This document shows, in pieces, positions 1-64,000 of a stretch of DNA of 64,000 nt (position 1 is its first letter; each line of letters opens with the position of its first letter). Made by a program: the position numbers and the translations under genes. The DNA is from an uncultured Lentisphaerota bacterium. Its GTDB lineage: Bacteria > Verrucomicrobiota > Kiritimatiellia > RFP12 > UBA1067. Location: the NCBI GenBank assembly GCA_946413265.1, contig CAMKJU010000010.1, forward strand, positions 1 to 64,000. The letters are read 5' to 3'. Under the pieces are notes generated by a model. The model was not told the origin of the DNA, did not search any database, and worked only from the letters and a program-made list of their open reading frames with translations.

Positions 1-466
1 GCTTCTTGCCCTCGGCGGGCTCGACGACGAACGACTCCGGCGACCAGGCGGCGTGCGCGGCCTTGCGCGCGGCCAGCTCCTCCGCCGACACCTCGCCGCC
101 CGGGCGCATCTGGCCCTGGGCGGTGTTGACGACGGCGGGAGCGCCCCTGCGGCGGCCCCTGCGCGACCCGCGTCCCTGGCGGGAGGCGGCGTCCTGGTTC
201 GGACGCTGCTGCTGCGCCTGGCCCTTCTGGCCCTGGCGCTGCCGCTCCCCCCTCGGAAGCTGCTGATGGCGCTGTTGCTGCTGCTGGGGCCTCTGGCCCT
301 TCTTCTGTTCCTGCTGCTGGCGGGGCTGCTGCTGACCCTTCCCGCCGCCGCGCCGCTGGTTGCGGCCCGAGCCCTGTCCCTTGGGCTGCTGACGGCGGGA
401 TGAGTCTCCAGTTTCCTTCTTCCCCGTGAATATCGCGGCGATCTTCTTGAGAAAACCGAGTGCCAT
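1..466 (-). CDS. DEAD-box RNA helicase, RhlB-type, N-terminal part (runs off the window)
   Basis: An open frame starts at 466 with MALGFLKKIAAIFTGKKE and stays open to the window edge (155 codons). Residues 20-110 are a disordered, basic stretch rich in Gln, Arg and Gly. It ends in AAWSPESFVVEPAEGKK, which matches the segment just before the helicase core in RhlB-type helicases (W-x-x-x-x-F-V-V-E-P-x-E-G-K). The ATPase motifs would lie outside the window, so function rests on this junction and the typical Q/R-rich extension. Such helicases unwind structured RNA in decay or ribosome assembly. It lies 8 bp downstream of rpsI on the same strand, so co-transcription is likely. Start and strand are clear; the family call is an inference. 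Confidence 0.65.
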   Translation of the reverse strand, partial: MALGFLKKIAAIFTGKKETGDSSRRQQPKGQGSGRNQRRGGGKGQQQPRQQQEQKKGQRPQQQQQRHQQLPRGERQRQGQKGQAQQQRPNQDAASRQGRGSRRGRRRGAPAVVNTAQGQMRPGGEVSAEELAARKAAHAAWSPESFVVEPAEGKK

Positions 467-474
467 GACCGATA

Positions 475-876
475 TCAACGCTTCGAGAACTGGAAGCGCT
501 TGCGGGCGCCGGGCTGACCGGGCTTCTTGCGCTCCTTCATGCGGCTGTCGCGTGTCATGCAGCCGGCCTTCTTCAGCGCGGCGCGCAGGTTACCGTCCGC
601 CGCCACGAGGGCGCGGGCGAGGCCGTGGCGGATCGCGCCCGCCTGGCCGCTGCAGCCGCCGCCCTTCGCGAACACGATCACGTCCACTGCGGACGCATCG
701 AATCCTGAAATCGCGATCGGCTGCTTGAGGTAGTCGCGCAGCGCCTCGGAGGTGATGTACTCCTCGAGTGCCACGTTGTTGACGGTCCACTTGCCGTCGC
801 CCTGGGCGAGCGTCACGCGCGCGCAGGCGGTTTTGCGACGGCCGGTTCCGGCGGAAATCACTTTCTTGGTAGCCAT
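475..876 (-). CDS. rpsI: 30S ribosomal protein S9 (uS9)
   Basis: 133 residues, the usual length. The N-terminal GTGRRKTACARV block and the C-terminal RKFGRRKKPGARKRFQFSKR-type tail (here KPGQPGARKRFQFSKR) are diagnostic of S9, whose tail reaches the ribosomal P site. It follows rplM by 13 bp, the conserved rplM-rpsI pair. The rplM stop codon TAA is part of the AAGGAG ribosome binding site of rpsI, so translation is probably coupled. Confidence 0.97.
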   Translation of the reverse strand: MATKKVISAGTGRRKTACARVTLAQGDGKWTVNNVALEEYITSEALRDYLKQPIAISGFDASAVDVIVFAKGGGCSGQAGAIRHGLARALVAADGNLRAALKKAGCMTRDSRMKERKKPGQPGARKRFQFSKR

Positions 877-889
877 TCCTAAAATCTCC

Positions 890-1321
890 TTAGAGCGTGA
901 TCACTTCCGGCTTCTGAGCCGCGTGGGTGTGTTCGGGTCCCGCAAACACTTTCAGGCGCGTTATCATCTTGCGCGCGATGGTGTTCTTGGGGAGCATGCC
1001 CCAGACGGCTTCCTTGATCATACGGTCTGGATGCTTCGCGCGCATCGTGGCGGCCGTGAAGTGCTTCAGGCCGTCCCGGTAGCCGGAATAGCGCTGGTAG
1101 TCCTTCTGCGTTTCCTTCTTGCCGGTGAGCTTCACCTGGGCGGCGTTGACCACGATCACGAACGCGCCGGCGTCCACGGAGGGGTCGAACGAGGGGGAGT
1201 CTTTCGCGCGAAGCTTGTTCGCGATCACGACGGCGAGGCGACCAAGAACCTGGTCCTTCGCGTCCACCAGCAACCACTTCCGGCTGTCGCCGGGGTTCGC
1301 TGGACGAGTGCTTTTCTGCAT
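890..1321 (-). CDS. rplM: 50S ribosomal protein L13 (uL13)
   Basis: 143 residues. Recognised by the N-terminal W-x-x-V-D-A-x-x-x-x-L-G-R-L-A pattern (WLLVDAKDQVLGRLAVVIA), VNAAQVKLTGKK, and the MLPKNTIARKM motif followed by L-K-V-F-A-G-P-x-H-x-H-x-A-Q-x-P. First gene of the rplM-rpsI pair; AAAGGAAAG precedes the ATG. About 120 nt separate the start from a possible -10 (TATATT, 1438-1443), leaving a leader that could carry autogenous control, though I see no clear structure there. Confidence 0.97.
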   Translation of the reverse strand: MQKSTRPANPGDSRKWLLVDAKDQVLGRLAVVIANKLRAKDSPSFDPSVDAGAFVIVVNAAQVKLTGKKETQKDYQRYSGYRDGLKHFTAATMRAKHPDRMIKEAVWGMLPKNTIARKMITRLKVFAGPEHTHAAQKPEVITL

Positions 1322-1450
1322 GTTTCTTTCCTTTTCGTGTGGCTTTGTGCCCCGCCGCGGCGAGGTTTTGTCCGTTTGCGCAGACGGAACTCCCGCCTGC
1401 GGAGAACCGACTTCGTCAGCCGATTCCGCGTGTGAGCAATATAGTTAATC

Positions 1451-1477
1451 AAAAAAACCGTGCGCCGTCAAGACGGC
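1451..1477 (-). terminator. Rho-independent terminator after maf
   Basis: Reading the minus strand, GCCGTC-TT-GACGGC forms a 6-bp stem, followed after six bases by a run of seven T. It lies 28 bp past the maf stop and separates the hydrolase-maf unit from rplM. Confidence 0.75.
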
Positions 1478-1504
1478 AAATTAACTTTTTTGAAAATTCC
1501 GACA

Positions 1505-2053
1505 CTACCTCAAAATGCCGAAATCGCGCAGCGGTTCCACGGGGAGCCCCATGATGTTTTCGTAGGATCCATCGTATGAGGCCACTATGAGGTCGCCTGA
1601 TTCGTCGATGTCGTATGCGCCCGCGCGGTCGGTGGGATGGACGCGGGCAACATAGTCGTCGATCATCTCCTCGGACAGCGCGCGGAACGTGACACGCGAC
1701 TCCACGCAGGCAGTCCGCTCCGCCCCGTCCTCTGCGCGGAACGCGACGCCCGTAAAAACCACGTGCGTCTGACCGGAGAGCTCGCGCAGGAACTCCTTCG
1801 CCTCGTCGAGGTCTCGCGGCTTGCCGTAGATTCGGTTGTTGAACCACACGATAGTATCAGCGGCGAGAATGGCTCGCCCCTCTTGTTGGGCCGCATGCAA
1901 CTTCGCGCAGGCATTCTCCGTAACGGTGCGCACGGGATCGTGCGGAATAGAGACCTCCGGGGCCTCGGTTTTCACGATCTCAAAATCAACTCCCAGGTCA
2001 CGCAATATCTTGGCCCGCCGCGGCGAGCCGGAGGCAAGAATCAACGGCTTCAT
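1505..2053 (-). CDS. maf: Maf-family nucleoside triphosphate pyrophosphatase
   Basis: 182 residues, normal for Maf. Motifs: ILASGSPRRAKIL at the N-terminus, the S-R-x-x-x-F family pattern (ESRVTFRALSEEM), ADTIVWFNNRIYGKP, and GAYDIDESGD with the C-terminal EN-I-x-G-L-P-V. Maf proteins hydrolyse non-canonical or pyrimidine nucleoside triphosphates and are linked to division arrest. The ATG at 2053 is preferred over the upstream TTG because GGAG lies 8 nt before it. The gene overlaps the 3' end of the hydrolase gene by 56 bp, an unusually long overlap. Confidence 0.93.
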   Translation of the reverse strand: MKPLILASGSPRRAKILRDLGVDFEIVKTEAPEVSIPHDPVRTVTENACAKLHAAQQEGRAILAADTIVWFNNRIYGKPRDLDEAKEFLRELSGQTHVVFTGVAFRAEDGAERTACVESRVTFRALSEEMIDDYVARVHPTDRAGAYDIDESGDLIVASYDGSYENIMGLPVEPLRDFGILR

Positions 2054-2837
2054 CAATCAACTCCGGAATGAAAATAGGCAAGGCATGTTCCGTGCCGGGA
2101 ACGATCGTCACGGACGCCTGCGGAAACACTTTCTGAAGATAGTCGGCATTCGCGGCGCGCACGATGCCGTCATGCTCGCTGTGGAAGATGTGTACGGCCA
2201 ATGAACGGCGCGCGCACATCTTGTTGTTGTGCGCTTGCTGCCCCGACTGCTGCTCGAAGCACCCTCTCTGAAAAACTCGTTCCAGATCGGCCCGCAGATC
2301 GGTCTCCAGCAGGTACTTGAGCCCACGCTCGAGATTCGCGGTGTCGTCGAGGAGATAAGGATTCGGCTTCCCCTCTGGAACGCCGAACATCCCCACTCCC
2401 TGCGTCATCACGAGACCGTAGCGCAAAGCCTCAAGCCGACGCGGGGACATCCCCTTCCAGCCAGTCGCCTTGTCCTCCATCATGCGCGGCGTGGCCGCGA
2501 TCAGCACGAGTCCGGCAATCTTTTCGGGCCACCGCGCGGCAAGACGCAGCGCCGAGCTTCCTCCCATTGACCAGCCCACGAGGACGCAGCGCTCCACGCT
2601 CTCCATCGCCTTTTCCGGCTCACCATCCAATTGCTCCACATAACCGAAGAGACGCGTGCGCGTGAACCGGCACAGGTCCCAAGCATGCGGACTCGACGCC
2701 CAGCCGTTCAATACGAAGACGGGCAACTCCCGCTGGTAGGGCGCGCTCGCCGAGCGCGCCGCCGCGAGTCGCTTCAGTTCGGCGGCAATGGCGCCGATTT
2801 CGCGGCTACGGCCGCGCTCGTAATCTCCGTCAGCCAT
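1998..2837 (-). CDS. alpha/beta hydrolase, BioH-like
   Basis: 279 residues. The core starts with VFVLNGWASSPHAWDL (oxyanion region). The nucleophile Ser lies in GWSMGGSSALRLA, the Asp in IFHSEHDGIV and the His in PGTEHALP, so the catalytic triad is complete. The layout and 'GW(A/S)' start resemble BioH (pimeloyl-ACP methyl ester esterase), but no other biotin gene is nearby, so the substrate is unknown. The ATG at 2837 with AAGGAA upstream is preferred to the GTG at 2855. A 26-bp hairpin repeat (2735-2760) encodes an in-frame SASAPYQ segment just before the first strand. Confidence 0.8.
   Translation of the reverse strand: MADGDYERGRSREIGAIAAELKRLAAARSASAPYQRELPVFVLNGWASSPHAWDLCRFTRTRLFGYVEQLDGEPEKAMESVERCVLVGWSMGGSSALRLAARWPEKIAGLVLIAATPRMMEDKATGWKGMSPRRLEALRYGLVMTQGVGMFGVPEGKPNPYLLDDTANLERGLKYLLETDLRADLERVFQRGCFEQQSGQQAHNNKMCARRSLAVHIFHSEHDGIVRAANADYLQKVFPQASVTIVPGTEHALPIFIPELIDEAVDSCLRLAAAGQDIA
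2735..2760 (-). repeat. 26-bp palindromic element (CTACC type), in hydrolase gene
   Basis: GGTAG followed by GGCGCGCTCG-C-CGAGCGCGCC, a perfect 10-bp inverted repeat. Same size and layout as the copies at 46452, 48137, 48565, 50020, 50050 and 50560. It sits in frame in the N-terminal region of the hydrolase. Confidence 0.7.
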
Positions 2838-2943
2838 TTTACGACGTTCCTTCACCGCGCGAGCCGTCGCGCGTCACGCAGCTTCGCCAATCTATTTGTT
2901 GCCGTTACCATTACTGTTCGACTAATTGTCCTTGTCACCGCGT

Positions 2944-2952
2944 ATTATATCA
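2944..2952 (-). promoter_or_regulatory. Extended -10 promoter for hydrolase-maf
   Basis: TGA-TATAAT on the minus strand, about 105 nt before the hydrolase start. No clear -35; the TGn extension may replace it as at other promoters in this window. Confidence 0.55.
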
Positions 2953-2961
2953 TATCTTCGC

Positions 2962-3624
2962 TCACCCGTAGCCGAATAGATTTTTGCAAGCATCCGCCGC
3001 CACCAACTGAATTTTTTTCTCAGGCGACAGCGAATAGCGGAAAAGTTCCTTGTCGCGCCGAACACCACACCAGCATATTTCCTTTCCGTGGTTAAGCGTT
3101 TTGGAGAGAAGTCGCTCAAGTTTCCCAACTGACGCGACACCGCCACCCAGCGACAGAGGGAACCTCCGTTCCCCAGGCAACACACCGCGTATGCACGCCG
3201 CCGTGAAGAGATGGCAGTTGAATTGCGCGACGTCATATCCGAGTCGAGGCACGCCAGCCTCAATCACCGCACGCGCTGTTTCGAGCGTCCGCTTGCTTGC
3301 GAGCGGACGCCTCGTGCGCGCGTCGCAGGCGGCAAAAATGCGCGTCCCGTTACGGATTAGACTTGTGCCGTCTGATGTTCCGTTGATAAACTGCGTCAGC
3401 GACACATCCTTCACGTATCCCTCGCCATTAAGCTCTAGTACGCGATTCCCGCCGAGATAGACGCCCGTATGTTCGAAGGCTAGTGCCAACGAGACCAGGA
3501 GCGGCGTCCCGGCCGGCGGCGGAGTAATCAGGCGATGGGCACCTGCATTTCGCCGTTCACGCGACCGAGAGCTCTCCAATACGACATCAGGCAGCTCCTT
3601 CAACATCTGGAGAAAATCGACCAT
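2962..3624 (-). CDS. LRAT-domain (lecithin:retinol acyltransferase-like) protein
   Basis: 220 residues. Residues ~50-70 (LAFEHTGVYLGGNRVLELNG) match the H-x-G-I-Y-x-G-x-x-x-V first block of LRAT enzymes, and FNCHLFTAACIRG near residue 140 matches the N-C-x-x-F block with the nucleophilic Cys. LRAT-fold enzymes (permuted NlpC/P60 papain-like) transfer or hydrolyse acyl groups on lipids; the bacterial substrate is not known. No signal peptide is seen. Start and the stop of the upstream acidic gene share one base (TGATG), so the two are translationally coupled and sit behind a sigma-54 promoter at 4091. Fold call is good, substrate unknown. Confidence 0.72.
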   Translation of the reverse strand: MVDFLQMLKELPDVVLESSRSRERRNAGAHRLITPPPAGTPLLVSLALAFEHTGVYLGGNRVLELNGEGYVKDVSLTQFINGTSDGTSLIRNGTRIFAACDARTRRPLASKRTLETARAVIEAGVPRLGYDVAQFNCHLFTAACIRGVLPGERRFPLSLGGGVASVGKLERLLSKTLNHGKEICWCGVRRDKELFRYSLSPEKKIQLVAADACKNLFGYG

Positions 3625-4037
3625 CAGTCATCATTCTCCTCTTCCTCGACATCGTCTTCCTCTTCCTCGTCATCGTCACCACCTTCCTCATCCTCCTCTT
3701 CCTCGTCGTCATCGTCACCACTGCCCACTTCGATGTTGCCGTCCTCGTCAACTTCCACCTCGTAGTCGTCGTCGGAAGCCGCAGACTTGAACGACTCCGC
3801 CATGAAGCCAAGGACACCTCCCAAAAGCGCACCCGCAACGCCGCCAAGGAGCGCACCCGCAACGCCGCCGACGAGCTTGTCACCCACATCGTCGTCATTG
3901 TCGTCGTCAATGATATCCTTTAGGTTCACCTTACGATGCTTCTTCGGGTGCTTGCGATCGCTATCACCTGCGGGTGATTCCAATCCAAGGGCCTGTCTCT
4001 TCGCCGTTTTCACTTTTTTCGTCTTGATCGTTGCCAT
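3624..4037 (-). CDS. Glycine-zipper protein with long acidic tail
   Basis: 137 residues, three parts: a basic N-terminus (MATIKTKKVKTAKR), a hydrophobic glycine zipper at ~53-78 with tandem GGVAGALL units encoded by an exact-looking 24-bp DNA repeat, and a C-terminal ~50 residues almost entirely Asp/Glu. The zipper could insert in or lie on a membrane; the acidic tail may bind cations or a basic partner. No named family is recognised. It is the first gene after the sigma-54 promoter at 4091-4106 and is coupled to the LRAT-like gene. Confidence 0.7.
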   Translation of the reverse strand: MATIKTKKVKTAKRQALGLESPAGDSDRKHPKKHRKVNLKDIIDDDNDDDVGDKLVGGVAGALLGGVAGALLGGVLGFMAESFKSAASDDDYEVEVDEDGNIEVGSGDDDDEEEEDEEGGDDDEEEEDDVEEEENDD

Positions 4038-4090
4038 TGCTTTCTCGCTTTCTGTTTAGTGTGCGGGGAATTCCGCGACGCCATGCATAT

Positions 4091-4106
4091 AGCACATCGC
4101 GTGCCA
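4091..4106 (-). promoter_or_regulatory. Sigma-54 promoter A (-24/-12)
   Basis: Minus strand TTGGCACGCGATGTGCTA: TGGCAC at -24 (4101-4106) and TGC at -12 with GG-N10-GC spacing, one mismatch from TGGCACG-N4-TTGC. Transcription would begin near 4080, about 43 nt before the acidic-protein start. Confidence 0.8.
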
Positions 4107-4148
4107 AGACGGTAAAATGCCGCCCTTGCCATAACGACACCACACATA

Positions 4149-4169
4149 ACTGGTCAACCGCTGACCAGT
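4149..4169. promoter_or_regulatory. Upstream activator site (palindrome)
   Basis: ACTGGTCA-ACCGC-TGACCAGT, a perfect 8-bp inverted repeat 43-63 bp upstream of sigma-54 promoter A and just beyond the stop codon of the enhancer-binding protein. The TGGTCA/TGACCA half-sites recur upstream of promoters B (6772-6791) and C (7957-7976). Confidence 0.65.
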
Positions 4170-4193
4170 GAGCCGTTCACTCTTTGACCGGCA

Positions 4194-5693
4194 TCACTGC
4201 ACATACTTGCGCAGCGTGTTACGCGAGATCTTGAGCGCGGTGGCCGTGCGGGAGAGGTTCTGCGCGTACTTGTAGAAAACGTTCCTGACATGGCGCTTGA
4301 CGGCCTCCTCCAGCTCGTCTGGCACCACACCGGCTTCGCCCGCCGACGCTTCGCCGTAGAGGCCGGCGTTCATCTCGCGATGCTTGTCGAGGAGGCGCAC
4401 GAAGTCCGTCTCGCCCAGCACCGCCGCGCGCTCGAGCAGGTTCAGCAGCTCGCGCACGTTGCCCGGATAGTCGTAGGACATGAGGGCGGATATCTGTGCG
4501 TCCGCAAGGTGCTTGTGGAATCGCGCGAACCACCAGCCATCCGCAATGTCGCGGATGTCCTCCTTGTGCTCGCGCAACGACGGCACACGCATCTGGATTA
4601 CGTTGAGGCGCATGAAGAGGTCTTCCCGGAACTTTCCCTGACGGACGAGCAATGGCAGGTTCCTGTTCGTGGCCGTCACGAGCCGCACGTCGGTCTTGAT
4701 CTCCTCGCGCCCGCCCACGCGCATGAAGCGTCCGCCCTCAAGCACGCGCAGCAGCACGCCCTGCGCGTCAAGCGGCATCTCGCCGATCTCGTCGAGGAAG
4801 AGAGTCCCGCCATCCGCCAGCTCGAAGAGCCCCGGCTCCCGGCGGTCTGCGCTCGTAAACGCGCCTTTCTCGTGCCCGAAGAAACGGCTCTCCAGGAGGT
4901 TGGGCGACACGCTTGCGCAGTTGAAGGCGTAGAACGGCTCGTTCCGGCGCGGGGACTTCGTGTGGATCTGCAGCGCCACGGTCTCCTTCCCCGTGCCGCT
5001 CTCGCCGAGAATGAGCACGCGCGCCTCGGGATGCACGGCCACGCGCGCGATCTCGTCGCGCAGCTCATTCATCTTCGCGCCCTTCCCCACGAGCTCGCGG
5101 CTGCCGTAGCGGCGGTAGTGCTCAACGAGGTGCCGCATCTCGCCGCTCCACGCCTCCTCGGCGATCCCCTTGGCCAGATAGCGGATGGCGGTTGGATAGG
5201 AATCCCTGTCCTGGTAGTTCCGATAGGCGTGCATCGCCGCCTCGATGAGTTCATGGTACGGCGGCACGGTCCGTGGGATTTTGTTACCCTCGAAGGCGAA
5301 CGGCATCATGTCCGCGACGTCGGTCTTGAACACGGCCCCCACGGCCTTCACGAGCGAGCCGTTGAACGGCCCGCCGGGGAACACGTGCACCTTCAGGAGC
5401 GGGGCGATCTCGCGCGTCTGGCTTTCGGACATCGGCAATCCGCTGATCCACGTGACCTCCGTCCGTCGCCGAAGTGCTTTCAGTGCCGCCGCGAGCCGTT
5501 CCTCGTTTCCGGCGAGCGACAGCCCGATCAAGATTATCTGCTTCCAGTTCGCGCCCTCGGACTCGAGGAACTCCGGCAGACGACGCTTGCTCATGCCGAG
5601 CACGTCGGCCCTGCCGTCAAGCGCGCGAAGTGCGGCGGCCGCAGCCACCGCGTATTCCTTCCAGCCCCAACCGGTCAATATCAGTATGTCCAT
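4194..5693 (-). CDS. Sigma-54-dependent enhancer-binding protein (transcription activator)
   Basis: 499 residues from the ATG at 5693 (the reading frame extends upstream to 5852, but the start at 5693 is supported by a promoter directly before it and by a paralogue at 52954 that also begins MDxLILTGxGWxEYAVAA). N-terminal ~200 residues form an unrecognised alpha/beta sensory domain. AAA+ core: Walker A GESGTGKE (~230-237), L1 loop GAFTSA (~277-282; consensus GAFTGA, so Gly to Ser), Walker B GGTLFLDEIGE (~295-305), RLNVIQMRVPSLREHKEDI. The C-terminal 40 residues are a Fis-type helix-turn-helix (NLSRTATALKISRNTLRKY). It should activate the three sigma-54 promoters at 4091, 6694 and 7878. The signal sensed is not evident. 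Confidence 0.88.
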   Translation of the reverse strand: MDILILTGWGWKEYAVAAAAALRALDGRADVLGMSKRRLPEFLESEGANWKQIILIGLSLAGNEERLAAALKALRRRTEVTWISGLPMSESQTREIAPLLKVHVFPGGPFNGSLVKAVGAVFKTDVADMMPFAFEGNKIPRTVPPYHELIEAAMHAYRNYQDRDSYPTAIRYLAKGIAEEAWSGEMRHLVEHYRRYGSRELVGKGAKMNELRDEIARVAVHPEARVLILGESGTGKETVALQIHTKSPRRNEPFYAFNCASVSPNLLESRFFGHEKGAFTSADRREPGLFELADGGTLFLDEIGEMPLDAQGVLLRVLEGGRFMRVGGREEIKTDVRLVTATNRNLPLLVRQGKFREDLFMRLNVIQMRVPSLREHKEDIRDIADGWWFARFHKHLADAQISALMSYDYPGNVRELLNLLERAAVLGETDFVRLLDKHREMNAGLYGEASAGEAGVVPDELEEAVKRHVRNVFYKYAQNLSRTATALKISRNTLRKYVQ

Positions 5694-5700
5694 GGGGCAT

Positions 5701-5709
5701 AGTATACCA
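5701..5709 (-). promoter_or_regulatory. Extended -10 promoter of the enhancer-binding protein
   Basis: TGG-TATACT on the minus strand, ending 7 nt before the ATG at 5693, so the message would be leaderless or nearly so. This gives the activator a housekeeping promoter in addition to read-through from promoter B. Confidence 0.6.
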
Positions 5710-5713
5710 AAAC

Positions 5714-5890
5714 TCACGGCCCCGCGCGCACCAACATGCGCCAAGAGTGGCCGCACCTGCCACATTTCATCTGCAGGTACGTCGGCCCATCGACAACGAT
5801 CCAAGATCGGCGGATACGCAACGTGACCGTTTTGCTTCCACACACGGGACATCGTTTTGCCCCGTGGAATCGTGGAGGTTTCAACACCAT
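5714..5890 (-). CDS. 58-residue zinc-ribbon protein
   Basis: MVLKPPRFHGAKRCPVCG begins the protein; a second knuckle CGRCGHSW follows at ~43-50, giving two CxxC pairs 25 residues apart. Start ATG lies one base after the stop of the DUF1232 gene (TGAGATG), and the stop lies 20 bp before the activator start. The gene is therefore the third cistron of the sigma-54 operon B. Function unknown; Trp/Arg-rich ribbon could bind nucleic acid or a protein partner. Confidence 0.72.
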   Translation of the reverse strand: MVLKPPRFHGAKRCPVCGSKTVTLRIRRSWIVVDGPTYLQMKCGRCGHSWRMLVRAGP

Positions 5891-5891
5891 C

Positions 5892-6293
5892 TCATCCTTC
5901 CTCTTGTGCCTCTACCACTTTACTGTTCTTCCACTTGCGATATGCGTCGAGATCCACCTTCGAAAGCCGAAAGACGAACGCAAGTATGGCCGCGTCATCA
6001 ACAAGCCCCGCCATTGGAACCCAGTCCGGAATCAGGTCAAGCGGAGATACCAGATAGATAAGCGCCCCGGCAAGCGAAACTATCATGCGCGTCGGGACCT
6101 TGTCGTAGGCGCCGCTGAACCAGTCGCGAATCAATGCAAAAGACGTTTTGATGTCATCCCAGTACTGCGATAAGAAACCTGCTTTTTCGACGATCGTCTT
6201 GGCCTTGCCCTCCTTCCCTAGGACGTCGGCAATGTCATCGCGCGTCATTTGCTTCGCGCGCTTTCCAAGTTCGGATTCTGCATCTATGGCCAT
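5892..6293 (-). CDS. DUF1232 (YkvA-type) membrane protein
   Basis: 133 residues from the ATG at 6293, one base after the preceding stop. Residues ~70-110 contain ALIYLVSPLDLIPDWVPMAG and VDDAAIL, the signature of DUF1232 (Y-x-x-x-P-x-D-L-I-P-D-x-x-P-x-x-G-x-x-D-D). This segment is hydrophobic and probably a membrane hairpin. The family has no established biochemical role. The N-terminal half is helical and charged. Second cistron behind sigma-54 promoter B. Confidence 0.82.
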   Translation of the reverse strand: MAIDAESELGKRAKQMTRDDIADVLGKEGKAKTIVEKAGFLSQYWDDIKTSFALIRDWFSGAYDKVPTRMIVSLAGALIYLVSPLDLIPDWVPMAGLVDDAAILAFVFRLSKVDLDAYRKWKNSKVVEAQEEG

Positions 6294-6294
6294 T

Positions 6295-6633
6295 TCACGC
6301 CTCGCTTTCCTTTTTCTTCGCCTTGCCGTGCCGAGCTTCCAGGGCATCGGCCTTGGCGATCAGCTCGTCGCAACGCTTGATGGTCTCATCCGTCGAGTCG
6401 TACATCTCGCGCAGCCAGTCGTCCGCCTCCAGCAACTTCGTACCGGATTCGCGGATGACCTTTTTCATTTCGAGCGGAAGATCGTCGTTCGCGAGCGCTT
6501 CTTCCATGGCCGCCTTCAGCTGGGCGCTGTCGGCCGCCATTTCCGCCTCCATCTGCCGACGTTCCGCCCGCCAGCCTTCGAGCGTGAGCTCGCCGGATTC
6601 CTTTGCCTGTTCTTTTCTTCTTTTCGTCTTCAT
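6295..6633 (-). CDS. Small helical protein, first gene of sigma-54 operon B
   Basis: 112 residues from ATG 6633 (MKTKRRKEQAKESGE). An in-frame ATG at 6684 lies at the predicted transcript start, so it is unlikely to be used. The rest is strongly helical and charged with heptad-like spacing, probably coiled coil; no Cys, no signal peptide. No family recognised. The stop is separated by one base from the DUF1232 start, so they are coupled. Confidence 0.7.
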   Translation of the reverse strand: MKTKRRKEQAKESGELTLEGWRAERRQMEAEMAADSAQLKAAMEEALANDDLPLEMKKVIRESGTKLLEADDWLREMYDSTDETIKRCDELIAKADALEARHGKAKKKESEA

Positions 6634-6640
6634 CTCGCCA

Positions 6641-6793
6641 TTGCCTTTCCTTTGGATGTTCTTGCCGCGATCAACGTGCGGCAAGCATCCATAAGCAAAT
6701 CGCGTGCCAAGGCAGGGAATCCCTGAAAATCAAGCGGTTCGGGCAATTCCCTTGCCCGAACCGATCACCGTTTGACCACCACACTGATCAATC
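6641..6793 (-). repeat. Duplicated sigma-54 control module, copy 1
   Basis: About 153 bp matching 7825-7978 at most positions. It holds leader, -12/-24 promoter, a 10-bp perfect palindrome arm pair GTTCGGGCAA/TTGCCCGAAC (6737-6761) and TTGACCA / CTGATCAA half-sites (6772-6791). Confidence 0.85.
6694..6709 (-). promoter_or_regulatory. Sigma-54 promoter B (-24/-12)
   Basis: Minus strand TTGGCACGCGATTTGCTT: TGGCACG-N4-TTGC, an exact consensus match with GG-N10-GC spacing. Start near 6683, giving a ~50-nt leader for the gene at 6633. Confidence 0.9.
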
Positions 6794-6825
6794 CTTGCCC
6801 CCTGCCAATATCAGAGCGGCGGGCT

Positions 6826-7818
6826 TTAGCCCACCCTCTCGCCGCCCTCCCGCACAAGCGCCACGACAATTCCCGCCATAAGCCAAACGACCCCAACGAC
6901 GCCCCCTCCATACGACACAAGCGGCACGCAGGTGTGCAGCATCGGTGGCACGAGCCCGAAATACGCCGAATATCCACAGGCCGCCATCAAAATGATGAAC
7001 AATCCCGTTACGGCTACAAACACCTTCTTTGCCGAACTCCCCGCACGACGACAGCAGCAGGCCAGCGCCGCCGCGAACATCCCGAAGAAGGCAAGCACAA
7101 ACGCATTGAACCACTTCCCGAACACGAGTGCCGCCGCGAACGGCATGGAATACGAGCAACGCCCGGGCATTGACACCTGCCGCAGCACCTCTTCGTTTCC
7201 CGAACACCAATGCGCCTCGCGCATCGCCTCTTGAGAAGCATCCTGCGCCCATTCGCGCAACATCACCTCGTCAGGAGAGGTGGCCTCCACGGACTCGCGG
7301 CCAAAGATTCGCGCCATCCCTTCACGGCCATCGAGCGTCCAGAGCGCAAACGCGCCCGCCAACACCACGGCAACAACCAAAAGCATGCCCAACGCACTGC
7401 GACTTGGAAACTTTTCCGCAAGCCACGCCAGCATCAGCGCCACAGCCAATGGGCAAAAGACGAGCACATTCAACTGCACCGCCCCCACGCGCACATAGAG
7501 GTTATGGCCCACCTGCGGGTAACAGATCGCGATGACGAACAGCGCCAGCCATCCCAAGGCCAGCCACGGCGCGGCCTTCATCCAGCGCCGCCATCCCAGA
7601 ATCAGTCCAAACGCGAAGGCCGAAAACCCGATGCCGAGCCAAACGGCCTGACGCTTGAGCATCCAGTGCTCGCCCGTCCGCTCCGTGAAGCTTGCCGCAT
7701 CAGGGCAGTACCACAGAAACACCAGTCCCATGACGCTTAATCCCGCCAGCGAGAGCAGAACGCCCCACGCCCTTCCCGGCATCACCGCCGTCAACCACTT
7801 CGCGACTTGCTCTTTCAC
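6826..7818 (-). CDS. Divergent SEDS-family (FtsW/RodA-like) membrane protein
   Basis: 330 residues with ~8-9 hydrophobic segments. W-M-L-K-R-Q-A-V-W-L-G (~52-62) matches the F-x-x-x-Q-x-x-W block of SEDS proteins. NLYVRVGAVQLNVLVFCPLA (~105-124) aligns with the R-W-I-x-x-G-x-x-x-Q-P-S-E block, and the C-terminal PLVSYGGGVVG matches the PxxSYGG signature. It is shorter than FtsW (~370-400) and lacks the P-S-E pattern, so glycosyltransferase activity (peptidoglycan polymerisation) is uncertain. It is the only gene directly behind sigma-54 promoter C, which points to an envelope-related role for the regulon. Confidence 0.72.
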   Translation of the reverse strand: MKEQVAKWLTAVMPGRAWGVLLSLAGLSVMGLVFLWYCPDAASFTERTGEHWMLKRQAVWLGIGFSAFAFGLILGWRRWMKAAPWLALGWLALFVIAICYPQVGHNLYVRVGAVQLNVLVFCPLAVALMLAWLAEKFPSRSALGMLLVVAVVLAGAFALWTLDGREGMARIFGRESVEATSPDEVMLREWAQDASQEAMREAHWCSGNEEVLRQVSMPGRCSYSMPFAAALVFGKWFNAFVLAFFGMFAAALACCCRRAGSSAKKVFVAVTGLFIILMAACGYSAYFGLVPPMLHTCVPLVSYGGGVVGVVWLMAGIVVALVREGGERVG

Positions 7819-7824
7819 TTTACT

Positions 7825-7978
7825 TTGCCTTTCCTTTGGATGTTCTTGCCGTGATCAACTCGCGGCAGACATTCATAAGCAAATCGCGTGCCAAGGCAGG
7901 GAATCCACCGAAAATCAAGAGATTCGGGCTATTCCCTTGCCCGAACCGATCAACTCCTGACCACAACACTGGTCAATC
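7825..7978 (-). repeat. Duplicated sigma-54 control module, copy 2
   Basis: Near-identical to 6641-6793, including the leader, promoter, TTCGGGC/GCCCGAA arms (7923-7945) and half-sites CTGACCA and ACTGGTCAA (7957-7976). Confidence 0.85.
7878..7893 (-). promoter_or_regulatory. Sigma-54 promoter C (-24/-12)
   Basis: Minus strand TTGGCACGCGATTTGCTT, identical to promoter B. Predicted start near 7867, about 50 nt before the SEDS gene. Confidence 0.9.
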
Positions 7979-8093
7979 TCTGCCCCCGTATGAGCCTTGG
8001 GCACTTCCCCACCACTATCGAAGCGGCGGACCTAGTACGCCTTTCCGTCAATATCGGTATGACGAGCTTAGTCCGCCCGGCATGTAGATCACG

Positions 8094-8642
8094 TCATCGC
8101 TGTTTAATCTCTTCCAAAAGTTCTGGAGGTAACGGATCGTAGCGCATACTCTCGTAGAGATCAGAAGAACGACTTTCTAATGCTTGGGGCACTGTTGGCA
8201 CATTAAAACGCGTCAGATAAAAACTTTTCCCATCAGAACGCGTCTCGTAAATAGTGTCTTCGCCTTCTATCAGAGCGAATCCCCCAATTCCCTCTTTCTC
8301 TTCCAGAAACGACTTCACCAATTGTCGCGTCCATATCGACCCAGAAACCATTTGGAAATCCTTGGGGATGGAGAAGTCTTTAAGTTCTGGGTCTGTTGCG
8401 ATAAATGCGAAATCGACCTCACTCCCTTCCGGGACAAAGTCGAATTGATGACGCCACCATCCCCAGAAATCGTCATCGAAACGCTGAAAGTCATGGCCTC
8501 CTGACGGAATCAAATCCAGTTTTGGCCCCTGTCCCTCAATTTCAAGCAAACGATAGGTAGCAACCTTCCCTCCCTGAACAAGAAACAGAAAGGTGAATTG
8601 CTCCGGCCGTTTATCCTTTCCCGCTCGCTCGCTCTCGTTCAT
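8094..8642 (-). CDS. Hypothetical protein, last gene of the Hsp70/HerA operon
   Basis: 182 residues, acidic, rich in Phe and Trp (FDDDFWGWWRHQFDF), with alternating beta-like stretches (FTFLFLVQGGKVATYRLLEI). No signal peptide or membrane segment, no family recognised. Start overlaps the stop of the upstream small gene by four bases (ATGA), so it belongs to the operon that starts at 20216. Confidence 0.7.
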   Translation of the reverse strand: MNESERAGKDKRPEQFTFLFLVQGGKVATYRLLEIEGQGPKLDLIPSGGHDFQRFDDDFWGWWRHQFDFVPEGSEVDFAFIATDPELKDFSIPKDFQMVSGSIWTRQLVKSFLEEKEGIGGFALIEGEDTIYETRSDGKSFYLTRFNVPTVPQALESRSSDLYESMRYDPLPPELLEEIKQR

Positions 8643-8902
8643 TTCACCGACTTCTCCGCCTTATGGATACCTTCTTGGAAGACCTTGAATTTCGCCTCCG
8701 TGATTGCTCGCTGCTCTTCAAAGTCCCTTGACAGCAGGGACTCGCCCTTCGTCAAAGGCACCACATGGTCTGGCGTTGGCGTAGCGACCTTAAGCGTTTC
8801 AGGATTTGTTGACATTGACGATCCTTTTTTTCTGGTTGTCTGTTCTGTCTTTTTTTCACCGATAATGCTACCAATGCTATCGATAAAAGAGAAAAAGCCC
8901 AT
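8639..8902 (-). CDS. Small protein with MGFFSFI N-terminus
   Basis: 87 residues from ATG 8902 with GGAGGG upstream. The N-terminal MGFFSFIDSIGSIIGEKK is an amphipathic/hydrophobic helix closely resembling MGLFSFIGSCIGSLFSG of the next gene upstream; the remainder is charged and helical. Function unknown; the shared N-terminus suggests a common membrane or partner docking element. Confidence 0.65.
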   Translation of the reverse strand: MGFFSFIDSIGSIIGEKKTEQTTRKKGSSMSTNPETLKVATPTPDHVVPLTKGESLLSRDFEEQRAITEAKFKVFQEGIHKAEKSVK

Positions 8903-8923
8903 GATTTTCAACCCTCCATCAGG

Positions 8924-9655
8924 TCATGCGAGTTGCACCGCCGAAGCCTCGCCGGCCTCTACGGGCGGCTTGTAGTTGTTGAGATTCGTTTCAACCTGTG
9001 AAATCGGCATGCCGCCATTTTTCTCGTTCTCAGCAAACGCCGCCTTCAGTTTTTCGTTATTTGCCGAAGACAACGTCCCTCCCGCCAAATAGGTCGCGAA
9101 CACTCCGGCGTCGCGCAACCCGCTATTGCTCATCGCCGTCAGGACCGTCTTCATGTTTTCCGAACTCATCCCACCTTTAAAACCAGCCTCAAAAAACTCC
9201 ATCGGGACTGCCATCTTCACTTTTTCCTCAATTGCCTTTTGCTCAATTCCAAGGCCGATCGCCGTAGCCGCCATTAGTTCCGCAGGATTGTTTTTCTTTA
9301 TCTCCTCGAACTTCGCCTCATCAAATGGCGCCTCCTGCAGCGCCTTGATAAAGGCGTCGGTGGATTCAAAGTCATCTCTCTTTATATTCGGATTCTGCCG
9401 TGCCCGTTCCCCCAGTTCGTCAGGTTCCGTCTTCTCGGGAACAATCCCCAAAATCTTTGCAACCTCGCTGACGATTCGTACAATCCCTTCAAATATTGCC
9501 TTGCCGACCTTGATGGCAATATCCAGAATAGGCTTGGTAATCGGCCCCATCATAGGGCCAAGTACAGGGATCTTTGAGATGATGGAAGATGCAGCTTTGC
9601 ATGCTCCAGAGAATAGACTGCCAATGCAGCTTCCGATGAATGAGAAGAGTCCCAT
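8924..9655 (-). CDS. Hypothetical protein with hydrophobic N-terminal third
   Basis: 243 residues. Residues 1-72 are a run of amphipathic, Gly/Ile-rich helices (MGLFSFIGSCIGSLFSG, then ISKIPVLGPMMGPITKPILD), which could associate with membranes; the C-terminal two thirds are a soluble helical region with repeated-looking segments. GAAAGGA precedes the start. No family recognised. It lies in the operon with the ATPase and Hsp70-like proteins. Confidence 0.65.
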   Translation of the reverse strand: MGLFSFIGSCIGSLFSGACKAASSIISKIPVLGPMMGPITKPILDIAIKVGKAIFEGIVRIVSEVAKILGIVPEKTEPDELGERARQNPNIKRDDFESTDAFIKALQEAPFDEAKFEEIKKNNPAELMAATAIGLGIEQKAIEEKVKMAVPMEFFEAGFKGGMSSENMKTVLTAMSNSGLRDAGVFATYLAGGTLSSANNEKLKAAFAENEKNGGMPISQVETNLNNYKPPVEAGEASAVQLA

Positions 9656-9674
9656 GGACTTTTTCCTTTCTTTT

Positions 9675-9803
9675 TTAGTTTGTTGATGATTTGTTTGTTT
9701 GAAAAATCACTTGCCGTCCGGACCCACCTCCATATCGGCAACAGGCCACAGTTTCCGTAAAGAAACTAAGCGTGGCTATTATGGGAGCGATAAATGGTAA
9801 CAT
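9675..9803 (-). CDS. 42-residue hydrophobic small protein
   Basis: MLPFIAPIIATLSFFTETVA begins the protein, followed by CCRYGGGSGRQV; it ends 20 bp before the next gene. A strong AAGGAG lies 7 nt before the ATG, and it starts 12 bp after the ATPase stop, filling an otherwise empty 159-bp gap. A hydrophobic N-terminus is shared in style with its two small neighbours. No homology can be claimed. Confidence 0.5.
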   Translation of the reverse strand: MLPFIAPIIATLSFFTETVACCRYGGGSGRQVIFQTNKSSTN

Positions 9804-9814
9804 GGTTATTCTCC

Positions 9815-12800
9815 TTAAGAAAGTTTATCAAAAGTCTTGATTGTTTTTATGTACTTCTTGAATTTATTGGTGAAGGAACGATTCTTTCGCTCCTCTAAAT
9901 AGCCGGCGAGCGCGTCTGTCCGATCTGGCGCACCAGATTCTGCAGGGAATGGGACGAGGTAGATATCGCTCAGTGAAGTTAATGCCAAGTCCTTGCCGAA
10001 AAGAGAAATCATTTTATCTATCTGCCTAAAAATGTCGCCCTCATCCTCTCCTTCTGCTCTTTCCTCGTTGAAGAAATTTCGCAGATCAACATTCTGAACA
10101 TGGGCAATGTACTTCTCGAGCATTTCAATTGACGGCCGTTTTTTCAAGGTCTCAAGCCCAGGGAATACCCCGCGCTTCCACGTGGCGGCATAATAGTCAA
10201 GTGCCTGGCAACGCAACTCTTCATCAGGAATTTCTTCGGATGAAGACGTGCTCAACCCTTCCACCTGCTCCACATTCACATGCATCGCCTTGGGCCAGTT
10301 GCCAGAAAAGACGATTGCGTGCCCGATGTCGAGATTGGAGAGAAAATCACGCTGCTCTTCGGACAGCGACATCGTCGATCCAATGACGTCCTTGTCATCC
10401 TGCGCGAAAAGGCGATGGACGATCTTGATGTTGGTGTTCTTAAGGACATCTGGCGTAAGCTTGTTCGGAATCTGGTCGGCGATGATCATGGATTCGCCGT
10501 ACTTGCGGATTTCCGCCAGCATGTCGGCAAACATCTCGACTGCATGCTTCTTGTTGGGATTATCGCCAGGCTGGAATTTGGTCATCAAACGATGTGCCTC
10601 TTCGACAAGCGTGATATGCTCTACCTTCACGTTTTTCTTGCCGGCGCGCCCCTCCCTAAACCGGCGCTTAATCGCCACAAGTAGATTCGTCAGAACGAAA
10701 CCAATGATCAGCGCCTTCTCGGAACCATTGCGCACCTCCTCTAGTTCGAGGATGACATTACGATCCAGAAGATCGTCAAAGTCTATTGACCGCTTGCAGT
10801 TCAGCATCATGCCCTTCGCGCCGACAAGCAGCCCTTGCAACCGCGCGCGAATGCTGCCAAGGTATTCATCATAAAGGCGCTCGTCAAACCCCTGGCGTTT
10901 TATGACATCCGGCATGACGTCCATAACGTCCCCAAGCGTCGGAAACGCATACACGCCCGGCTCAAACGCCTTGGAGCCTGGGAAATAGCGGTTCTCGTCC
11001 GTCTTGTCATTCCAGCCGTATTTCCTGTAGCATTCGTAAATAGCCTGCTCGATCAGCTGCGGAATGGCAGCCTCCATGTCAAACGCAGCCGTGATGCTTG
11101 CCATCAACATGTCAACGCGGGAGGAAATCGTTTCACCTTCGGTAAACTCAAGCGGATTCAGGCGGAACGGTGCCACCTTGTCATTTCCAAGCGTGAAGAT
11201 GAGGATGTTGTCCTTGGGAGCCCCCTCGAACCTGTCATATTTCCGCAAAATACGGTATTCGGTTTTCGCCGGCTCGATCACTAGGAAATGCCGGTTTGAC
11301 TCACAGAGGATCCGCTGGCAGGTCGTTGTCTTGCCGCTACCTGTCACGCCGGCGACGAACATGTGGCGATCAAATTCTTCCGCGTCAAGATCGACGGGGA
11401 TGGACGTCTTCACGCCGCCCTGAACAAGCGTGCCCAGCCGCATCGGACGTTTCGCATCGCCTTTGACGTTAAGGCCGAACTCCACCTCCTCGCGCAACCG
11501 AAGCCCAATCACTTCCTTCTTCGGCAGACCGGCGATCAGACTCAATTCCGTGGCGGACATCCAATCGCCGCCATAGAACCCCAGCGCGACAATTTTCCCG
11601 TTAGCGTCTTGGCCAAGATGGAGGCATTTCGAGTGCGCCGTTGCCGCGTAGCAATCTTCGACAGTATCCTCACGATAATGAACAAGCAGAGGTTGCTGAA
11701 AATTCTTCAGCGTCCACAGACGTTCCGCCGTACCAGACTTTCTGTCCGGAGAAAGGCGGATCGCGTGCAAGGGCGACCGATTCCCGACCTCTCCCGAAAA
11801 AATGGACTTAACGACGTTCTCCAGCTTGGTCAGCACAGGTTTCTGCCTGGCAAAGAGCAATGTGGAACTAACGAACAAACCCTTACCTTTTGCGCAGTCA
11901 AGGCGAGGAAATACCACATCATCGAAATATTTCGTCCAATCCTGCATGCTCTTGCTGACAATGTCGAACGAGAGCGACATGCTGCTTCCCACCTGGCTAC
12001 CGCTCTGCCGCGCCATCTGCTCCATCACGCTGCGCGTGACCTGCACGGACTCTCCTGTCGTGTAAGACGTCGAATCCGTTCGTCCTTTTGTTTGCGAGCC
12101 AGATTCGTTCGTACCGTCATCGTGATGATGACCTCCGGAGCTAGGCGAGTACCCCTCACTATGGTTCTTCCCCTTTGTGATCTGGCTGGACGCATTCCAA
12201 GCAATGCTGTTAGCCGAACTCTTGTTTTTCCCTTCCGCAGTTGACTCTTGCGTTCCGTTTGTAAACGTTGACCCTTCATTCTTGCTTTCATTCTGCCCTG
12301 TCTGACACTGCTGACGGGACTTCAACATGATCCAACGGTAGATCTCGTCCAAAGCGCGTTCCAACGCGACGACTTCATGCATGTCATTGATAGGCTTGGC
12401 AACCACCATCAACCCGAAATCGTCCTCGTGGCCATCGCTTTCGGTCCTGACATTGTCGTCTGGATCATGGTTGAGCATGATGTCAACAAGGCGGTCAACG
12501 CCCTGGAAATCCTTCTTCTCCTTGTCTTTCGTTACGCCGGGCACCCCCTCCATGCAGGAAAATAGCAACTTATGACCATCTTCCTCGCCGCCATCGGCTA
12601 TCAATTGGCGAATGCGCTTGAGTTCCTTGGCCTCTACGGCCTCCACGCGGCTACCTCGGAAGTTTCCACGAAGGCTTGGAGCGAGAATCTTGTCAGCAAT
12701 TTCATCTAGATTTATCCCGTTCTGGGGTTCCTGCAAATCGGCTGCCACGCCGAAATAGAAACTAACCTTTGAACACTCCCCTAAAATAAGATAGACGAGA

Positions 12801-13042
12801 TTGACGCCGCGAATCTTCAAACTGGCGAATACGTTTTCAAGCGCTTCCTGCCGTGGCGACTCGTCCTCGTCGTCAAACGTGATTTCCTTCACGTGAAACA
12901 ACTTGAGCATACCGGGCGGCAACGCCTTGACGAGCGGCTCTTGGCATCTCGTCTGCAATGCGTAGTCGGCAGAAAGCCAGTCAAATCCCGGCATCGCGAC
13001 TTCCATCTTATCGCCAATTTTCTTTTTCGGTTCTTCTTTCAT
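9815..13042 (-). CDS. HerA/FtsK-type P-loop ATPase
   Basis: 1075 residues. N-terminal ~240 residues unrecognised alpha/beta; 245-335 is a Ser/Asn/Thr/Gly low-complexity linker; the C-terminal half is a HerA-like motor. Walker A GVTGSGKTTT (~565-574) is followed by FLVIEPAKTEYR. Walker B with the catalytic Glu pair is HITLVEEAHRLM (~809-820). IIADQIPNKL (~853-862) fits the sensor strand, and IVHRLF (~874-879) the conserved Arg region of HerA hexamers. Such ATPases pump DNA or other polymers through a ring. There is no nuclease (NurA) next to it; instead the operon holds two Hsp70-like proteins. AGGAG precedes the start. Confidence 0.85.
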   Translation of the reverse strand: MKEEPKKKIGDKMEVAMPGFDWLSADYALQTRCQEPLVKALPPGMLKLFHVKEITFDDEDESPRQEALENVFASLKIRGVNLVYLILGECSKVSFYFGVAADLQEPQNGINLDEIADKILAPSLRGNFRGSRVEAVEAKELKRIRQLIADGGEEDGHKLLFSCMEGVPGVTKDKEKKDFQGVDRLVDIMLNHDPDDNVRTESDGHEDDFGLMVVAKPINDMHEVVALERALDEIYRWIMLKSRQQCQTGQNESKNEGSTFTNGTQESTAEGKNKSSANSIAWNASSQITKGKNHSEGYSPSSGGHHHDDGTNESGSQTKGRTDSTSYTTGESVQVTRSVMEQMARQSGSQVGSSMSLSFDIVSKSMQDWTKYFDDVVFPRLDCAKGKGLFVSSTLLFARQKPVLTKLENVVKSIFSGEVGNRSPLHAIRLSPDRKSGTAERLWTLKNFQQPLLVHYREDTVEDCYAATAHSKCLHLGQDANGKIVALGFYGGDWMSATELSLIAGLPKKEVIGLRLREEVEFGLNVKGDAKRPMRLGTLVQGGVKTSIPVDLDAEEFDRHMFVAGVTGSGKTTTCQRILCESNRHFLVIEPAKTEYRILRKYDRFEGAPKDNILIFTLGNDKVAPFRLNPLEFTEGETISSRVDMLMASITAAFDMEAAIPQLIEQAIYECYRKYGWNDKTDENRYFPGSKAFEPGVYAFPTLGDVMDVMPDVIKRQGFDERLYDEYLGSIRARLQGLLVGAKGMMLNCKRSIDFDDLLDRNVILELEEVRNGSEKALIIGFVLTNLLVAIKRRFREGRAGKKNVKVEHITLVEEAHRLMTKFQPGDNPNKKHAVEMFADMLAEIRKYGESMIIADQIPNKLTPDVLKNTNIKIVHRLFAQDDKDVIGSTMSLSEEQRDFLSNLDIGHAIVFSGNWPKAMHVNVEQVEGLSTSSSEEIPDEELRCQALDYYAATWKRGVFPGLETLKKRPSIEMLEKYIAHVQNVDLRNFFNEERAEGEDEGDIFRQIDKMISLFGKDLALTSLSDIYLVPFPAESGAPDRTDALAGYLEERKNRSFTNKFKKYIKTIKTFDKLS

Positions 13043-13053
13043 TTTATAAACTC

Positions 13054-16000
13054 CTAATCAAGTCTAACGGTTTTTGCCTTCTTTTCGTCCACCTGTTTCT
13101 CGCTTTTTGCGACAGTCCAGTCGAATTCATTTGCCGACTTTACGCGGATGTACAAGCTGCCACCGCAATCATTTGGATTGATCGTACAGACATGTGTGAA
13201 TGTCTTGCGAATAGACAATTCACCCGTACCCGCCTCCGGCAAATCAGAATAGTTTATCTCTATCGTCTTACGGTCTCCCACCACCATGACCTTGTGCCAT
13301 TCTCCTTGTTTCGAGGCCATTGTGAGAATTGGCACGAACAGACCCTTCCTTTGCTTGCCGACATAGAATCGAAAAGCAATGTGACCCGTATCGTCTTGAT
13401 TCTTGTCGATGACCTTTATGTTGCCTCCCTCGCGGCCCATCACCAGTCCGAATGCCACGCCGGTCTTTCCGGTAGGCTGCTCGATTCCGTCCTTCGGCTC
13501 AATCGTACGCTCCTTCATCTTGGCGTTCGCTTCAGCCGTTCCCAATGGCGGGAACAGCTCGAACTTGTCTTTATAGGCGTCGTGATTGTCTTTCTCAAAC
13601 GCCTCGATGCATTCCTTGAACAATTGCGTCACGATTGGAGACTTGCTCGAATTGCCGGCAAGGAAAATCGAAATCTTCTCAAGATCCTTTGGCACCTCGG
13701 GTTCGCGGAACGCCTCCTTCAGCCGGAAGAAGAAATTCTTCACGCCACGGTCTATCCGCGCCCGAATCCTTTTTTCCAGCTCATCCGCATCAAATTCCAG
13801 TTCAATTCCTGACTTCTGCTCTCCAGACCGATCAAACAACGTTAGCTTGAGCTTCCCCCCCTGAAGGGCTTCTTTCTCCCCCCCCTCCCAAAGGGGTCTC
13901 AATGCTTCCATCACCTGACTCATGTTGATCTTCGCCTCGGGCGAACTGGCCACGAGACCTTCCTCGCCCTCAAACGACGTGTTCTCGCGTTCAAACGGAC
14001 GAGAGAACGTAATGCCCTCTCGAAGGAGCATTTCCTTGTTCCGCTTGAAAATGTCAAACGCCAGCAACTGGAGGATGTTCTCGCCGCCCAAGAATTTGTC
14101 CCCCGACGGACGAAAATGCTCAAGCACGTAATCATATCCCTGATCGGCCTCGTCATCAGTGACATCCCGATATGTTCCATAGTCGAAATCTGTCGTTCCT
14201 CCTCCGAAGTCAAAAACGCCGTAGAAACACTTCTGCTTTCCTTCCGGTCTGAAGCCATATTCGCTCAGCGCGCAAAGCGAATAGGCTGCCGGCTCGCTGG
14301 CGCCAAAACGGACATAGAAGTTCTTCATCAACTCCTGGTCGTTCAAGACGGATTCTGGAAGCGACTTGCGGATCCCCCGTTCGAAGCTCTCGCGCAACCG
14401 TACCAGAATGTCCTTGTCATACGTAACCGGATAAGACAACTCATAGCGCAGGAATATCCCGTTGCGCATGTGGTTGATGTTGAGGCCAAGATAATAGGCG
14501 TAGATTTCAATAGGGTCTGGGCGATCCGCCTCCGTCAGTTTCCCGTAAGGCGGCAAGATAAACTCCTCGCCTCTCTTGTCCTTGATCCTGAGCGTGTCGC
14601 TTCCACCGGCCCACTGCTTCAACTCAGAGAGGAAAGACACGTACAGGTCACTTGTACCCGCCACCGCATCATGGAGCATGTCCGCCGCCGTATGGGAAAT
14701 CGTCAAGTCGCACCATTTCGTGCGCGGTCTTCCATCGCGCGCCCGATACGCCTCTAGGAAGGTATTGAAGTCGATGAACTGCATCACCGTCGGGTTTTCA
14801 TAGTCCGACGCCTCGGACGGCAGCTCCTCGAAATTCGCATGCCCCACGCGCATCGGCTTAAGCGGCTCCTTGTCAACGTAACGTACTACTGTCGTACTTT
14901 TCGTACCGAAGTCAATCCCGACAACCCCTTCGGTCTTGACATCATGCCGAGGATTCCGGGCGTAAAAAGCACAAGGTATGGACACCGTTTTCCCCGAACC
15001 CAATCTATCCACATTCTCAGCCCATAGATCCCAATGCCCGCAATTCGGATCTGGACTAGTCAACCGTTTTTCCTCGTAAGAGGGACGGACATCCGCCCGA
15101 TCCACGTCACAGGCCAACAAACGTTCCGCAACGTAAACCTGCTCTGACTGCTCTAGCTCCTCCCCCTGCAGCTTGAAATCTCCATCTTCTTCAAACCTGA
15201 TTGCCTGCGACCAGAACTTGTCCGAGAAATCCAACACGCGATTCTCAAATGAAAAACAGTCAATATATTTTCGAATCAAACCATGAAGGACATTGAACAC
15301 TTTGTTTTTTGCGAACTCTTTCGGCATAACCTCGAAGACGCTCCACAAGGCCAACAGTGTCGCTGGCGACAAGTTCAAGTCAGAGAGCGGGACGAACTTG
15401 TCACTCAACCGGAAAATGGGAAGTGTTGTAGCGTTAAAGGATGGGGTATCGGTCGCAAGCCTCTCTCCATTACGACAAGCGGCATAAAGGAACAACCCTT
15501 CTAGATCTTTATTGCTCGCCGTAGGGAAAAGGGCATGAAAAAAAGCCCGAGGGACTTGCGCCGTTACATCATTTTGAAGTTTACACGATGGAGGATGGGA
15601 ATAATCTTTTCCTATCGTAAGACACTTGACGCCCACATCTTGAAACGGAGAAGATGCCGAACAAAGGATTTTCGCAAGTTCTTCTTTAGTCGGCAATACA
15701 CCTTCATATTTTCCCGAGCAGAGGGGAAAGGTTTGACTGGGTTCAAAATTCGGGTACGAACCATAATATTGGGCTTCAGGAATCTCATTTCTCGCTTGCA
15801 CGATGGCATTGATCTCGGCAAAATAGTAACCTCCACTGCAAAGTTCAAACCATCCATTATTGACCTTAAGCGTATCCGCAATCGTCGCCAGGCAATTATT
15901 CAAACGTCTGCGCCAGATGGGTTCAACGAGCAATTTGCGTTCATGATCTGTAGGCACGAAAGCTATCGAATTGACGCGAACCGTCTTCGATTCCGTAACG

Positions 16001-16110
16001 AAGATTCCATTGGTCACAGTGCCGTTGGTCTCCGTGGACCCAGGGCTCCCCCATCCGTCCCATTCCTGGCTGAGGTCTTGCCGATACGTTTTTTTCTTTT
16101 TTTTGCTCAT
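13054..16110 (-). CDS. Divergent Hsp70/actin-fold ATPase 1
   Basis: 1018 residues from ATG 16110. N-terminal ~390 residues are unrecognised. The ASKHA domain begins with phosphate-1 VVGIDFGTKSTTVV (~397-410), phosphate-2 is YGVFDFGGGTTDFDYG (~630-645) and the adenosine motif is IFLAGNSSKSPIV (~815-827). This is the order found in Hsp70. A normal substrate-binding domain and lid are not recognisable; the C-terminal ~180 residues look beta-rich. Residues around GHWDLW and YARNPRHDV are shared with the paralogue downstream of the GrpE-like gene. It is likely an ATP-driven chaperone-like or scaffold protein acting with its operon partners. Confidence 0.82.
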   Translation of the reverse strand: MSKKKKKTYRQDLSQEWDGWGSPGSTETNGTVTNGIFVTESKTVRVNSIAFVPTDHERKLLVEPIWRRRLNNCLATIADTLKVNNGWFELCSGGYYFAEINAIVQARNEIPEAQYYGSYPNFEPSQTFPLCSGKYEGVLPTKEELAKILCSASSPFQDVGVKCLTIGKDYSHPPSCKLQNDVTAQVPRAFFHALFPTASNKDLEGLFLYAACRNGERLATDTPSFNATTLPIFRLSDKFVPLSDLNLSPATLLALWSVFEVMPKEFAKNKVFNVLHGLIRKYIDCFSFENRVLDFSDKFWSQAIRFEEDGDFKLQGEELEQSEQVYVAERLLACDVDRADVRPSYEEKRLTSPDPNCGHWDLWAENVDRLGSGKTVSIPCAFYARNPRHDVKTEGVVGIDFGTKSTTVVRYVDKEPLKPMRVGHANFEELPSEASDYENPTVMQFIDFNTFLEAYRARDGRPRTKWCDLTISHTAADMLHDAVAGTSDLYVSFLSELKQWAGGSDTLRIKDKRGEEFILPPYGKLTEADRPDPIEIYAYYLGLNINHMRNGIFLRYELSYPVTYDKDILVRLRESFERGIRKSLPESVLNDQELMKNFYVRFGASEPAAYSLCALSEYGFRPEGKQKCFYGVFDFGGGTTDFDYGTYRDVTDDEADQGYDYVLEHFRPSGDKFLGGENILQLLAFDIFKRNKEMLLREGITFSRPFERENTSFEGEEGLVASSPEAKINMSQVMEALRPLWEGGEKEALQGGKLKLTLFDRSGEQKSGIELEFDADELEKRIRARIDRGVKNFFFRLKEAFREPEVPKDLEKISIFLAGNSSKSPIVTQLFKECIEAFEKDNHDAYKDKFELFPPLGTAEANAKMKERTIEPKDGIEQPTGKTGVAFGLVMGREGGNIKVIDKNQDDTGHIAFRFYVGKQRKGLFVPILTMASKQGEWHKVMVVGDRKTIEINYSDLPEAGTGELSIRKTFTHVCTINPNDCGGSLYIRVKSANEFDWTVAKSEKQVDEKKAKTVRLD

Positions 16111-16139
16111 CACAATGATCCTATCTTTGAGCCGTCATC

Positions 16140-19115
16140 CTACCTCGGCAGTTCCACCTCTTGCGGATTACGCAGAAACTTTCCTTCTTTCGCATCGGCT
16201 TCACTCGCCACGACCGCGAATTCAAACGAATGCGAAGATTTGGGACGAATGACGACAATTCCACCACCATAATCCTGTTCAAGTCGAGCCGAGACATAAC
16301 GCTCTGCCGGCGCAACTTTCGTCATGACGCGCGCATCCGTTGAATACCAGAACTCAAGGGATGGGACATCTGCTCCGCGGAACCTGCGCCAACTGCCGTC
16401 TGACTGTGGCGTCAAGACGGGATGAAATTCGTCGCGACGGTTTCTGCCGACGTAAAAGTTGAACTCGCCAGACCCCCCATCGTCTGTCTGGGGCTTTTCC
16501 CCAATGAACTTGAAACCACCGCCTTCACGTCCCAAGAGCAGCCCCCACACAACACCGGTCTTACACGTCGGCACCGCATCAGCATTTGCGTCACGACCGC
16601 CTTCTATAATCATCGGCCCCTTTGTCGTTATGACGTTCTCTTGGCGCATTTCCTTCTCGAATGCGGAGATCGCCTTTTCAAATGCGTCATGCACGTAACG
16701 CGAACGGCACGAATTACCGGCCAGCAGCACATTCACGGACTTAACAGACTCCAGCTTCTTTGCCAGCGGCTTGCTCTTGTATATTCCCTTCAGCGCAACG
16801 AAGAAGTTGTTCACCCCCTTCTGTATTCTCTTCTCTATCCATTCACCTAATTTGTCTGCATCAAGCAGCAATTCCACACTTAGCTGGTCGCCATCATCGT
16901 TGAACACATTCAACTTGACCTTACCGCTACCGAACTTGTCTTTCGTCTCCTGATCGTCCGGATGCTCCCAAAGCGGACGCAGCACCTCCATCAACTGCCG
17001 GATGTTGGTTTCAGCCTCAACCGTTTCGCTCACATACTTGCCCTCGTTGGCCAGAGGCTTTTCTGGTTTTTCGTATGGTGCCGCAAAAGACACTTTCTGC
17101 GAGAACATCCTTTCACGGTTCTCCACGAAAACAGAATAGGCCATGTCCCGTAGGATATTCTCTCCGCCCAAATAGCGGTCGCCATATCCAATGGCAGGGA
17201 AACGATCAATGACATAATCGTAATCGGCGTCCTCATCCGACGGCATCGTGCAAAGTCCAAAATCAAAGTCTGTCGTTCCGCCGCCGAAATCGAACACACC
17301 ATAGAACACCTCCTTGTTCTTGGGTGTCGGCAGAAGCTTGTACCTATCGAGCGCACAAACCGCATAAGCGCCTGGTTCGCTGTTTCCATAGCGAACGGAA
17401 AACAGCTTCATGCTCTCAGCATCATTCAGTACCGTAGACGGCAGTGATTGGCGAAGGCCTTTCTCAAAGCTTTTGAGAATCCGTCCCTTGGTGGCCCCGT
17501 CGAATGTCACAGGATAGGAAAGCACGTAATTCAGGAAAATGCGGTTATACATGTTGTTAAGACTGCAACCGACGTAATACGCATACAGTTCAATCGGGTC
17601 GACAGCATCTTCCGCCTTGTCCTCGTACGCATCAAACGTAATCAGAGGTCCTCTCTTGCCTCCAACCGGATGCTGATTACGAGCGAACATTTTTCGCCCC
17701 GATATGGCCCATTGCTTCAGCTCCGGGGCGAAAGAGGACATGTTTTCCGCATCCGTTCCTTCCAACATCGCGTTACGGGCAACATGCGAAACGACAAGAT
17801 CAGCCCAATGCGTGTCTGGCCGCCCTTTTTTTGCCCTGTAGGCGGAAAGGAACGTGTCGAGGTCAATAAAATGTATTACAGTAGGATTCTCATATCGATC
17901 AAGGCTTCCCGACCCCAAACCTGACTCATTGGACAATTCCTTTGTCTGCCCCACAGGAAACGGCGTGATGCCCACACCTCCATCCATGAACGCAACAGCC
18001 GTACTCTTTGTGCCGAAATCAATAGCCACGACTGCGTTCTTTCGTACGTCCTGAAGCGGATTTCGCGCATAAATTGGCTGCTTCAGCGAAACAGGAATCG
18101 TGACAACGTCTTTTGCATGCTGTTGCTCTGCCGGCCACAAGTCCCAGTGCCCACGTTTGATGTCCGTCAGCCAGTTCTCTGCATATTTGTCACCGCCAAA
18201 CCGCCGCTCGTCCACACCCAGAAGATCGTTCAGGAACTTCTCGGAGGTCACGCTTTTCGGCCTGCGTTTTCCCGATAGCACTTCCTTGACAACTGCTTCT
18301 CGACTTACTCCTTCAACCGCAACACCCTTTCTAAAATCCACCAAGACAGCATCGTCATTCATGGCATCATCGTCATTAAACCAGGAGGGATGCTTTCGGT
18401 ATAAATTAGCGAACTTCCGATAATCACCCGTGAGCGTTGCCGTATTAGGAACAAAGCCATCTTTAAGAAACGACACCAATGTCTTACTTGCATGTCGATG
18501 TACAGGGATATAAAAATCCTCCGGAGAATTTTCCTTTTTGGCAATAAGACTGAAAGAACTATTAAACTTCCACTGCCCAGACGCCGATGGTTTTTTAACC
18601 GTAAAGACTTTCCCGCCAACCATTCGCATATAGTCGCCAGGAAATTTCCTGCAAAATCCCTTCACTAAATCATTAAATGTGGACATGAAAGTCTTCAACC
18701 ACGGTCCCAAGGCCAGCTCCCAGCGAACTCCAGAAGTCCATTGCCTTAGTTGTCCCTTAAGTGAATCCCATTGCTTAGGATCAGGAACGAATATCCCTTC
18801 CTGAAGATCATAGAGACAATCCTTTCCTTCAGAAGCAAACCACAGACAGGAATCGCGCGCACCAACAATTGCTTTTGAAAACTCCTTCACCAATGCCTGG
18901 TATTCACTTTTAAGCGCATGGAGAACCCCTTCTCGGAACTCCCTATCCACCATCTCCTGCTCAAAGGGGACTTCCACCTGTTGAAGAACGAGAAACGATT
19001 GCTCAGAATCTGGCGGATTTCCACATAGCTCCGCAGAAGGCTTGACATTCTTGGCCGTAATACGCCGTGGAGTTTTTTCAATGTGCAACGATTTGTTCTT
19101 TGCTGGCTTGGCCAT
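16140..19115 (-). CDS. Divergent Hsp70/actin-fold ATPase 2
   Basis: 991 residues from ATG 19115 (GAGG upstream; the in-frame TTG at 19136 overlaps the preceding gene). Same architecture as the protein at 13054-16110: N-terminal ~360 residues unknown, GHWDLWP and YARNPLQDV linker, phosphate-1 VVAIDFGTKSTAVAF, phosphate-2 YGVFDFGGGTTDFDFG, adenosine VLLAGNSCRSRYV. N-terminal halves are much less alike than the ATPase cores, so the two probably recognise different partners. The pair arose by duplication and may form a heterodimer. Confidence 0.82.
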   Translation of the reverse strand: MAKPAKNKSLHIEKTPRRITAKNVKPSAELCGNPPDSEQSFLVLQQVEVPFEQEMVDREFREGVLHALKSEYQALVKEFSKAIVGARDSCLWFASEGKDCLYDLQEGIFVPDPKQWDSLKGQLRQWTSGVRWELALGPWLKTFMSTFNDLVKGFCRKFPGDYMRMVGGKVFTVKKPSASGQWKFNSSFSLIAKKENSPEDFYIPVHRHASKTLVSFLKDGFVPNTATLTGDYRKFANLYRKHPSWFNDDDAMNDDAVLVDFRKGVAVEGVSREAVVKEVLSGKRRPKSVTSEKFLNDLLGVDERRFGGDKYAENWLTDIKRGHWDLWPAEQQHAKDVVTIPVSLKQPIYARNPLQDVRKNAVVAIDFGTKSTAVAFMDGGVGITPFPVGQTKELSNESGLGSGSLDRYENPTVIHFIDLDTFLSAYRAKKGRPDTHWADLVVSHVARNAMLEGTDAENMSSFAPELKQWAISGRKMFARNQHPVGGKRGPLITFDAYEDKAEDAVDPIELYAYYVGCSLNNMYNRIFLNYVLSYPVTFDGATKGRILKSFEKGLRQSLPSTVLNDAESMKLFSVRYGNSEPGAYAVCALDRYKLLPTPKNKEVFYGVFDFGGGTTDFDFGLCTMPSDEDADYDYVIDRFPAIGYGDRYLGGENILRDMAYSVFVENRERMFSQKVSFAAPYEKPEKPLANEGKYVSETVEAETNIRQLMEVLRPLWEHPDDQETKDKFGSGKVKLNVFNDDGDQLSVELLLDADKLGEWIEKRIQKGVNNFFVALKGIYKSKPLAKKLESVKSVNVLLAGNSCRSRYVHDAFEKAISAFEKEMRQENVITTKGPMIIEGGRDANADAVPTCKTGVVWGLLLGREGGGFKFIGEKPQTDDGGSGEFNFYVGRNRRDEFHPVLTPQSDGSWRRFRGADVPSLEFWYSTDARVMTKVAPAERYVSARLEQDYGGGIVVIRPKSSHSFEFAVVASEADAKEGKFLRNPQEVELPR

Positions 19116-19125
19116 CAATCTACCC

Positions 19126-20007
19126 TCACTTGACAACTACGAGAGATTTACGAAACACCTTTTTGTTCGTAGCGTACAACATACCGGGCCACACGACCTC
19201 TTGAACCTTGCCAGAAACAGGGCTTTCCGGCGTGGAAGAAAGGCAGGCTGTGTCAAAACTCGCCCCACAGGAGACCTGCTGCAATATCCATGTCTCTCCC
19301 AATGTCTCATTAATCAAGTTGAAGAAAAACATGAAAATACCTAGCAACTTGTCTCGAGATTCCTTTAAGCGGCCACGAACAAAATCATTCTTGCAATAGT
19401 CCCAGAAATCACGGATATTATCGGGTTGCGCTCCGCTTACAACAAACGACCACATGTCACTCTCGTTGAAATACCCTTTCAAATTCTTGCGCAACGTCGC
19501 TGGCAATGACAGATAAAGGTCATATATGGACTGGAACTTGGATACTGAACCCTCAAGACTGTTAATTTTCATTTCTAACGGCTTCACCTTGGCTTCAAGC
19601 TGCTCGTAAAGGCGACGAAAATCCTCAAGTTCTTTTTTCTCCTGCTCACTCGCCGCAAGCAAACGTTCTAACCGATTCTTCTCTGATTTCAGCTTTACAA
19701 ACTCTTTCTGTTGGGTGGCCAACTCCTTTTGCAACGCTGCGACCTCGGCATCATGCGAATCGGCAACATGTGAAGAAGAACCCACACCTTCTCGGCTCGT
19801 AGACCAAGACACAGACCTGCCTTTTAAATCAGATGTAGACACAGAAGTACCCATTGACACGGAAGTGCCTTCAAATTTGTTTCTAATCTTGGCACATACC
19901 TCTGGATCATCCAGTAAGCGCAATAAATCCGCCTTCAATAAATCCGTCTTAGAAACTTTTCTTTTATCCATAAACATGTTCCTTAGTTTTTTAAGAATCC
20001 AACACAT
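19126..20007 (-). CDS. GrpE-like coiled-coil protein (candidate nucleotide exchange factor)
   Basis: 293 residues from ATG 20007, sharing one base with the upstream stop (TGATG). Residues ~80-160 are a long coiled coil (LQKELATQQKEFVKLKSEK and on). A helical bundle with NLINETLGETWILQQV follows. The C-terminus VVWPGMLYATNKKVFRKSLV fits the GrpE beta-wing pattern V-x-x-G-x-x-x-x-x-x-K/R-V-x-R-x-x-x-V-x-V. Order (coiled coil, helix bundle, beta wing) is that of GrpE, the Hsp70 nucleotide exchange factor, and the gene precedes two Hsp70-like genes. Residues 40-70 are Ser/Thr-rich. Family assignment is by pattern only. Confidence 0.6.
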   Translation of the reverse strand: MCWILKKLRNMFMDKRKVSKTDLLKADLLRLLDDPEVCAKIRNKFEGTSVSMGTSVSTSDLKGRSVSWSTSREGVGSSSHVADSHDAEVAALQKELATQQKEFVKLKSEKNRLERLLAASEQEKKELEDFRRLYEQLEAKVKPLEMKINSLEGSVSKFQSIYDLYLSLPATLRKNLKGYFNESDMWSFVVSGAQPDNIRDFWDYCKNDFVRGRLKESRDKLLGIFMFFFNLINETLGETWILQQVSCGASFDTACLSSTPESPVSGKVQEVVWPGMLYATNKKVFRKSLVVVK

Positions 20008-20216
20008 CACAGTTTCTCCCACTTGCTCCAACGGAAGCAGGTGCTGGCGCCGCCGAACTTGCGACCGTCCCAGGCGCGGCAGTTGACAGCGGGCAGAACT
20101 CCGCCAATGCGCACGAACTTGGGGTCCGCGCCCACGAAAATGAGTTTCCGCGCGCCGCTCCACCAGCGGCACGTCGCGCACTTCTTCTGCGCTATCGGTA
20201 TGTCAAGCTGCGCCAT
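20007..20216 (-). CDS. Small four-Cys protein, first gene of the Hsp70/HerA operon
   Basis: 69 residues from ATG 20216 with AAAGGAAACGAA upstream. Contains KKCATCRWWSGARK, a central VNCRAWDG and a terminal TCFRWSKWEKL: four cysteines with conserved-looking Trp/Arg neighbours, probably a zinc-binding or disulphide fold. The stop overlaps the GrpE-like start. No function can be assigned. Confidence 0.65.
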   Translation of the reverse strand: MAQLDIPIAQKKCATCRWWSGARKLIFVGADPKFVRIGGVLPAVNCRAWDGRKFGGASTCFRWSKWEKL

Positions 20217-20256
20217 TTCGTTTCCTTTCGCCTTCCACCGCCCGGCGCGCCAAAAC

Positions 20257-20391
20257 GCGGCGTCCCCTGCGGTGGTTCTTCGGAGGCGACTGGTATGCCC
20301 GGACGGGAAACGCACGCAGGGGACGCCGCAATCACGGAATCCTCTTCGTTCACGCCATCCTGTCCGAATGATTACCAGTCTTTCCGAAGAA
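20257..20391 (-). ncRNA. Structured 5' leader with interlocking inverted repeats
   Basis: Two inverted-repeat pairs cross each other. Pair A is a perfect 15-bp match (20257-20271 with 20315-20329, core GGCGTCCCCTGCG). Pair B is 20276-20295 with 20373-20391 (TTCTTCGG and GACTGGTA arms). Along the transcript the order is B', A', B, A, so the RNA can form a pseudoknot or two mutually exclusive hairpins. It fills most of a ~183-nt leader between the promoter at 20406 and the first start codon at 20216. Confidence 0.5.
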
Positions 20392-20405
20392 CGGCGTTGC
20401 GTTGA

Positions 20406-20414
20406 AGTGTAGCA
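20406..20414 (-). promoter_or_regulatory. Extended -10 promoter of the Hsp70/HerA operon
   Basis: TGC-TACACT on the minus strand, same form as the promoter at 42262. Predicted transcript start ~20399. Confidence 0.55.
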
Positions 20415-20552
20415 TAATTCTCTGCGGCATTCAAGCGGCATTCGCCACCAGAGCCGAAAGAAAGATGCTCCACGTCCCGGCCAGACACCCAGCCGTTGAA
20501 TTAGTATACGCAACGGAAGGGTAGAAATTACGCGGTCCATGAAAAAAATGGC

Positions 20553-20982
20553 TCTTCCGTGGTTTGCGGAAAATCTGAACTGCACAAGACCGGATGGTTT
20601 GCGGTCGCCCCCAGCATCTCGTTGACCTGTGATTTTGTATCGGATTACCCGTGCAATGAAGCTCTATTCCCGTGCACGGCAATGATTTGCAGCCATTATA
20701 TGGTTGATTTGCCGCCAAACTATGTCATATTGGGCGGCAAATCAGTATAATTTGCCGCCTAAGCGGCATCGTGCACCGAAGGAGGAAAGCGCGTGCACAG
20801 GACGCATATCGTGCTTGCACCGGTGGAGGAAACGGCTTACCCCTTGACAAGTGGCACCATGACCGGCTCTCGGAAGCCTTTGGCCTGCTTTCCAGACGCA
20901 GCTGGACGGTTCGACATTCGAGCCTTGCTTATATTCCGACATGACCAGTTCACCGGCCAACTTTTCCGCAAACCACGGAAGA
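20553..20982. repeat. Inverted repeat pair flanking 388 bp of intergenic DNA
   Basis: A perfect 21-bp inverted repeat (20553-20573 and 20962-20982; core CCGTGGTTTGCGG). The arms enclose AT-variable, apparently non-coding DNA. No transposase lies between them. Could be a remnant of a small mobile element or a regulatory loop; the whole 20415-20996 stretch holds no convincing gene. Confidence 0.5.
20706..20759. promoter_or_regulatory. Operator-like cluster with divergent -10 elements
   Basis: GATTTGCCGCC (20706-20716) and its exact inverse GGCGGCAAATC (20733-20743), then a third ATTTGCCGCC (20750-20759). Between and over them lie TATAAT on the plus strand (20746-20751) and TATACT on the minus strand (20744-20749). 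This looks like a repressor-controlled divergent promoter, but no clear gene follows on either side. Confidence 0.4.
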
Positions 20983-20996
20983 ACCAAGAAAGATTC

Positions 20997-21593
20997 CTAC
21001 TCGCCGTACTGCGCTTCGACGGCGGCGATCATGCGGCCCACCCGGTATTTGATCTGCCGGAGCGCGTTGATTGTAATGCCCAGGCGGGCGGCGACCTCGT
21101 CTGGCGGTTCGTCGGCGAGCGCGTAGGCCCGATAGGCCGCCACCGTTCGGGCGTCAAGCATGGTCCGCGAAAGGACATGCTCAACGGCTGCAGCATGGCG
21201 CGCTTCCCGAAGGCGCATGTCCACGACCTCCGCCGCATTGGGTGTCTCGGAAAGGAGCTCCACGTCATCTGCGGGGACAATCTCCCCCGCCCCGCGCGCA
21301 AGTGTCCGACGGTGCCTGTCGATCAGGAGACGGCGTACCATCGTTCCGAGATAGGCACGAAAACGACCTTTCTCCGGACGGTAGATTCCTGCACGCAACA
21401 CATTCACCAAACGCACGAAGATTTCCTGTACCACGTCGTCCACATCCGACGGCGCGACATCTCCACGCGCGACGATGAACGCGCGGATCACCGGGGTATA
21501 CAGTTCGACGAAGCGCGCCCACTCGGCCGAGTCGTCGCCGTTGGCATATTCCGCGATCTTGCGGAGAATCGTCTGTGGGGTATCGGGAATCAT
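20997..21593 (-). CDS. ECF-type RNA polymerase sigma factor
   Basis: 198 residues. Region 2 is visible in DVDDVVQEIFVRLVNVL and FRAYLGTMVRRLLIDRHRR; region 4 is a C-terminal helix-turn-helix (PPDEVAARLGITINALRQI). Length fits sigma-70 family ECF factors of the long-region-2 type common in Planctomycetes and Verrucomicrobia. The start overlaps the stop of the kinase gene by four bases (ATGA), so kinase and sigma factor are made together; phosphorylation or kinase-linked control of the sigma factor is a reasonable inference. No anti-sigma factor is adjacent. Confidence 0.88.
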   Translation of the reverse strand: MIPDTPQTILRKIAEYANGDDSAEWARFVELYTPVIRAFIVARGDVAPSDVDDVVQEIFVRLVNVLRAGIYRPEKGRFRAYLGTMVRRLLIDRHRRTLARGAGEIVPADDVELLSETPNAAEVVDMRLREARHAAAVEHVLSRTMLDARTVAAYRAYALADEPPDEVAARLGITINALRQIKYRVGRMIAAVEAQYGE

Positions 21594-23104
21594 CGTGGTT
21601 CGTGGCTCGTGATCAGTGGGTAATCAGGCACGACACGGCGAGTGAACGGATCGTTCGGGGGCCAGGTCTTGCCCCAGCCCGTGGCGGAAGGCGTAACGTG
21701 GTTGACGAGGTTGGTGGGCGTGCGCACGTAGATGCGCGTGCCGAACGGCGTCGGCGCGTCGCCGCCGAAATAGACGTGCTGGAGATTGGAACAGCCGCCG
21801 AATGCCGCCTGCCCCACGTCGAGGAGGCCCTTGCCGAACCGCACCTCGCGCAGAGCGAAGCAGTCGCCGAACGCATAGTCGTCGAGGTGTTTCAGGGAAT
21901 CGGGGAGCGTCACCGTCTCCAGTTTCGGGCAGCGGAAGAAAGCCGACGCGCGCACGACGGAGATGCCCTCCTCCACCGTGACGTGCCGTAGGTTCGGCCA
22001 GCGCTCGAACTGGTTGTGCCAGACACGCCCCGCGGCGGCCCGCACGACGAGCGCAGTCACGGCGCCGGGATCAACGCCATGCGCATCCCCCGGATGCGAC
22101 ACCCACAATACGCCCGGCGGCGGCGGCGAGCCGCCAGGATGGCGGCTCTCAATAAAGCGGCTTCCCAAGAACGCCCAGGACACGGCCGCCAGGATCACCG
22201 CGGCAGTCACACCCCCGGCAAGCCACCACATTCGCATGCGCCGTCCCTTCGTACGCGCCTTTTCCACCACCGTGCGCGTCTTCTGGTCGTCGGAAAGGAG
22301 ACGCGGCAGGTTCGTCTGCCAGAACGGGTCGAACATCAGGAGCAGGTCGAACGGCGAAGTCCGCCTCCGACCATTCTTTTCAGTCTGCGCCGTCGGCGGC
22401 TCGTACCACATTCCCGTGAGGAGGCGGAAGAAGAGGACGCCGAGCGCGTACCAGTCCGCCGCCGCAGTGGCGGCCCGCCCGGCACGCACCTCGGGTGCAA
22501 GGTAGAAATACGTGCCCATCACGGGGCGCGTGCCCGTGGTCTGCCCTTCGATGAACGTGGTCGTCACGTCCAGCCGACCGCGCAAGCCGTCGTCGAAGAT
22601 GCGCGAGATGCCGAAGTCGGAGAGAACGGCATGTCCTTCCGCGTCGATTAAGACGTTTTCCAGCTTCACGTCGCGATGTACCACGCCATGCGCATGGAGA
22701 TACGTCAATTCGTCGGAAAGTTCGTTGAACCAGCGTAACGCCTGTTCGTGCGAAATGCCGCCGCGCCGACGCGCATCCTCCAGCGTCTCCGGCTCGCCCT
22801 GCGCGTTCAGCACCAAGTCCATCGTGAACCAGGGTTTCCCGGTCGCCTCGCCCATGCCGACGTCCCGCACCTTCACGAGATGCGGATGGTCCAGCACGGC
22901 CAGGATTTTCGCCTCGGCATGGAAACGTTTCTCGAGAAACTCCTGGTTTTTCGCACCGCCCGTGAAGAGCTTCAGCGCGAGATGCGCTCCGGCAGCGTCC
23001 TCCACCTCGTACACCGTCCCCATGCCGCCATGTCCCAGCGGACGCACAATGCGGTAAGCTCCAATGTTACCAATGGCATAAGAGTCTGTCGCCGCTTTTT
23101 CCAT
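21590..23104 (-). CDS. Transmembrane Ser/Thr protein kinase with LRR ectodomain
   Basis: 504 residues. Kinase motifs: LGHGGMGTVYEV (Gly loop), ALKLF (Lys), HGVVHRDVKLENVLI (catalytic loop), SDFGIS, and YLAPE. One membrane helix (WWLAGGVTAAVILAAVSWAF, ~290-310) follows. Beyond it, ~380-460, lie BspA-type leucine-rich repeats (CPKLETVTLPDSLKHLDDYA, CFALREVRFGKGL). The repeat region would face the periplasm and could bind a ligand or a BspA-like partner. The ATG at 23104 is chosen because a -10 element ends exactly 6 nt before it; 23110 (MRMEK) is the alternative. Operon partner: ECF sigma factor. Confidence 0.9.
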   Translation of the reverse strand: MEKAATDSYAIGNIGAYRIVRPLGHGGMGTVYEVEDAAGAHLALKLFTGGAKNQEFLEKRFHAEAKILAVLDHPHLVKVRDVGMGEATGKPWFTMDLVLNAQGEPETLEDARRRGGISHEQALRWFNELSDELTYLHAHGVVHRDVKLENVLIDAEGHAVLSDFGISRIFDDGLRGRLDVTTTFIEGQTTGTRPVMGTYFYLAPEVRAGRAATAAADWYALGVLFFRLLTGMWYEPPTAQTEKNGRRRTSPFDLLLMFDPFWQTNLPRLLSDDQKTRTVVEKARTKGRRMRMWWLAGGVTAAVILAAVSWAFLGSRFIESRHPGGSPPPPGVLWVSHPGDAHGVDPGAVTALVVRAAAGRVWHNQFERWPNLRHVTVEEGISVVRASAFFRCPKLETVTLPDSLKHLDDYAFGDCFALREVRFGKGLLDVGQAAFGGCSNLQHVYFGGDAPTPFGTRIYVRTPTNLVNHVTPSATGWGKTWPPNDPFTRRVVPDYPLITSHEPR

Positions 23105-23110
23105 GCGCAT

Positions 23111-23119
23111 AGTATATCA
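23111..23119 (-). promoter_or_regulatory. Extended -10 promoter of the kinase-sigma operon
   Basis: TGA-TATACT on the minus strand; ATG 23104 falls at the predicted +1, so the mRNA would be leaderless. Confidence 0.65.
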
Positions 23120-23147
23120 CATTTCCTTACCCAGACCCGCGGCATTG

Positions 23148-23156
23148 TGGTAAAAT
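23148..23156 (+). promoter_or_regulatory. Extended -10 promoter of the DUF5009 gene
   Basis: TGG-TAAAAT followed by 6 nt and the ATG at 23163. Divergent from the kinase promoter; only 58 bp separate the two start codons. Confidence 0.65.
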
Positions 23157-23162
23157 ATCGGC

Positions 23163-24524
23163 ATGGAAAACAATAGACGCCTTCTATCGCTCGATATCCT
23201 CCGCGGAATCGACATGCTCCTTCTCACGGTCATCGGACCAGTTTTCTGGGCCGTGGACAAGGCCTGTACAATGCCCGAAGCCGTCCAGCAGCAGTTCAAG
23301 CACGCCTGGGGCGGCTTCACGCTCTGGGACATTATCATGCCGCTCTTCATCTTCTCCTGCGGGGCCGCCGTTCCATACGCGCTGTCAAAGCGGCTGGACG
23401 ACGACGGCTGGGCGACCGGCGCGTTCTGGAAGCATGTCTTCGGACGCGTCCTGCTCCTCTGGTTCTGCGGCATGCTCGTGCAGGGGAACCTCGCCACGCT
23501 TGACCCGCTCAAGATCAGCCCATACAACAACACGCTCCAGACCATTGCCGCCGGCTATCTGATTGCCGCCGTCGTGATGCTGATCCCCGTACGCGCGCTT
23601 CGCGCCCTCATGCCATTCGTCTTTGCCATAGCATACGGCGCACTGATGCACTTCTGCGGCGACTACTCGAAAGACGGTAATATTGCGCAAGTCGTGGAAC
23701 AGAACGTTCTCCACGCCATCCTGCCCGACGGCAGCGCGGCGTTCAAGACGCACGGCTACACCTGGTTCCTCACAACGCTCATGTTCGGCGCAATGGCGCT
23801 CTGCGGCGCGCAGTGCGCAGAGATACTGCGCGGCAAGTGGCCGAACGGGCGAAAGGCGACGGCCCTCTTCGTCCTTGGCGGCATCCTCCTCGGCGCGGGA
23901 TGGGCGTTGACACTCGCCGTTCCGTGTATCAAGCACATATATACCGTGAGCTTCACCTGCCAGGCGATGGGCTGGTGCGTGTTCGCACTCGCCCTTCTCT
24001 ACGTGCTGACGGACATCCTTCCGTGCCGGCGCGGCTGGTGGCTCTTCACCCTCTATGGACAATGCGCCCTCACGGCGTACATGGCCACGCACTTCTTCAA
24101 GCCTGCGCTCGTGGCCTGCGTAAAAACCATCACGCAGGGTTTCCCTCGCTACGTAGATAAGCAATACATGCCCCTTGCCGAAGCGCTCGTCACGGCCATC
24201 GTACTCACGGTCATCCTCGTCGTCCGCCGCCGGTTACGCGGCGCACTCCCGGAAACCGAGCAATCCAGCACGAACGAGGAGCTATCTGCACCGCAAGTGT
24301 CGGGTGCTGATGCCGCACCCGCATTCAAGAGCCAGCTGATGTCAGGCGCGATTGCCGACCGATTCAAGATTCCAGGCCTGGAAACCAAACAAGCCGCCGC
24401 ACCGCAAAGCGCGAACGAACCCGTTTCGCAGGCAGCCCATGTGAAGACGAAACTCAAACTGCACGCATCGTCCGAGGAGACGCCGTCAGTGAGCCTCGAG
24501 CCAATTGTCCCCGACGCCAACTGA
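23163..24524 (+). CDS. DUF5009 / heparan-glucosaminide N-acetyltransferase-like membrane protein
   Basis: 453 residues with about 10 membrane segments up to ~370, then a soluble Pro/Ala-rich tail. The start RRLLSLDILRGIDMLLL is the family hallmark (R-x-x-S-L-D-x-x-R-G-x-x), followed by FTLWDIIMPLFIFSCGAAVPYAL. Members resemble HGSNAT, which moves acetyl groups across a membrane onto amino sugars; here the acceptor is unknown. The ~85-residue C-terminal tail is not part of the family core. The gene converges on polA and their 3' ends overlap by 39 bp. Confidence 0.82.
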   Translation: MENNRRLLSLDILRGIDMLLLTVIGPVFWAVDKACTMPEAVQQQFKHAWGGFTLWDIIMPLFIFSCGAAVPYALSKRLDDDGWATGAFWKHVFGRVLLLWFCGMLVQGNLATLDPLKISPYNNTLQTIAAGYLIAAVVMLIPVRALRALMPFVFAIAYGALMHFCGDYSKDGNIAQVVEQNVLHAILPDGSAAFKTHGYTWFLTTLMFGAMALCGAQCAEILRGKWPNGRKATALFVLGGILLGAGWALTLAVPCIKHIYTVSFTCQAMGWCVFALALLYVLTDILPCRRGWWLFTLYGQCALTAYMATHFFKPALVACVKTITQGFPRYVDKQYMPLAEALVTAIVLTVILVVRRRLRGALPETEQSSTNEELSAPQVSGADAAPAFKSQLMSGAIADRFKIPGLETKQAAAPQSANEPVSQAAHVKTKLKLHASSEETPSVSLEPIVPDAN

Positions 24525-27275
24525 GACATCTAGCGGCACGCCGAGATCCAACGCCCCCTCCATCTCGCGCTTCACGATTTCCTTCACGCGTTCGACTTCG
24601 TCACGAGGCGTGTCGAAAAGCAGTTCATCGTGTATCTGGAGAATCATCTTCGTGCGCAGACCAGCCGCCTTGAACGCGCGATCGACCTTGACCATGGCGA
24701 CCTTAATGAGATCTGCGGCCGTGCCCTGAACGGGCGTGTTGATTGCGTCGCGCTCGGCGGCCTGGCGCACAGTCGCGTTACGCGACGAGATGTCGCGCAG
24801 CGTGCGGCGGCGTCCGAGTGCCGTTACGGCGTAGCCCGTCTCGCGGGCCTTCGCAATCGCGGTATCCATGAACGCGCGGATCTTCGGGTAGAGACGGAAG
24901 TACGTCTCGATCAAGTCGGCCGCCTCGCGACGCGGTATCTGCAGCCGCTGCGAAAGGCCGAACGCGGAAATGCCGTAGATGATGCCGAAGTTGACCATCT
25001 TGCACTTCCGGCGCATGTCGTCCGTCACGAGCGGCGGCATCACGTCGTAGACACGCGCGGCCGTCTCGCGGTGGATGTCGGCCCCGTGCGCGAAGGCGTC
25101 AAGCATCGTCTCGTCGCCGCTCATCGCGGCCATGATGCGCAGTTCGATCTGCGAGTAGTCGGCCGAGACGAGCACGTGGTTCGCGTCGCGCGGGACGATG
25201 GCGGCGCGAATCATCTTGCCGCGCTCCGTGCGAACGGGGATGTTCTGGAGGTTCGGGTCGGAGGAGGAGAGACGCCCCGTCTCGGTGAGCGCCTGTGCGA
25301 ACGTTGTATGGACGCGTCCGTCGAGCGGGTCGATGCACTGCGGCAACTTGTCCACGTAGGTGCTCTTCAACTTCGCGCAGGCCCGGTACTCGAGAATCTG
25401 GCGCACGACGGGATGGGCGTCGATGACCTTCAGTAGAGTCTTTTCGTCCGTGGAATACTGCCCCTTCGTCGTTTTCTTGGCGGCGGCGGAGTCGACCTTC
25501 AGCTGCCCAAAGAGCAGATCGCCGAGCTGTTTTGGGGAATCGACGTTGAGGTCGGGATTTCCGGCGGCGGTGCGGATGGACTCCGTGAGCGACACTATCT
25601 CCCTGTCCAGTTCGAGGCCGTAGGCATGGAGCGCGGCGGTATCGATCTTCACGCCTTCGCGCTCCATCTCCACAAGAATCGGCACGAGTGGTTCCTCGCT
25701 CTCGGCGAGCGCCTGCAGCGCACCGGCGGAGGTGACTTGCGGACGCAACACCTCATCGAGACGGAGCGTCACGTCGGCGTCCTCCGCAGCGTAGTCGCGC
25801 ACGTCCGCCGGCGGCAGTTCCGCCATGTTCTTCTGTTGTTCGCCGCGCTTGCGCTCACCGATCAGGCGCGTGATCGGAATCGGGTCGTAGCCGAGGTACT
25901 CGCGGGCGAGAAAATCCATGTTGTGGAATGCGGCGGCGTCGAGCACGTAGTGTTCGAGCATCGTGTCGCGCACTGTGGAACCGAAGCGGATGCCGTAACG
26001 GGAGAGCACGGCCATGTCGAACTTCGCGTTCTGCGCGACGAGCGTCTTGCCGGGATCGGCGAACGCGGCGGCGAACGTGGCGACGAACGTGAGGGCAGCG
26101 CCGTGTCCCTCGCCGGCGGGCCGTGCGGCCTCGAAGAGGTCCTGCGCGGGTGGCGGCGTCTCGGTGGGCAGGAGATGGTCTGGAACGGCGACGTACCACG
26201 CCTTGCCGGGCGCCGTCGCGAAGGACATCCCCACGAGCCGGGCAGTGCGCGCATCGGTGGACGTGGTCTCCGTATCGAAGGCGAACTTCGGCGCGGACTC
26301 CAGCTCGTGCGCAAGCGCGGCGGCCTCGTCAAGCGTCTGCACGAGACGGTATTCGTGCGGAACGTCCACAAGCGTCTTGAAGGCGGGTTTCTCGGACTGG
26401 ATGGCATCGTCGCCGAGGAAACGACGCGCAAGGGCGTTCAGCTCGAACTTCGTGCAAACTGCGCGGAGCTTCTCTGCGTCGGGTTCCTGTCGCAGGAAAT
26501 CGTCGAAGGAGACATCCATCGGCACATCGGTGCGGATGGTCGTAAGGAACTTGGAAGTGCGGGCGTCCTCTGCGCCGGACGCGATCTTCTCGGCGAGCTT
26601 ACCTTTCAGCTCGGCAGCGTGGTCGATGAGGTTCTCCACCGATCCGTACTGGGCGAGCAGCGTGATGGCTGTCTTTTCGCCCACGCCGCGCACGCCGGGG
26701 ATATTGTCGGACGCATCGCCGGCGAGCGCGAGCCAGTCGATCATCTGCCGTGGAGAGGAGAGCTGCCAGTGTTCACACACCTTCGCCTCGTCGTAGATTT
26801 CCGGATCTCCGCCGCTGCGTCCGGGGCGGAACAGGCGGATGTGCGGCGCCACGAGCTGTGCGGCGTCCTTGTCCGGCGTGGCGAGGTACACGTCAAATCC
26901 CTCGGCCGCCGCGCGCACGGCGAGCGTGCCCATCACGTCGTCCGCCTCGAATCCCTTCTGGCGCAGCACTGGAAGGCGGAGCGCCTCCGCGAGCTCGAAC
27001 GCATACGGGATGGAGGCCGCGAGGTCTTCTGGCATCTTCTCTCGTTGAGCCTTGTAGGGCGGATATGCCTCGTGGCGGAACGTGGGGCCGTCGGGATCCA
27101 TCGCGAGCACCGCGTGCGTGGGGGCGAAATCCTTGAGGATGGACGTCACGCCGTTCGCGAACCCGAACAGCGCGGACGTGTTGATGCCCGTAGACGTCAG
27201 ACGCGGATTACGCATGAAAGCGAAGTGTCCGCGGTAGAGGAACGGCATCAAATCGATGATGAACAGTTTCTTCAT
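24486..27275 (-). CDS. polA: DNA polymerase I
   Basis: 929 residues from ATG 27275 (MKKLFIIDLMPFLYRGHFA). Three domains: 5'-3' exonuclease (LAGDASDNIPGVRGVGEKTA), 3'-5' exonuclease with the D-x-E pair intact (KFAFDTETTSTDARTARLVG), and polymerase (ADYSQIELRIMAAMSGDETM; RRKCKMVNFGIIYGISAFGL; MILQIHDELLFDTP). So proofreading is probably active. Repair and Okazaki fragment processing. It starts 13 bp after aroA. Confidence 0.97.
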   Translation of the reverse strand: MKKLFIIDLMPFLYRGHFAFMRNPRLTSTGINTSALFGFANGVTSILKDFAPTHAVLAMDPDGPTFRHEAYPPYKAQREKMPEDLAASIPYAFELAEALRLPVLRQKGFEADDVMGTLAVRAAAEGFDVYLATPDKDAAQLVAPHIRLFRPGRSGGDPEIYDEAKVCEHWQLSSPRQMIDWLALAGDASDNIPGVRGVGEKTAITLLAQYGSVENLIDHAAELKGKLAEKIASGAEDARTSKFLTTIRTDVPMDVSFDDFLRQEPDAEKLRAVCTKFELNALARRFLGDDAIQSEKPAFKTLVDVPHEYRLVQTLDEAAALAHELESAPKFAFDTETTSTDARTARLVGMSFATAPGKAWYVAVPDHLLPTETPPPAQDLFEAARPAGEGHGAALTFVATFAAAFADPGKTLVAQNAKFDMAVLSRYGIRFGSTVRDTMLEHYVLDAAAFHNMDFLAREYLGYDPIPITRLIGERKRGEQQKNMAELPPADVRDYAAEDADVTLRLDEVLRPQVTSAGALQALAESEEPLVPILVEMEREGVKIDTAALHAYGLELDREIVSLTESIRTAAGNPDLNVDSPKQLGDLLFGQLKVDSAAAKKTTKGQYSTDEKTLLKVIDAHPVVRQILEYRACAKLKSTYVDKLPQCIDPLDGRVHTTFAQALTETGRLSSSDPNLQNIPVRTERGKMIRAAIVPRDANHVLVSADYSQIELRIMAAMSGDETMLDAFAHGADIHRETAARVYDVMPPLVTDDMRRKCKMVNFGIIYGISAFGLSQRLQIPRREAADLIETYFRLYPKIRAFMDTAIAKARETGYAVTALGRRRTLRDISSRNATVRQAAERDAINTPVQGTAADLIKVAMVKVDRAFKAAGLRTKMILQIHDELLFDTPRDEVERVKEIVKREMEGALDLGVPLDVSVGVGDNWLEAH

Positions 27276-27282
27276 GCGGGAA

Positions 27283-27291
27283 AGTATATCA
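27283..27291 (-). promoter_or_regulatory. Extended -10 promoter of polA, overlapping the aroA stop
   Basis: TGA-TATACT on the minus strand; the TGA is the aroA stop codon itself. ATG 27275 lies 7 nt after the hexamer, so polA mRNA from here would be leaderless or nearly so. Confidence 0.6.
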
Positions 27292-28557
27292 CATAAGCGA
27301 CGAAAGGAGAGGCTCAAAATCGGGAAAAGACTCGTTCAGGATTTCCGCACCTTCAACCGACACGGGCGCGCGCAGACCGCAGATGGCCATGGACATGGCG
27401 AGGCGATGGTCACCGTTCGCGCGCGCAGTACCACCCTTCAGCGTGCCACCGCGCACCGTGAAACCGTCCGGGAGTTCCGAAACCTCCGCGCCCAGTACAC
27501 CGAGCTGAGCGACAATTGCCGCGATGCGGTCCGTTTCCTTGTAGCGCAGTTCCTTTGCCTCGCGCACGACCGTTTCGCCCTCCGCGAACGCGGCGACAGC
27601 CGCGAGCGCGGGGAATTCATCAATCGACCGTACCACGAGGTCGCCGGCTATTTCAACGCCGTGTAGGGGCGCAGTCTCAAGCGTCACGTCGCCGACAGGT
27701 TCGCCGAACTCCATGTGCGCGTTCTCGGTGGATATACGCGCGCCCATAGCGGAGAGGATGTCCAGCACGCCCGTGCGGGTCGGGTTGAGTCCCACATCCG
27801 CCACGGTCACACGGGAACCGGGTACGATGGCGGCTGCGGCCAACAGAAACGCGGCAGACGAGATGTCGCCGGGAAGCGTGCCGTCGAGAGGCTTGAGCGA
27901 GGTAACAGGGTGGACGGTTTCGGTCAAGCCATTGGAGACCACGGTTGCGCCCATCGCACGAAGCATACGGGCGGTATGGTCGCGCGACGGGCCTGGTTCG
28001 TGCAGCGTCACGGGCGCGTCCGCGCCAAGCGCGGCGAGTTCGAGGCAGCTCTTCACCTGTGCCGAGGCGACTGGCAACGTGTACTCGATGCCGTGCAGAG
28101 GCGCGGGGGAGATCGTGATCGGCGCATGGCCCTCCACCGTCGCGACAGCGGCGCCCATGAGACGCAACGGGTCGGCGATGCGGTCCATCGGACGTTTGCG
28201 CAATCCAGCGCTACCGTCCAGAACGGCAGACGAGCGCGTAGCCGCCAACGCGCCGGCGAGCAGGCGGATCGTAGTGCCAGAATTTCCGCAATGGGCGACC
28301 ACTCCTGAGCATGGGAAAGGACGCATTCCGTTTCCCGTCAGGGTCAGAACGCTGCTTTCAAGGCGGCTCGGCACGCCCAGCGTCTCCAACGCACTGCGCA
28401 TTGCGCGCGTCACGCCGCTGTCGGGATAGTTCCGAATCGTTGAATCGCCATCGGCCAAAGCGGCGAAGAGCGCCACGCGGTGCGCAAGCGACTTGTCGCC
28501 CGGGAGCGTGACGCAACCCTGCAGAGGTCTGGCTGCCTGGGGTAGGGAAAGCGTCAT
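27289..28557 (-). CDS. aroA: 3-phosphoshikimate 1-carboxyvinyltransferase (EPSP synthase)
   Basis: 422 residues. Motifs: PGDKSLAHRVALFAALADG (phosphate binding), GNSGTTIRLLAG, SAQVKSCLELAALGA, and ELRYKETDRIAAIVAQLG. Catalyses the sixth shikimate step, joining PEP to shikimate-3-phosphate. GDKSLAHR has Leu where many class I enzymes have Ser; GNSGTTIRLL shows Ser where many have Ala (G-N-A/S-G), which is the pattern of several class II enzymes, so glyphosate response cannot be read off safely. AAAGGAC precedes the start. Confidence 0.95.
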   Translation of the reverse strand: MTLSLPQAARPLQGCVTLPGDKSLAHRVALFAALADGDSTIRNYPDSGVTRAMRSALETLGVPSRLESSVLTLTGNGMRPFPCSGVVAHCGNSGTTIRLLAGALAATRSSAVLDGSAGLRKRPMDRIADPLRLMGAAVATVEGHAPITISPAPLHGIEYTLPVASAQVKSCLELAALGADAPVTLHEPGPSRDHTARMLRAMGATVVSNGLTETVHPVTSLKPLDGTLPGDISSAAFLLAAAAIVPGSRVTVADVGLNPTRTGVLDILSAMGARISTENAHMEFGEPVGDVTLETAPLHGVEIAGDLVVRSIDEFPALAAVAAFAEGETVVREAKELRYKETDRIAAIVAQLGVLGAEVSELPDGFTVRGGTLKGGTARANGDHRLAMSMAICGLRAPVSVEGAEILNESFPDFEPLLSSLM

Positions 28558-28572
28558 CTCCAGTCCTTTCCG

Positions 28573-31044
28573 CTATTCAGCGTCAGTCAGATCAGAGCTG
28601 GCGGCACCATGTCTCGGCCAGTGCTTTTCGTCTGCGGCAGGGGCGGCCTCGGAAGGCTTGTCGTCCTTGCCGTCCGCAGCCGATGCGTCGTCCGCCGCCT
28701 TCTTGGTCGTCTCAATCGGCCCGTACGGAGCGTATGGGCGATAACCCCTGCCGTATGACCGATAGCCACCATAGCCGCCATAACCATAGCCGTAGGAATG
28801 GCCAACCGGCGCAAAAGCGCTACCAATACCGCCCATCTCGACATCGTTCACGATAATGCCGATCACCGTGGCTCCGGATTCGCTGAGCGAGCGGGAGGCG
28901 TGCTGGATGGGCTTGAAGTGCGTGCGATCGGGGCAGCACATGATCATGACGGAGTCCACCATCGCGGCAAGCGTCACCACGTCGCCGACAATGCCGAACG
29001 GCGGCGAGTCAATTACGATGCGGTCGTAGTTTTCTCGCGCCCACTTAAAGAAATCGGGGACAACCTGCGAACCCATGATGGAAGCAGGGTTGACGTTGTC
29101 GGGCGGCAAGGAGCCAATCACGTCGAGGTTCTCTACACCACTTGACATCACAAGCGAGGCGAAATCGCGCAAATCCTTCTTTGAAAGGTAGTGCGAGAAG
29201 GAGTGCTCGTTGTCGATCTGGAGCCCCCATACACGGGCAAGGCGCGGACGGCGCAGGTCGAAGTCCACGAGCAACGTCTTCTTTCCGGCCTGCGCGCTGG
29301 AGATTGCGAGTGAACAGGAAGTAATGGTCTTGCCCTCGCCCGGCTGCGTGGACATGATCAGCACGGCCTGCGAGATCGGCTGGTAGCGCGGCGAGTCCAG
29401 CAGGTTACGGAGGCCGGCCATCGCCTCGGCGAACTGTGAGTACTTGTTTTCGGAGATGAACTTAGCCACCTGCTCGCGCTTCTTGCGGCGGACATGTGGC
29501 AAAACGGCCAATACCTTGAGGGCAAGACGGCCCTCGATGTCGGAGAGCGACACGATCGTGTCCTCAAGATGGTCGAGCACGAGCACGAACAGCAGGCCAA
29601 GGCCGAGCGACAGCACTGCACCTGCCGAGAAAATGATCAGCGGGTTCGGTTGCACGGGCTTCGAAGGGACATTGGCGGGACGCCCAACGCGAACGATTTC
29701 GTTATTCTGCTCGGCGGCAATGCGGTGCTCGTTCTCCTTCTGTAGGAGGTCCTGATATATTTCGCTGGAGACCTTCTTCTCCTGTTCCAGTTGCTTCAAT
29801 CCGGCGTCGGCCTGAACAATCAACTGCCCAATTTTCGCGATATTCTTGTTAAGTTCATCGCTCTTCTTCTTGAATGTTTCAAGTTGGCTCTTTGCGGCCG
29901 TCAAGTCGCCTATTGCGGTTGCAAGCGCACGTTTGACCGTCTCTGCGAATTCCTTTGAAATTGCGTTGAGCTCGCCCTTCTTCGCCACCACGGCAGGATG
30001 CTCCGGCGTATACCGCGTCTTGAGCGTGGCAAGCTCCATCTTAACGCTTTGCAACTTCGTGTAGGCTGATCCGATGTCCGAGGACCGGGGCACCGCAGTT
30101 GGCAGTTCTCCGAAGTTCTCGGGGTTTTTCTGTGCAGCCTGGAGCATCTTCACCCATTCGCTCACCGCTGAAACGCGCTTTTCGTAGTCAAGTACGTTGG
30201 CGGTCGTCGTCGAAAGGCTCTGGTTGAGGATATTCCGCTCCGCCATCAAGCTGTCGATCTTGTTCTCCGTGCGGAATTTGAGCAGGCGGGCAGCAAGGTC
30301 ATCGTCCACTCTTTTCTGCTTCTCCACCTGCTGGTGAATCTGGGCAACGGCCTTGTCGCACCGCTTTCTGTTCTCCTCGTCGGTAAACGACTCAATTGCC
30401 TCAGCGTACGCATTTGCAAGCGCCGCCGCAAGCTGCGGTGACTTGGAACGGATGGCAATCGTTATCAAGCGTGAATGGCGCACTAACTCCAGTTCAGAAC
30501 CGCCCAGCATCTCGACTAGATCCTTGTCCGTGACTACGGAGTTAGGATAGTTCGCGCGGTACTGCTGCAGGATTTTCGTGAAAATCGCCTGAGAACGCCA
30601 GTCGGACTGACGAGTGTTGAAGATTTCCGCGTAGTTCGCGCCGTAGTAGTCCATGTCGTTGCCAGCAACGCCTACACCGGTGACGCCCTTGGAACGCCGC
30701 GTATCCATCGTGAACTCGCTCTTCGCCTCGTAGATGGTCGGCGAGATACGATACACGGCGAACGAGGCAACAAGGCCTATCAGCAGGAACACGAGCACGG
30801 ATATCCAGCGCTGGGCGATAACGCGCAGCACACGGCCAAGGGTAATCGTTCCAACAATCGATTCGGCATCCTGCCCTGGGGCCTGTCCGCCGTATGCGCC
30901 GCCGTAATAGTAGGGCGCGTGTCCGCTGCCACCGTAGTACATCGGCGTCTGAGCCGACCCGTAGTAGATGGGCGATTTTTTGGACGTGCCGTAGTATAGA
31001 GGCTTCTGTCCGTATGTGGATGACGATGACGAAGATGATGCCAT
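28573..31044 (-). CDS. Polysaccharide co-polymerase / tyrosine autokinase (Wzc-like)
   Basis: 823 residues. An N-terminal ~55-residue tail carries four P-x-YYG-type repeats (LYYG, IYYG, MYYG, YYYGG). Then a Wzz-type region between two membrane helices (~85-108 and ~475-500) with a long periplasmic coiled coil, and a BY-kinase domain: Walker A STQPGEGKTITS, Walker A' LLVDFDLRRPRLARVWG, Walker B RIVIDSPPFG. The C-terminus is a Tyr/Gly cluster (GYGYGGYGGYRSYGRGYRPY), the usual autophosphorylation tail. It controls chain length and export of an exopolysaccharide. Clustered Tyr at both ends is unusual. Confidence 0.9.
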   Translation of the reverse strand: MASSSSSSSTYGQKPLYYGTSKKSPIYYGSAQTPMYYGGSGHAPYYYGGAYGGQAPGQDAESIVGTITLGRVLRVIAQRWISVLVFLLIGLVASFAVYRISPTIYEAKSEFTMDTRRSKGVTGVGVAGNDMDYYGANYAEIFNTRQSDWRSQAIFTKILQQYRANYPNSVVTDKDLVEMLGGSELELVRHSRLITIAIRSKSPQLAAALANAYAEAIESFTDEENRKRCDKAVAQIHQQVEKQKRVDDDLAARLLKFRTENKIDSLMAERNILNQSLSTTTANVLDYEKRVSAVSEWVKMLQAAQKNPENFGELPTAVPRSSDIGSAYTKLQSVKMELATLKTRYTPEHPAVVAKKGELNAISKEFAETVKRALATAIGDLTAAKSQLETFKKKSDELNKNIAKIGQLIVQADAGLKQLEQEKKVSSEIYQDLLQKENEHRIAAEQNNEIVRVGRPANVPSKPVQPNPLIIFSAGAVLSLGLGLLFVLVLDHLEDTIVSLSDIEGRLALKVLAVLPHVRRKKREQVAKFISENKYSQFAEAMAGLRNLLDSPRYQPISQAVLIMSTQPGEGKTITSCSLAISSAQAGKKTLLVDFDLRRPRLARVWGLQIDNEHSFSHYLSKKDLRDFASLVMSSGVENLDVIGSLPPDNVNPASIMGSQVVPDFFKWARENYDRIVIDSPPFGIVGDVVTLAAMVDSVMIMCCPDRTHFKPIQHASRSLSESGATVIGIIVNDVEMGGIGSAFAPVGHSYGYGYGGYGGYRSYGRGYRPYAPYGPIETTKKAADDASAADGKDDKPSEAAPAADEKHWPRHGAASSDLTDAE

Positions 31045-31047
31045 GGC

Positions 31048-32691
31048 TTAAGGACTTTCTTTTTCAATTGTTTGCGTGGCACGCGCCGATGTCGGCCTTT
31101 TCGGGAAAGATGCTGCACCGATTGCGAGCGGTACAGCAAAGACAAACATCATTGGGGCGATTTCAAGGATCGGCTCGTAGAAAGCAAGTGCGAAAGGCAG
31201 CGCGAACGCGATTGGCACAATCCAGACAATAGGCGGACACGCGAAAACCACAACGTCCGCGTCATCCTGCCCGCGCAGGAAAACGATCGCCTGCACCAGT
31301 CGGCTGACATACGTGAACAGGAGGATGCCAAGTCCCAACGCGACCAGCGACAGGCCGAGCAGACCATGTTCGGCTAGGTAGGTCCAGTAGCTGTTGAACG
31401 CACAGACAGGATTCCGGTTACACGGGCGAAGTTGCTTCCAGTCAGATTTGGCCGTCTTGTCGCGACCACGCTTCGCCGAGTCTTTCATCTGCTGTGAAAT
31501 CAGCAACGCACGCCAGTCGGCCTTCTGTCGCTGGAACGACTGTAGTTCCGACTTGCTCGCCATGAACGGCAGATGCAGCCGGAACGCGCCAGTGCCGGCA
31601 CCGTACCATGGATGCTTCTTCCACACCGATTTCGCGATGGCCGACAATGCGGGGGACAGGGTTTTGTAGGCCTCGGACTGATCTTTGTCAATTGCGAGAA
31701 AACCCCCAGCCTTCACGGAATATATGTTCTGCACCGGCTCCTTTACCAGCTCCGTTACGTCGCCATTAGTGCGCACGCAGCCGTCAAGCTCCACTTCGGG
31801 CGGGAGAAGCGCGGAAAGGAAGAAAAACGGCGTGGCAAATCCAAGCAACATCAAGACAAAGCTACGCGCGCTGGCACCCATGGAACCTACCCGCCCCACG
31901 TACGCCAGGCAGAAGATCGCAACAAGCGCTGCAGCCAGCAAAAACACCGTGGACACCGGCGGAGGCGTGAAAAAAAGCAATCCACTTGCGTTTCCCGCCA
32001 GAGCAATGCAAAACGGCACGCGCGAGGCCCCCCATTTGCGGGCTTCCGCCTGCGTTCCGAACGCAAGCGCGCAGATCAGCCAAGCTCCGAAGCCGGGGCC
32101 GCAAAAAGCCCCCCAGAACGGGCCGCTCAAAAAGTCCACCTTCGCTGCCCCCATGAACGCAGGGACTTTCAAGCAGGCACAACTCACCATAGCCAGCCCA
32201 CCGAGTCCCATAAAGAAGGAGGCCGTCAAGCCAAAGGATATACGCCCTGTCTGCCCTATGCCGTGGCGGATGCCAAGCACGACTACGGCAACCCCAGTCA
32301 GCACTGCCAGCGGCAACAAGCCTGCAGAGCCAAAAGATGCCGGAAGCCCCGGAGAAGATGGATCGCGTATGACCCACTCTTCGTTAACGTAGTCCAGCGC
32401 CACATCGGAGTTCAGGTAACGTATGAACGACACCACCAGTGCGCAGATGAAGAACCAGAATGCAACATCACGTATCAGTGAACCAATAACACGTCGGCGG
32501 GCAATGGAAAGATGCTCGCCAGGACGCATTGACGGTTCGACGAGCAACCACAGGAACGCCAGTCCTGAAAGCCAGAAGGTCAACTCGGCCAGTCTGCTCA
32601 CGGACAAGAACGGGAACAGCGCGAAAGGCAAAGAGGCCAGCAACGCTAGATGCGTCGCCAGCCCGTACCTGGTGATGAGTCTTGGAAACAT
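31048..32691 (-). CDS. O-antigen ligase / polymerase-like membrane protein
   Basis: 547 residues with ~12 hydrophobic segments and a large loop (~310-420) between the late helices. The pair WKKHPWYGAGTGAFRLHLP and TYLAEHGLLGLSLVALGLGI is the Wzy_C/WaaL hallmark (G-x-G-x-x-x-F ... H-x-x-x-L-x-x-x-x-E-x-G-x-x-G). It would polymerise or ligate the repeat units of the exopolysaccharide made with the neighbouring Wza- and Wzc-like proteins. It ends 3 bp before the Wzc-like start. No Shine-Dalgarno is obvious. Confidence 0.78.
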   Translation of the reverse strand: MFPRLITRYGLATHLALLASLPFALFPFLSVSRLAELTFWLSGLAFLWLLVEPSMRPGEHLSIARRRVIGSLIRDVAFWFFICALVVSFIRYLNSDVALDYVNEEWVIRDPSSPGLPASFGSAGLLPLAVLTGVAVVVLGIRHGIGQTGRISFGLTASFFMGLGGLAMVSCACLKVPAFMGAAKVDFLSGPFWGAFCGPGFGAWLICALAFGTQAEARKWGASRVPFCIALAGNASGLLFFTPPPVSTVFLLAAALVAIFCLAYVGRVGSMGASARSFVLMLLGFATPFFFLSALLPPEVELDGCVRTNGDVTELVKEPVQNIYSVKAGGFLAIDKDQSEAYKTLSPALSAIAKSVWKKHPWYGAGTGAFRLHLPFMASKSELQSFQRQKADWRALLISQQMKDSAKRGRDKTAKSDWKQLRPCNRNPVCAFNSYWTYLAEHGLLGLSLVALGLGILLFTYVSRLVQAIVFLRGQDDADVVVFACPPIVWIVPIAFALPFALAFYEPILEIAPMMFVFAVPLAIGAASFPKRPTSARATQTIEKESP

Positions 32692-32704
32692 CAGCCCAAA
32701 TCAA

Positions 32705-33940
32705 TCAATAATGGAAACGCAGGCCAATTGTGCCACGGAAGCGGTCATAATCATAGTCACGCTTGTCACACCACTCCTCTTCCCAGGTGATTTGAGCGAA
32801 TACCGACATCCAGCGATTGATGATGTAGCTCGCGCCGAGGCGGAAGGAGAGAATGGTTTCGTCGAAGTCATTGCCGTACGCGAGGTAACGGTCATTGTAG
32901 CACGTATCCTCATAACGCCACGCCAGATTCGCCGTAAGCGTCATCTTGTCACCCATCGTAAGGTAGGAAAGGCCGCTCGACAACGAATACACCTTGATGG
33001 CCTGACCGCGCGTGCGCTCAGAAGGCTGGTAGTAGCTTCTTCCAAGTAATGAGGCCTGCAACTGCCGCGTAATCTTCCAGTTGGCGCTCAGCGAGTATGT
33101 CCAAGTGCAACCTGCGTCGCGACCGCCGTATTCAAGCCAAGACGCACCCATGAGTGCACGATAGGTAATTCTCTCCGTCGCATGCGTACCAATACCGCCA
33201 TGGATGGTCCATGACTTGCTTTCATTGTCGTAATTGCGATAGCCGTGACCGCCGGGCTGCGTATAGTGCGAATACCCCCCTGACACGAGGAAATCCGTCC
33301 ACTTTGTTGCCGCAAAGCCAGCTTCGGCACCTACAGACCATGACGACCAGCCGTAGAGAGGAGCGTACTTACCGGTATCGTTCTTGTAGTCAAGCCAGTT
33401 GTACTGCCCCATCACCTCGGCGTGCAAAGGTCCGGAGAAGCGGCGCTGGAGCGCACCTGAGATGTCAAACGCCTCGCGGTCGCGCCAGACACCACGCCCG
33501 TCGCCGGAACCAAGTGCATCATTCTGGTCGGTGTAGCGGTACTTTTCTGCGAGAACCAACGACCATCCACGCTCGTTCTGTTTGCCCGTAGACCACTTGT
33601 AGGCCAACGACTCGCCGAAACTGTTGTCGCCCATCTCATTGCTATACTCGCAGTAGGCGTTGCGGCGATACCAAAGCGAACCCACGAGAGCCCAATTGTC
33701 ACCCTTCCAGTCGAAGTCAGCACCTGGCTGAATGCAGAAGATGCTGTCACTTTCCGAATGGCGAGTAGTGTCCACGTTAGAGTCGTATGAATACGACAAC
33801 GCAACATACGGCTTTATCGTGAGGTGCTGGTTGAAGAAACGAAAACCATGCGGCTTGTCAGCCTCGCTTCCTCCCGCTGCAAACAGCGAGGGAATTACTG
33901 AGAATGTTGCAACCGTCAAACTTGTCAAATGCTTTTTCAT
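32705..33940 (-). CDS. Outer-membrane beta-barrel protein of the exopolysaccharide cluster
   Basis: 411 residues. Signal peptide MKKHLTSLTVATFSVIPSLFAAG, then alternating amphipathic beta strands rich in Tyr/Trp with polar turns, ending in FRGTIGLRFHY, a typical barrel C-terminal strand with terminal aromatic. The N-terminal TIKPYVALSYSYDSNVDTTR resembles putative beta-barrel porin-2 proteins found in PVC and delta-proteobacterial polysaccharide clusters. Probably a pore or assembly partner for polymer secretion. AAGGAAAATCCAC precedes the ATG. Confidence 0.8.
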   Translation of the reverse strand: MKKHLTSLTVATFSVIPSLFAAGGSEADKPHGFRFFNQHLTIKPYVALSYSYDSNVDTTRHSESDSIFCIQPGADFDWKGDNWALVGSLWYRRNAYCEYSNEMGDNSFGESLAYKWSTGKQNERGWSLVLAEKYRYTDQNDALGSGDGRGVWRDREAFDISGALQRRFSGPLHAEVMGQYNWLDYKNDTGKYAPLYGWSSWSVGAEAGFAATKWTDFLVSGGYSHYTQPGGHGYRNYDNESKSWTIHGGIGTHATERITYRALMGASWLEYGGRDAGCTWTYSLSANWKITRQLQASLLGRSYYQPSERTRGQAIKVYSLSSGLSYLTMGDKMTLTANLAWRYEDTCYNDRYLAYGNDFDETILSFRLGASYIINRWMSVFAQITWEEEWCDKRDYDYDRFRGTIGLRFHY

Positions 33941-33977
33941 GTGGATTTTCCTTTGCTTGTTTAAGTGTAGGCCACAC

Positions 33978-35003
33978 TCATTTCACATAGTCAATGGGTT
34001 CTGGGACAAAAGGCTCAGCCCCGGAACCACGGCGGCGAGAATAATAGGGATTTTCCTTCCCCTCATTGGTGCCTTCGCTGTTTCCACCAACGGCGCTACT
34101 GCTGCCAATCGCACCACGAGGAACGCGGTCAAGGCGAGTATCAGGGAATCCATCGACCGAAACGGGCGAACCAGAGACGCCCATGGTTGTAAAGGCACCG
34201 CCACCCATTCCCGCGGCAGAACCAGAAGCTGATCCGGCACCAGGAGCCTGGAGATCGGCAAGCAATGACTCCATAAGCGCACTCGGATCGGAGGACATTT
34301 GCAGGACAATGGCGTGGTCAGGCTCATCCCCGGCATTCGCCGCAGCGAGCATGTTATCGTAAGAAGCCTCCGTACCACCAGCGCCAGTCGCCTCGGAAAT
34401 CCAACCAGCGGCGGACTCCTTCGCCTGCGGATCGGTCATCTGCGACACATACGTGTTCACAAGGCCCTCTGGCGACCCCTCAGAAGCGCGCACGAACATT
34501 AGAGCCGCAAAAGTCTGGCGCACGCCGGCATTCTCAGCCGATTCGCACCGCTTGTTCACGACGGCCAGCGCGTTGGTAGAGAGCTCCACGAACTGCTTGT
34601 CGTTGACGGGCTTCTCGGGATTAGCCTTGCGGCTGAACAGCTCAGTGGCAAAGCGCTCGTTGATGTCCGTGAGATATTCCACCGGCACCGTGGCGTATAC
34701 CTCAGCCAACACGGCCGACTTGTCCGTTGCGCCAGACACCGCCGCCTTGTTGGCCGCATAGAAGTCCGCCGCCTTTGCCTCAGACGAACCCGGCTTCTTT
34801 GCAATGGCCGCGTTGACCTTCGCAACGAAGTCGGCTTGATCGGCAGCCGGCACCTGCGCGATGACAGATTTCATCGCTGCCGGGTTGTTGGCGCAGTCGC
34901 CGACCTTGGCCTGCCATTCGGCCTTGCTGAGCTCAGCCGTCGCTACAAACGGCAGCACGCACACCGCGAGCACGCACGTCTCCATCATCTTTTTCAACTT
35001 CAT
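33978..35003 (-). CDS. Secreted protein of unknown function in the exopolysaccharide cluster
   Basis: 341 residues. Signal peptide MKLKKMMETCVLAVCVLPFVATA. The body (~25-245) is helical, Ala-rich and resembles a stack of short helices; the last ~100 residues are Gly/Ser-rich, disordered, with PYYSRRRGSGAEPF near the end. No family recognised. AAAGGAGAAGC precedes the ATG. Its position between the Wza-like lipoprotein and the barrel suggests a periplasmic accessory to export. Confidence 0.7.
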   Translation of the reverse strand: MKLKKMMETCVLAVCVLPFVATAELSKAEWQAKVGDCANNPAAMKSVIAQVPAADQADFVAKVNAAIAKKPGSSEAKAADFYAANKAAVSGATDKSAVLAEVYATVPVEYLTDINERFATELFSRKANPEKPVNDKQFVELSTNALAVVNKRCESAENAGVRQTFAALMFVRASEGSPEGLVNTYVSQMTDPQAKESAAGWISEATGAGGTEASYDNMLAAANAGDEPDHAIVLQMSSDPSALMESLLADLQAPGAGSASGSAAGMGGGAFTTMGVSGSPVSVDGFPDTRLDRVPRGAIGSSSAVGGNSEGTNEGKENPYYSRRRGSGAEPFVPEPIDYVK

Positions 35004-35035
35004 TTTGCTTCTCCTTTGATTGGATCGTTAAGTTA

Positions 35036-35710
35036 TCACCAGTAAGACATAGGCACCCAGACAACATCCCCCGCCTTGAGGAGCATGTCCTTGTCGGGCC
35101 GGCCATCTTCGCCGATTTCAATCAAGTCGACCCTTGTCTTCGTCTGCTTGCCATCCTTGTCGCAACGCGTCACCTGCACGCGTCGCTTGTTTGCAATCGC
35201 ATTCACGCCACCGGCCATCTGCAGCGCCTTAGTGAGGCGCAAGTCCATCGTCGGCGGCACATCCACCGGCCCCGGTCGGCCCACCTCACCCAAAACCGTG
35301 ACCGTCCCGTACGGCGAGACCCCCTGCCCCGGCACGAAGTTAACCGTGACGCTTGGCTTGAGATAGTACTTCTTATAAGCAGATTCGAGCTTCCTCTGCA
35401 ACCCGACCAAGGTCATGTTGTCGCACTTGACCTGACCGATAAGTGCCATCGAGATGTTGCCATCCGCATCCACGAAATACTGCTTGTGCGATGAATTCTC
35501 CGCTCCAACGGCCGTGACGGAAATACTCAAAGCTACCCCAGGACGCACCTTCGGGCCGTCAACATACGTCGCCAAAACATTTGGGTCTACATTACCGTCC
35601 TTGGGATTCAGCAAGCCGTCAATGGTATCAACAATAATACACCCACCCAACCCGACGGACATAAGCCCGCAGGCAAGGATATACGGCAATCTTTTCAATT
35701 TCGTCTTCAT
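35036..35710 (-). CDS. Polysaccharide export lipoprotein (Wza-like)
   Basis: 224 residues. Lipobox LMSVGLGGC gives a Cys at ~24. The polysaccharide-export domain shows VRPGVALSISV, YFVDADGNISMALIGQVK and LQRKLESAYKKYYLKPSVTVNF; a SLBB-like segment begins at VTVLGEVGRPGPVDVPPTM. At 224 residues it is shorter than E. coli Wza (~380) and lacks its C-terminal outer-membrane helix, so the barrel at 32705 may provide the outer-membrane pore. First gene of the cluster. Confidence 0.85.
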   Translation of the reverse strand: MKTKLKRLPYILACGLMSVGLGGCIIVDTIDGLLNPKDGNVDPNVLATYVDGPKVRPGVALSISVTAVGAENSSHKQYFVDADGNISMALIGQVKCDNMTLVGLQRKLESAYKKYYLKPSVTVNFVPGQGVSPYGTVTVLGEVGRPGPVDVPPTMDLRLTKALQMAGGVNAIANKRRVQVTRCDKDGKQTKTRVDLIEIGEDGRPDKDMLLKAGDVVWVPMSYW

Positions 35711-35754
35711 TCTGCTATGACCCGGAGAAGACCCAGTTCTCCGTGAACGCCTTT

Positions 35755-35783
35755 ATCATACGCTTTTTTTTTTCGGAAATCAA
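35755..35783 (-). promoter_or_regulatory. Promoter of the exopolysaccharide cluster
   Basis: Minus strand TTGATT (35778-35783), 17-bp spacer, TATGAT (35755-35760). A classic two-box sigma-70 promoter, unlike the extended -10 type elsewhere. Leader ~38 nt. Confidence 0.6.
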
Positions 35784-35785
35784 CT

Positions 35786-35829
35786 GGAAAAATCGGAACG
35801 GCGAAAAAAAATCCGCCGCCCGATTTTCC
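35786..35829 (-). terminator. Terminator after rplI
   Basis: GGAAAATCGG and CCGATTTTTCC arms form a hairpin around an inner GGCG/CGCC stem with a T-rich loop, directly after the rplI stop. The A/T-rich arms make it usable on both strands. Confidence 0.6.
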
Positions 35830-35840
35830 ATGCCGCAAGG

Positions 35841-36302
35841 TCACGCCTGCGCAGCTTCCTCTACGATCTTCACCGAGAACGGAGCCTTCACGCCCTCGCC
35901 GAGGTCCAGCGTTGCCTTGTACTCACCCACTTCCCTGAGATGGTCAGGGAGGTCCAGCTGCGAGCGCTCGAGCTTAACGCCGCGGTCTGCTTCGATCGCC
36001 GCGAGGAGGTCTGTGGCGCTCACGCTGCCATAGAGCTTCGTGCCGTCCACCGTGCGGGCGTTGACCGTTACGGTCAAGCCGGCAAGCTTGTCCGCCACCG
36101 CCTGCGCCGCCTTCTTCGCCTCGGCACGCGCCTTCGCGCGCGCCTCCTCGAGTTTGGCGAGCTTGCGCTTTGCGGCTTCGGTCACAGGCGCCGCGAGACC
36201 CTGGGGGATTAGCATGTTGCGTGCGTAACCCGGAGCGACCTTGACAATCGCGCCAGCCTTGCCGAGTTTCTTGACATCGGACATCAGCATCACTTCAACC
36301 AT
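35841..36302 (-). CDS. rplI: 50S ribosomal protein L9 (bL9)
   Basis: 153 residues. N-terminal VMLMSDVKKLGKAGAIVKVA and GYARNMLIPQGLA are the bL9 signature (D-V-x-x-L-G-x-x-G-x-x-V-x-V-x-x-G-Y-x-R-N-x-L-x-P). A long linker helix leads to the C-terminal domain. Last gene of the rplY-rpsF-ssb-rpsR-rplI unit. Confidence 0.96.
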   Translation of the reverse strand: MVEVMLMSDVKKLGKAGAIVKVAPGYARNMLIPQGLAAPVTEAAKRKLAKLEEARAKARAEAKKAAQAVADKLAGLTVTVNARTVDGTKLYGSVSATDLLAAIEADRGVKLERSQLDLPDHLREVGEYKATLDLGEGVKAPFSVKIVEEAAQA

Positions 36303-36318
36303 GGTAGGCGCTCCTTTC

Positions 36319-36561
36319 TTAGGCCATCAGGCCCATGTTGCGCGCGCGGCGCACGCCCTTCTTGATCTGGCGCTGCTGCATCGCGGTGACACCCGTCACG
36401 CGGGCGGGGATGATCTTGCCGTATTCGGTCACGTAACGCTTGAGGACCTCGATGTCGTTGAGGTCGATCTTGTCGTTCGCAGGAATGGCGGGACGGCGGC
36501 GGGAAGTGAACTCCCCGCGGTCTTCGCGGTCGCCGCGCTCGTGTTTTTTCTGGTAGGCCAT
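36319..36561 (-). CDS. rpsR: 30S ribosomal protein S18 (bS18)
   Basis: 80 residues. DLNDIEVLKRYVTEYGKIIP and ARVTGVTAMQQRQIKKGVRR are the conserved core. It pairs with S6, encoded by rpsF two genes upstream. N-terminus is charged and lacks cysteines. Confidence 0.96.
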   Translation of the reverse strand: MAYQKKHERGDREDRGEFTSRRRPAIPANDKIDLNDIEVLKRYVTEYGKIIPARVTGVTAMQQRQIKKGVRRARNMGLMA

Positions 36562-36600
36562 TGTTTCTGTTCCTTCAATTGATTGTTTGCCGAGGTGGAA

Positions 36601-37050
36601 TTAGTAGGGCATCGATCCGTCGTCGTCATAGCCATCCATGTCGCCCGCCTGCGGTACGACCGGAGGCTGCTGGACGTTCGGCACGATCGGCTCGCCCGTG
36701 AGCCGGCTCTGGTTCGGAGCCGGCAGGGGCATGAACTTCACGGTCATCGCGCGGATCTTCAGCTTCTGGTGCTTCTGCCCGTCCCTTTCCCAGGAATCCA
36801 TCTGGAGACGCCCCTCCACGAGGACCGAACGGCCCTTGCGGAGATACTGGCCGCACAGCTCGGCAAGCTTCTCCCACGCGTCGACTTCGACGAACGTGGG
36901 GATGTCCACCATGTTCCCGTTGCGGTCCCTGCGACGCTCGTTGAGCGCCAAGGCGAAGCGACACACCTTGACGGCGTTGGCGCCCACCTGGCGGACTTCG
37001 GGGTCACGCGTCAGGTTCCCCATCACGATCACTTTGTTGAAAGACGGCAT
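36601..37050 (-). CDS. ssb: Single-stranded DNA-binding protein
   Basis: 149 residues. OB-fold begins NKVIVMGNLTRDPEVRQVG and includes FVEVDAWEKLAELCGQYLRKG and VLVEGRLQMDSW. The tail ends DGYDDDGSMPY: acidic but lacking the usual terminal D-D-x-P-F, with MPY instead, so partner docking may use a variant tip. Conserved position between rpsF and rpsR. Confidence 0.95.
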   Translation of the reverse strand: MPSFNKVIVMGNLTRDPEVRQVGANAVKVCRFALALNERRRDRNGNMVDIPTFVEVDAWEKLAELCGQYLRKGRSVLVEGRLQMDSWERDGQKHQKLKIRAMTVKFMPLPAPNQSRLTGEPIVPNVQQPPVVPQAGDMDGYDDDGSMPY

Positions 37051-37068
37051 CGTTCCACCTCGTCTTAG

Positions 37069-37458
37069 TTACTCGGCCGCAGCGGTCTCCGCCGCCTCGG
37101 CTTCCTTTTGGGCTCTCTCCGCCTCACGCTGCGCAGCGACCTCGCGCTGCTTGGCGAGCAACGCCTCGCGGCGGTCGTCGACGGCGAGGATCTGCACGCG
37201 GAAGACCTCTTCCACGAGACGATAGCGGTTCACGAGCTCGCGCACGTTCGCGGGATCGAGTTCGAAGCGCACCTGCACGTACACGCCGCTCTCGCGCTTG
37301 CGCATCGGACGTGCAAACGCGCGTTTGCCCAAAACCTCCTGCGAGAGGATGTTGCCGCCCAGACGCGTCACCTCGGCGACCGCCTTCGCGATCTGGCCCT
37401 CGAGCACGTCGTCCTTCGCCTGGCCTGCGAAGATGTAGAGACCATCGTACTTCTTCAT
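37069..37458 (-). CDS. rpsF: 30S ribosomal protein S6 (bS6)
   Basis: 129 residues. MKKYDGLYIFAGQAKDD start, then GKRAFARPMRKRESGVYVQV and a C-terminal helix extension rich in Glu/Ala. Extended compared with the ~100-residue core, as in many PVC members. Confidence 0.95.
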   Translation of the reverse strand: MKKYDGLYIFAGQAKDDVLEGQIAKAVAEVTRLGGNILSQEVLGKRAFARPMRKRESGVYVQVRFELDPANVRELVNRYRLVEEVFRVQILAVDDRREALLAKQREVAAQREAERAQKEAEAAETAAAE

Positions 37459-37478
37459 AATGTCGGTTCCTTCCCAGA

Positions 37479-38144
37479 TTACTTCTTCTCTTCCTTCTTG
37501 CCACCAGCGGCTTCTTCCTTGCCCTTCTTGATGACTTCAGGGTTCGCCTCCGCCGCAGGCGCGCCAGGCGCCGCCGCATCCGCGCCCTCCGGCGCCTTCA
37601 CCACCGCCACGGCGTACTCGCCGCGCGTCACCAGGGAGAACTTGTCACCAAGCTGGAGATCCTTCACGAACAGCGTCTGGTCAAGCCCGAGGCTCGAGAC
37701 GTCAACGGTGAATTTCTCCGCAATGTCCTCAGGCAGGCATTCCACCTCGACCGAGCGCAGCACCTGCTCCAGCACGCCGCCGCCGAGCTTAACGCCCACG
37801 GCCTCTCCCGTAAGGGAGATCGGCACGACCACGCGCACCTTCTGCGTCAGCGACACCTCGCTGAAGTCCACGTGGATGGGCGTGCCCTTCACCACGTCGT
37901 TCTGCATTTCGCGCATGAGCGCCGGCATTTCCTTGCCGCCCATGTCCAGGGTGACGAGAAGCTGCTTGCTCGCATGGCCGCGAAGCCCAAGCAGGAGCTC
38001 GTGTTCGTCGAGCTTCACCAGCAGCGTACCGCCCTTGTTCATTCGCATCACCGCAGCGGGGATCTTGCCCGCCCGGCGAAGGCGGCGGACAGCTGCGGAC
38101 CCTTGTTCCACGCGCTCCTCCGCCTTGATCTTGATCTTGTCCAT
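37479..38144 (-). CDS. rplY: 50S ribosomal protein L25, general stress type (bL25/Ctc)
   Basis: 221 residues, the long CTC form with a C-terminal TL5-like domain. Motifs: VRRLRRAGKIPAAVMRMNKG at the start, HVDFSEVSLTQKVRVVVPI, and GGVLEQVLRSVEVECLPEDI. The tail is Lys/Glu/Gly-rich. Binds 5S rRNA. Usually next to pth; that gene is not here. First gene of the ribosomal unit, behind the promoter at 38242. Confidence 0.93.
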   Translation of the reverse strand: MDKIKIKAEERVEQGSAAVRRLRRAGKIPAAVMRMNKGGTLLVKLDEHELLLGLRGHASKQLLVTLDMGGKEMPALMREMQNDVVKGTPIHVDFSEVSLTQKVRVVVPISLTGEAVGVKLGGGVLEQVLRSVEVECLPEDIAEKFTVDVSSLGLDQTLFVKDLQLGDKFSLVTRGEYAVAVVKAPEGADAAAPGAPAAEANPEVIKKGKEEAAGGKKEEKK

Positions 38145-38241
38145 TGTCGTTCCTTAAGCGACTCCGCCTGCTCTCGCGCCTCCACGAAACCGAGCCACTG
38201 CGGCCCGTCCGCGGCGCTACCCTCGGCGGTTTGACGGATAA

Positions 38242-38250
38242 GTATATCAA
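38242..38250 (-). promoter_or_regulatory. Extended -10 promoter of the rplY-rplI unit
   Basis: TGA-TATACT on the minus strand; leader of ~90 nt to rplY. Confidence 0.6.
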
Positions 38251-38311
38251 AAACGGCGGGGGAGGTCAATACGGGCAAGGAACCGAATTCGAACCGCATC
38301 AGACGAAATTA

Positions 38312-38320
38312 TGCTATACT
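38312..38320 (+). promoter_or_regulatory. Extended -10 promoter of the inositol-phosphatase family gene
   Basis: TGC-TATACT, six bases, then ATG at 38327: start codon at predicted +1, leaderless. Confidence 0.65.
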
Positions 38321-38326
38321 GTGACC

Positions 38327-39088
38327 ATGCAAACAGAACTCGAATCAATCTGCGAACTCGTCCGCGCCTGCGGCCTGTTCATCAAGGACATAGACCGGGA
38401 CAGCCTGCATGTCGACGCCAAGAGCGGCCGCGCGGACCTCGTCACGCAATACGACAAGCTGGTACAGGAACGCCTACGCACTGGCCTCCTGGAAATCATG
38501 CCCGACGCGCATTTCGTAGGAGAGGAGGGCACGACGCAGACCTTCTCCCCAGTAGGCAAGTTCTTCATCGTGGACCCCATAGACGGCACGACGAACTTCG
38601 TCAAGGGATACAACTTCAGCTGCATCTCCGTTGCCCTCGTCGTCGACAACGCCGCCGAACTCGGCGTCATATACAATCCCTACGCGGACGAGATGTTCTG
38701 GGCACAGCGCGGACAAGGCGCATTCTGCAATGGGAAGCCCCTGCATGTTTCAAGCGAACCGCTCGAGAACGGCATCGTGGTGTTCGGGACCGCCCCCTAT
38801 CACGAGGAGCTCAACGAGAAGACGTTCCAGCTAGCCTACCACTATTTTAAGAAGGCACTGGACATCCGCCGCAGCGGCTCGGCGGCGCTCGACCTATGCA
38901 TGGTCGCCGCCGGGCGCGCGGAACTGTTCTTCGAGCTGTTCCTCTCTCCGTGGGACTTCGCGGCGGGCGCGCTGATCGTCACCGAGGCCGGCGGGCTCGT
39001 CACCGACTGCGACGGACGTTCCCTCGTCTACGACCGCCCCTGCTCAGTCCTCGCCTACAACCAGCGCAGGGCGGTCATCGAACTTTAA
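38327..39088 (+). CDS. Inositol monophosphatase family protein (SuhB-like)
   Basis: 253 residues from ATG 38327; the reading frame is open further upstream, but the promoter lies inside that extension. Metal-site motifs: FVGEEG (E), VDPIDGTTNFVKGY (D-P-I-D-G-T) and SPWDFAAGALIVTEAGG (W-D-x-A-A-G). All metal ligands are present. Family members act on inositol phosphates, fructose-1,6-bisphosphate, or (as SuhB) bind ribosomal antitermination complexes; the divergent ribosomal unit makes the last role conceivable. 3' end overlaps the LRR gene by 14 bp. Confidence 0.9.
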   Translation: MQTELESICELVRACGLFIKDIDRDSLHVDAKSGRADLVTQYDKLVQERLRTGLLEIMPDAHFVGEEGTTQTFSPVGKFFIVDPIDGTTNFVKGYNFSCISVALVVDNAAELGVIYNPYADEMFWAQRGQGAFCNGKPLHVSSEPLENGIVVFGTAPYHEELNEKTFQLAYHYFKKALDIRRSGSAALDLCMVAAGRAELFFELFLSPWDFAAGALIVTEAGGLVTDCDGRSLVYDRPCSVLAYNQRRAVIEL

Positions 39089-42000
39089 GGGACCAAGTGA
39101 TGGCCGGACGCTTGCACGTCGCCTCACCATAGCCGACGCCGTTCACGACCACGCCTCCGACCTTCAAGTTGTACTTCTTGAGTTTCGTGGAAGCTCCCGA
39201 TCCCTCTAGTGCGTAGACCTTGAACGAGCCCTTGAAGGTTCCCTTCTTCGCCGTGTAGGTGAGCTTCATTCCCGAGAGGTTGGTCCTGTCCTTTGTCGTA
39301 TCGACGAGGAGACCCTTGCCGGACGCGGCATCCAGCACGACCGGCGTCTCGCCGACCTTGGGCTTCGCCCACTTCACGCTCGTCGCCTTCGCGAATGTCC
39401 ACCTTGTGCCGGACGAAACGCCCTTCTCGGCATTCGGCAGCAGGGCGTCGAGCACCGTTCCGGGAATCATTGAAAGGTCGCTCGCGTCCACGGACACCGT
39501 CGGCGCGGAATTCCAGTTGCCGCCCACGTTTGCAGTCTGCACGTGCCAGCTGCCGAGCGAACCCGCGAACTGTTCACCGCCGATGGTAACCGTCATCGTC
39601 CCCACCTTCTTGACCTCAAGCGAAACGACCAGAGGCTCGGCGGCTCTCACGGCAGCCACATAGCCCTTTATGGTGTACCTCTTACCGTCCAGGAGCGTCA
39701 CGGCGCCGGACACCTTGCTCGTACTCTTCTTAGCGTTAACTTTTCCGAGTTTTAGTTCAACGATGCCCACTACGTCGCAGCCGTCGTACAACGCCCCGTA
39801 CAGAGCCTTCCCAGCGACGTATGACGACGTGATGGCACCTTCGTTCAGCACTGCATAACATGGTACCGTTCCGGGATCAACTGGATCGGGAGCTGGCAGC
39901 AAATAGTCCTCGACAAACGTGATGCCGTCCACGGGATGTCCCGCCGCGAAAAGCAGCCCCTTGACCCTTTCGGTGTCGCCCGCCTCTACGTGGACCGTCT
40001 GCAAAGGCATGGAGACGCTCATCGCCGTTGCCCAAAACGCCCCCTCCCCGATGTCCGTCACAGACGACGGGATGCACACGGTAGTCAGCTCCGGGCAAGC
40101 ATTGAATGCCATAGGGCCGATTTTTGTCACTCCCGAAGGAATCGTCAGGCTATTGACGGGGGATGTCCAGAAGTAATGCGGAGGAATTCCCGTGTAGTTT
40201 ATAAACGATTCAGGTCCGATGCTCGTCACGCCATCTGGAATCGTCACTTCGGAGGCGGTTCCTATGTACAGTTGCAAAGCCCCGCCGATGACGACGAATC
40301 CGTCCTCGTCCGCCAGCTTGACGCACAGGCTGAACGCGCCGTCCTCCACGCTCGGCATGTTCGCGGGGAACGTCACCTTTTCCAGATCCATGCAATACGC
40401 AAACGCCCCAGTCCCGATGCTCGTCACGCTGTCGGGGAGCGTCACGCTTACAAGCGGAGGAAACCTACCTAAATAGGGATTGGAGGTGTGCGCGGCAAAC
40501 GCCATCGCCCCGATGCGCGTGACGCCCGCAGGAACCGTCACGTCCGCTTCGCCGCCGACGTACTGTTGCAGGACGCCGTTGATGATGACGAACCTGTTCG
40601 CGTCGGACAATGCCATGCAATTGAAGAAAGCCTCATCCTCGACGGTCGTACCGCCAGAAATGTTCGCGGTCGCGAGGGAAGTGCAGTTCTCGAACGCCCG
40701 TGCCTCAATGGTCTTCACGCTCGGCGGAATCGTCACGCTCTTCAAACTACCGCAATATCCGAACGCGCTTTCACCAATGGTCTCCACGCCATCCTCAATC
40801 GTCACGTTCGTCAAGTTGTCGCAACCAGCGAACGCCGAGTCCGCGATGCGCTTCACGCCGCCCGGAATCGTCACGCTTGTCAAGTCGTCGCAACCATCGA
40901 ACGCCATGTACCCGATGCTCGTCACAGTCGCCGGAATCGTCACGCTAGTCAAGCTCCCGCAACTTTCAAACGCCCTTTCCCCGATGTCCGTCACGCCGGA
41001 CGGCGGCATCGTGACTTTTGTCAACAACTCGCAACGTTGGAACGCGCGCTCGCCGATGCTTGTCACCGAAGCGGGAATCGTCACACTTGTTATCTTATTG
41101 CAGTCCCTGAACGCTTCGTTTCCGATCCTCGTCACGGGACAGCCGCCAAGTGTGTCGGGGATCACCAGCGCGCCGATCGTGTCTGAGACTATGGCCGGAC
41201 GATAATGGGCCTCGCCATCGGAAGTATAATACTCATCGCAAATCTCGGCCTTGCCATCGACGATGCGGAATTTCCATGCGACGCCGTTCGCGTACTGCTG
41301 CACGATGCTGGGCCGCTCAATCGTCCGCACTAGATACCACACGTTTTTCACTTCCGTTTTATCCGTTGCGCCATCGGCCAGGGTGACGGTGACGTCGCCG
41401 CAGGTGCCACCACCGCCCGCGCCGATTGGAGCTGGATCGTTCTTGCTGCCGGCTTGAGCGACGACGAGCGTGACGCCATCCTCGATTGTGATGTTGCCGC
41501 ATCCAGCCGAGCCTCCGCCGCCGATGCCAGCCCCGTCAAATCCGCCCATCGCACAGACGACACCGCCCTTGATGGTAATGTCACCACAGGACGCGCCGTA
41601 GGACACGCCGCCGGCGCCGCCTATGCCGGCGGCCTGCTTTCCAGTGGCAAAGATGATCCCGCTCTCGATGACAATATTACCGCACGGAAGATCGAAGCCC
41701 GCGCCAATGCCTGCCGCATTGTTGTGGCCAGGCGCCGTGAGCGTGCCGCCGCCGAGCGCCGCATAGCCGGGGATGTTGACGGCCTGGCGGATCGTGAGCG
41801 TCTTGCCTTCGGGTACGAAGATGCTCGGATAGTTCTGCTGAAAGCCTTTGACGTAGTTCGTGCCGTCAATGCGTATTTGCGCATTGCCTTCGCACGTGAG
41901 GCCCGCCCATTTGTAGCTGTCGCTACTCGCGCCGTTGATGGTGGCGTTGCGCAGCGTAACGAGCGCGTTGTTGGCTATGGACAGCTTGACGTTTTTGCCG

Positions 42001-42140
42001 AGCGTGCCGGTGATGACGTCATGGTTGTTTAGTATCGTGTCGGCGGTCACGGTCGAGAGATCGATCGTCGCCGCAAATGCACCCGACGTGAGGCCAACGG
42101 CCGTCACAAGGATGATGTTGCCGAAGATTTTCCTTGTCAT
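39075..42140 (-). CDS. Secreted BspA-type leucine-rich-repeat protein A
   Basis: 1021 residues. ATG 42140 is chosen because AAGGAG lies 6 nt upstream (it abuts the ATG at 42146). Signal peptide IFGNIILVTAVGLTSGAFAA. Residues ~25-280 are a Gly-rich beta-helix-like region with repeated GNI-x-I-x-x-G steps. About 18 LRR_5 repeats of the SVTIPxxVTSIGxxAFxxC form follow (~310-740). The last ~230 residues form a module shared with the two other LRR proteins, ending ATCKRPAITWSLKVR. Likely exported and surface or outer-membrane associated; ligand unknown. Confidence 0.88.
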   Translation of the reverse strand: MTRKIFGNIILVTAVGLTSGAFAATIDLSTVTADTILNNHDVITGTLGKNVKLSIANNALVTLRNATINGASSDSYKWAGLTCEGNAQIRIDGTNYVKGFQQNYPSIFVPEGKTLTIRQAVNIPGYAALGGGTLTAPGHNNAAGIGAGFDLPCGNIVIESGIIFATGKQAAGIGGAGGVSYGASCGDITIKGGVVCAMGGFDGAGIGGGGSAGCGNITIEDGVTLVVAQAGSKNDPAPIGAGGGGTCGDVTVTLADGATDKTEVKNVWYLVRTIERPSIVQQYANGVAWKFRIVDGKAEICDEYYTSDGEAHYRPAIVSDTIGALVIPDTLGGCPVTRIGNEAFRDCNKITSVTIPASVTSIGERAFQRCELLTKVTMPPSGVTDIGERAFESCGSLTSVTIPATVTSIGYMAFDGCDDLTSVTIPGGVKRIADSAFAGCDNLTNVTIEDGVETIGESAFGYCGSLKSVTIPPSVKTIEARAFENCTSLATANISGGTTVEDEAFFNCMALSDANRFVIINGVLQQYVGGEADVTVPAGVTRIGAMAFAAHTSNPYLGRFPPLVSVTLPDSVTSIGTGAFAYCMDLEKVTFPANMPSVEDGAFSLCVKLADEDGFVVIGGALQLYIGTASEVTIPDGVTSIGPESFINYTGIPPHYFWTSPVNSLTIPSGVTKIGPMAFNACPELTTVCIPSSVTDIGEGAFWATAMSVSMPLQTVHVEAGDTERVKGLLFAAGHPVDGITFVEDYLLPAPDPVDPGTVPCYAVLNEGAITSSYVAGKALYGALYDGCDVVGIVELKLGKVNAKKSTSKVSGAVTLLDGKRYTIKGYVAAVRAAEPLVVSLEVKKVGTMTVTIGGEQFAGSLGSWHVQTANVGGNWNSAPTVSVDASDLSMIPGTVLDALLPNAEKGVSSGTRWTFAKATSVKWAKPKVGETPVVLDAASGKGLLVDTTKDRTNLSGMKLTYTAKKGTFKGSFKVYALEGSGASTKLKKYNLKVGGVVVNGVGYGEATCKRPAITWSLKVR

Positions 42141-42261
42141 CCCCATCTCCTTAATCGAGGTAATTCATAAGCCCCTCTTTCGTGGCAGTTACGGATCAAG
42201 CCACCCAGCCTGAAATAAGCCGCATAACTGCAAAAACACAATCAAGGCGTCAACGACAATA

Positions 42262-42270
42262 AGTGTAGCA
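42262..42270 (-). promoter_or_regulatory. Extended -10 promoter of LRR protein A
   Basis: TGC-TACACT on the minus strand, leader ~115 nt. It abuts the terminator of the upstream LRR gene. Confidence 0.5.
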
Positions 42271-42296
42271 AAAATCCCCCCGCAGACGCAAGCGGG
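42270..42296 (-). terminator. Terminator after LRR protein B
   Basis: CCCGC-TTGCGTCT-GCGGG stem followed by GGGATTTTTG on the minus strand, 50-80 bp past the stop at 42349. Confidence 0.6.
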
Positions 42297-42348
42297 AAAT
42301 GTAAAATTCGAGGGGAGGCAAATTGAATCTGGGGGTTATGAATTGCCT

Positions 42349-45300
42349 CTATTCAACCGTCACGGACCAGGTAATGGCCGGACGCTTGCACGTCGCGGAA
42401 CCGTAGCCGACGCCGTTCACGACCACGCCTCCGACCTTCAAGGTGTACTTCTTGAGCTTCGTGGACGCACCAGATCCCTCTAGCGCGTAGACCTTGAACG
42501 AGCCCTTAAAGGTTCCTTTCTTCGCCGTATAGGAGAGCTTCATTGCCGAGAGGTTGGTCCTGTCCTTGGTCGTATCGACGAGGAGTCCCTTGCCGGACGC
42601 GGCGTCCAGCACGACCGGCGTCTCGCCGGCTTTGGGTTTCGCCCACTTCACGCTCGTCGCCTTCGCGAACGTCCACCTTGTGCCGGACGAAACGCCCTTC
42701 TCGGCATTCGGCAGCAGGGCGTCAAGCACCGTCCCGGGAATCATTGAAAGGTCGCTCGCGTCCACAGACACCGTCGGCGCGGAATTCCAGTTGCCGCCCA
42801 CATTTGCGGTCTGCGCATGCCAGCTGCCGAGCGTACCCGCGAACTGCTCGCCGCCGATGGTAACGGACAATGTGCCCACCTTCTTGACCTCGAGTGAAAC
42901 GGCCAGAGGCGCGGCGGCGCTCACGGCCGCCACAAAGCCCTTTATGGTATACCTCTTACCGTCCAGAAGCGTCACCGCGCCGGACACTCTGCTCGTGCCC
43001 TTCCTGGCGTTTATCTTGCCAAGCTTGAGCTCCACGACGCCAACCACGCTACAGCCGTCGTACAACGCACCGTACAGAGTCTTCCCAGCGACGTATGGCG
43101 CCGTTATGGCACCAGCGTCCAAAAATGTATAGCAGCCAGACGCAGGACCTGGCGTCACAGTACCTGGCGTCCCTGGAGCAGGAATGTCGGCTATGAAGGC
43201 AAGTATGTCCGCCCCACTCAGAGGCCCGCCATGGTCGCCGCCTGTCGTCCTCTTGATGTAGTGGTCCGGATAGTTTGGATCGATGATGCAAACGAGCGGA
43301 AGCGTAACACTGACCCCCATCGGCCAGTAGTACCAGTTTTCATCCTCCTGCGTGTCGCAGTTGCTGTACCACAGAACGCATTTTGCGGTAAGCGCGGCCT
43401 TCACGGCCGGTTCCTCGCAGGAAACGTTCTTGGTCGTCATCGTGTTGTAGCACGTGTCGCGTCCGCAGATGAGGAATATCTTCTTACCCGTCTTCCGAGC
43501 CTCCGCGATGGCATCGGCACGGCTCGTGAACCAGACCGCCTCCACGATTTCCGTCCAATGCGCGTAGTACGTCGTGGTACCTGTCACGATGGAACCCGAC
43601 GAAACCTCCGCGCCACCCTCAACCGCAGTGAACCAGCCATCGAAAATGAAGCCGTCGCGCACGGGCTCGGGCAGGATGCCGAGCGCCGCCCCCTTCGTGA
43701 CGCGACGTGTCGCCGGCGACACGCTGCCGCCGTTCGCGTTGAACGTCACCTCGCACGACTCCGCCACGTCCTCCACGAACGTTATGCCCGCGACGTCATG
43801 GCCCGATTTTACGAGCAGGCTCCTTACGCGGTCGGTGTCACCCGCCTCGACATGGACGGTCTTCAGAAACACTTTTCCTGTGTATCCGAGGCCCGAGAAC
43901 GCATACCACCCGATGTCCGTCACGCTCTTCGGAATCGTCACCTCCGTCAAGCGGTCACACTGCACGAACGCAGACGACTCGATGCGCATCACGCTTGCGG
44001 GAATCGTCACCTTCTTCACATCGTCGTCATCCCGGAACGCATAGATGTCCACGGCTGTCACGCCCCCTGGTATCGTGACGGTCGCGGCGTCGCCGTCGTA
44101 GTAATAGAGAACGTTGCGGACGATGACGAATCCTTCCGCATCTGCCAGCGATTCGCATCCCCAGAACGCACCCATCCCGATGCTCGTAACGCTCGCGGGA
44201 ATCTCAACGGACTCCAGATATTCGCACTCCCTGAACGCAAAGCCTCCGATGCTCTTGACGCTGGACGGAATCTCCACGCTGTCAATCTTGCACTCCGCGA
44301 ACGCCGAAGGGCCAATGCGCGTCACCCCGGCCGGGATTGTCGCCTGATCGTCCTTGTCGGTGTAGTGGTGGAGAACGCCGCGGACGATCACGAACCCGTT
44401 CGCGTCGGCCATCGCGTCGCAGCCCTGGAATGCCGCGTCGCCAATACTCGTCACTGTATCTGGAACCGTCAGTGTCATGGAACTGCAATCGGAGAACGCC
44501 CACTCTCCGATGCTCGTCACCGTCGCGGGGATCGTAACGCTCGTCAACTTGTCGCACTCATAGAACGCCTCTTCGCCGATGCTGACCACGGGAAGGCCGC
44601 CGAGCGTGTCGGGAATCGCGATTGCGCCTTTAGTCGTGTCGGGAATCGTAGCCTCGTCGTCCTCGTCGTTGTAGCATATCTCAGCCCCGCCGTCGACAAC
44701 CTTGAAGTGCCACGTAAGGCCGCCGGACACTGCGGTGGACGAAATCTCCAGATCCTCGGAACAGCCGGAGAAGCATCTGTCCTTGACATCTGCCGCGACA
44801 AGACTCGCCGGCAGCGTGACCTCGTCCAACGATTCACAATCCTCGAACGCATTGTTGCCCAAGATTGTCACCGCCGCGGGAATGGTGACACTTTCCAGCG
44901 CGCTGCAATGCGTGAACGCACGGAACGCGATGACTGTCACATTAAAGGGTATGGTTATGCTTTCCAGCGCCACGCAATAGCCAAAGGCATAATTGAGGAT
45001 TTCCTCCAAACTATTCGGCAGGTTGACCGTCTCCAGCGTCGTGCAGTTGTAAAAAGCGGCGAACCCAATGTCCTTAACACCGCTCGGAATCGTCACGCTG
45101 GTCATTTTATTGCAGGCATAGAACGCCTTCTCACCTATCCCCACCACGGGATGTCCGTCAAGCGAAGACGGAATATCAAGATCGCCAGTAGCCGTTATCG
45201 ATATGGCCGCCGTGTATGTTGTACTACTATTCTCATGCTCAATGACCGCATTCCCGGAACTGTCGAGATAGTACCACCATTTTCTGCCATTAGTCATAGC

Positions 45301-45429
45301 TGACTGCTGATACGTCTTTGCCCACGCCGTACACGCGAGTAGGACGACGGCTGTTACGACAAGCGCCTTCACGGCACCGCTGAACTTTTTCCAGATTCTG
45401 CCCGCTTTGGCGGAAAGGTTGTTTTTCAT
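42349..45429 (-). CDS. Secreted LRR protein B with InlB-type repeat and thioredoxin-like domain
   Basis: 1026 residues, AAGGAC before the ATG. Signal/anchor helix AVKALVVTAVVLLACTAWA. BspA-type LRR_5 repeats span ~75-560. A Listeria-Bacteroides (InlB B) repeat follows: VTFNANGGSV and GFIFDGWFTAVEGG to YYAHW (~590-655). Next is a thioredoxin-like domain (~660-780) with RADAIAEARKTGKKIFLICG and CGRDTCYNTM, a C-x-x-x-C variant. The last ~230 residues are almost identical to LRR protein A, ending ATCKRPAITWSVTVE. Adhesin-like; redox activity is doubtful because the C-x-x-C spacing is changed. Confidence 0.87.
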   Translation of the reverse strand: MKNNLSAKAGRIWKKFSGAVKALVVTAVVLLACTAWAKTYQQSAMTNGRKWWYYLDSSGNAVIEHENSSTTYTAAISITATGDLDIPSSLDGHPVVGIGEKAFYACNKMTSVTIPSGVKDIGFAAFYNCTTLETVNLPNSLEEILNYAFGYCVALESITIPFNVTVIAFRAFTHCSALESVTIPAAVTILGNNAFEDCESLDEVTLPASLVAADVKDRCFSGCSEDLEISSTAVSGGLTWHFKVVDGGAEICYNDEDDEATIPDTTKGAIAIPDTLGGLPVVSIGEEAFYECDKLTSVTIPATVTSIGEWAFSDCSSMTLTVPDTVTSIGDAAFQGCDAMADANGFVIVRGVLHHYTDKDDQATIPAGVTRIGPSAFAECKIDSVEIPSSVKSIGGFAFRECEYLESVEIPASVTSIGMGAFWGCESLADAEGFVIVRNVLYYYDGDAATVTIPGGVTAVDIYAFRDDDDVKKVTIPASVMRIESSAFVQCDRLTEVTIPKSVTDIGWYAFSGLGYTGKVFLKTVHVEAGDTDRVRSLLVKSGHDVAGITFVEDVAESCEVTFNANGGSVSPATRRVTKGAALGILPEPVRDGFIFDGWFTAVEGGAEVSSGSIVTGTTTYYAHWTEIVEAVWFTSRADAIAEARKTGKKIFLICGRDTCYNTMTTKNVSCEEPAVKAALTAKCVLWYSNCDTQEDENWYYWPMGVSVTLPLVCIIDPNYPDHYIKRTTGGDHGGPLSGADILAFIADIPAPGTPGTVTPGPASGCYTFLDAGAITAPYVAGKTLYGALYDGCSVVGVVELKLGKINARKGTSRVSGAVTLLDGKRYTIKGFVAAVSAAAPLAVSLEVKKVGTLSVTIGGEQFAGTLGSWHAQTANVGGNWNSAPTVSVDASDLSMIPGTVLDALLPNAEKGVSSGTRWTFAKATSVKWAKPKAGETPVVLDAASGKGLLVDTTKDRTNLSAMKLSYTAKKGTFKGSFKVYALEGSGASTKLKKYTLKVGGVVVNGVGYGSATCKRPAITWSVTVE

Positions 45430-45464
45430 TTTATGAGTCCTTTTTAGGTCGGTAAGCGTGTGTT

Positions 45465-45473
45465 AGTATAGCA
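45465..45473 (-). promoter_or_regulatory. Extended -10 promoter of LRR protein B
   Basis: TGC-TATACT on the minus strand, leader ~29 nt with an AAGGAC ribosome site. Confidence 0.6.
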
Positions 45474-45494
45474 CAGCGGAAGCGCAGCGGCGGG

Positions 45495-45527
45495 AAAAAC
45501 TTCTGCCCCTTTTTGGCAAAATGGGCA
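45495..45527 (-). terminator. Terminator after the GPH symporter operon
   Basis: TGCCC ... GGGCA stem with T-rich loop, then GAAGTTTTTC on the minus strand, ~25 bp past the stop at 45551. Confidence 0.5.
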
Positions 45528-45550
45528 AAATCAAATGAGAAGGTGAAGGT

Positions 45551-47002
45551 TCAGGAAGCGCTTCGGGCCGCAATCTCGCGGTTGAGGCGGTCCACCGCCG
45601 CGTCGTCCAGCGGATAGCGGGCGAGGGCGATCGCCGCGACGACCAGGAACAGCGCGGGTACTACGCAGACAAGCCAGCGGATGCCCTCCTGTGCAAGCGG
45701 TGCCTGCATTTCGAGCCCGTTCATGAAATACGCGCCTGCCGCATTGCCCACCGACATCATTGCGAACGCCGCGACAAAAAAGAGAGCGAGAAGCCGCAAG
45801 GGCGCGTTCCGCCGGAACTCCCGCCAGAGGTCGCCCGCCTTCACCTGCGCGGCGCCCGACGCCTCCATCACCACGCGCTCCTTGGTCTGCATGAAGGAAA
45901 AGACGAGCAGCGCGACGGCAACCACGGCAACGGCAACCATCGTCCACAGCCATGCGCGCGGTTCCGCCGGAAGGACGTAGGCGGACGCGCAGGAGTGCGT
46001 CCCTCCCCGGTCGGCCTGATAGCCGGTTCCGGCGAGCACGAGCCCCGCCGCGGTCTTCCCCAACGCCATCCCAGCCTTGAAGAACACGCCGATCACGCCG
46101 TTCACGATTCCCGCGACGCGCCTCCCCGTCGTACGCTCGGAATACGTGATTACCTCCGGGACGAACGCCCACATGTAACCCGTCGACACGATGATGCCCG
46201 TCGCCTTAACGAACTGTGCGGCATAGATCCAGGCTGACGCGCAGGAGCGCGTCCCTCCCGCGCGGCTCAGCACGTACAGGGCGGCCATGCCGAGAACCGC
46301 AACGGACGCAAAGACGTAGAACAGCCCCTTCTTCCCCAGTCTCCGCCGCAGCCACGGCAGCAGCGGCATGAACACGAACGACGGCAGCATCCCGCACGCC
46401 ATGAAAAGCGCCATCCGCCACGGCAGGGCGGTTTCGAGGAAAACGCCGTCTGGTAGGGCGGTCGCCCCGCGACCGCCGCCAAGTGCGGCCACGAGGATCG
46501 GTACCCCCGCCATGGCCACGAGACATCCGGCGTTCGCGAGGAAAATCCGCACTGCGGTCAGCACCGTGATCTCCTCCGCGTCGCGCGTAAGCGATGCGCT
46601 GAGCGCGCCGTAGGCGACGTTCGCAAGCGTAAATAGCAGCGTGAACCCCGCATACGCCGCGCATGCGTAGAGCATCTTCCACGCGCCGCCGAATGGATTG
46701 GCGAAGCACAGCACGGAAAAGGCGGCAAGCGGAATGCCCGCAAGAATGAGATATGACCTATACTTGCCCCACGGCGGATGACGCCGGTCGATGAAAACAC
46801 CCGCCAACGGGTTCCACAGCATATCTACAAACTGCACGAAGAGGAACACCGTCGCCGCCGCCGACGGTGCGAGACCGATGACGTCGGTGTAGAAAAAGAG
46901 CAGGTACGTGCCTACCGCAGAGAACACGAGGTTTTGCGCGAAATCACCCGCGCCGAACCCGATGCGTTTCCGCCATTCTAATGCTCTGCCGCTCTCCACC
47001 AT
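45551..47002 (-). CDS. GPH-family sugar:cation symporter (MelB-like)
   Basis: 483 residues from ATG 47002, 8 bp after the regulator stop. Twelve hydrophobic segments. Start: RKRIGFGAGDFAQNLVFSAV, then TDVIGLAPSAAATVFLFVQF, D-M-L-W-N-P-L-A-G and DRRHPPWGKYRSYLILAGIP, all typical of GPH transporters (glycoside-pentoside-hexuronide). Three short hairpin repeats sit in frame in loops. Last gene of an operon with a GntR/LacI regulator and a DUF4838 protein, so it probably imports the released glycoside. Confidence 0.88.
   Translation of the reverse strand: MVESGRALEWRKRIGFGAGDFAQNLVFSAVGTYLLFFYTDVIGLAPSAAATVFLFVQFVDMLWNPLAGVFIDRRHPPWGKYRSYLILAGIPLAAFSVLCFANPFGGAWKMLYACAAYAGFTLLFTLANVAYGALSASLTRDAEEITVLTAVRIFLANAGCLVAMAGVPILVAALGGGRGATALPDGVFLETALPWRMALFMACGMLPSFVFMPLLPWLRRRLGKKGLFYVFASVAVLGMAALYVLSRAGGTRSCASAWIYAAQFVKATGIIVSTGYMWAFVPEVITYSERTTGRRVAGIVNGVIGVFFKAGMALGKTAAGLVLAGTGYQADRGGTHSCASAYVLPAEPRAWLWTMVAVAVVAVALLVFSFMQTKERVVMEASGAAQVKAGDLWREFRRNAPLRLLALFFVAAFAMMSVGNAAGAYFMNGLEMQAPLAQEGIRWLVCVVPALFLVVAAIALARYPLDDAAVDRLNREIAARSAS
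45984..46007 (+). repeat. Hairpin element, CCTCC type, copy 1
   Basis: GACGCGCAGGAGTGCGTCCC and TCCC: stem GACGC/GCGTC with AGGAG loop, then CCTCCC. Same unit at 46236. In frame in a symporter loop. Confidence 0.5.
46236..46259 (+). repeat. Hairpin element, CCTCC type, copy 2
   Basis: Stem GACGCGC/GCGCGTC with AGGA loop, then CCTCCC. One base differs from the copy at 45984, at a stem position. Confidence 0.5.
46452..46477 (-). repeat. 26-bp palindromic element (CTACC type), in symporter gene
   Basis: GGTAG, then GGCGGTCGC-CCC-GCGACCGCC: a perfect 9-bp stem and 3-base loop. Identical to 48565-48590 and 50560-50585. Encodes in-frame GRGATALP. Confidence 0.75.
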
Positions 47003-47010
47003 CTGCGATC

Positions 47011-48099
47011 TCAGTACGGGAACGTGCGGCCGAAGACGTAGTGCGGCGTGATCGCAGGAGGCGAGGGCAGCCGCCCCTTCGCTAGGAGCGCTAGCGCGAA
47101 GGCGGCGACCTTCTCGCCGGCCTCGGAGGCGTCGCACTCAAAGCGCGTGAGCACATCCGCGAAGACGGGACCAAGCCCCCGGTTGGAAAGCGACACCACC
47201 TTGATGTCGCCAGGAATCCGGACTCCCCGCCCGAGAAACGCCGTCAGAGCGCCCTGCGCGACGAAGTCGTCCCAGAATAGGAACACGTCGGGGAAACTGG
47301 CCCGCGGGACGTTCATGAATGTGTTGTAGGCGGAACGCTCGATGCCCTCGTAGCGTCCCAGACCATCCATCCGCGGGACAACCATCCAACCGCTTTTGAT
47401 CCCCTTGGCCTCAAGCGCCGCCTTTGCGTCAGGCGTCTCGTTGCCGTCAAAACGCACCTGCGTAACGCGCTTCACGTTGGCTCGGACGCAGTGCCGCAAA
47501 AAATTCCCGATTGCCTCTTCGGCGGAAAAGCGTATCCAGCGGCCCTCTTCCTTCGCGGGAGGTTCGCCGTAGATGAACACGCTCTTCACGCCTGCATCGC
47601 GGAGGCATTTGCGCACGGTCGGCGTGCCGTAGATCACGATCGCCACGTCGGGCGTGCGCTCAAGCTCGTGCTTCAGAAACGAAAGACCGATCTGCCCGTC
47701 ATGCGAGAACACCACCGTGGAGAATGCGTACCCCGCCGCGCCCAGCCGGCGGCGAAGCGCGTCGGCGATCATGGTCACGTGGTAGCTGCAGGCGTCCACG
47801 TCCGGAAGGACGAACAGCACGCGCCCGCGCAGCGCCGTGACGTCGCGTGACAGAACGACCGTGCCGACACGCGGGCGCGAGCGCACATACCCTTCCCGCG
47901 CCAGCTGTTCGACGACGCCGCGCGAGACGCGGAACGTGAGGCCGCTCGCCTCCGCCAGCTCCTTGATCGTCGGGATCGGCGTACCCGCCTTGAGCCGCCC
48001 GTAGACGATTTCGTCCTTGATGAAGGCGCACAGCGCATCCGCGCGGGTCGTCGCCCCGTCGGCGGTGTAGTGGAAGTTTTTCAGGAAATCGGTGCTCAT
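47011..48099 (-). CDS. GntR/LacI-type transcription regulator
   Basis: 362 residues. N-terminal GntR winged helix (IPTIKELAEASGLTFRVSRG and VVEQLAREGYVRSRPRVGTV), then a periplasmic-binding-protein-like effector domain (RVLFVLPDVDACSYHVTMIA ... FPDVFLFWDDFVAQGALTAF ... GDIKVVSLSNRG). This AraR-like hybrid usually represses sugar-use genes until the sugar binds. Start overlaps the stop of the DUF4838 gene (ATGA) and the symporter follows, so it probably controls its own operon. Confidence 0.88.
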   Translation of the reverse strand: MSTDFLKNFHYTADGATTRADALCAFIKDEIVYGRLKAGTPIPTIKELAEASGLTFRVSRGVVEQLAREGYVRSRPRVGTVVLSRDVTALRGRVLFVLPDVDACSYHVTMIADALRRRLGAAGYAFSTVVFSHDGQIGLSFLKHELERTPDVAIVIYGTPTVRKCLRDAGVKSVFIYGEPPAKEEGRWIRFSAEEAIGNFLRHCVRANVKRVTQVRFDGNETPDAKAALEAKGIKSGWMVVPRMDGLGRYEGIERSAYNTFMNVPRASFPDVFLFWDDFVAQGALTAFLGRGVRIPGDIKVVSLSNRGLGPVFADVLTRFECDASEAGEKVAAFALALLAKGRLPSPPAITPHYVFGRTFPY

Positions 48100-50921
48100 G
48101 GGAGGCCCTCAGGTTGTTCAAAGTGCTTTTCGGGGCGGACGGCGCGGGGCGCCGTCCCTACCAGATGGACGTCAGGGGCGATTTTCCCGCCCGTGCATAC
48201 GTCGAGGCGTTCAACGATGATGCCGTCCGGAGCGGCAACCATAAAGAGTGCCTGATGCGAATCGTGGTCGCCCTTCGGCCTCGGCAGCCACGTCTCAATC
48301 TGGTAGAAGAGCGAAGGTATCGCAATCGCGGAGAAGTTCCCCGCAACGAACGACGTGTCGTTAGTGGCGGAGATGTGGGCATGTCCGCAGACGGCGATCG
48401 TATTCGGCGTGTTCGTGAGGAATGCGAGCGACACGCCGTCGTCCCACGAGATTTCGTCACCGCATCCGGGCCGTGCGAACAGCCCGCGATACGCGCGATG
48501 TTGCGAAAACACGTGCAGCCACGGCTTGCGGGCCGCCCGATGGTCGGACCCTACCAGTTCACCCGGTAGGGCGGTCGCCCCGCGACCGCCGAACGCGCCG
48601 CCATCCGGCAAAAAATGTACGGCAGTGAATTCGCAACCCTTCACGATCCGCCGCACCACGGTCTCGAACGGCTCGCCAAAGGCGAGCCGCCACGCGACGT
48701 CCGGCCCGATGTGCGGAATGTAATCCGCCCAGCGCCCCTTGGCGACAACCTCGCGTTGCCGCACCTTGAAGTTGAGCGCCGTATCGTGGTCGCCGTAGTG
48801 AAAGAGGCGCACGACCGGCTCGCCGTCGGAGCGACGGTTTCCGGGAAACACCTCGTTCCACGCGGTTGCGACCTGCTTCAGCTCGGAGAGAAGCCCTAAG
48901 TCGGTCAAGTCTCCGGCGGCGATTACGGCGTCGGCCTTTTTCACGTCGAAGAGCCGCAGCGCACGCTTGAGATCGGAAGCGTCGTTGTCGTCGCCAACGT
49001 GGACGTCAGATATCAAGCCAATGTTCACAAATCTAAACTGTTCACAATTGTCACCATTGCCATAAATATCAATATTCGCCATTTGTGATTTGTGAAGAAT
49101 TGTGGCATTTGCCATTTGTGAACAATCATTCGTCTCCTTCACGGCGAAGGCCAACGGCTCCAGGTACTCGCGCTGGAAGAGCGTGATGCGGCGCGCCTCA
49201 AGCGACCCTGCGGCCACCTTCGCCTCGGCGAACGAGATGAGAGACGTGAGGCGCATGAGCACGTCGGTCGAATAGATTCTCTCGCGTAGTTCCTTTTCCG
49301 TCGGCGCCTTGCACACGCCGGGACCGAGCGGCGTGTCGTAGGGATGAGCGACGACCTTCATCCAGCAGCTTTCCAGCGTATCGAAGAACTCTGCCATCTC
49401 CTCCGCCGCCGCGCCGAACATGAGCCGGTGGTGTTCTGCGAGGATTGCCTCTACATCGGTCTCGGGATTCCAGCAGACGCGCGAAAAGACGTAGTAGTTG
49501 AGGTAATTGTATAGCCAGCGGTCGCTTTCGCTCTCTGCGAACGCGCCCGTCACGTGCGGCGCGACGGCGCGGTAGTACGCCGCCCACGCGCGCGGCGCAA
49601 GCTGCGGGATGTCCTTCATCTCGAGGTTCCAGCAATCCACCTTGTCGGGATAGTTCCAGAGAGAGACCTTGCGTCCGAGCTTTTCGTGCCAGCGGCACAC
49701 CTCGTCCCGTTCGCGCGCGCCGATTGCCGTGCCTTCGGCCCAGGGGCCGCGCCGCGCCACGAACACGTCCACGTTTCCGGGAATGTCGTTCGTGGGAATG
49801 CGCACGTAGGGGATATACGACATCTGCGAGACGCGCGCGTGGGGGAATCGCGCGGCGAGGCGGTTCGCGAGCTCGGCGGTGCGCCGCCAGACAAGGTCGG
49901 TGGCGAAGCCGGTATCCGTTTTCGAAAATGGAATGTTATTGGCGCACCAGTCGCATTTGCAGTGCCGCGCCCACGTAAAGCCGTCCTTCGGCATGGCGTC
50001 AAAGGCGGGAGGCCACGCCGGTAGGGCGCGACCACCGGGCGCGCCGCCTGGTAGGGCCCGCTCGCCGAGCGGGCCGCCAATGACCGCGCAGGCGTTGGTG
50101 TAGATCGAATCCCAGGTCTCCGGCGAGAGGCAATGCGTCTTCGCGCCGTGGCAACACCTGAGGTGATAGGTTTCCATGCGGAGGCGGTACCAGTTGAGTC
50201 GCTTGAAGGCGGTTTCGTCCAGGCCGGCGAGCAAGTCGCGCGCGACGGGGCCATCGGCGTAGCCGAAGCGGCGCACGGAGAAGGCGGGCGCTTCTTCGAT
50301 GCGCCCTTCGGGCACGGCGATGCGCGCCACCTTTGGAATACACGTACCGAGTTCGCCGGGGAAGTACATCCGCACGCCGGCGAAGCGCTCAAGGAAGGCG
50401 TACACGCCGAAGAGCGTGCCGCGCCGGAAGCAGGGCTGCCACGGGGCCTCGTCGGGCAGCGCGGCGGTGGCGGCGGGATCGGGGGGATCATCGTCGTTGC
50501 CGACGATGCGCACAACATTCGAGCACGCCTTGATGACGTAGGCATCATCTGGCCCCGCCGGTAGGGCGGTCGCCCCGCGACCGCCGTCTGGCAGGGCCCG
50601 CTCACCGAGCGGGCCACCGCCCAAAACAATCGCCGTTTTGCCAGCGGTTCGCTGCGTAACAACCGGTAGCGGCGCGCCCAGTACACCCTTCAGGAAGAAA
50701 TTCAGCTCCTCGACCGCGAGCCGCGTGGCCGAGGGCGCACCGGCCGGCAAAACGATTTCTGAGGAGCGGTCGATTATAATCGCCGGCTTTTCCGGAATCT
50801 CCGGAATCACCGGAATTTCCGGATTTTCCGCAAAGGCCGCAAAGAAGGCAAAGAGAGCAAGGCGAGGCAGGCAACACCCAGACCTCTTGGCGACCTTTGT
50901 GATCTCTGTGGCCGAAAACAT
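48096..50921 (-). CDS. Secreted DUF4838 protein fused to a calcineurin-like phosphoesterase
   Basis: 941 residues from ATG 50921, sharing one base with the upstream stop (TGATG). Signal peptide around CCLPRLALFAFFAAFAENPE. Residues ~35-560: DUF4838, with RLAVEELNFFLKGVLGAPLP, GVYAFLERFAGVRMYFPGE, HCKCDWCANNIPF and SYIPYVRIP; the family is related to alpha-glucuronidase-like glycosidases. Residues ~650-930: metallophosphoesterase with ISDVHVG (D-x-H), AAGDLTD (G-D-x-x-D), YGDHD (usually G-N-H-D/E) and CGHAH (G-H-x-H). The fusion is odd. At least seven palindromic elements plus a 9-bp array lie in frame in it. Confidence 0.8.
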   Translation of the reverse strand: MFSATEITKVAKRSGCCLPRLALFAFFAAFAENPEIPVIPEIPEKPAIIIDRSSEIVLPAGAPSATRLAVEELNFFLKGVLGAPLPVVTQRTAGKTAIVLGGGPLGERALPDGGRGATALPAGPDDAYVIKACSNVVRIVGNDDDPPDPAATAALPDEAPWQPCFRRGTLFGVYAFLERFAGVRMYFPGELGTCIPKVARIAVPEGRIEEAPAFSVRRFGYADGPVARDLLAGLDETAFKRLNWYRLRMETYHLRCCHGAKTHCLSPETWDSIYTNACAVIGGPLGERALPGGAPGGRALPAWPPAFDAMPKDGFTWARHCKCDWCANNIPFSKTDTGFATDLVWRRTAELANRLAARFPHARVSQMSYIPYVRIPTNDIPGNVDVFVARRGPWAEGTAIGARERDEVCRWHEKLGRKVSLWNYPDKVDCWNLEMKDIPQLAPRAWAAYYRAVAPHVTGAFAESESDRWLYNYLNYYVFSRVCWNPETDVEAILAEHHRLMFGAAAEEMAEFFDTLESCWMKVVAHPYDTPLGPGVCKAPTEKELRERIYSTDVLMRLTSLISFAEAKVAAGSLEARRITLFQREYLEPLAFAVKETNDCSQMANATILHKSQMANIDIYGNGDNCEQFRFVNIGLISDVHVGDDNDASDLKRALRLFDVKKADAVIAAGDLTDLGLLSELKQVATAWNEVFPGNRRSDGEPVVRLFHYGDHDTALNFKVRQREVVAKGRWADYIPHIGPDVAWRLAFGEPFETVVRRIVKGCEFTAVHFLPDGGAFGGRGATALPGELVGSDHRAARKPWLHVFSQHRAYRGLFARPGCGDEISWDDGVSLAFLTNTPNTIAVCGHAHISATNDTSFVAGNFSAIAIPSLFYQIETWLPRPKGDHDSHQALFMVAAPDGIIVERLDVCTGGKIAPDVHLVGTAPRAVRPEKHFEQPEGLP
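48137..48162 (+). repeat. 26-bp palindromic element (CTACC type)
   Basis: GGACGGCGC-GGG-GCGCCGTCC then CTACC: perfect 9-bp stem with a different stem sequence from the other copies, showing that pairing rather than sequence is kept. Confidence 0.75.
48530..48555 (+). repeat. 26-bp palindromic element (CTACC type), variant
   Basis: Starts GGGCCGCCCGATGG and ends GGACCCTACC; close relative of 52492-52517. Nine bases before the oppositely oriented copy at 48565. Confidence 0.6.
48565..48590 (-). repeat. 26-bp palindromic element (CTACC type)
   Basis: Identical to 46452-46477. In frame in the phosphoesterase part as GRGATALP. Confidence 0.75.
49025..49125 (-). repeat. AT-rich in-frame insertion between DUF4838 and phosphoesterase
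   Basis: A ~100-bp AT-rich segment bounded by TTCACAA and TTGTGAA inside a GC-rich gene, with loosely 9-bp spaced CACAATTG/CACCATTG units. Encodes an Asn/Gln/Met-rich linker (SQMANATILHKSQMANIDIY). Confidence 0.5.
50020..50045 (-). repeat. 26-bp palindromic element (CTACC type)
   Basis: GGTAGGGCGCGACC ... GGGCGCGCC; 9-bp stem with one mismatch. Tandem with 50050-50075. Confidence 0.65.
50050..50075 (-). repeat. 26-bp palindromic element (CTACC type)
   Basis: GGTAG then GGCCCGCTCG-C-CGAGCGGGCC, perfect 10-bp inverted repeat; in frame as GPLGERALPG. Confidence 0.75.
50560..50585 (-). repeat. 26-bp palindromic element (CTACC type)
   Basis: Identical to 46452-46477 and 48565-48590. Confidence 0.75.
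50590..50615 (-). repeat. 26-bp palindromic element (CTACC type), GGCAG variant
   Basis: Differs from 50050-50075 by GGCAG for GGTAG and one loop base. Four bases from the copy at 50560. Confidence 0.7.
50783..50831 (-). repeat. 9-bp periodic CCGG array
   Basis: CCGG occurs at 50783, 50792, 50801, 50810 and 50819 (CCGC at 50828), exactly every 9 bp. Encodes PEIPVIPEIPEKP just after the signal peptide. Confidence 0.8.
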
Positions 50922-52180
50922 CACTCGCCCCCGACCGACAGCGTGCCGAGCGGCTTGAGATGGATGCAGAAGCGCGTGGAACATGAATATTCGCTTGTCG
51001 GATCCGCCATTTGGCGGCTGCAGGGCAGTATGTTTTGAAGGCTGGGGTTTTTCCAGTTGGCCGAAGCCGTGCGGAAAACCCTGTACGCGGAACCATACGC
51101 AGATTGATCCGAGCCCGTCGGATCGGTGCTGTTGCCAAGGCCGAACCTCGGAAGCGAACTATTACCACCTTGCTTCGCCGCTGCATCGAGCGTCCACTCG
51201 CCCACGAGACCAACGACGTCGCAAAATCCCCAATTGTTCGTGGCGAAAAGACCGACCGCAGCCTCTTCGGTGCCCACAGTCCCATACCAGGCGGAAATTT
51301 CATTGAGCTTGTTTGTGAACACGTCGTAATTGTCGGCAGTCGTTATGCCGTTTGGCAGAATCGTTGTGGTGCCTGCGCGTGCGGCGACTTCCCACTGCTC
51401 TTCTTCACAGAGATCGACCAAGAGCGCCCCGCCCGCCTTCGCGCGTAGCTTCGCGACGATGGAATTGGACCCGACCTTGTAGCCTTTGCTCGGCCAATCG
51501 GCAACATCCAGATTGCCGCGAAGAGAATCATACGAAATCTTCTTCGGCTTGAAGCTGCTTCCGGGCGTGCCAGTGCTCAGGCATTCATGCTGTGCCTCGG
51601 TATACTTGAATACGCCGACGTAGAAGTCGCTTGTAAAAGTGACTGTGCGACGGTTCCAGCGTTCGGCATATGTGTTTGAGGAAGAATCTGAAAGACCAAG
51701 CAACTCGAACGTCCCCTTCTCCTCCCCCTGCGTGTACGTTCCCGCGGGGATTCGCCTGAACACCATCTTCGACGACTTGTGCTCGGCCGCCCAGCCGCCG
51801 GCGGGCGCGTCGGCCAAGAACTCGTAGCCGCCGTTCACGAGATCGACGACGATGTAATTGTGCGCGGCAGCCGAGGCATTCGAGACGGCCACGGTGAAGC
51901 CCGTCAGCGTCTGGCCCGCGAACGGCGAGCTCGCGGGATCCCACGTGAAACGGCGCTGCCCGGGCGCACAATCGAACAACGAGCCGAGGCGGCAGGGTGC
52001 GGGATGCGCATCCCACGTCGCCGTCACCTCGACGTCGCTCGTCTCGCCGGAGAGCACGAAATCCACGTCCACCTTCTCGTTCCACGGCCATCGCTGGTTC
52101 ACGAGCACCTGCGAGACTGCAGATTCGGCAAACGCGCCAAACACCACAGAAAAGGCCAATAATCCGATCACGTTCTTCAT
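50921..52180 (-). CDS. Secreted SUMF1/FGE-type (sulfatase-modifying factor) domain protein
   Basis: 419 residues. Signal peptide MKNVIGLLAFSVVFGAFA. Residues ~25-125 are a beta-sandwich-like domain. The SUMF1/EgtB-like fold spans ~135-415: MVFRRIPAGTYTQGEEKG, FTSDFYVGVFKYTEAQHECL, EEEQWEVAARAGTT, NNWGFCDVVGLVGEWTLDA. Catalytic cysteines of true formylglycine enzymes are not evident, so it is more likely a ligand-binding or structural member of the fold. Starts 3 bp after the mini-regulator fusion gene. Confidence 0.82.
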   Translation of the reverse strand: MKNVIGLLAFSVVFGAFAESAVSQVLVNQRWPWNEKVDVDFVLSGETSDVEVTATWDAHPAPCRLGSLFDCAPGQRRFTWDPASSPFAGQTLTGFTVAVSNASAAAHNYIVVDLVNGGYEFLADAPAGGWAAEHKSSKMVFRRIPAGTYTQGEEKGTFELLGLSDSSSNTYAERWNRRTVTFTSDFYVGVFKYTEAQHECLSTGTPGSSFKPKKISYDSLRGNLDVADWPSKGYKVGSNSIVAKLRAKAGGALLVDLCEEEQWEVAARAGTTTILPNGITTADNYDVFTNKLNEISAWYGTVGTEEAAVGLFATNNWGFCDVVGLVGEWTLDAAAKQGGNSSLPRFGLGNSTDPTGSDQSAYGSAYRVFRTASANWKNPSLQNILPCSRQMADPTSEYSCSTRFCIHLKPLGTLSVGGE

Positions 52181-52183
52181 AGT

Positions 52184-52954
52184 CTACCTCAAGATGATCT
52201 TCAGCGGCCTGTACAGCGGCCAGGCGACGGTGTATCCCGAATCGCCTGATTCGCCTAGCCATGCCGTATCGAACGCATACACGCGCGGCGTCTGCAACTT
52301 CGCCAGCTCGCGCTCTGGCGTGTCCATCGCCGCGCGCACCGTAATCGGCCCGCCGCCCGCGCCGTCGACGTAGGCAAGCGTCGCCGTCTCGCGCGCGACC
52401 TCGTTCGCGCCCGCTTTCTGAACGAGCGTCACATCGACGAGAGTTTCGCCGCCCGGTAGGGCGCGATCCCAGAGCGCGCCGAGGGAACCACGGGCCGCCC
52501 GGTGGTCGGCCCCTACCATGCCGCGCGCGACCTCGACCGTCGAAGTCGTGCGCGACACGCGGTTGGAGAACGTGAGCGTCGCAGAGTCCGCGCCTTCCTC
52601 CCACGACCATTCAAGGGGCGCAGCGCGGTCGTGGACGATCTGCCAGAGTCGCATGTCGGATTTAGATCGTATCGTCGTCCCGGCGAAGGCCGAAAGACCG
52701 CACAGCAGCACGAGTGGCAAGTACTTCTTCACCGTGTTACGCGCGACTTTCAGGGCCTGGGCGATGCGGCTGAGGTTCCGCCCGTACTTGTCGAACACGC
52801 GGCGGACGTATCGGCAGACCGCCGCGTCGAGCTCGTCGGGGAGCGCGCTGTCGGAGACCGATTTCATGAGCGGAAGCACTTTCTGCTGCTGCGACTCGCT
52901 CGCCGCCACAGCGTACTCGGTCCAGCCGTAGCCCGTCAAAATTAGGTTGTCCAT
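52184..52954 (-). CDS. Mini-regulator fused in frame to a putative secreted protein
   Basis: 256 residues; AGGAAGG precedes the ATG. Residues 1-18 (MDNLILTGYGWTEYAVAA) match the first residues of the enhancer-binding protein at 4194-5693. Residues ~38-75 (DELDAAVCRYVRRVFDKYGR, NLSRIAQALKVARNTVKKYL) match its C-terminal helix-turn-helix. The ~400-residue middle is missing. The helix runs straight into KKYLPLVLLCGLSAFAGTT, a plausible signal peptide whose start could be the GTG at 52732. The remainder is unrecognised and beta-rich. Either a DNA-binding/secreted chimera or two overlapping genes in one frame. Confidence 0.7.
   Translation of the reverse strand: MDNLILTGYGWTEYAVAASESQQQKVLPLMKSVSDSALPDELDAAVCRYVRRVFDKYGRNLSRIAQALKVARNTVKKYLPLVLLCGLSAFAGTTIRSKSDMRLWQIVHDRAAPLEWSWEEGADSATLTFSNRVSRTTSTVEVARGMVGADHRAARGSLGALWDRALPGGETLVDVTLVQKAGANEVARETATLAYVDGAGGGPITVRAAMDTPERELAKLQTPRVYAFDTAWLGESGDSGYTVAWPLYRPLKIILR
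52455..52480 (-). repeat. 26-bp palindromic element (CTACC type), degenerate
   Basis: GGTAGGGCGCGATCCCAGAG then CGCGCC: outer 6-bp stem GGCGCG/CGCGCC kept, inner part decayed. Confidence 0.55.
52492..52517 (+). repeat. 26-bp palindromic element (CTACC type), variant
   Basis: GGGCCG ... CGGCCC stem then CTACC; relative of 48530-48555 with a compensating stem change. Confidence 0.6.
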
Positions 52955-52981
52955 CGTCCTTCCTTTCCCAATTCGAAAGAA

Positions 52982-52990
52982 ATTGTATCA
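52982..52990 (-). promoter_or_regulatory. Extended -10 promoter of the DUF4838 operon
   Basis: TGA-TACAAT on the minus strand, 27 nt before the ATG at 52954, with an AGGAAGG ribosome site between. Confidence 0.6.
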
Positions 52991-53027
52991 AAATCGGACC
53001 TCCGAGGTCAAATTGTGGTTGTAATCG

Positions 53028-53056
53028 GTCACTTATCAGGAATCCTGACAAGTGAC
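53028..53056. terminator. Near-perfect 29-bp palindrome after LRR protein C
   Basis: Arms GTCACTT and TCAGGA are mirrored by TCCTGA and AAGTGAC with two mismatches. It lies 12 bp past the LRR C stop. No T run follows on the minus strand, so an operator for the promoter at 52982 is equally possible. Confidence 0.4.
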
Positions 53057-53068
53057 AGAATACGATTT

Positions 53069-54814
53069 TTATTCGACCGTCACGGGCCACGGACCGCCGG
53101 CGGATTGTCTACCGGTAGCTTTGCCGATACCTACGCCGTCCAGAACGAACCCGGCCACGTTCACGCTGTATTTCTTCAGGCGCTTCTTGCCGTTGCGCGC
53201 ATCCTCCAGCACATACGCCTTGAACGAGCCTTTGAAGATGCCTGTCTTCGCCGCGTAGTTGATCTTCAGGGAAGATCGGTTGGTCTTGTTCCTGGACACG
53301 TCCACTACACGGACGAATTCACCCGTCTCGCGACTCTTCGTCCACTTCACGGTCGCGGCCTTGGCGAATTTCCACTTGCCGCCCACAACCTCAAACGCCT
53401 CCTCGTAAGGCAGCAGGTCATACTGTACCTCCCCAGGTACTGCAAGATTGCAACTCGCCAGACGGAACGTCCCGCGCTCTCCGCCCCTCAGCGCGCCGCC
53501 GACTGTCGCAGAGGCCATAGCGTATATGGGGTTCTTAAATGTAAACAAGCCATCCGGCGACATCTCCAGCGTCATCGCGCCGATAGGCTCCTTGAATGTT
53601 AGAGTAACTGGCGGAATCCGCCCCTGCGCGTCCAACGCAGCCAGTACCCCCGAAGCCGTGAACCTTCTCACCCTGCCGTCCACCAGAAGCGTGGCCACGG
53701 CGGAAACCCTCAAGGTTCCGTGCTTCTTGTTGACCTTTCCGGCCTTCACCTGCATCGTGCCCACGCGGCTGTATGCTTTGTCAAATATGACAGCGGCCCC
53801 CGTCACGATCTGCACCCTGGCAAAGCTCGTGTCCAATGAACCCGCATACGTGGGAGTCTCTTCAATATATGCGATTTTCATTCCGTTCCATGTTCCAGGT
53901 ATCGCGACACCCCAACCCGTCGAATTCCTTTTAACGTACACCGTGCAGCTGGATTTGACTGATGCGAATGTTTTCTCACCCATTGTCGGTGCGTGTCCAT
54001 AAAATACTATGCTTGTCAATCCCTTGCACCCAGAAAACGCGCTTTTGCCGATGCTCGCAACGCTGGCGGGAATCGTCACGCCGGTGATGCCCGTGCAGCC
54101 GTAAAATGCCGAATCTCCTATTCCCCTCGCGCCTGGCGGAATCACGACGGTTCCCGTCAACCCAGTGCATTTGTAAAACGCCTTCGCCCCTATGCCGCGA
54201 ACGCCAGTCAGGTTCAACGTGCCCGAGAGCGTCTCTATGCTGCCGATGGCCCAGCCGTCCACCAGCGTCACCCCAGGGATGCTCGTCGTATCGAACACCG
54301 AATCGGCACATCCCTTGAACGCGCCGCTTTTGATGCTCGTCACGTCTGAGGATATCGCGACGTGCGTGATTGACGTATATGCCGACGGGAAAATCTGCTT
54401 CATGCTCGTCGAACACACGTATTGCGGGATTGTCACGTACTTCAAGTTTCTGCAACCCGTGAAGGCAGACGTTCCTATGTTCGTCACGCCGTCGCCGACG
54501 GTCAGTTCCTCAAGCTCCCTGCAACCGTAGAACGCCTTCTCGCCGATGTTCGCAACGCTGTTGGGGATCACCAGCCCCGTAAGTCCTCTGCTGCCGTAGA
54601 GCGCACGTGTCCCGATGCCCGTCACGGGCACTCCTCCGAGAGAAGAGGGAATGGCCACGTCGTTTGTGGGGGTGGGGGAGACGGCTGTGATTTCCGCCGT
54701 GTTGCCACTGACGCCGTAGGTCCAAGTGTATCCGCCTACAGCTTCCTCGTCCGCCCTGAGCGTCAGCGCGGCGATGGACGCCGCTGCAAGCAATACCGTG
54801 AACCTCTTCGACAT
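53069..54814 (-). CDS. Secreted BspA-type leucine-rich-repeat protein C
   Basis: 581 residues. Signal peptide MSKRFTVLLAAASIAALTLR. LRR_5 repeats at ~50-310 (LTGLVIPNSVANIGEKAFYG and similar). Residues ~335-581 are a diverged copy of the C-terminal module of LRR A and B: WKFAKAATVKWTKS, KINYAAKTGIFKGSFKAYVL and KKYSVNVAGFVLDGVGIGKA, ending PWPVTVE. The start lies 6 bp after the pyrD stop, with GGAG upstream, so it may be co-transcribed with ileS-pyrK-pyrD. Confidence 0.86.
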   Translation of the reverse strand: MSKRFTVLLAAASIAALTLRADEEAVGGYTWTYGVSGNTAEITAVSPTPTNDVAIPSSLGGVPVTGIGTRALYGSRGLTGLVIPNSVANIGEKAFYGCRELEELTVGDGVTNIGTSAFTGCRNLKYVTIPQYVCSTSMKQIFPSAYTSITHVAISSDVTSIKSGAFKGCADSVFDTTSIPGVTLVDGWAIGSIETLSGTLNLTGVRGIGAKAFYKCTGLTGTVVIPPGARGIGDSAFYGCTGITGVTIPASVASIGKSAFSGCKGLTSIVFYGHAPTMGEKTFASVKSSCTVYVKRNSTGWGVAIPGTWNGMKIAYIEETPTYAGSLDTSFARVQIVTGAAVIFDKAYSRVGTMQVKAGKVNKKHGTLRVSAVATLLVDGRVRRFTASGVLAALDAQGRIPPVTLTFKEPIGAMTLEMSPDGLFTFKNPIYAMASATVGGALRGGERGTFRLASCNLAVPGEVQYDLLPYEEAFEVVGGKWKFAKAATVKWTKSRETGEFVRVVDVSRNKTNRSSLKINYAAKTGIFKGSFKAYVLEDARNGKKRLKKYSVNVAGFVLDGVGIGKATGRQSAGGPWPVTVE

Positions 54815-54820
54815 TTCTAT

Positions 54821-55735
54821 CTACTCCGTGGATAGCGCACCAGTGAGCTGTGCGACGGACGCAAACCCATGCCGCTCGCAGTAGTCCGTAAGTCCGTCGT
54901 AGACGGCGGCGACAACGCCCGGATCGGTGAAGGTCGCGGTACCCACGGCCACCGCCGTAGCGCCCGCGAGGAAGAACTCGATTGCGTCCTTCGCCTCGTA
55001 GATACCGCCCATCGCGAGGATCGGGAGCTTCGTGACGGCGTGCGCGTCGTAGACGAGCTTCACCGCCGCTGGATGCACGCAGCGTCCGGAAAGCCCGCCC
55101 GTGCGGTTCGCAAGCACGGGCCGACGCGTCTCGACGTCAATCACCATCGCGGGAATCGTGTTGATGAGCGAAAGAGCGTTCGCCCCCCCGTCCTCGCACG
55201 CCCTCACGTACGGCGTAATGGACGGCACGTTCGGCGCGAGCTTTACGAGGAGCGGACGCTTCGTCGCCGCGCGCACGGCAGAGACTACCTTGCACAGCAC
55301 CTCCGGATCCTGTCCGAAGGTGTGCCCGCCCGCTTTGACGTTGGGACAGCTCACGTTCATCTCAATCGCGTCCACCGCATCGCCCATCCGCGCGGCGACC
55401 TCAGCGTACTCCTCGATCGTGCCGCCCCAGATGTTGGCGATCATGGGGACGTCCGGCACCTGCTTCCGGTACCACGGCACGGTGTACTTGAGGAAATGCT
55501 CCACGCCCGTCCCCTGCAGGCCAATGGCGTTCACGAGCCCACCCGGCACCTCCGCGTGGCGCGGCATCTGGTTGCCGGGCCAGGGGTCGAGTCGAATGCC
55601 CTTCGCCGTCACCGCGCCGAGCTTTGAGTAGTCGACCGCGCCAACGTATTCGAAACCGTAGCCGAACGTGCCGCTCGCCGTGGCGACGGGGGAGCGCATC
55701 TTCAGTCCGCCGAGATCGACTTCCATGTTCACCAT
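54821..55735 (-). CDS. pyrD: Dihydroorotate dehydrogenase, catalytic subunit (class 1B)
   Basis: 304 residues from ATG 55735 (GGAGGA 6 nt upstream; overlaps pyrK by 7 bp). Motifs: KMRSPVATASGTFGYG, AIEMNVSCPNVKAGGHTFG (catalytic Cys, class 1), KLAPNVPSITPYVRACEDGG, and GGIYEAKDAIEFFLAGATAV. With PyrK it forms the NAD-linked class 1B enzyme that oxidises dihydroorotate in pyrimidine synthesis. Confidence 0.95.
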   Translation of the reverse strand: MVNMEVDLGGLKMRSPVATASGTFGYGFEYVGAVDYSKLGAVTAKGIRLDPWPGNQMPRHAEVPGGLVNAIGLQGTGVEHFLKYTVPWYRKQVPDVPMIANIWGGTIEEYAEVAARMGDAVDAIEMNVSCPNVKAGGHTFGQDPEVLCKVVSAVRAATKRPLLVKLAPNVPSITPYVRACEDGGANALSLINTIPAMVIDVETRRPVLANRTGGLSGRCVHPAAVKLVYDAHAVTKLPILAMGGIYEAKDAIEFFLAGATAVAVGTATFTDPGVVAAVYDGLTDYCERHGFASVAQLTGALSTE

Positions 55736-56499
55736 ACGAGGTCCTCCGCCCTGAACACCGGTCCTTCCACACAGCAGCGCGAGTTTCCGCGCACCGTCTT
55801 CTGTATGCAGGCGTAACACGCTCCGACACCGCAGACCATGTGCCGGTCCATCGAGATCCAGCCCGGCATCTTCGCAGCCACGGCGCGGTCGGCGACGGCC
55901 TTCAGGAGGCCATCCGGACCACACGTGAAGAGTTCAAAAGTTTCGCCCCGCGCGCGTAAGCCGTCCAACACCGCATCGAGCGGCCCCGTCACAAAACCCT
56001 TCTCGCCAGCGCTGCCGTCGTTTGTCGCGATGCGCACATCCACGCCGAGTGCGGCGAAGCGGTCGAGCGCGAGCAGGTCATCCTTAGTGCGTCCACCCAC
56101 GAACAGAATCGCGTGCGGATCCTTCAGGCGCTTCGCGAGAAAGTGGAGCGGCGCCACGCCGTAGCCGCCGCCCACAAGAAGCGGCACGCCCTTCGACGAC
56201 GAGGGGAAGCCGTGTCCGAGCGGCCCCATAACCTCCACCGTATCGCCCACAAGCACCTTTGATAGCGCCGCCGTGCCGCGTCCCACGACCTTGTAGAGCA
56301 GCGTCACGCGGCCCGCGTCAGCGTCAAACACGCTGAAGGGACGCCGCAGGGCGGTCGATTCCAGACCAGGCACGCGCACATGCACGAACTGCCCCGGCGT
56401 GAGATCTGCCGCGAGACGCGGCGCCTCCAATACGAGGAATCGGTAACCCGGCCCGGCATCCTCGTGTGAGGCTACAACTGATTTTTCATTGATTGCCAT
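55729..56499 (-). CDS. pyrK: Dihydroorotate dehydrogenase, electron-transfer subunit
   Basis: 256 residues. FAD site RRPFSVFDADAG, NAD-binding GVPLLVGGGYGVAPLHFLAK, and a 2Fe-2S site CGVGACYACIQKTVRG with a final RCCVEGPVF, giving the four Cys. Passes electrons from PyrD to NAD. Start shares one base with the ileS stop (TAATG). Confidence 0.95.
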   Translation of the reverse strand: MAINEKSVVASHEDAGPGYRFLVLEAPRLAADLTPGQFVHVRVPGLESTALRRPFSVFDADAGRVTLLYKVVGRGTAALSKVLVGDTVEVMGPLGHGFPSSSKGVPLLVGGGYGVAPLHFLAKRLKDPHAILFVGGRTKDDLLALDRFAALGVDVRIATNDGSAGEKGFVTGPLDAVLDGLRARGETFELFTCGPDGLLKAVADRAVAAKMPGWISMDRHMVCGVGACYACIQKTVRGNSRCCVEGPVFRAEDLVW

Positions 56500-59400
56500 T
56501 ACGCCTCGGCCTTCCCCACAAGGATCTTCGCGGCGTGTCCGTTGAGGTCAACTGACTTCGCCTCGCCGCATGCGGCGAAATCAAGCGCGACGGCAAGCGT
56601 CTCGGCGGTCACGTAGTCGCGATGCGCCTCAATCGCCGCCTTCAGCTCGTCGTCCGCCTCCACCGTAACGCGGATGCGCTGCGTGACCTCGAAGTCGGCT
56701 TCCTTGCGCATCGCCTGCACGTGGCTCACGAACTCGCGGGCGAGGCCCTCGGCCACGAGCTCGGGCGTGAGGGCCGTCTCGAGGCCCACCACCACGGGGC
56801 CATCGGAAGCCACCACGAGGCCGGCTTTCGGGGTACGCGTGACGAGCACATCCTCAGGGGCGATCTCGACGCCCTCGATGACAACGACCGGGGGCTGCGC
56901 CCCCGAGCCCTGCCCAAAGAGACCGGCGATGCCGGGCGCGTTTCCGGCGATGGCGGCCGCCACGGCCTTCATCTTCGGACCGCATTTCTTGCCAAGGGTC
57001 TTGAAGTTCGCCTTGTAGGAGACGTCGCAGAGCTCCGTCTCGTCGGCGACGAACTGCACGGCCTTCACGTTCAGCTCGTCCTCGATGAGCGATTCTAGGC
57101 CCTTCACGTCGCCGCCGGCCACCTTCAGGACGGAGAGCGGCTGGCGCACCTTGAGGTCGTTGTCGGCGCGGAGGCGGCGCCCCAGCTCCACCACGGCCTG
57201 CACGTCGGCCATGCGGCGCTCGAGGTCGAGGTCGCGCGCGGCGGCGTTCGCCGTCGGGAAATCGCACAGGTGCACGGATTCGGGGTCGCCCTCGCCCTTG
57301 AGATTGCGGTAGATTTCCTCCGCGATGAACGGCGTGAACGGCGCGGCAACCTTCGCAAGCTGCACGAGCACGTAGCGGAGCGTACGGTAGGCGCAGAGCT
57401 TGTCGCCGTCGTTCTGCGACTTCCAGAAGCGGCGGCGCGAGCGGCGGATGTACCAGTTCGTGAGATCCTCGATGAACTTCACGAACGGACGCACCGAGCG
57501 TTGCAGGTCGTAGACGTCCATCGCCGCCGAAACGTCGGCGATCAGCGTTTCCATCGAGGAGACAATCCACTTGTCGAGCACGTTGTCAGACTCGGGGTAG
57601 ACGACTTCCTTGTCTGCAAATCCATCCACGTTCGCGTAGGTGACGAAGAAGGAGTAGGCGTTCCAAAGCGGGATGAGGATGTCGCGCATGAGCTGCTTCA
57701 CGCCGTTCTCGGAGAACTTGAGGTTCTCGGCGCGTACGACGGGCGAGTAGATCATGTAGAGGCGAATCGCATCGGCCCCGTACGTATCCAGCATCTTCGT
57801 GGGGTCGGGGTAGTTCTTGAGGCGCTTCGACATCTTCTTGCCGTCTTCGGCGAGCACGAGGCCGTTCACGATCACGTTGCGGTACGGCGACTTGTCGAAG
57901 AGGCACGTGCCGAGCACCATGAGCGTGTAGAACCAGCCGCGGGTCTGGTCGACGCCCTCGGCGATGAAATCGGCGGGGAAGAAATCGACAACGGACGGGG
58001 GCTCTGGCGCCCCCGAACCCCGCCCAAGGTTGCCGCCTTCGGCGGCTTCACCCATATAATGCTGCTGGGCGTAGGGCATTGAGCCGCTCTCGAACCAGCA
58101 GTCGAGCACCTCGGGCGTTCGGTGGTAGGTCTTGCCGTCCTTCTTGATCACGATCTTGTCGATAAAGTGCTTGTGGAGGTCGGTCACCTTCTCGCCAGAG
58201 AGGGCCTCGAGCTCCTTCACAGAACCCACGCAGATCATGTCGGAGGGGTCGTCGTCGTTTACCCACACCGGGATGCAGCTGCCCCAGAAGCGGTTGCGGG
58301 AGATGTTCCAGTCGCGCGCCTCCTCGAGCCAGTTGCCGAAGCGCTTCTCGCCCACGTAGTCGGGCGTCCAGTGTACGGTGGCGTTGTTCTTCGCGAGGCG
58401 TTCGTGGAGGTCCTCCACGCGCACGTACCAGGCGTCGATCGCGCGGTAGATGAGCGGGGTGTCGGTGCGGTCGCAGAACGGGTAGGAGTGGACGATCGTC
58501 GCCTGGTGGACGAGCTTGCCCTCGGCCTTGAGACGCTTGATGATGTCCTTGTCGCAGTCCTTGCAGAAGCGGCCGGCGTACTCCGGCACCGCGTCCGTGA
58601 AGGCGCAGGCGTCGTCGAGCGGGTCGGCGAACGCGGTGATGCCCGCCTCCTTGCACACGCGGAAGTCGTCCTCGCCGTAGGCGGGGGCGATGTGGACGAG
58701 GCCCACGCCATCGTCCGTCGTCACGTAGTCGTCGTTCAGCACCTGGAACGCGCCCTCGGCGCGCTTCTCCGCGAAGTACGGGAACATCGGCTCGTACTGC
58801 ACGCCCTTCAGCGCGCTGCCCTTGAATTCGGCCACGATTTCGTACTGCTCTTCCTTCTTGAAGATGTGCGGCAGACGGGCCTTGGCCATCACGTAGATCG
58901 GGTGCGCGTCGTCCGTGAGGTCGCGCACGGCCACGTAGTCAATGCTCGCACCGGCGCAGATCGCGAGGTTCTCGGGGAGGGTCCAGGGGGTGGTGGTCCA
59001 GATGAGGAGGTAAAGCGGAGCGTCGTCTAGTTTTTCTAGCACACCTAGCTTTTCTAGGGTTCCCTGCCCATCGATCACCTTCACCCGCACCGTCACGGTC
59101 GGGTCCTGCACGTCCTTGTAGTTGCTGCCGGCCTCGAAGTTGGAGAGCGGCGTGGAGAGCTTCCACGAATACGGCATGATGCGGTGGCTCTTGTACACGC
59201 GCCCCTGGTCCCAGAGCTGCTTGAACACCCACCACACGCTCTCCATGAAGCCCGGCTCCATGGTCTTGTAGTCGTTGTCGAAATCCACCCAGCGGCCCAT
59301 GCGCGTGACCGTCTTGCGCCATTCGCCCACGTAGCGTAGCACCATCGAGCGACACTGCTCGTTGAACTTGTCGACGCCGATCTTCTTGATCTCGGGCGCG

Positions 59401-59714
59401 CCGGCGATGCCAAGCGCCTCCTGCGCGAGGGCCTCAATCGGGAGGCCGTGCGTGTCCCAGCCGAAGCGGCGCTCCACGTACTTGCCGCGCATCGTCTGGT
59501 AGCGCGGCACGATGTCCTTGATCGTGCCCGCAAGCAAATGTCCGTAGTGAGGCAGGCCCGTCGCGAACGGAGGCCCGTCGTAGAACGTGTAGCGTTCCTT
59601 GCCCTTGTTGCGGTCCAGCGACTTCTTGAACACGTCGCCTTCCGCCCAGTATTTCAGGATTCCTTCCTCCATCTGGGGGAACTGGACCTTGTTGGACACC
59701 GGTTTAAACATCAT
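56499..59714 (-). CDS. ileS: Isoleucyl-tRNA synthetase (long, eukaryote-like IleRS2 type)
   Basis: 1071 residues from ATG 59714 (GGAGAAA upstream). HIGH motif GLPHYGHLL, editing-domain WTTTPWTLPEN, RFWGSCIPVW, and KMSKRLKNYPDP (KMSKR rather than KMSKS). Length and K-M-S-K-R-x-K-N-Y-P-D-P fit IleRS2, which is generally tolerant of mupirocin; that is an inference. Three in-frame insertions stand out against the family: TLEKLGVLEKLDD (9-bp CTAG array, 59027), GGNLGRGSGAPEPP (57997) and GLFGQGSGAQPP (56890). First gene of ileS-pyrK-pyrD. Confidence 0.96.
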   Translation of the reverse strand: MMFKPVSNKVQFPQMEEGILKYWAEGDVFKKSLDRNKGKERYTFYDGPPFATGLPHYGHLLAGTIKDIVPRYQTMRGKYVERRFGWDTHGLPIEALAQEALGIAGAPEIKKIGVDKFNEQCRSMVLRYVGEWRKTVTRMGRWVDFDNDYKTMEPGFMESVWWVFKQLWDQGRVYKSHRIMPYSWKLSTPLSNFEAGSNYKDVQDPTVTVRVKVIDGQGTLEKLGVLEKLDDAPLYLLIWTTTPWTLPENLAICAGASIDYVAVRDLTDDAHPIYVMAKARLPHIFKKEEQYEIVAEFKGSALKGVQYEPMFPYFAEKRAEGAFQVLNDDYVTTDDGVGLVHIAPAYGEDDFRVCKEAGITAFADPLDDACAFTDAVPEYAGRFCKDCDKDIIKRLKAEGKLVHQATIVHSYPFCDRTDTPLIYRAIDAWYVRVEDLHERLAKNNATVHWTPDYVGEKRFGNWLEEARDWNISRNRFWGSCIPVWVNDDDPSDMICVGSVKELEALSGEKVTDLHKHFIDKIVIKKDGKTYHRTPEVLDCWFESGSMPYAQQHYMGEAAEGGNLGRGSGAPEPPSVVDFFPADFIAEGVDQTRGWFYTLMVLGTCLFDKSPYRNVIVNGLVLAEDGKKMSKRLKNYPDPTKMLDTYGADAIRLYMIYSPVVRAENLKFSENGVKQLMRDILIPLWNAYSFFVTYANVDGFADKEVVYPESDNVLDKWIVSSMETLIADVSAAMDVYDLQRSVRPFVKFIEDLTNWYIRRSRRRFWKSQNDGDKLCAYRTLRYVLVQLAKVAAPFTPFIAEEIYRNLKGEGDPESVHLCDFPTANAAARDLDLERRMADVQAVVELGRRLRADNDLKVRQPLSVLKVAGGDVKGLESLIEDELNVKAVQFVADETELCDVSYKANFKTLGKKCGPKMKAVAAAIAGNAPGIAGLFGQGSGAQPPVVVIEGVEIAPEDVLVTRTPKAGLVVASDGPVVVGLETALTPELVAEGLAREFVSHVQAMRKEADFEVTQRIRVTVEADDELKAAIEAHRDYVTAETLAVALDFAACGEAKSVDLNGHAAKILVGKAEA
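56890..56919 (-). repeat. GGGGGC hairpin element in ileS, copy 1
   Basis: GGGGGCTGCGCCCCCGAGCC followed by CTGCCCAAAG. Shares GGGGGCT-(n)-GCGCCCCCGA-CC-GCCCAA with the copy at 57997. Encodes FGQGSGAQPP in frame. Confidence 0.65.
57997..58026 (-). repeat. GGGGGC hairpin element in ileS, copy 2
   Basis: GGGGGCTCTGGCGCCCCCGA then ACCCCGCCCA. Followed at 58033-58047 by a second small hairpin GCCGCC-TTC-GGCGGC. Encodes LGRGSGAPEPP in frame within the catalytic region. Confidence 0.65.
59027..59062 (-). repeat. 9-bp periodic CTAG array in ileS
   Basis: CTAG at 59027, 59036, 59045 and 59054, exactly every 9 bp; in frame as LEKLGVLEKLD. Confidence 0.8.
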
Positions 59715-59742
59715 TTTCTCCAAATCTGTGTAAAACGCCTAT

Positions 59743-59751
59743 AGTATACCA
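59743..59751 (-). promoter_or_regulatory. Extended -10 promoter of ileS-pyrK-pyrD
   Basis: TGG-TATACT on the minus strand, ~29 nt before ATG 59714, with GGAGA between. Confidence 0.6.
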
Positions 59752-59804
59752 CAAAGACGTCCGTATACCAACACCCGCCCTTAGGGCGTTGTTGCGCCGG
59801 CACG

Positions 59805-60056
59805 TCAGTACATCTTCTCGTACTCGCCCTTCTGCACCTTCTTCAGACAGGAGAAGCCCGCGCGTTTGGCACGGTAGTGCAGGTCGGTCTGCGAATGGCC
59901 GAGCCCTGGGGCCTGTATTACGCGGAAAATCGGAGCGCCGCAATCGGGGCATACGGTGAGTTTGGCGTCGTTGATCGACTGGGCGATCTCGAAGCCCGCG
60001 CTGCACTTCGCGCATCCTTTCGCCCCTTCCTTCACCTCGTAGACGTACATCGGCAT
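59805..60056 (-). CDS. FmdB-like zinc-ribbon protein
   Basis: 83 residues from ATG 60056 (GAGG upstream; family proteins start MPxYxYxC-like, here MPMYVYEV). Two knuckles CAKC and CPDCGAPIFRVIQAPG match the FmdB/CxxC_CxxC_SSSS putative regulatory domain. Small zinc ribbon of unknown function; follows folE by 10 bp. Confidence 0.8.
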   Translation of the reverse strand: MPMYVYEVKEGAKGCAKCSAGFEIAQSINDAKLTVCPDCGAPIFRVIQAPGLGHSQTDLHYRAKRAGFSCLKKVQKGEYEKMY

Positions 60057-60066
60057 GGCCACATCC

Positions 60067-60654
60067 TCACTTAGCGAGCGACAGGAACTCCTGCCGCACC
60101 TTCTCGTCCTCGCGGAAACTGCCGAGCATGGCGGACGTAATCATCTCGGAATTCTGTTTCTCAACGCCCCGCATCATCATGCAGAGATGCCTGCATCGGA
60201 ACACCACGCCCACGCCCTCCGCGCCGGATGCATCCCGAATCGCCTCCGCCACCTGCTCGGTCAGGCGCTCCTGTATCTGCAGACGGCGAGCGAAGCAGTC
60301 CACGATGCGGGCGATCTTCGAGACACCCAGCACCTTGCCACGCGCGATGTATCCCACCGCGCACGTGCCGAAGAACGGCAGCAGGTGGTGCTCGCACATC
60401 GAGTAGACCTCGATGTCCCGCAGCACGATCATGTGGTTCGCGCCAGTCTCGAAGACTGCGTTGTTCAGTACGCCCCTCGGCGTCTGGCGGTAGCCGCGCG
60501 TGAGGAAAGCAAGGGACTTCGCCACGCGCGACGGCGTCTTCAATAGCCCTTCGCGCCCAGGATCCTCGCCCAGTTCCACGAGGAGCTGGCGCACGAGCGA
60601 CGCGATTTTGCGTTCGTCCGGCTCACGGACTTCTGTCTTCTTCATTTTTCGCAT
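60067..60654 (-). CDS. folE: GTP cyclohydrolase I
   Basis: 195 residues. [32 protein letters not shown] (zinc Cys and His), [32 protein letters not shown], and [15 protein letters not shown] (second zinc Cys). Makes dihydroneopterin triphosphate for folate, queuosine or pterin. ATG 60654 lies at the predicted +1 of the promoter at 60661; ATG 60645 is the alternative. Confidence 0.96.
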
Positions 60655-60660
60655 GGCGGT

Positions 60661-60669
60661 ATTCTATCA
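60661..60669 (-). promoter_or_regulatory. Extended -10 promoter of folE
   Basis: TGA-TAGAAT on the minus strand, exactly 6 nt before ATG 60654: leaderless. Confidence 0.65.
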
Positions 60670-62169
60670 AACGTCCGCCCGAGCCGCAACTGCCCACTCG
60701 CCGAGCTTTTCGGTGAGCGCGCGCCAACGGACGTAGCGGCGGGCGTAGTCGGCGGCGGATTCGGCGTCCGGCGCGGCCGCAGCGTCGGCGCGCGAAATCG
60801 TCTCGAGGATCGAGAAGTCATCCCACACGCCCGCGCCCACGCCCGCCACAAGAGCCGCGCCGAGCGCCGCCGCCTGCTGCCCGATCGCGGCACGCGCCAC
60901 GCGTCGTCCGTAGACATCCGCGTAGATCTGACGCCACAGCGGCGAGTTCGCGCCGCCGCCCACGAGCGTGAGCGGCTCCGCGACCGGCGCGAGACGCGCC
61001 AGCTCGTCGAGCGCGTTCCGGAGTCCGAACGCCACACCTTCCATCACTGCGCGGATCACGTCGCCGCGCGTGTGCCGGAGATCAAGGTTCGCGAACGCAC
61101 CGCGCAGCGCGGGCGTCGGGTCGAGCGAACTGCCGCCCGCGAGCGAGGGGTTGAAGTAGAGGTCGTGCGCGCCGCGTCCGGCCTTCTCCGCCTCGGCGTC
61201 CATGGACACGTAGTCCATCCCGCCGCAGAGCACATCGCGACACCACGTGTGCGACGTCCCCGCCGAGAAGATGGCGAGCGCGGAGGCGTACTGTCCCGGC
61301 ACCACGTGGTCGAACACGTAGGGACGCGTGGCAACATCGAGGAGCGGCTTCGCGGAGGAGACGGCAATCCACGCCGACGACCCGAGCGAGCAGTACGCCC
61401 GCCCTTCCCGCCACGCGCCCGCACCGAGCGCCATGCAGGAGTTGTCCACGCCACCCGCGACGACTTTCACGTCCTGCGGCAGTCCCAGTTCGCGCGCGGC
61501 GTCCGGCGTAAGCGCGCCGAGCACCTGCGTGGCGGGAACGATTTTGGGGAAGAGCGTACGCGGCAAGCCGGAGGCAGCGATCAGCTCCTCGTCGTACCGG
61601 CGCGTGGCGAGGTCATACACGCCCGTTCCGGATGCGTAGGAGAAATCCGTCGCCCGTACGCAGCAGAGACGGTAGTTGATGTAGTCCTTCGTACCGAGGA
61701 TCGTCGCGGCGCGGCCAAACCACTCCGGCTCGTGCGCACGGAACCACATCAATTTGAACACCGAATAGAGCGCGGCCGGGAACCCGTTGCCCGTCTTCAT
61801 GTACCACGCCTCCTCCGGCACCTCGCGGAAGAACGCCTGCGCCTCCGCGCCCGCGCGCGAGTCGCTCCAGATCGGTACCGTGGGACGCAGCAGGTTGCCC
61901 GCCGCGTCGAGCGGGACCACGCCGAGGGAGTGTCCGGAGATGCCGAGCGCGCGCACGCGCTTCATCTTCTCGTCGCCCGCCTGTTCGGCGAGGAGACGCG
62001 TGGAACGTACGGTCGCGCGCCACCAGTCCTCGGGAGCCTGCTCGTGGAAACCGCTCGCGGGATAGGTCGTCTCGTAGGCGTCGAAACCCGAGGCCACGCA
62101 CGCGCCGTCCGCGCCGTACAGGGAGGCCTTGATGCCGCCCGTTCCAAAATCGTATGCAATGATGTACAT
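60667..62169 (-). CDS. FGGY-family carbohydrate kinase (xylulokinase-like)
   Basis: 500 residues from ATG 62169 (AAAGGATC upstream). N-terminal phosphate loop MYIIAYDFGTGGIKASLYGA, ALGISGHSLGVVPLDAAGN, IWSDSRAGAEAQAFF, GGVDNSCMALGAGAW, and the C-terminal TLVGGGANSPLWRQIYADVY adenosine motif typical of xylulokinases. Sugar not certain. It follows the GH38-like gene by 11 bp, so it may phosphorylate a released or isomerised sugar. The folE promoter lies over its 3' end. Confidence 0.9.
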   Translation of the reverse strand: MYIIAYDFGTGGIKASLYGADGACVASGFDAYETTYPASGFHEQAPEDWWRATVRSTRLLAEQAGDEKMKRVRALGISGHSLGVVPLDAAGNLLRPTVPIWSDSRAGAEAQAFFREVPEEAWYMKTGNGFPAALYSVFKLMWFRAHEPEWFGRAATILGTKDYINYRLCCVRATDFSYASGTGVYDLATRRYDEELIAASGLPRTLFPKIVPATQVLGALTPDAARELGLPQDVKVVAGGVDNSCMALGAGAWREGRAYCSLGSSAWIAVSSAKPLLDVATRPYVFDHVVPGQYASALAIFSAGTSHTWCRDVLCGGMDYVSMDAEAEKAGRGAHDLYFNPSLAGGSSLDPTPALRGAFANLDLRHTRGDVIRAVMEGVAFGLRNALDELARLAPVAEPLTLVGGGANSPLWRQIYADVYGRRVARAAIGQQAAALGAALVAGVGAGVWDDFSILETISRADAAAAPDAESAADYARRYVRWRALTEKLGEWAVAARADV

Positions 62170-62180
62170 GTGATGATCCT

Positions 62181-64000
62181 TTATTGTTTTGTTTCGGAAA
62201 GAATGAAACTCTTCGGCCCCCACGCGCCGAGCGCAAAGGTGAAACTGCCGTTCTTTACGGCGATTGGCTCGCCGGCGATTTCGCCGCGCAGGTTCACCGG
62301 CTGCGCCGTGGCCGCCTTCATGCCCTGCGGCAACGTAACCGTGATGTCGCCGCCCTTGCCAGCCTGCTCCCATACGCGCAGCACGATACCCGTACCATCG
62401 GGATTGGGACAAAACGCCGTCACGCGCACCCCCTTTCGCGACAGTACAAGTCCGTTGGCTGCGGCGGGCAGAGGGCTGCCCACCTCTCCATTATTTTTTT
62501 GTCCATGTAGAACATGTAGGTCATTTAGATTTTCTACATGTTCTACCTGTTCTACATGGATAATTTTTTTGTTGTCAGCGAACGCGGCGACGGCGGGCTG
62601 GCGAATCTCCCACGCGGGCGTGAACACCGTCTGCTCCTCGTCCGCGCCATTGGCGACGGGATAGACGCGCAGCGAGGCCGACCACGAGCCGGGAATCCAC
62701 AGCGGGAAGTTCGTGTTCCACTGGTTGTTGTAGAGGTTTGCGAACACCTCCGGCTCCGTCGGCACGTAGTCCGGCTCGTAGCGCCAGAGCCCCGGCCTTC
62801 CAAGGCTCCAGAGCGGGAGGTCGGCGGACACCACGCCCACGCCCGCGCCGCCGGGTCCGCTCCGCACCGTAATCGCACGGTCCACGCAGAGGATGTCCTT
62901 GTTCGCGCCGAAGATGATGTCCTTCGTGGGGTCGATCGTGCCGCCGATGCGTCCGACGCGGAACGACGGCCCCTCCACATTGAACGGAAGACACAGCCAG
63001 CCGCCCTCGGGAATCGGATCGGGCGTCTTGTCTTCGACGCGCCACGTGATGTCCACGCACGGCAGATGGTCCGGGAACGAGAAGCGCATCTCGTACGCCT
63101 TGGCGAGGCCCTTCGTGTCGTCCGGCGCCATTACCACCTCCACGCCCAGCGGCGAACGCTTCATGCGCGCGCGCCAGCCAGACGGCGTGATCGCAGCATA
63201 CGGCGCGTGCGCGACGTCCGGCATTCCCGGCTTGCTGAGTCCGTCGTTCTTCTCGCGCTCGTTGTAGATCTTCGAGTAGCGGCCCACCTCGTTGCGGCTG
63301 AAGCGCTCGTGCAGGAACTGCCCGAGGACGTGTCCGCCCTGCTTCACGAGCTCGCGCCCGGTCGCATTCTCGACGAGCGAAGAAATGCCGCCCTTCTCCA
63401 AGTCAAACTTGACCGTGAAGTGGCGAAGCTTCAGTGATTGGCCATCTAGAACTTCTAGGTTTTCTAGATTCTCTAGACGTTCTAGATGAGTAACCTTAAA
63501 GGTCTTGTACCCGCCGGCTGGGAGGCCCTTTGCGAGGAACCTCACCTTCCCGCCGTTACGCTCGCCACCGGGCAACGAATAGCCCTCCGGCATCTCCACC
63601 TCCACCACGGCATCGCGCACATACGGCAGCGGATTGAACACCACCACGCGCGGGCCCTCCACGTCAACGCTCCGCGCAAGCGCCTCCATGCGCGCCCGGA
63701 TGCCGTCCTGTGCCGCCTTGCGCGCACGGCGCGCGTAGTCCGCATGGTACTGGAACGATTCGTCGAACTCCTTGTATTCGCCGGAATCGTAGCGCTGGCG
63801 CCAGCCGGGACGGTACAGCCTCGGACCGCGCACGCGGAAGCCGGCGAGCCCCCAGGTGTGTTCCGAGTAGAGGCCTGAGTCGCGGTAGGCGCGTTCCAGA
63901 AGTTCCACGACGGGGTCGGTCGCGACGCCAAACGCCCGCAGCGTCGTATCGAGCTGTCCAAGCGTGACGAGGTCGCCGACGGTGCGGCGGTGGATGGCCG
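62181..64000 (-). CDS. Alpha-mannosidase-like glycoside hydrolase (GH38), C-terminal part
   Basis: The frame is open from the window edge to the stop at 62181 (606 codons). DLVTLGQLDTTLRAFGVATD and LYSEHTWGLAGF at the start resemble the mid-domain of GH38 enzymes and relatives. The middle segment has FVVFNPLPYVRD-like VVVFNPLPYVRDAVVEVEMP. The C-terminal beta domain includes FTVKFDLEKGGISSLVENAT, DITWRVEDKTPDPIPEGGW and NTNFPLWIPGSWSASLRVYP. The catalytic domain lies outside the window, so activity cannot be checked. Two 9-bp-period arrays are inserted in frame (63446, 62507). Confidence 0.65.
   Translation of the reverse strand, partial: AIHRRTVGDLVTLGQLDTTLRAFGVATDPVVELLERAYRDSGLYSEHTWGLAGFRVRGPRLYRPGWRQRYDSGEYKEFDESFQYHADYARRARKAAQDGIRARMEALARSVDVEGPRVVVFNPLPYVRDAVVEVEMPEGYSLPGGERNGGKVRFLAKGLPAGGYKTFKVTHLERLENLENLEVLDGQSLKLRHFTVKFDLEKGGISSLVENATGRELVKQGGHVLGQFLHERFSRNEVGRYSKIYNEREKNDGLSKPGMPDVAHAPYAAITPSGWRARMKRSPLGVEVVMAPDDTKGLAKAYEMRFSFPDHLPCVDITWRVEDKTPDPIPEGGWLCLPFNVEGPSFRVGRIGGTIDPTKDIIFGANKDILCVDRAITVRSGPGGAGVGVVSADLPLWSLGRPGLWRYEPDYVPTEPEVFANLYNNQWNTNFPLWIPGSWSASLRVYPVANGADEEQTVFTPAWEIRQPAVAAFADNKKIIHVEQVEHVENLNDLHVLHGQKNNGEVGSPLPAAANGLVLSRKGVRVTAFCPNPDGTGIVLRVWEQAGKGGDITVTLPQGMKAATAQPVNLRGEIAGEPIAVKNGSFTFALGAWGPKSFILSETKQ
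62507..62560 (-). repeat. 9-bp periodic GTAG/CTAC array in GH38-like gene
   Basis: TAG or TAC cores at 62507, 62516, 62525, 62534, 62543 and 62552, exactly every 9 bp, symmetric about the centre (GTAGAACATG mirrored by CATGTTCTAC). In frame as HVEQVEHVENLNDLHVLH. Confidence 0.8.
63446..63490 (-). repeat. 9-bp periodic CTAG array in GH38-like gene
   Basis: CTAG at 63446, 63455, 63464, 63473 and 63482, exactly every 9 bp. In frame as THLERLENLENLEVLDG. Confidence 0.85.

Follow-up and report, generated by a model that had tools for sequence, protein, structure and literature searches.

The window, i.e. the whole 64,000-nt stretch of DNA analysed here, carries on its minus strand (8094–20216) an operon of eight credible co-directional genes and one doubtful ORF of 42 aa. 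Comparison of genome sequences shows that a HerA-type motor and two small proteins of this operon, P5 and P7, form a conserved block with exchangeable partners. The operon may well be a conflict system of modular build that is exchanged horizontally and is most likely directed against phages, with P5 as the effector driven by HerA, a reading to which we give slightly less than an even chance. An earlier note on this DNA had counted ten genes and extended the region to 20414; we find nine, with the start of the first gene at 20216. Its description of co-directional genes in tight or overlapping arrangement agrees with the gene coordinates. The leader and GrpE-like genes, as well as the GrpE-like and Hsp70L-1 genes, overlap or abut, and only 26 bp separate Hsp70L-1 from Hsp70L-2 and 11 bp Hsp70L-2 from HerA. 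The operon is also AT-richer than its flanks, as had been noticed: its GC content is 46–54%, compared with 58–66% across most of the window, and GC3 is 0.47–0.64 in its genes against 0.72–0.84 in the flanking genes. Transfer, previously proposed from composition, is borne out by composition and slot comparison together, which show horizontal exchange of the operon. No tRNA that might mark an integration site was found in the window, and a scan for promoters and terminators gave scores not above those of shuffled sequences. A contractile system in the window was considered and dropped, since tail genes are absent.

The conserved head of the slot is a Cys-rich leader gene of 69 aa (MAQLDIPIAQKKCATCRWW..., 20007..20216, minus strand). 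Its protein is 94–99% identical across four genomes of the same genus and heads the slot each time; in G099 the gene is present twice, heading the slot. Codon differences are mainly synonymous (e.g. 14 synonymous versus 3 nonsynonymous). Directly after the leader stop codon the alignment collapses, and there the differing operons begin. Upstream of the leader gene a long GC-rich hairpin is predicted by RNA folding (GGCGTCCCCTGCG...CGCAGGGGACGCC, 20257..20329, minus strand; −47 kcal/mol, z=−4.05), which is kept in the window, G490, G052 and G491 and missing at both G099 leaders. Behind this leader, the same chromosomal slot in genomes of the genus holds HerA, P5 and P7, whose partners are either Hsp70L/GrpE, dynamin-like GTPases or an FGE-domain protein. 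The flanks of the slot are kept in the sister genomes (kinase 73% identity, NtrC-like protein 88–95%), HerA in the slot is just 44–50% identical to that of the window, and the partner genes are exchanged.

The Cys-rich small protein, the pair of ATPases of about 1000 residues and the 1075-residue HerA mentioned in the earlier note are all present in the operon. Hsp70L-1 (16140..19115, minus strand; 991 aa), a divergent second Hsp70-like ATPase with intact ASKHA motifs, is 41% identical over 701 aa to Hsp70L-2 (13054..16113, minus strand; 1019 aa). In the tree Hsp70L-1 sits on a long branch and Hsp70L-2 is sister to a protein from Lentisphaeria (SH-aLRT 99; L008). Hsp70L-2 is composed of a variable N-terminal domain (~1–395), an ASKHA ATPase (~395–905) and a C-terminal part; only about 110 aa follow the ATPase, fewer than the substrate-binding domain and lid of DnaK would take. 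The motifs phosphate-1 (IDFGTKST), phosphate-2 (FDFGGGTTDF) and adenosine (LAGNSSKS) are near-invariant over 42 relatives, and the family profile matches Hsp70 nucleotide-binding domains in the PDB (E=7.6e-5), in line with the ASKHA assignment made before. PF00012 does not match P0002 or P0003 at E≤1, and both are missing from the PF00012 matches of their own genome. The N-termini differ by member, with Lcl_C, WD40 or biotinyl-lipoyl domains. The modelled N-terminal domain (pLDDT 90.4) found no fold in the PDB at E≤0.001, and C-type-lectin chains appeared at E~1; a lectin-like reading of this part comes from the Pfam match to Lcl_C, which occurs in just two Acinetobacter proteins.

The GrpE-like protein (19126..20007, minus strand; 293 aa) has a coiled coil, a helical part and, at its C-terminus, the beta-wing-like motif GxxFDxxxH...G-V...Gy...RxxxVxV. 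This motif agrees with the GrpE-like coiled-coil protein proposed earlier, but the protein stays below the PF01025 cut-off, with no listed match. Weak matches to PF01025 were obtained for 5 of 32 relatives (best E=0.0016). An earlier hhalign comparison with two GrpEs was too weak; against 15 housekeeping GrpEs the C-terminal wing alone aligns (E=0.0009, probability 22–25%; reversed control 0.59), and among the PDB matches listed for the family profile there are coiled coils only. The GrpE assignment of the window protein is weak.

The motor (9815..13042, minus strand; 1075 aa) belongs to the HerA/FtsK superfamily. The former description as a HerA-type motor with a Ser/Asn linker is upheld by its DUF87 core (E=2.5e-7, above the curated cut-off), by Walker A (GVTGSGKTT at 565) and a Walker-B-like EEAH (~814), both in every member displayed, and by a Ser/Thr/Gly/Asn-rich insert (~245–350), S+T+G+N+Q making up 60–79% of the linker in 27 of 27 homologues. 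Downstream of the motor gene follow the doubtful 42-aa ORF (MLPFIAPIIATLSFF..., 9675..9803, minus strand), whose start is hydrophobic on inspection, and P5 (8924..9655, minus strand; 243 aa), with a hydrophobic N-terminal part of about 78 aa (GRAVY +0.89) and a hydrophilic C-terminal part. The same bipartite composition is found in 31 homologues (N-terminal GRAVY +0.38 to +1.22, C-terminal negative) and makes P5 a likely candidate for a membrane-acting effector; a search of the PDB gave low-scoring, unconvincing matches only. P6 (8639..8902, minus strand; 87 aa) has the N-terminal motif MGxxSxIgS in common with P5. The three small proteins said to have hydrophobic N-termini can thus be recovered, P5 by GRAVY, P6 and the 42-aa ORF by inspection. 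In an Acinetobacter locus (L006) a 78-aa counterpart of P6 (MGFWSSIGSAIGS) precedes P5. P7 (8094..8642, minus strand; 182 aa), a candidate adaptor, is a small alpha/beta protein with an element order like that of RNase H or half an ASKHA fold (b-b-b-a-b-a-b; AF2 model, pLDDT 79.6). Its Foldseek matches are all weak (E≥8e-3), chiefly to glucokinase, NTPDase and Argonaute PIWI, and nothing convincing was found in the PDB.

In ~85,000 scanned genomes of different species 355 Hsp70L relatives were found, and co-occurrence was counted in the 56 best-scoring loci having enough flank. HerA is present in 22 of these, roughly two in five, and there it is accompanied by P5 in all 22, by P7 in 20 and by the GrpE-like protein in 21; neither P5 nor P7 occurs in any of the 34 loci lacking HerA. 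In a first pass, 29 of 80 loci had a member of the HerA homologue cluster. Since the block of HerA, P5, P7 and GrpE-like genes recurs across phyla, the question whether the core genes co-occur elsewhere is answered positively and chance assembly is untenable. Bacillota and Lentisphaerota share the order GrpE-Hsp70L-HerA-P5-P7, which is rearranged in Vibrionales; in many lineages the genes lie between a few and some tens of bp apart. The pairing of two giant Hsp70-like ATPases, which the earlier note had placed at the centre, is a minority variant: at least two are found in 15 of 80 loci, most loci, including the corresponding slot of the sister genome G490, have one, and pairing was therefore dropped as a diagnostic feature. 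Hsp70L and GrpE stand alone without HerA in many Bacillota and must therefore have a HerA-independent function. Close Hsp70L relatives were not found in phage records; of two scans of viral contigs the first gave none and the second two weak matches only. Some of the neighbours are of conflict type. WYL regulators account for 6 of 136 flank proteins from 24 loci (Hsp70L loci alone) and lie directly upstream in several; Type I RM, GmrSD and HipA also occur in the flanks, and a copy on an Acinetobacter plasmid adjoins HEPN and dynamin genes.

Because of the co-occurring block, the tight spacing, the slot swapping, the variable Hsp70L N-termini, the conflict-type neighbours, the bipartite P5 and the lack of a nuclease, we favour anti-phage defence. 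The variable N-terminal sensor domain of Hsp70L would bind a ligand derived from an invader or from damage. The ATP cycle would be the switch, reset by the GrpE-like exchange factor, and Hsp70L might license the hexameric HerA motor, perhaps via P7 as adaptor. HerA would then extrude the hydrophobic P5 or insert it into the inner membrane, and growth would stop or the infected cell would die. We infer that HerA acts on protein, not DNA, and that P5 is the effector. The HerA proteins known so far translocate DNA, which counts against such an action. More doubtful, though possible, is the full scheme of an immune switch: an Hsp70 without recognisable substrate-binding domain, with exchangeable sensors (C-lectin-like, WD40, lipoyl) and its own GrpE-like reset, would trigger a HerA driving a membrane-active protein, its sensor half being replaceable by dynamin or FGE. 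Were this true, the ATP cycle of a chaperone would serve conflict systems as an exchangeable front end, on a par with dynamin-like GTPases. The swaps within one slot are a natural experiment, with constant HerA, P5 and P7 against interchangeable partners, and allow the role of P5 to be tested directly.

Delivery of effectors is an alternative, although an unlikely one. HerA, with a proposed EccE3-like part, would be an export motor and Hsp70L/GrpE would unfold and load P5 and P6 for neighbouring cells. Bell et al. (PMC11090510) compare what appears to be the same cassette with ESX EccE3/VirB4 and propose a role in secretion or conjugation. On a Helicobacter plasmid the neighbours of Hsp70L/GrpE are WXG100-like, HNH-toxin-like, SMI1 and FtsK genes, and at three further loci (L055, L059, L064) they are an AHH nuclease and VgrG-like spike genes; all of these loci are without this HerA. 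However, no WXG100, toxin nuclease, immunity gene or recognised outer channel was found in the HerA-type operon, nor an EssC-type multi-ATPase with WXG100 substrate as in Type VII secretion, and the identical set of five genes occurs in Gram-positive and Gram-negative bacteria alike. That HerA translocates or clamps invading DNA, with Hsp70L/GrpE assembling or recruiting it and P5 and P7 as structural parts, is rather improbable. Its structurally solved close relatives are all DNA motors, and PADLOC models for HerA-DUF4297, HerA-SIR2 and MADS-like systems match the motor; yet family-model searches found no nuclease or NADase in any operon protein, and the strongly hydrophobic N-terminus of the invariant partner P5 would be odd for DNA processing. 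Least likely, indeed very improbable, is a housekeeping module of specialised proteostasis or stress response without a role in conflicts. The chemistry of Hsp70 with GrpE, and lone Hsp70L/GrpE pairs in conserved chromosomal neighbourhoods of Peribacillus and Lachnospiraceae, fit such a module, but the host encodes its own DnaK and GrpE elsewhere, and the operon has neither a DnaJ or protease gene nor a match to the canonical Hsp70 family. Moreover, the system has a patchy distribution (found in 1 of 145 genomes sampled from the order and in 2 of 388 from the phylum), is plasmid-borne in some copies and is swapped at a fixed slot.

An operon of Hsp70, GrpE and HerA was not described in the literature searched (mainly open-access papers, bioRxiv being outside the coverage). 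No model in PADLOC, Pfam or NCBIfam spans the gene set; PADLOC 2023 gave only HerA/MADS-8 motor-domain matches and coiled-coil noise across the operon, so that the check for a named defence system returned none. With HerA-nuclease/NADase pairs (HerA-DUF4297, HerA-SIR2, NurA) the operon has the HerA/DUF87 core in common; unlike these, it lacks such a partner and has a 1075-aa HerA with a long Ser-rich insert, P5 and P7. The NCBIfam 'serine-rich protein' NF033849 also combines a serine-rich insert and a HerA core (E=2.2e-33 to P0004), but with 114.8 bits against a cut-off of 650 bits P0004 is a relative, not a member. The predicted GAP1-N2 GTPase conflict systems (Kaur et al. 2020, PMC7159879) include HSP70 and GrpE, too, and join a constant switch to variable modules; they are centred on DO-GTPase and GAP1, with DnaJ-FNIII proteins, mostly in Actinobacteria and Firmicutes, and no HerA is described there. 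CnuD of the CoCoNuTs, too, is Hsp70-like and an ATPase of a system with a predicted role in defence; it is reported to be fused or associated with McrC and to have degenerate ATPase motifs (PMC11090510), whereas those of Hsp70L are near-invariant. Among the closest known systems is the third variant of extended Type III-A CoCoNuTs, 'EccE3-HerA' with a variable-length insertion plus a small helical protein, among interchangeable ATPase cassettes (Bell et al. 2024, PMC11090510); GrpE goes unmentioned there. A CoCoNuT-III-A-like plasmid island of Photobacterium damselae (L092) has a HerA homologue (1046 bits) next to a P5 homologue (E=4e-40), together with DUF2357, a Ser/Thr kinase, PP2C and Csm6, and is not matched by the Hsp70L, GrpE-like and P7 profiles. 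As the window HerA has an insertion and its small neighbour is homologous to that of the island, HerA and P5 appear to be this cassette, matched by architecture and not by accession. Thus the arrangement that could not be named before matches no PADLOC system as a set, but its HerA and P5 are known from this island. The McrB-like GTPase, CnuC (DUF2357), CnuH helicase and TerY-P of Type III-A are all missing from the window operon, which in turn adds Hsp70L, the GrpE-like protein and P7 to what the island holds; if our reading is true, the orphan CoCoNuT cassette would be one half of a widespread stand-alone system.

According to the gene calls, the operon runs on the minus strand from 20216 to 8094. 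It begins with a Cys-rich gene (69 aa) and further encodes a GrpE-like coiled-coil protein (293 aa), two Hsp70-like ATPases (991 and 1019 aa; family Hsp70L), HerA (1075 aa), a doubtful ORF of 42 aa and the small proteins P5 (243 aa), P6 (87 aa) and P7 (182 aa). An earlier description was generally right, except that its ten genes are nine at most and that the start lies at 20216 instead of 20414. GC content is ~46–54% in the operon versus 58–66% across most of the remaining window, and GC3 is 0.47–0.64 versus 0.72–0.84 in four flanking genes.

Neither Hsp70-like protein has a convincing family match in Pfam, NCBIfam, PADLOC or PHROG. The ASKHA motifs are nearly unchanged in an alignment of 42 Hsp70L relatives, and a PDB search with the family profile returned Hsp70 nucleotide-binding domains (E=7.6e-5). 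The N-terminal third varies by member: among the 42 scanned, two carry Lcl_C, one WD40 repeats and two a biotinyl-lipoyl domain. In the alignment, L061 shows WD40-like repeats and L010 a lipoyl-like start. For one Bacillota member this region was modelled confidently (pLDDT 90.4); a PDB search with the model gave no significant match. The likeness of the GrpE-like protein to GrpE is weak, though specific to the C-terminal wing. The motor motifs of HerA are intact. All 31 P5 homologues combine an N-terminal hydrophobic stretch of 65–90 residues with a hydrophilic remainder. P7 is predicted to adopt a small alpha/beta fold, its elements ordered like half an ASKHA/RNase H fold; structural matches to the model stayed below significance.

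A profile search of ~85,000 species genomes found 355 Hsp70L relatives. The best, i.e. closest, 80 loci, which are not independent of one another and whose genes were called mechanically, belong to Bacillota, Pseudomonadota, Campylobacterota, Lentisphaerota, Cloacimonadota and Spirochaetota. Of the 56 loci whose downstream flank reaches 6 kb or more, 22 contain HerA; these 22 hold P5 in 22, P7 in 20 and GrpE-like in 21 cases, versus 0, 0 and 29 of the 34 loci lacking HerA. In most loci examined the five genes follow one another within tens of bp. Hsp70L-2 of the window groups as sister with a protein from Lentisphaeria whose contig shares the order GrpE-Hsp70L-HerA-P5-P7. Mapping HerA on the Hsp70L tree requires 17 changes, at least nine forced by supported branches, and therefore HerA was repeatedly gained or lost.

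The chromosomal slot is bordered, likewise in same-genus genomes, by an NtrC-like gene (4194–5852) and a kinase (21590–23110). There it holds GrpE-like, one Hsp70L, HerA, P5 and P7 (G490); HerA, P5 and a P7-like protein with dynamin-like GTPases (G099) or with an FGE-sulfatase-domain protein (G052); or three dynamin-family proteins without HerA (G491). Since window and G490 share 73% identity in the flanking kinase versus 50% in HerA and 34–36% in Hsp70L, distant homologues replaced the slot genes rather than these having diverged locally. The Cys-rich leader gene is 94–99% identical at the protein level, and similarity stops directly after its stop codon. HerA, P5 and P7 are constant, and Hsp70L/GrpE versus GTPase or FGE modules are exchangeable.

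Differing operons of sister genomes are headed by the leader gene with its upstream hairpin (20007–20329), and G099 has two such operons. This element may serve as a co-regulator or as a recombination anchor; more divergent copies (43–50%) occur elsewhere in the genus. Adjoining the slot, a ~160 bp direct repeat (6641–6802 and 7825–7987; 86–93% identical, spacing 1184–1185) brackets an FtsW/RodA-like gene (6826–7818), and related copies are present in G099. Ser/Thr kinases related to the flanking kinase form very large families, with 34 matches in the window's genome and >100 in G099 and G102.

Gene conservation, modular swapping, motifs and P5 composition are direct observations. The constant HerA, P5 and P7, the swapped partners and variable sensor-like N-termini, together with WYL regulators, carriage on plasmids and neighbouring restriction systems (flank matches counted without a control set), fit the grammar described for NTP-dependent conflict systems (PMC7159879). 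Therefore, with secretion as the main rival, the preferred reading is a defence system of modular build in which Hsp70L would be the switch, HerA the motor and P5 an effector acting on the membrane. Hsp70L would sense a trigger, presumably phage, and undergo a GrpE-type reset; HerA would act on P5, and membrane damage would result.

Other Hsp70L contexts exist. In L055, L059 and L064, GrpE-Hsp70L lies within a recurring cluster (genes upstream and downstream, e.g. L059:18064-19515 and L059:12984-14768). The cluster also encodes a spike protein resembling VgrG/GPD and a further Hsp70-like protein that is very divergent (L064:4927-7557); in L059 a protein with an AHH nuclease domain is added. 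This is possibly an undescribed injection-type system. Weak relatives of Hsp70L (~630 aa) are found on two IMG/VR viral-collection contigs (L088, L089), each beside a conserved 1250-aa protein and three more genes that the contigs share.

HerA, too, has various partners. An Acinetobacter plasmid carries a WYL regulator followed by HerA, P6-like, P5, GrpE-like, two Hsp70L, HEPN and dynamin genes. Plasmids of E. coli, Treponema and Exiguobacterium (L095, L094, L093) carry a more distant HerA relative ahead of an HNH nuclease and an SMI1/KNR4 gene, with two dynamin-family genes upstream in the first two; these may be a separate HerA-HNH-SMI1 system. In a Photobacterium damselae plasmid island, HerA and P5 occur with DUF2357, a kinase, PP2C and Csm6, and Hsp70L, GrpE-like and P7 are absent beside them; this island resembles the Type III-A CoCoNuT in the extended form described by Bell et al. 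(PMC11090510). A single run on the Helicobacter plasmid NZ_AP024820.1 (L007) comprises GrpE-like, a split Hsp70L, a marginal P7-like protein, an FtsK-type ATPase, SMI1 and two proteins resembling WXG100 and an HNH toxin, respectively. It resembles the EssC/WXG100 cassette of CoCoNuTs, here joined to Hsp70L.
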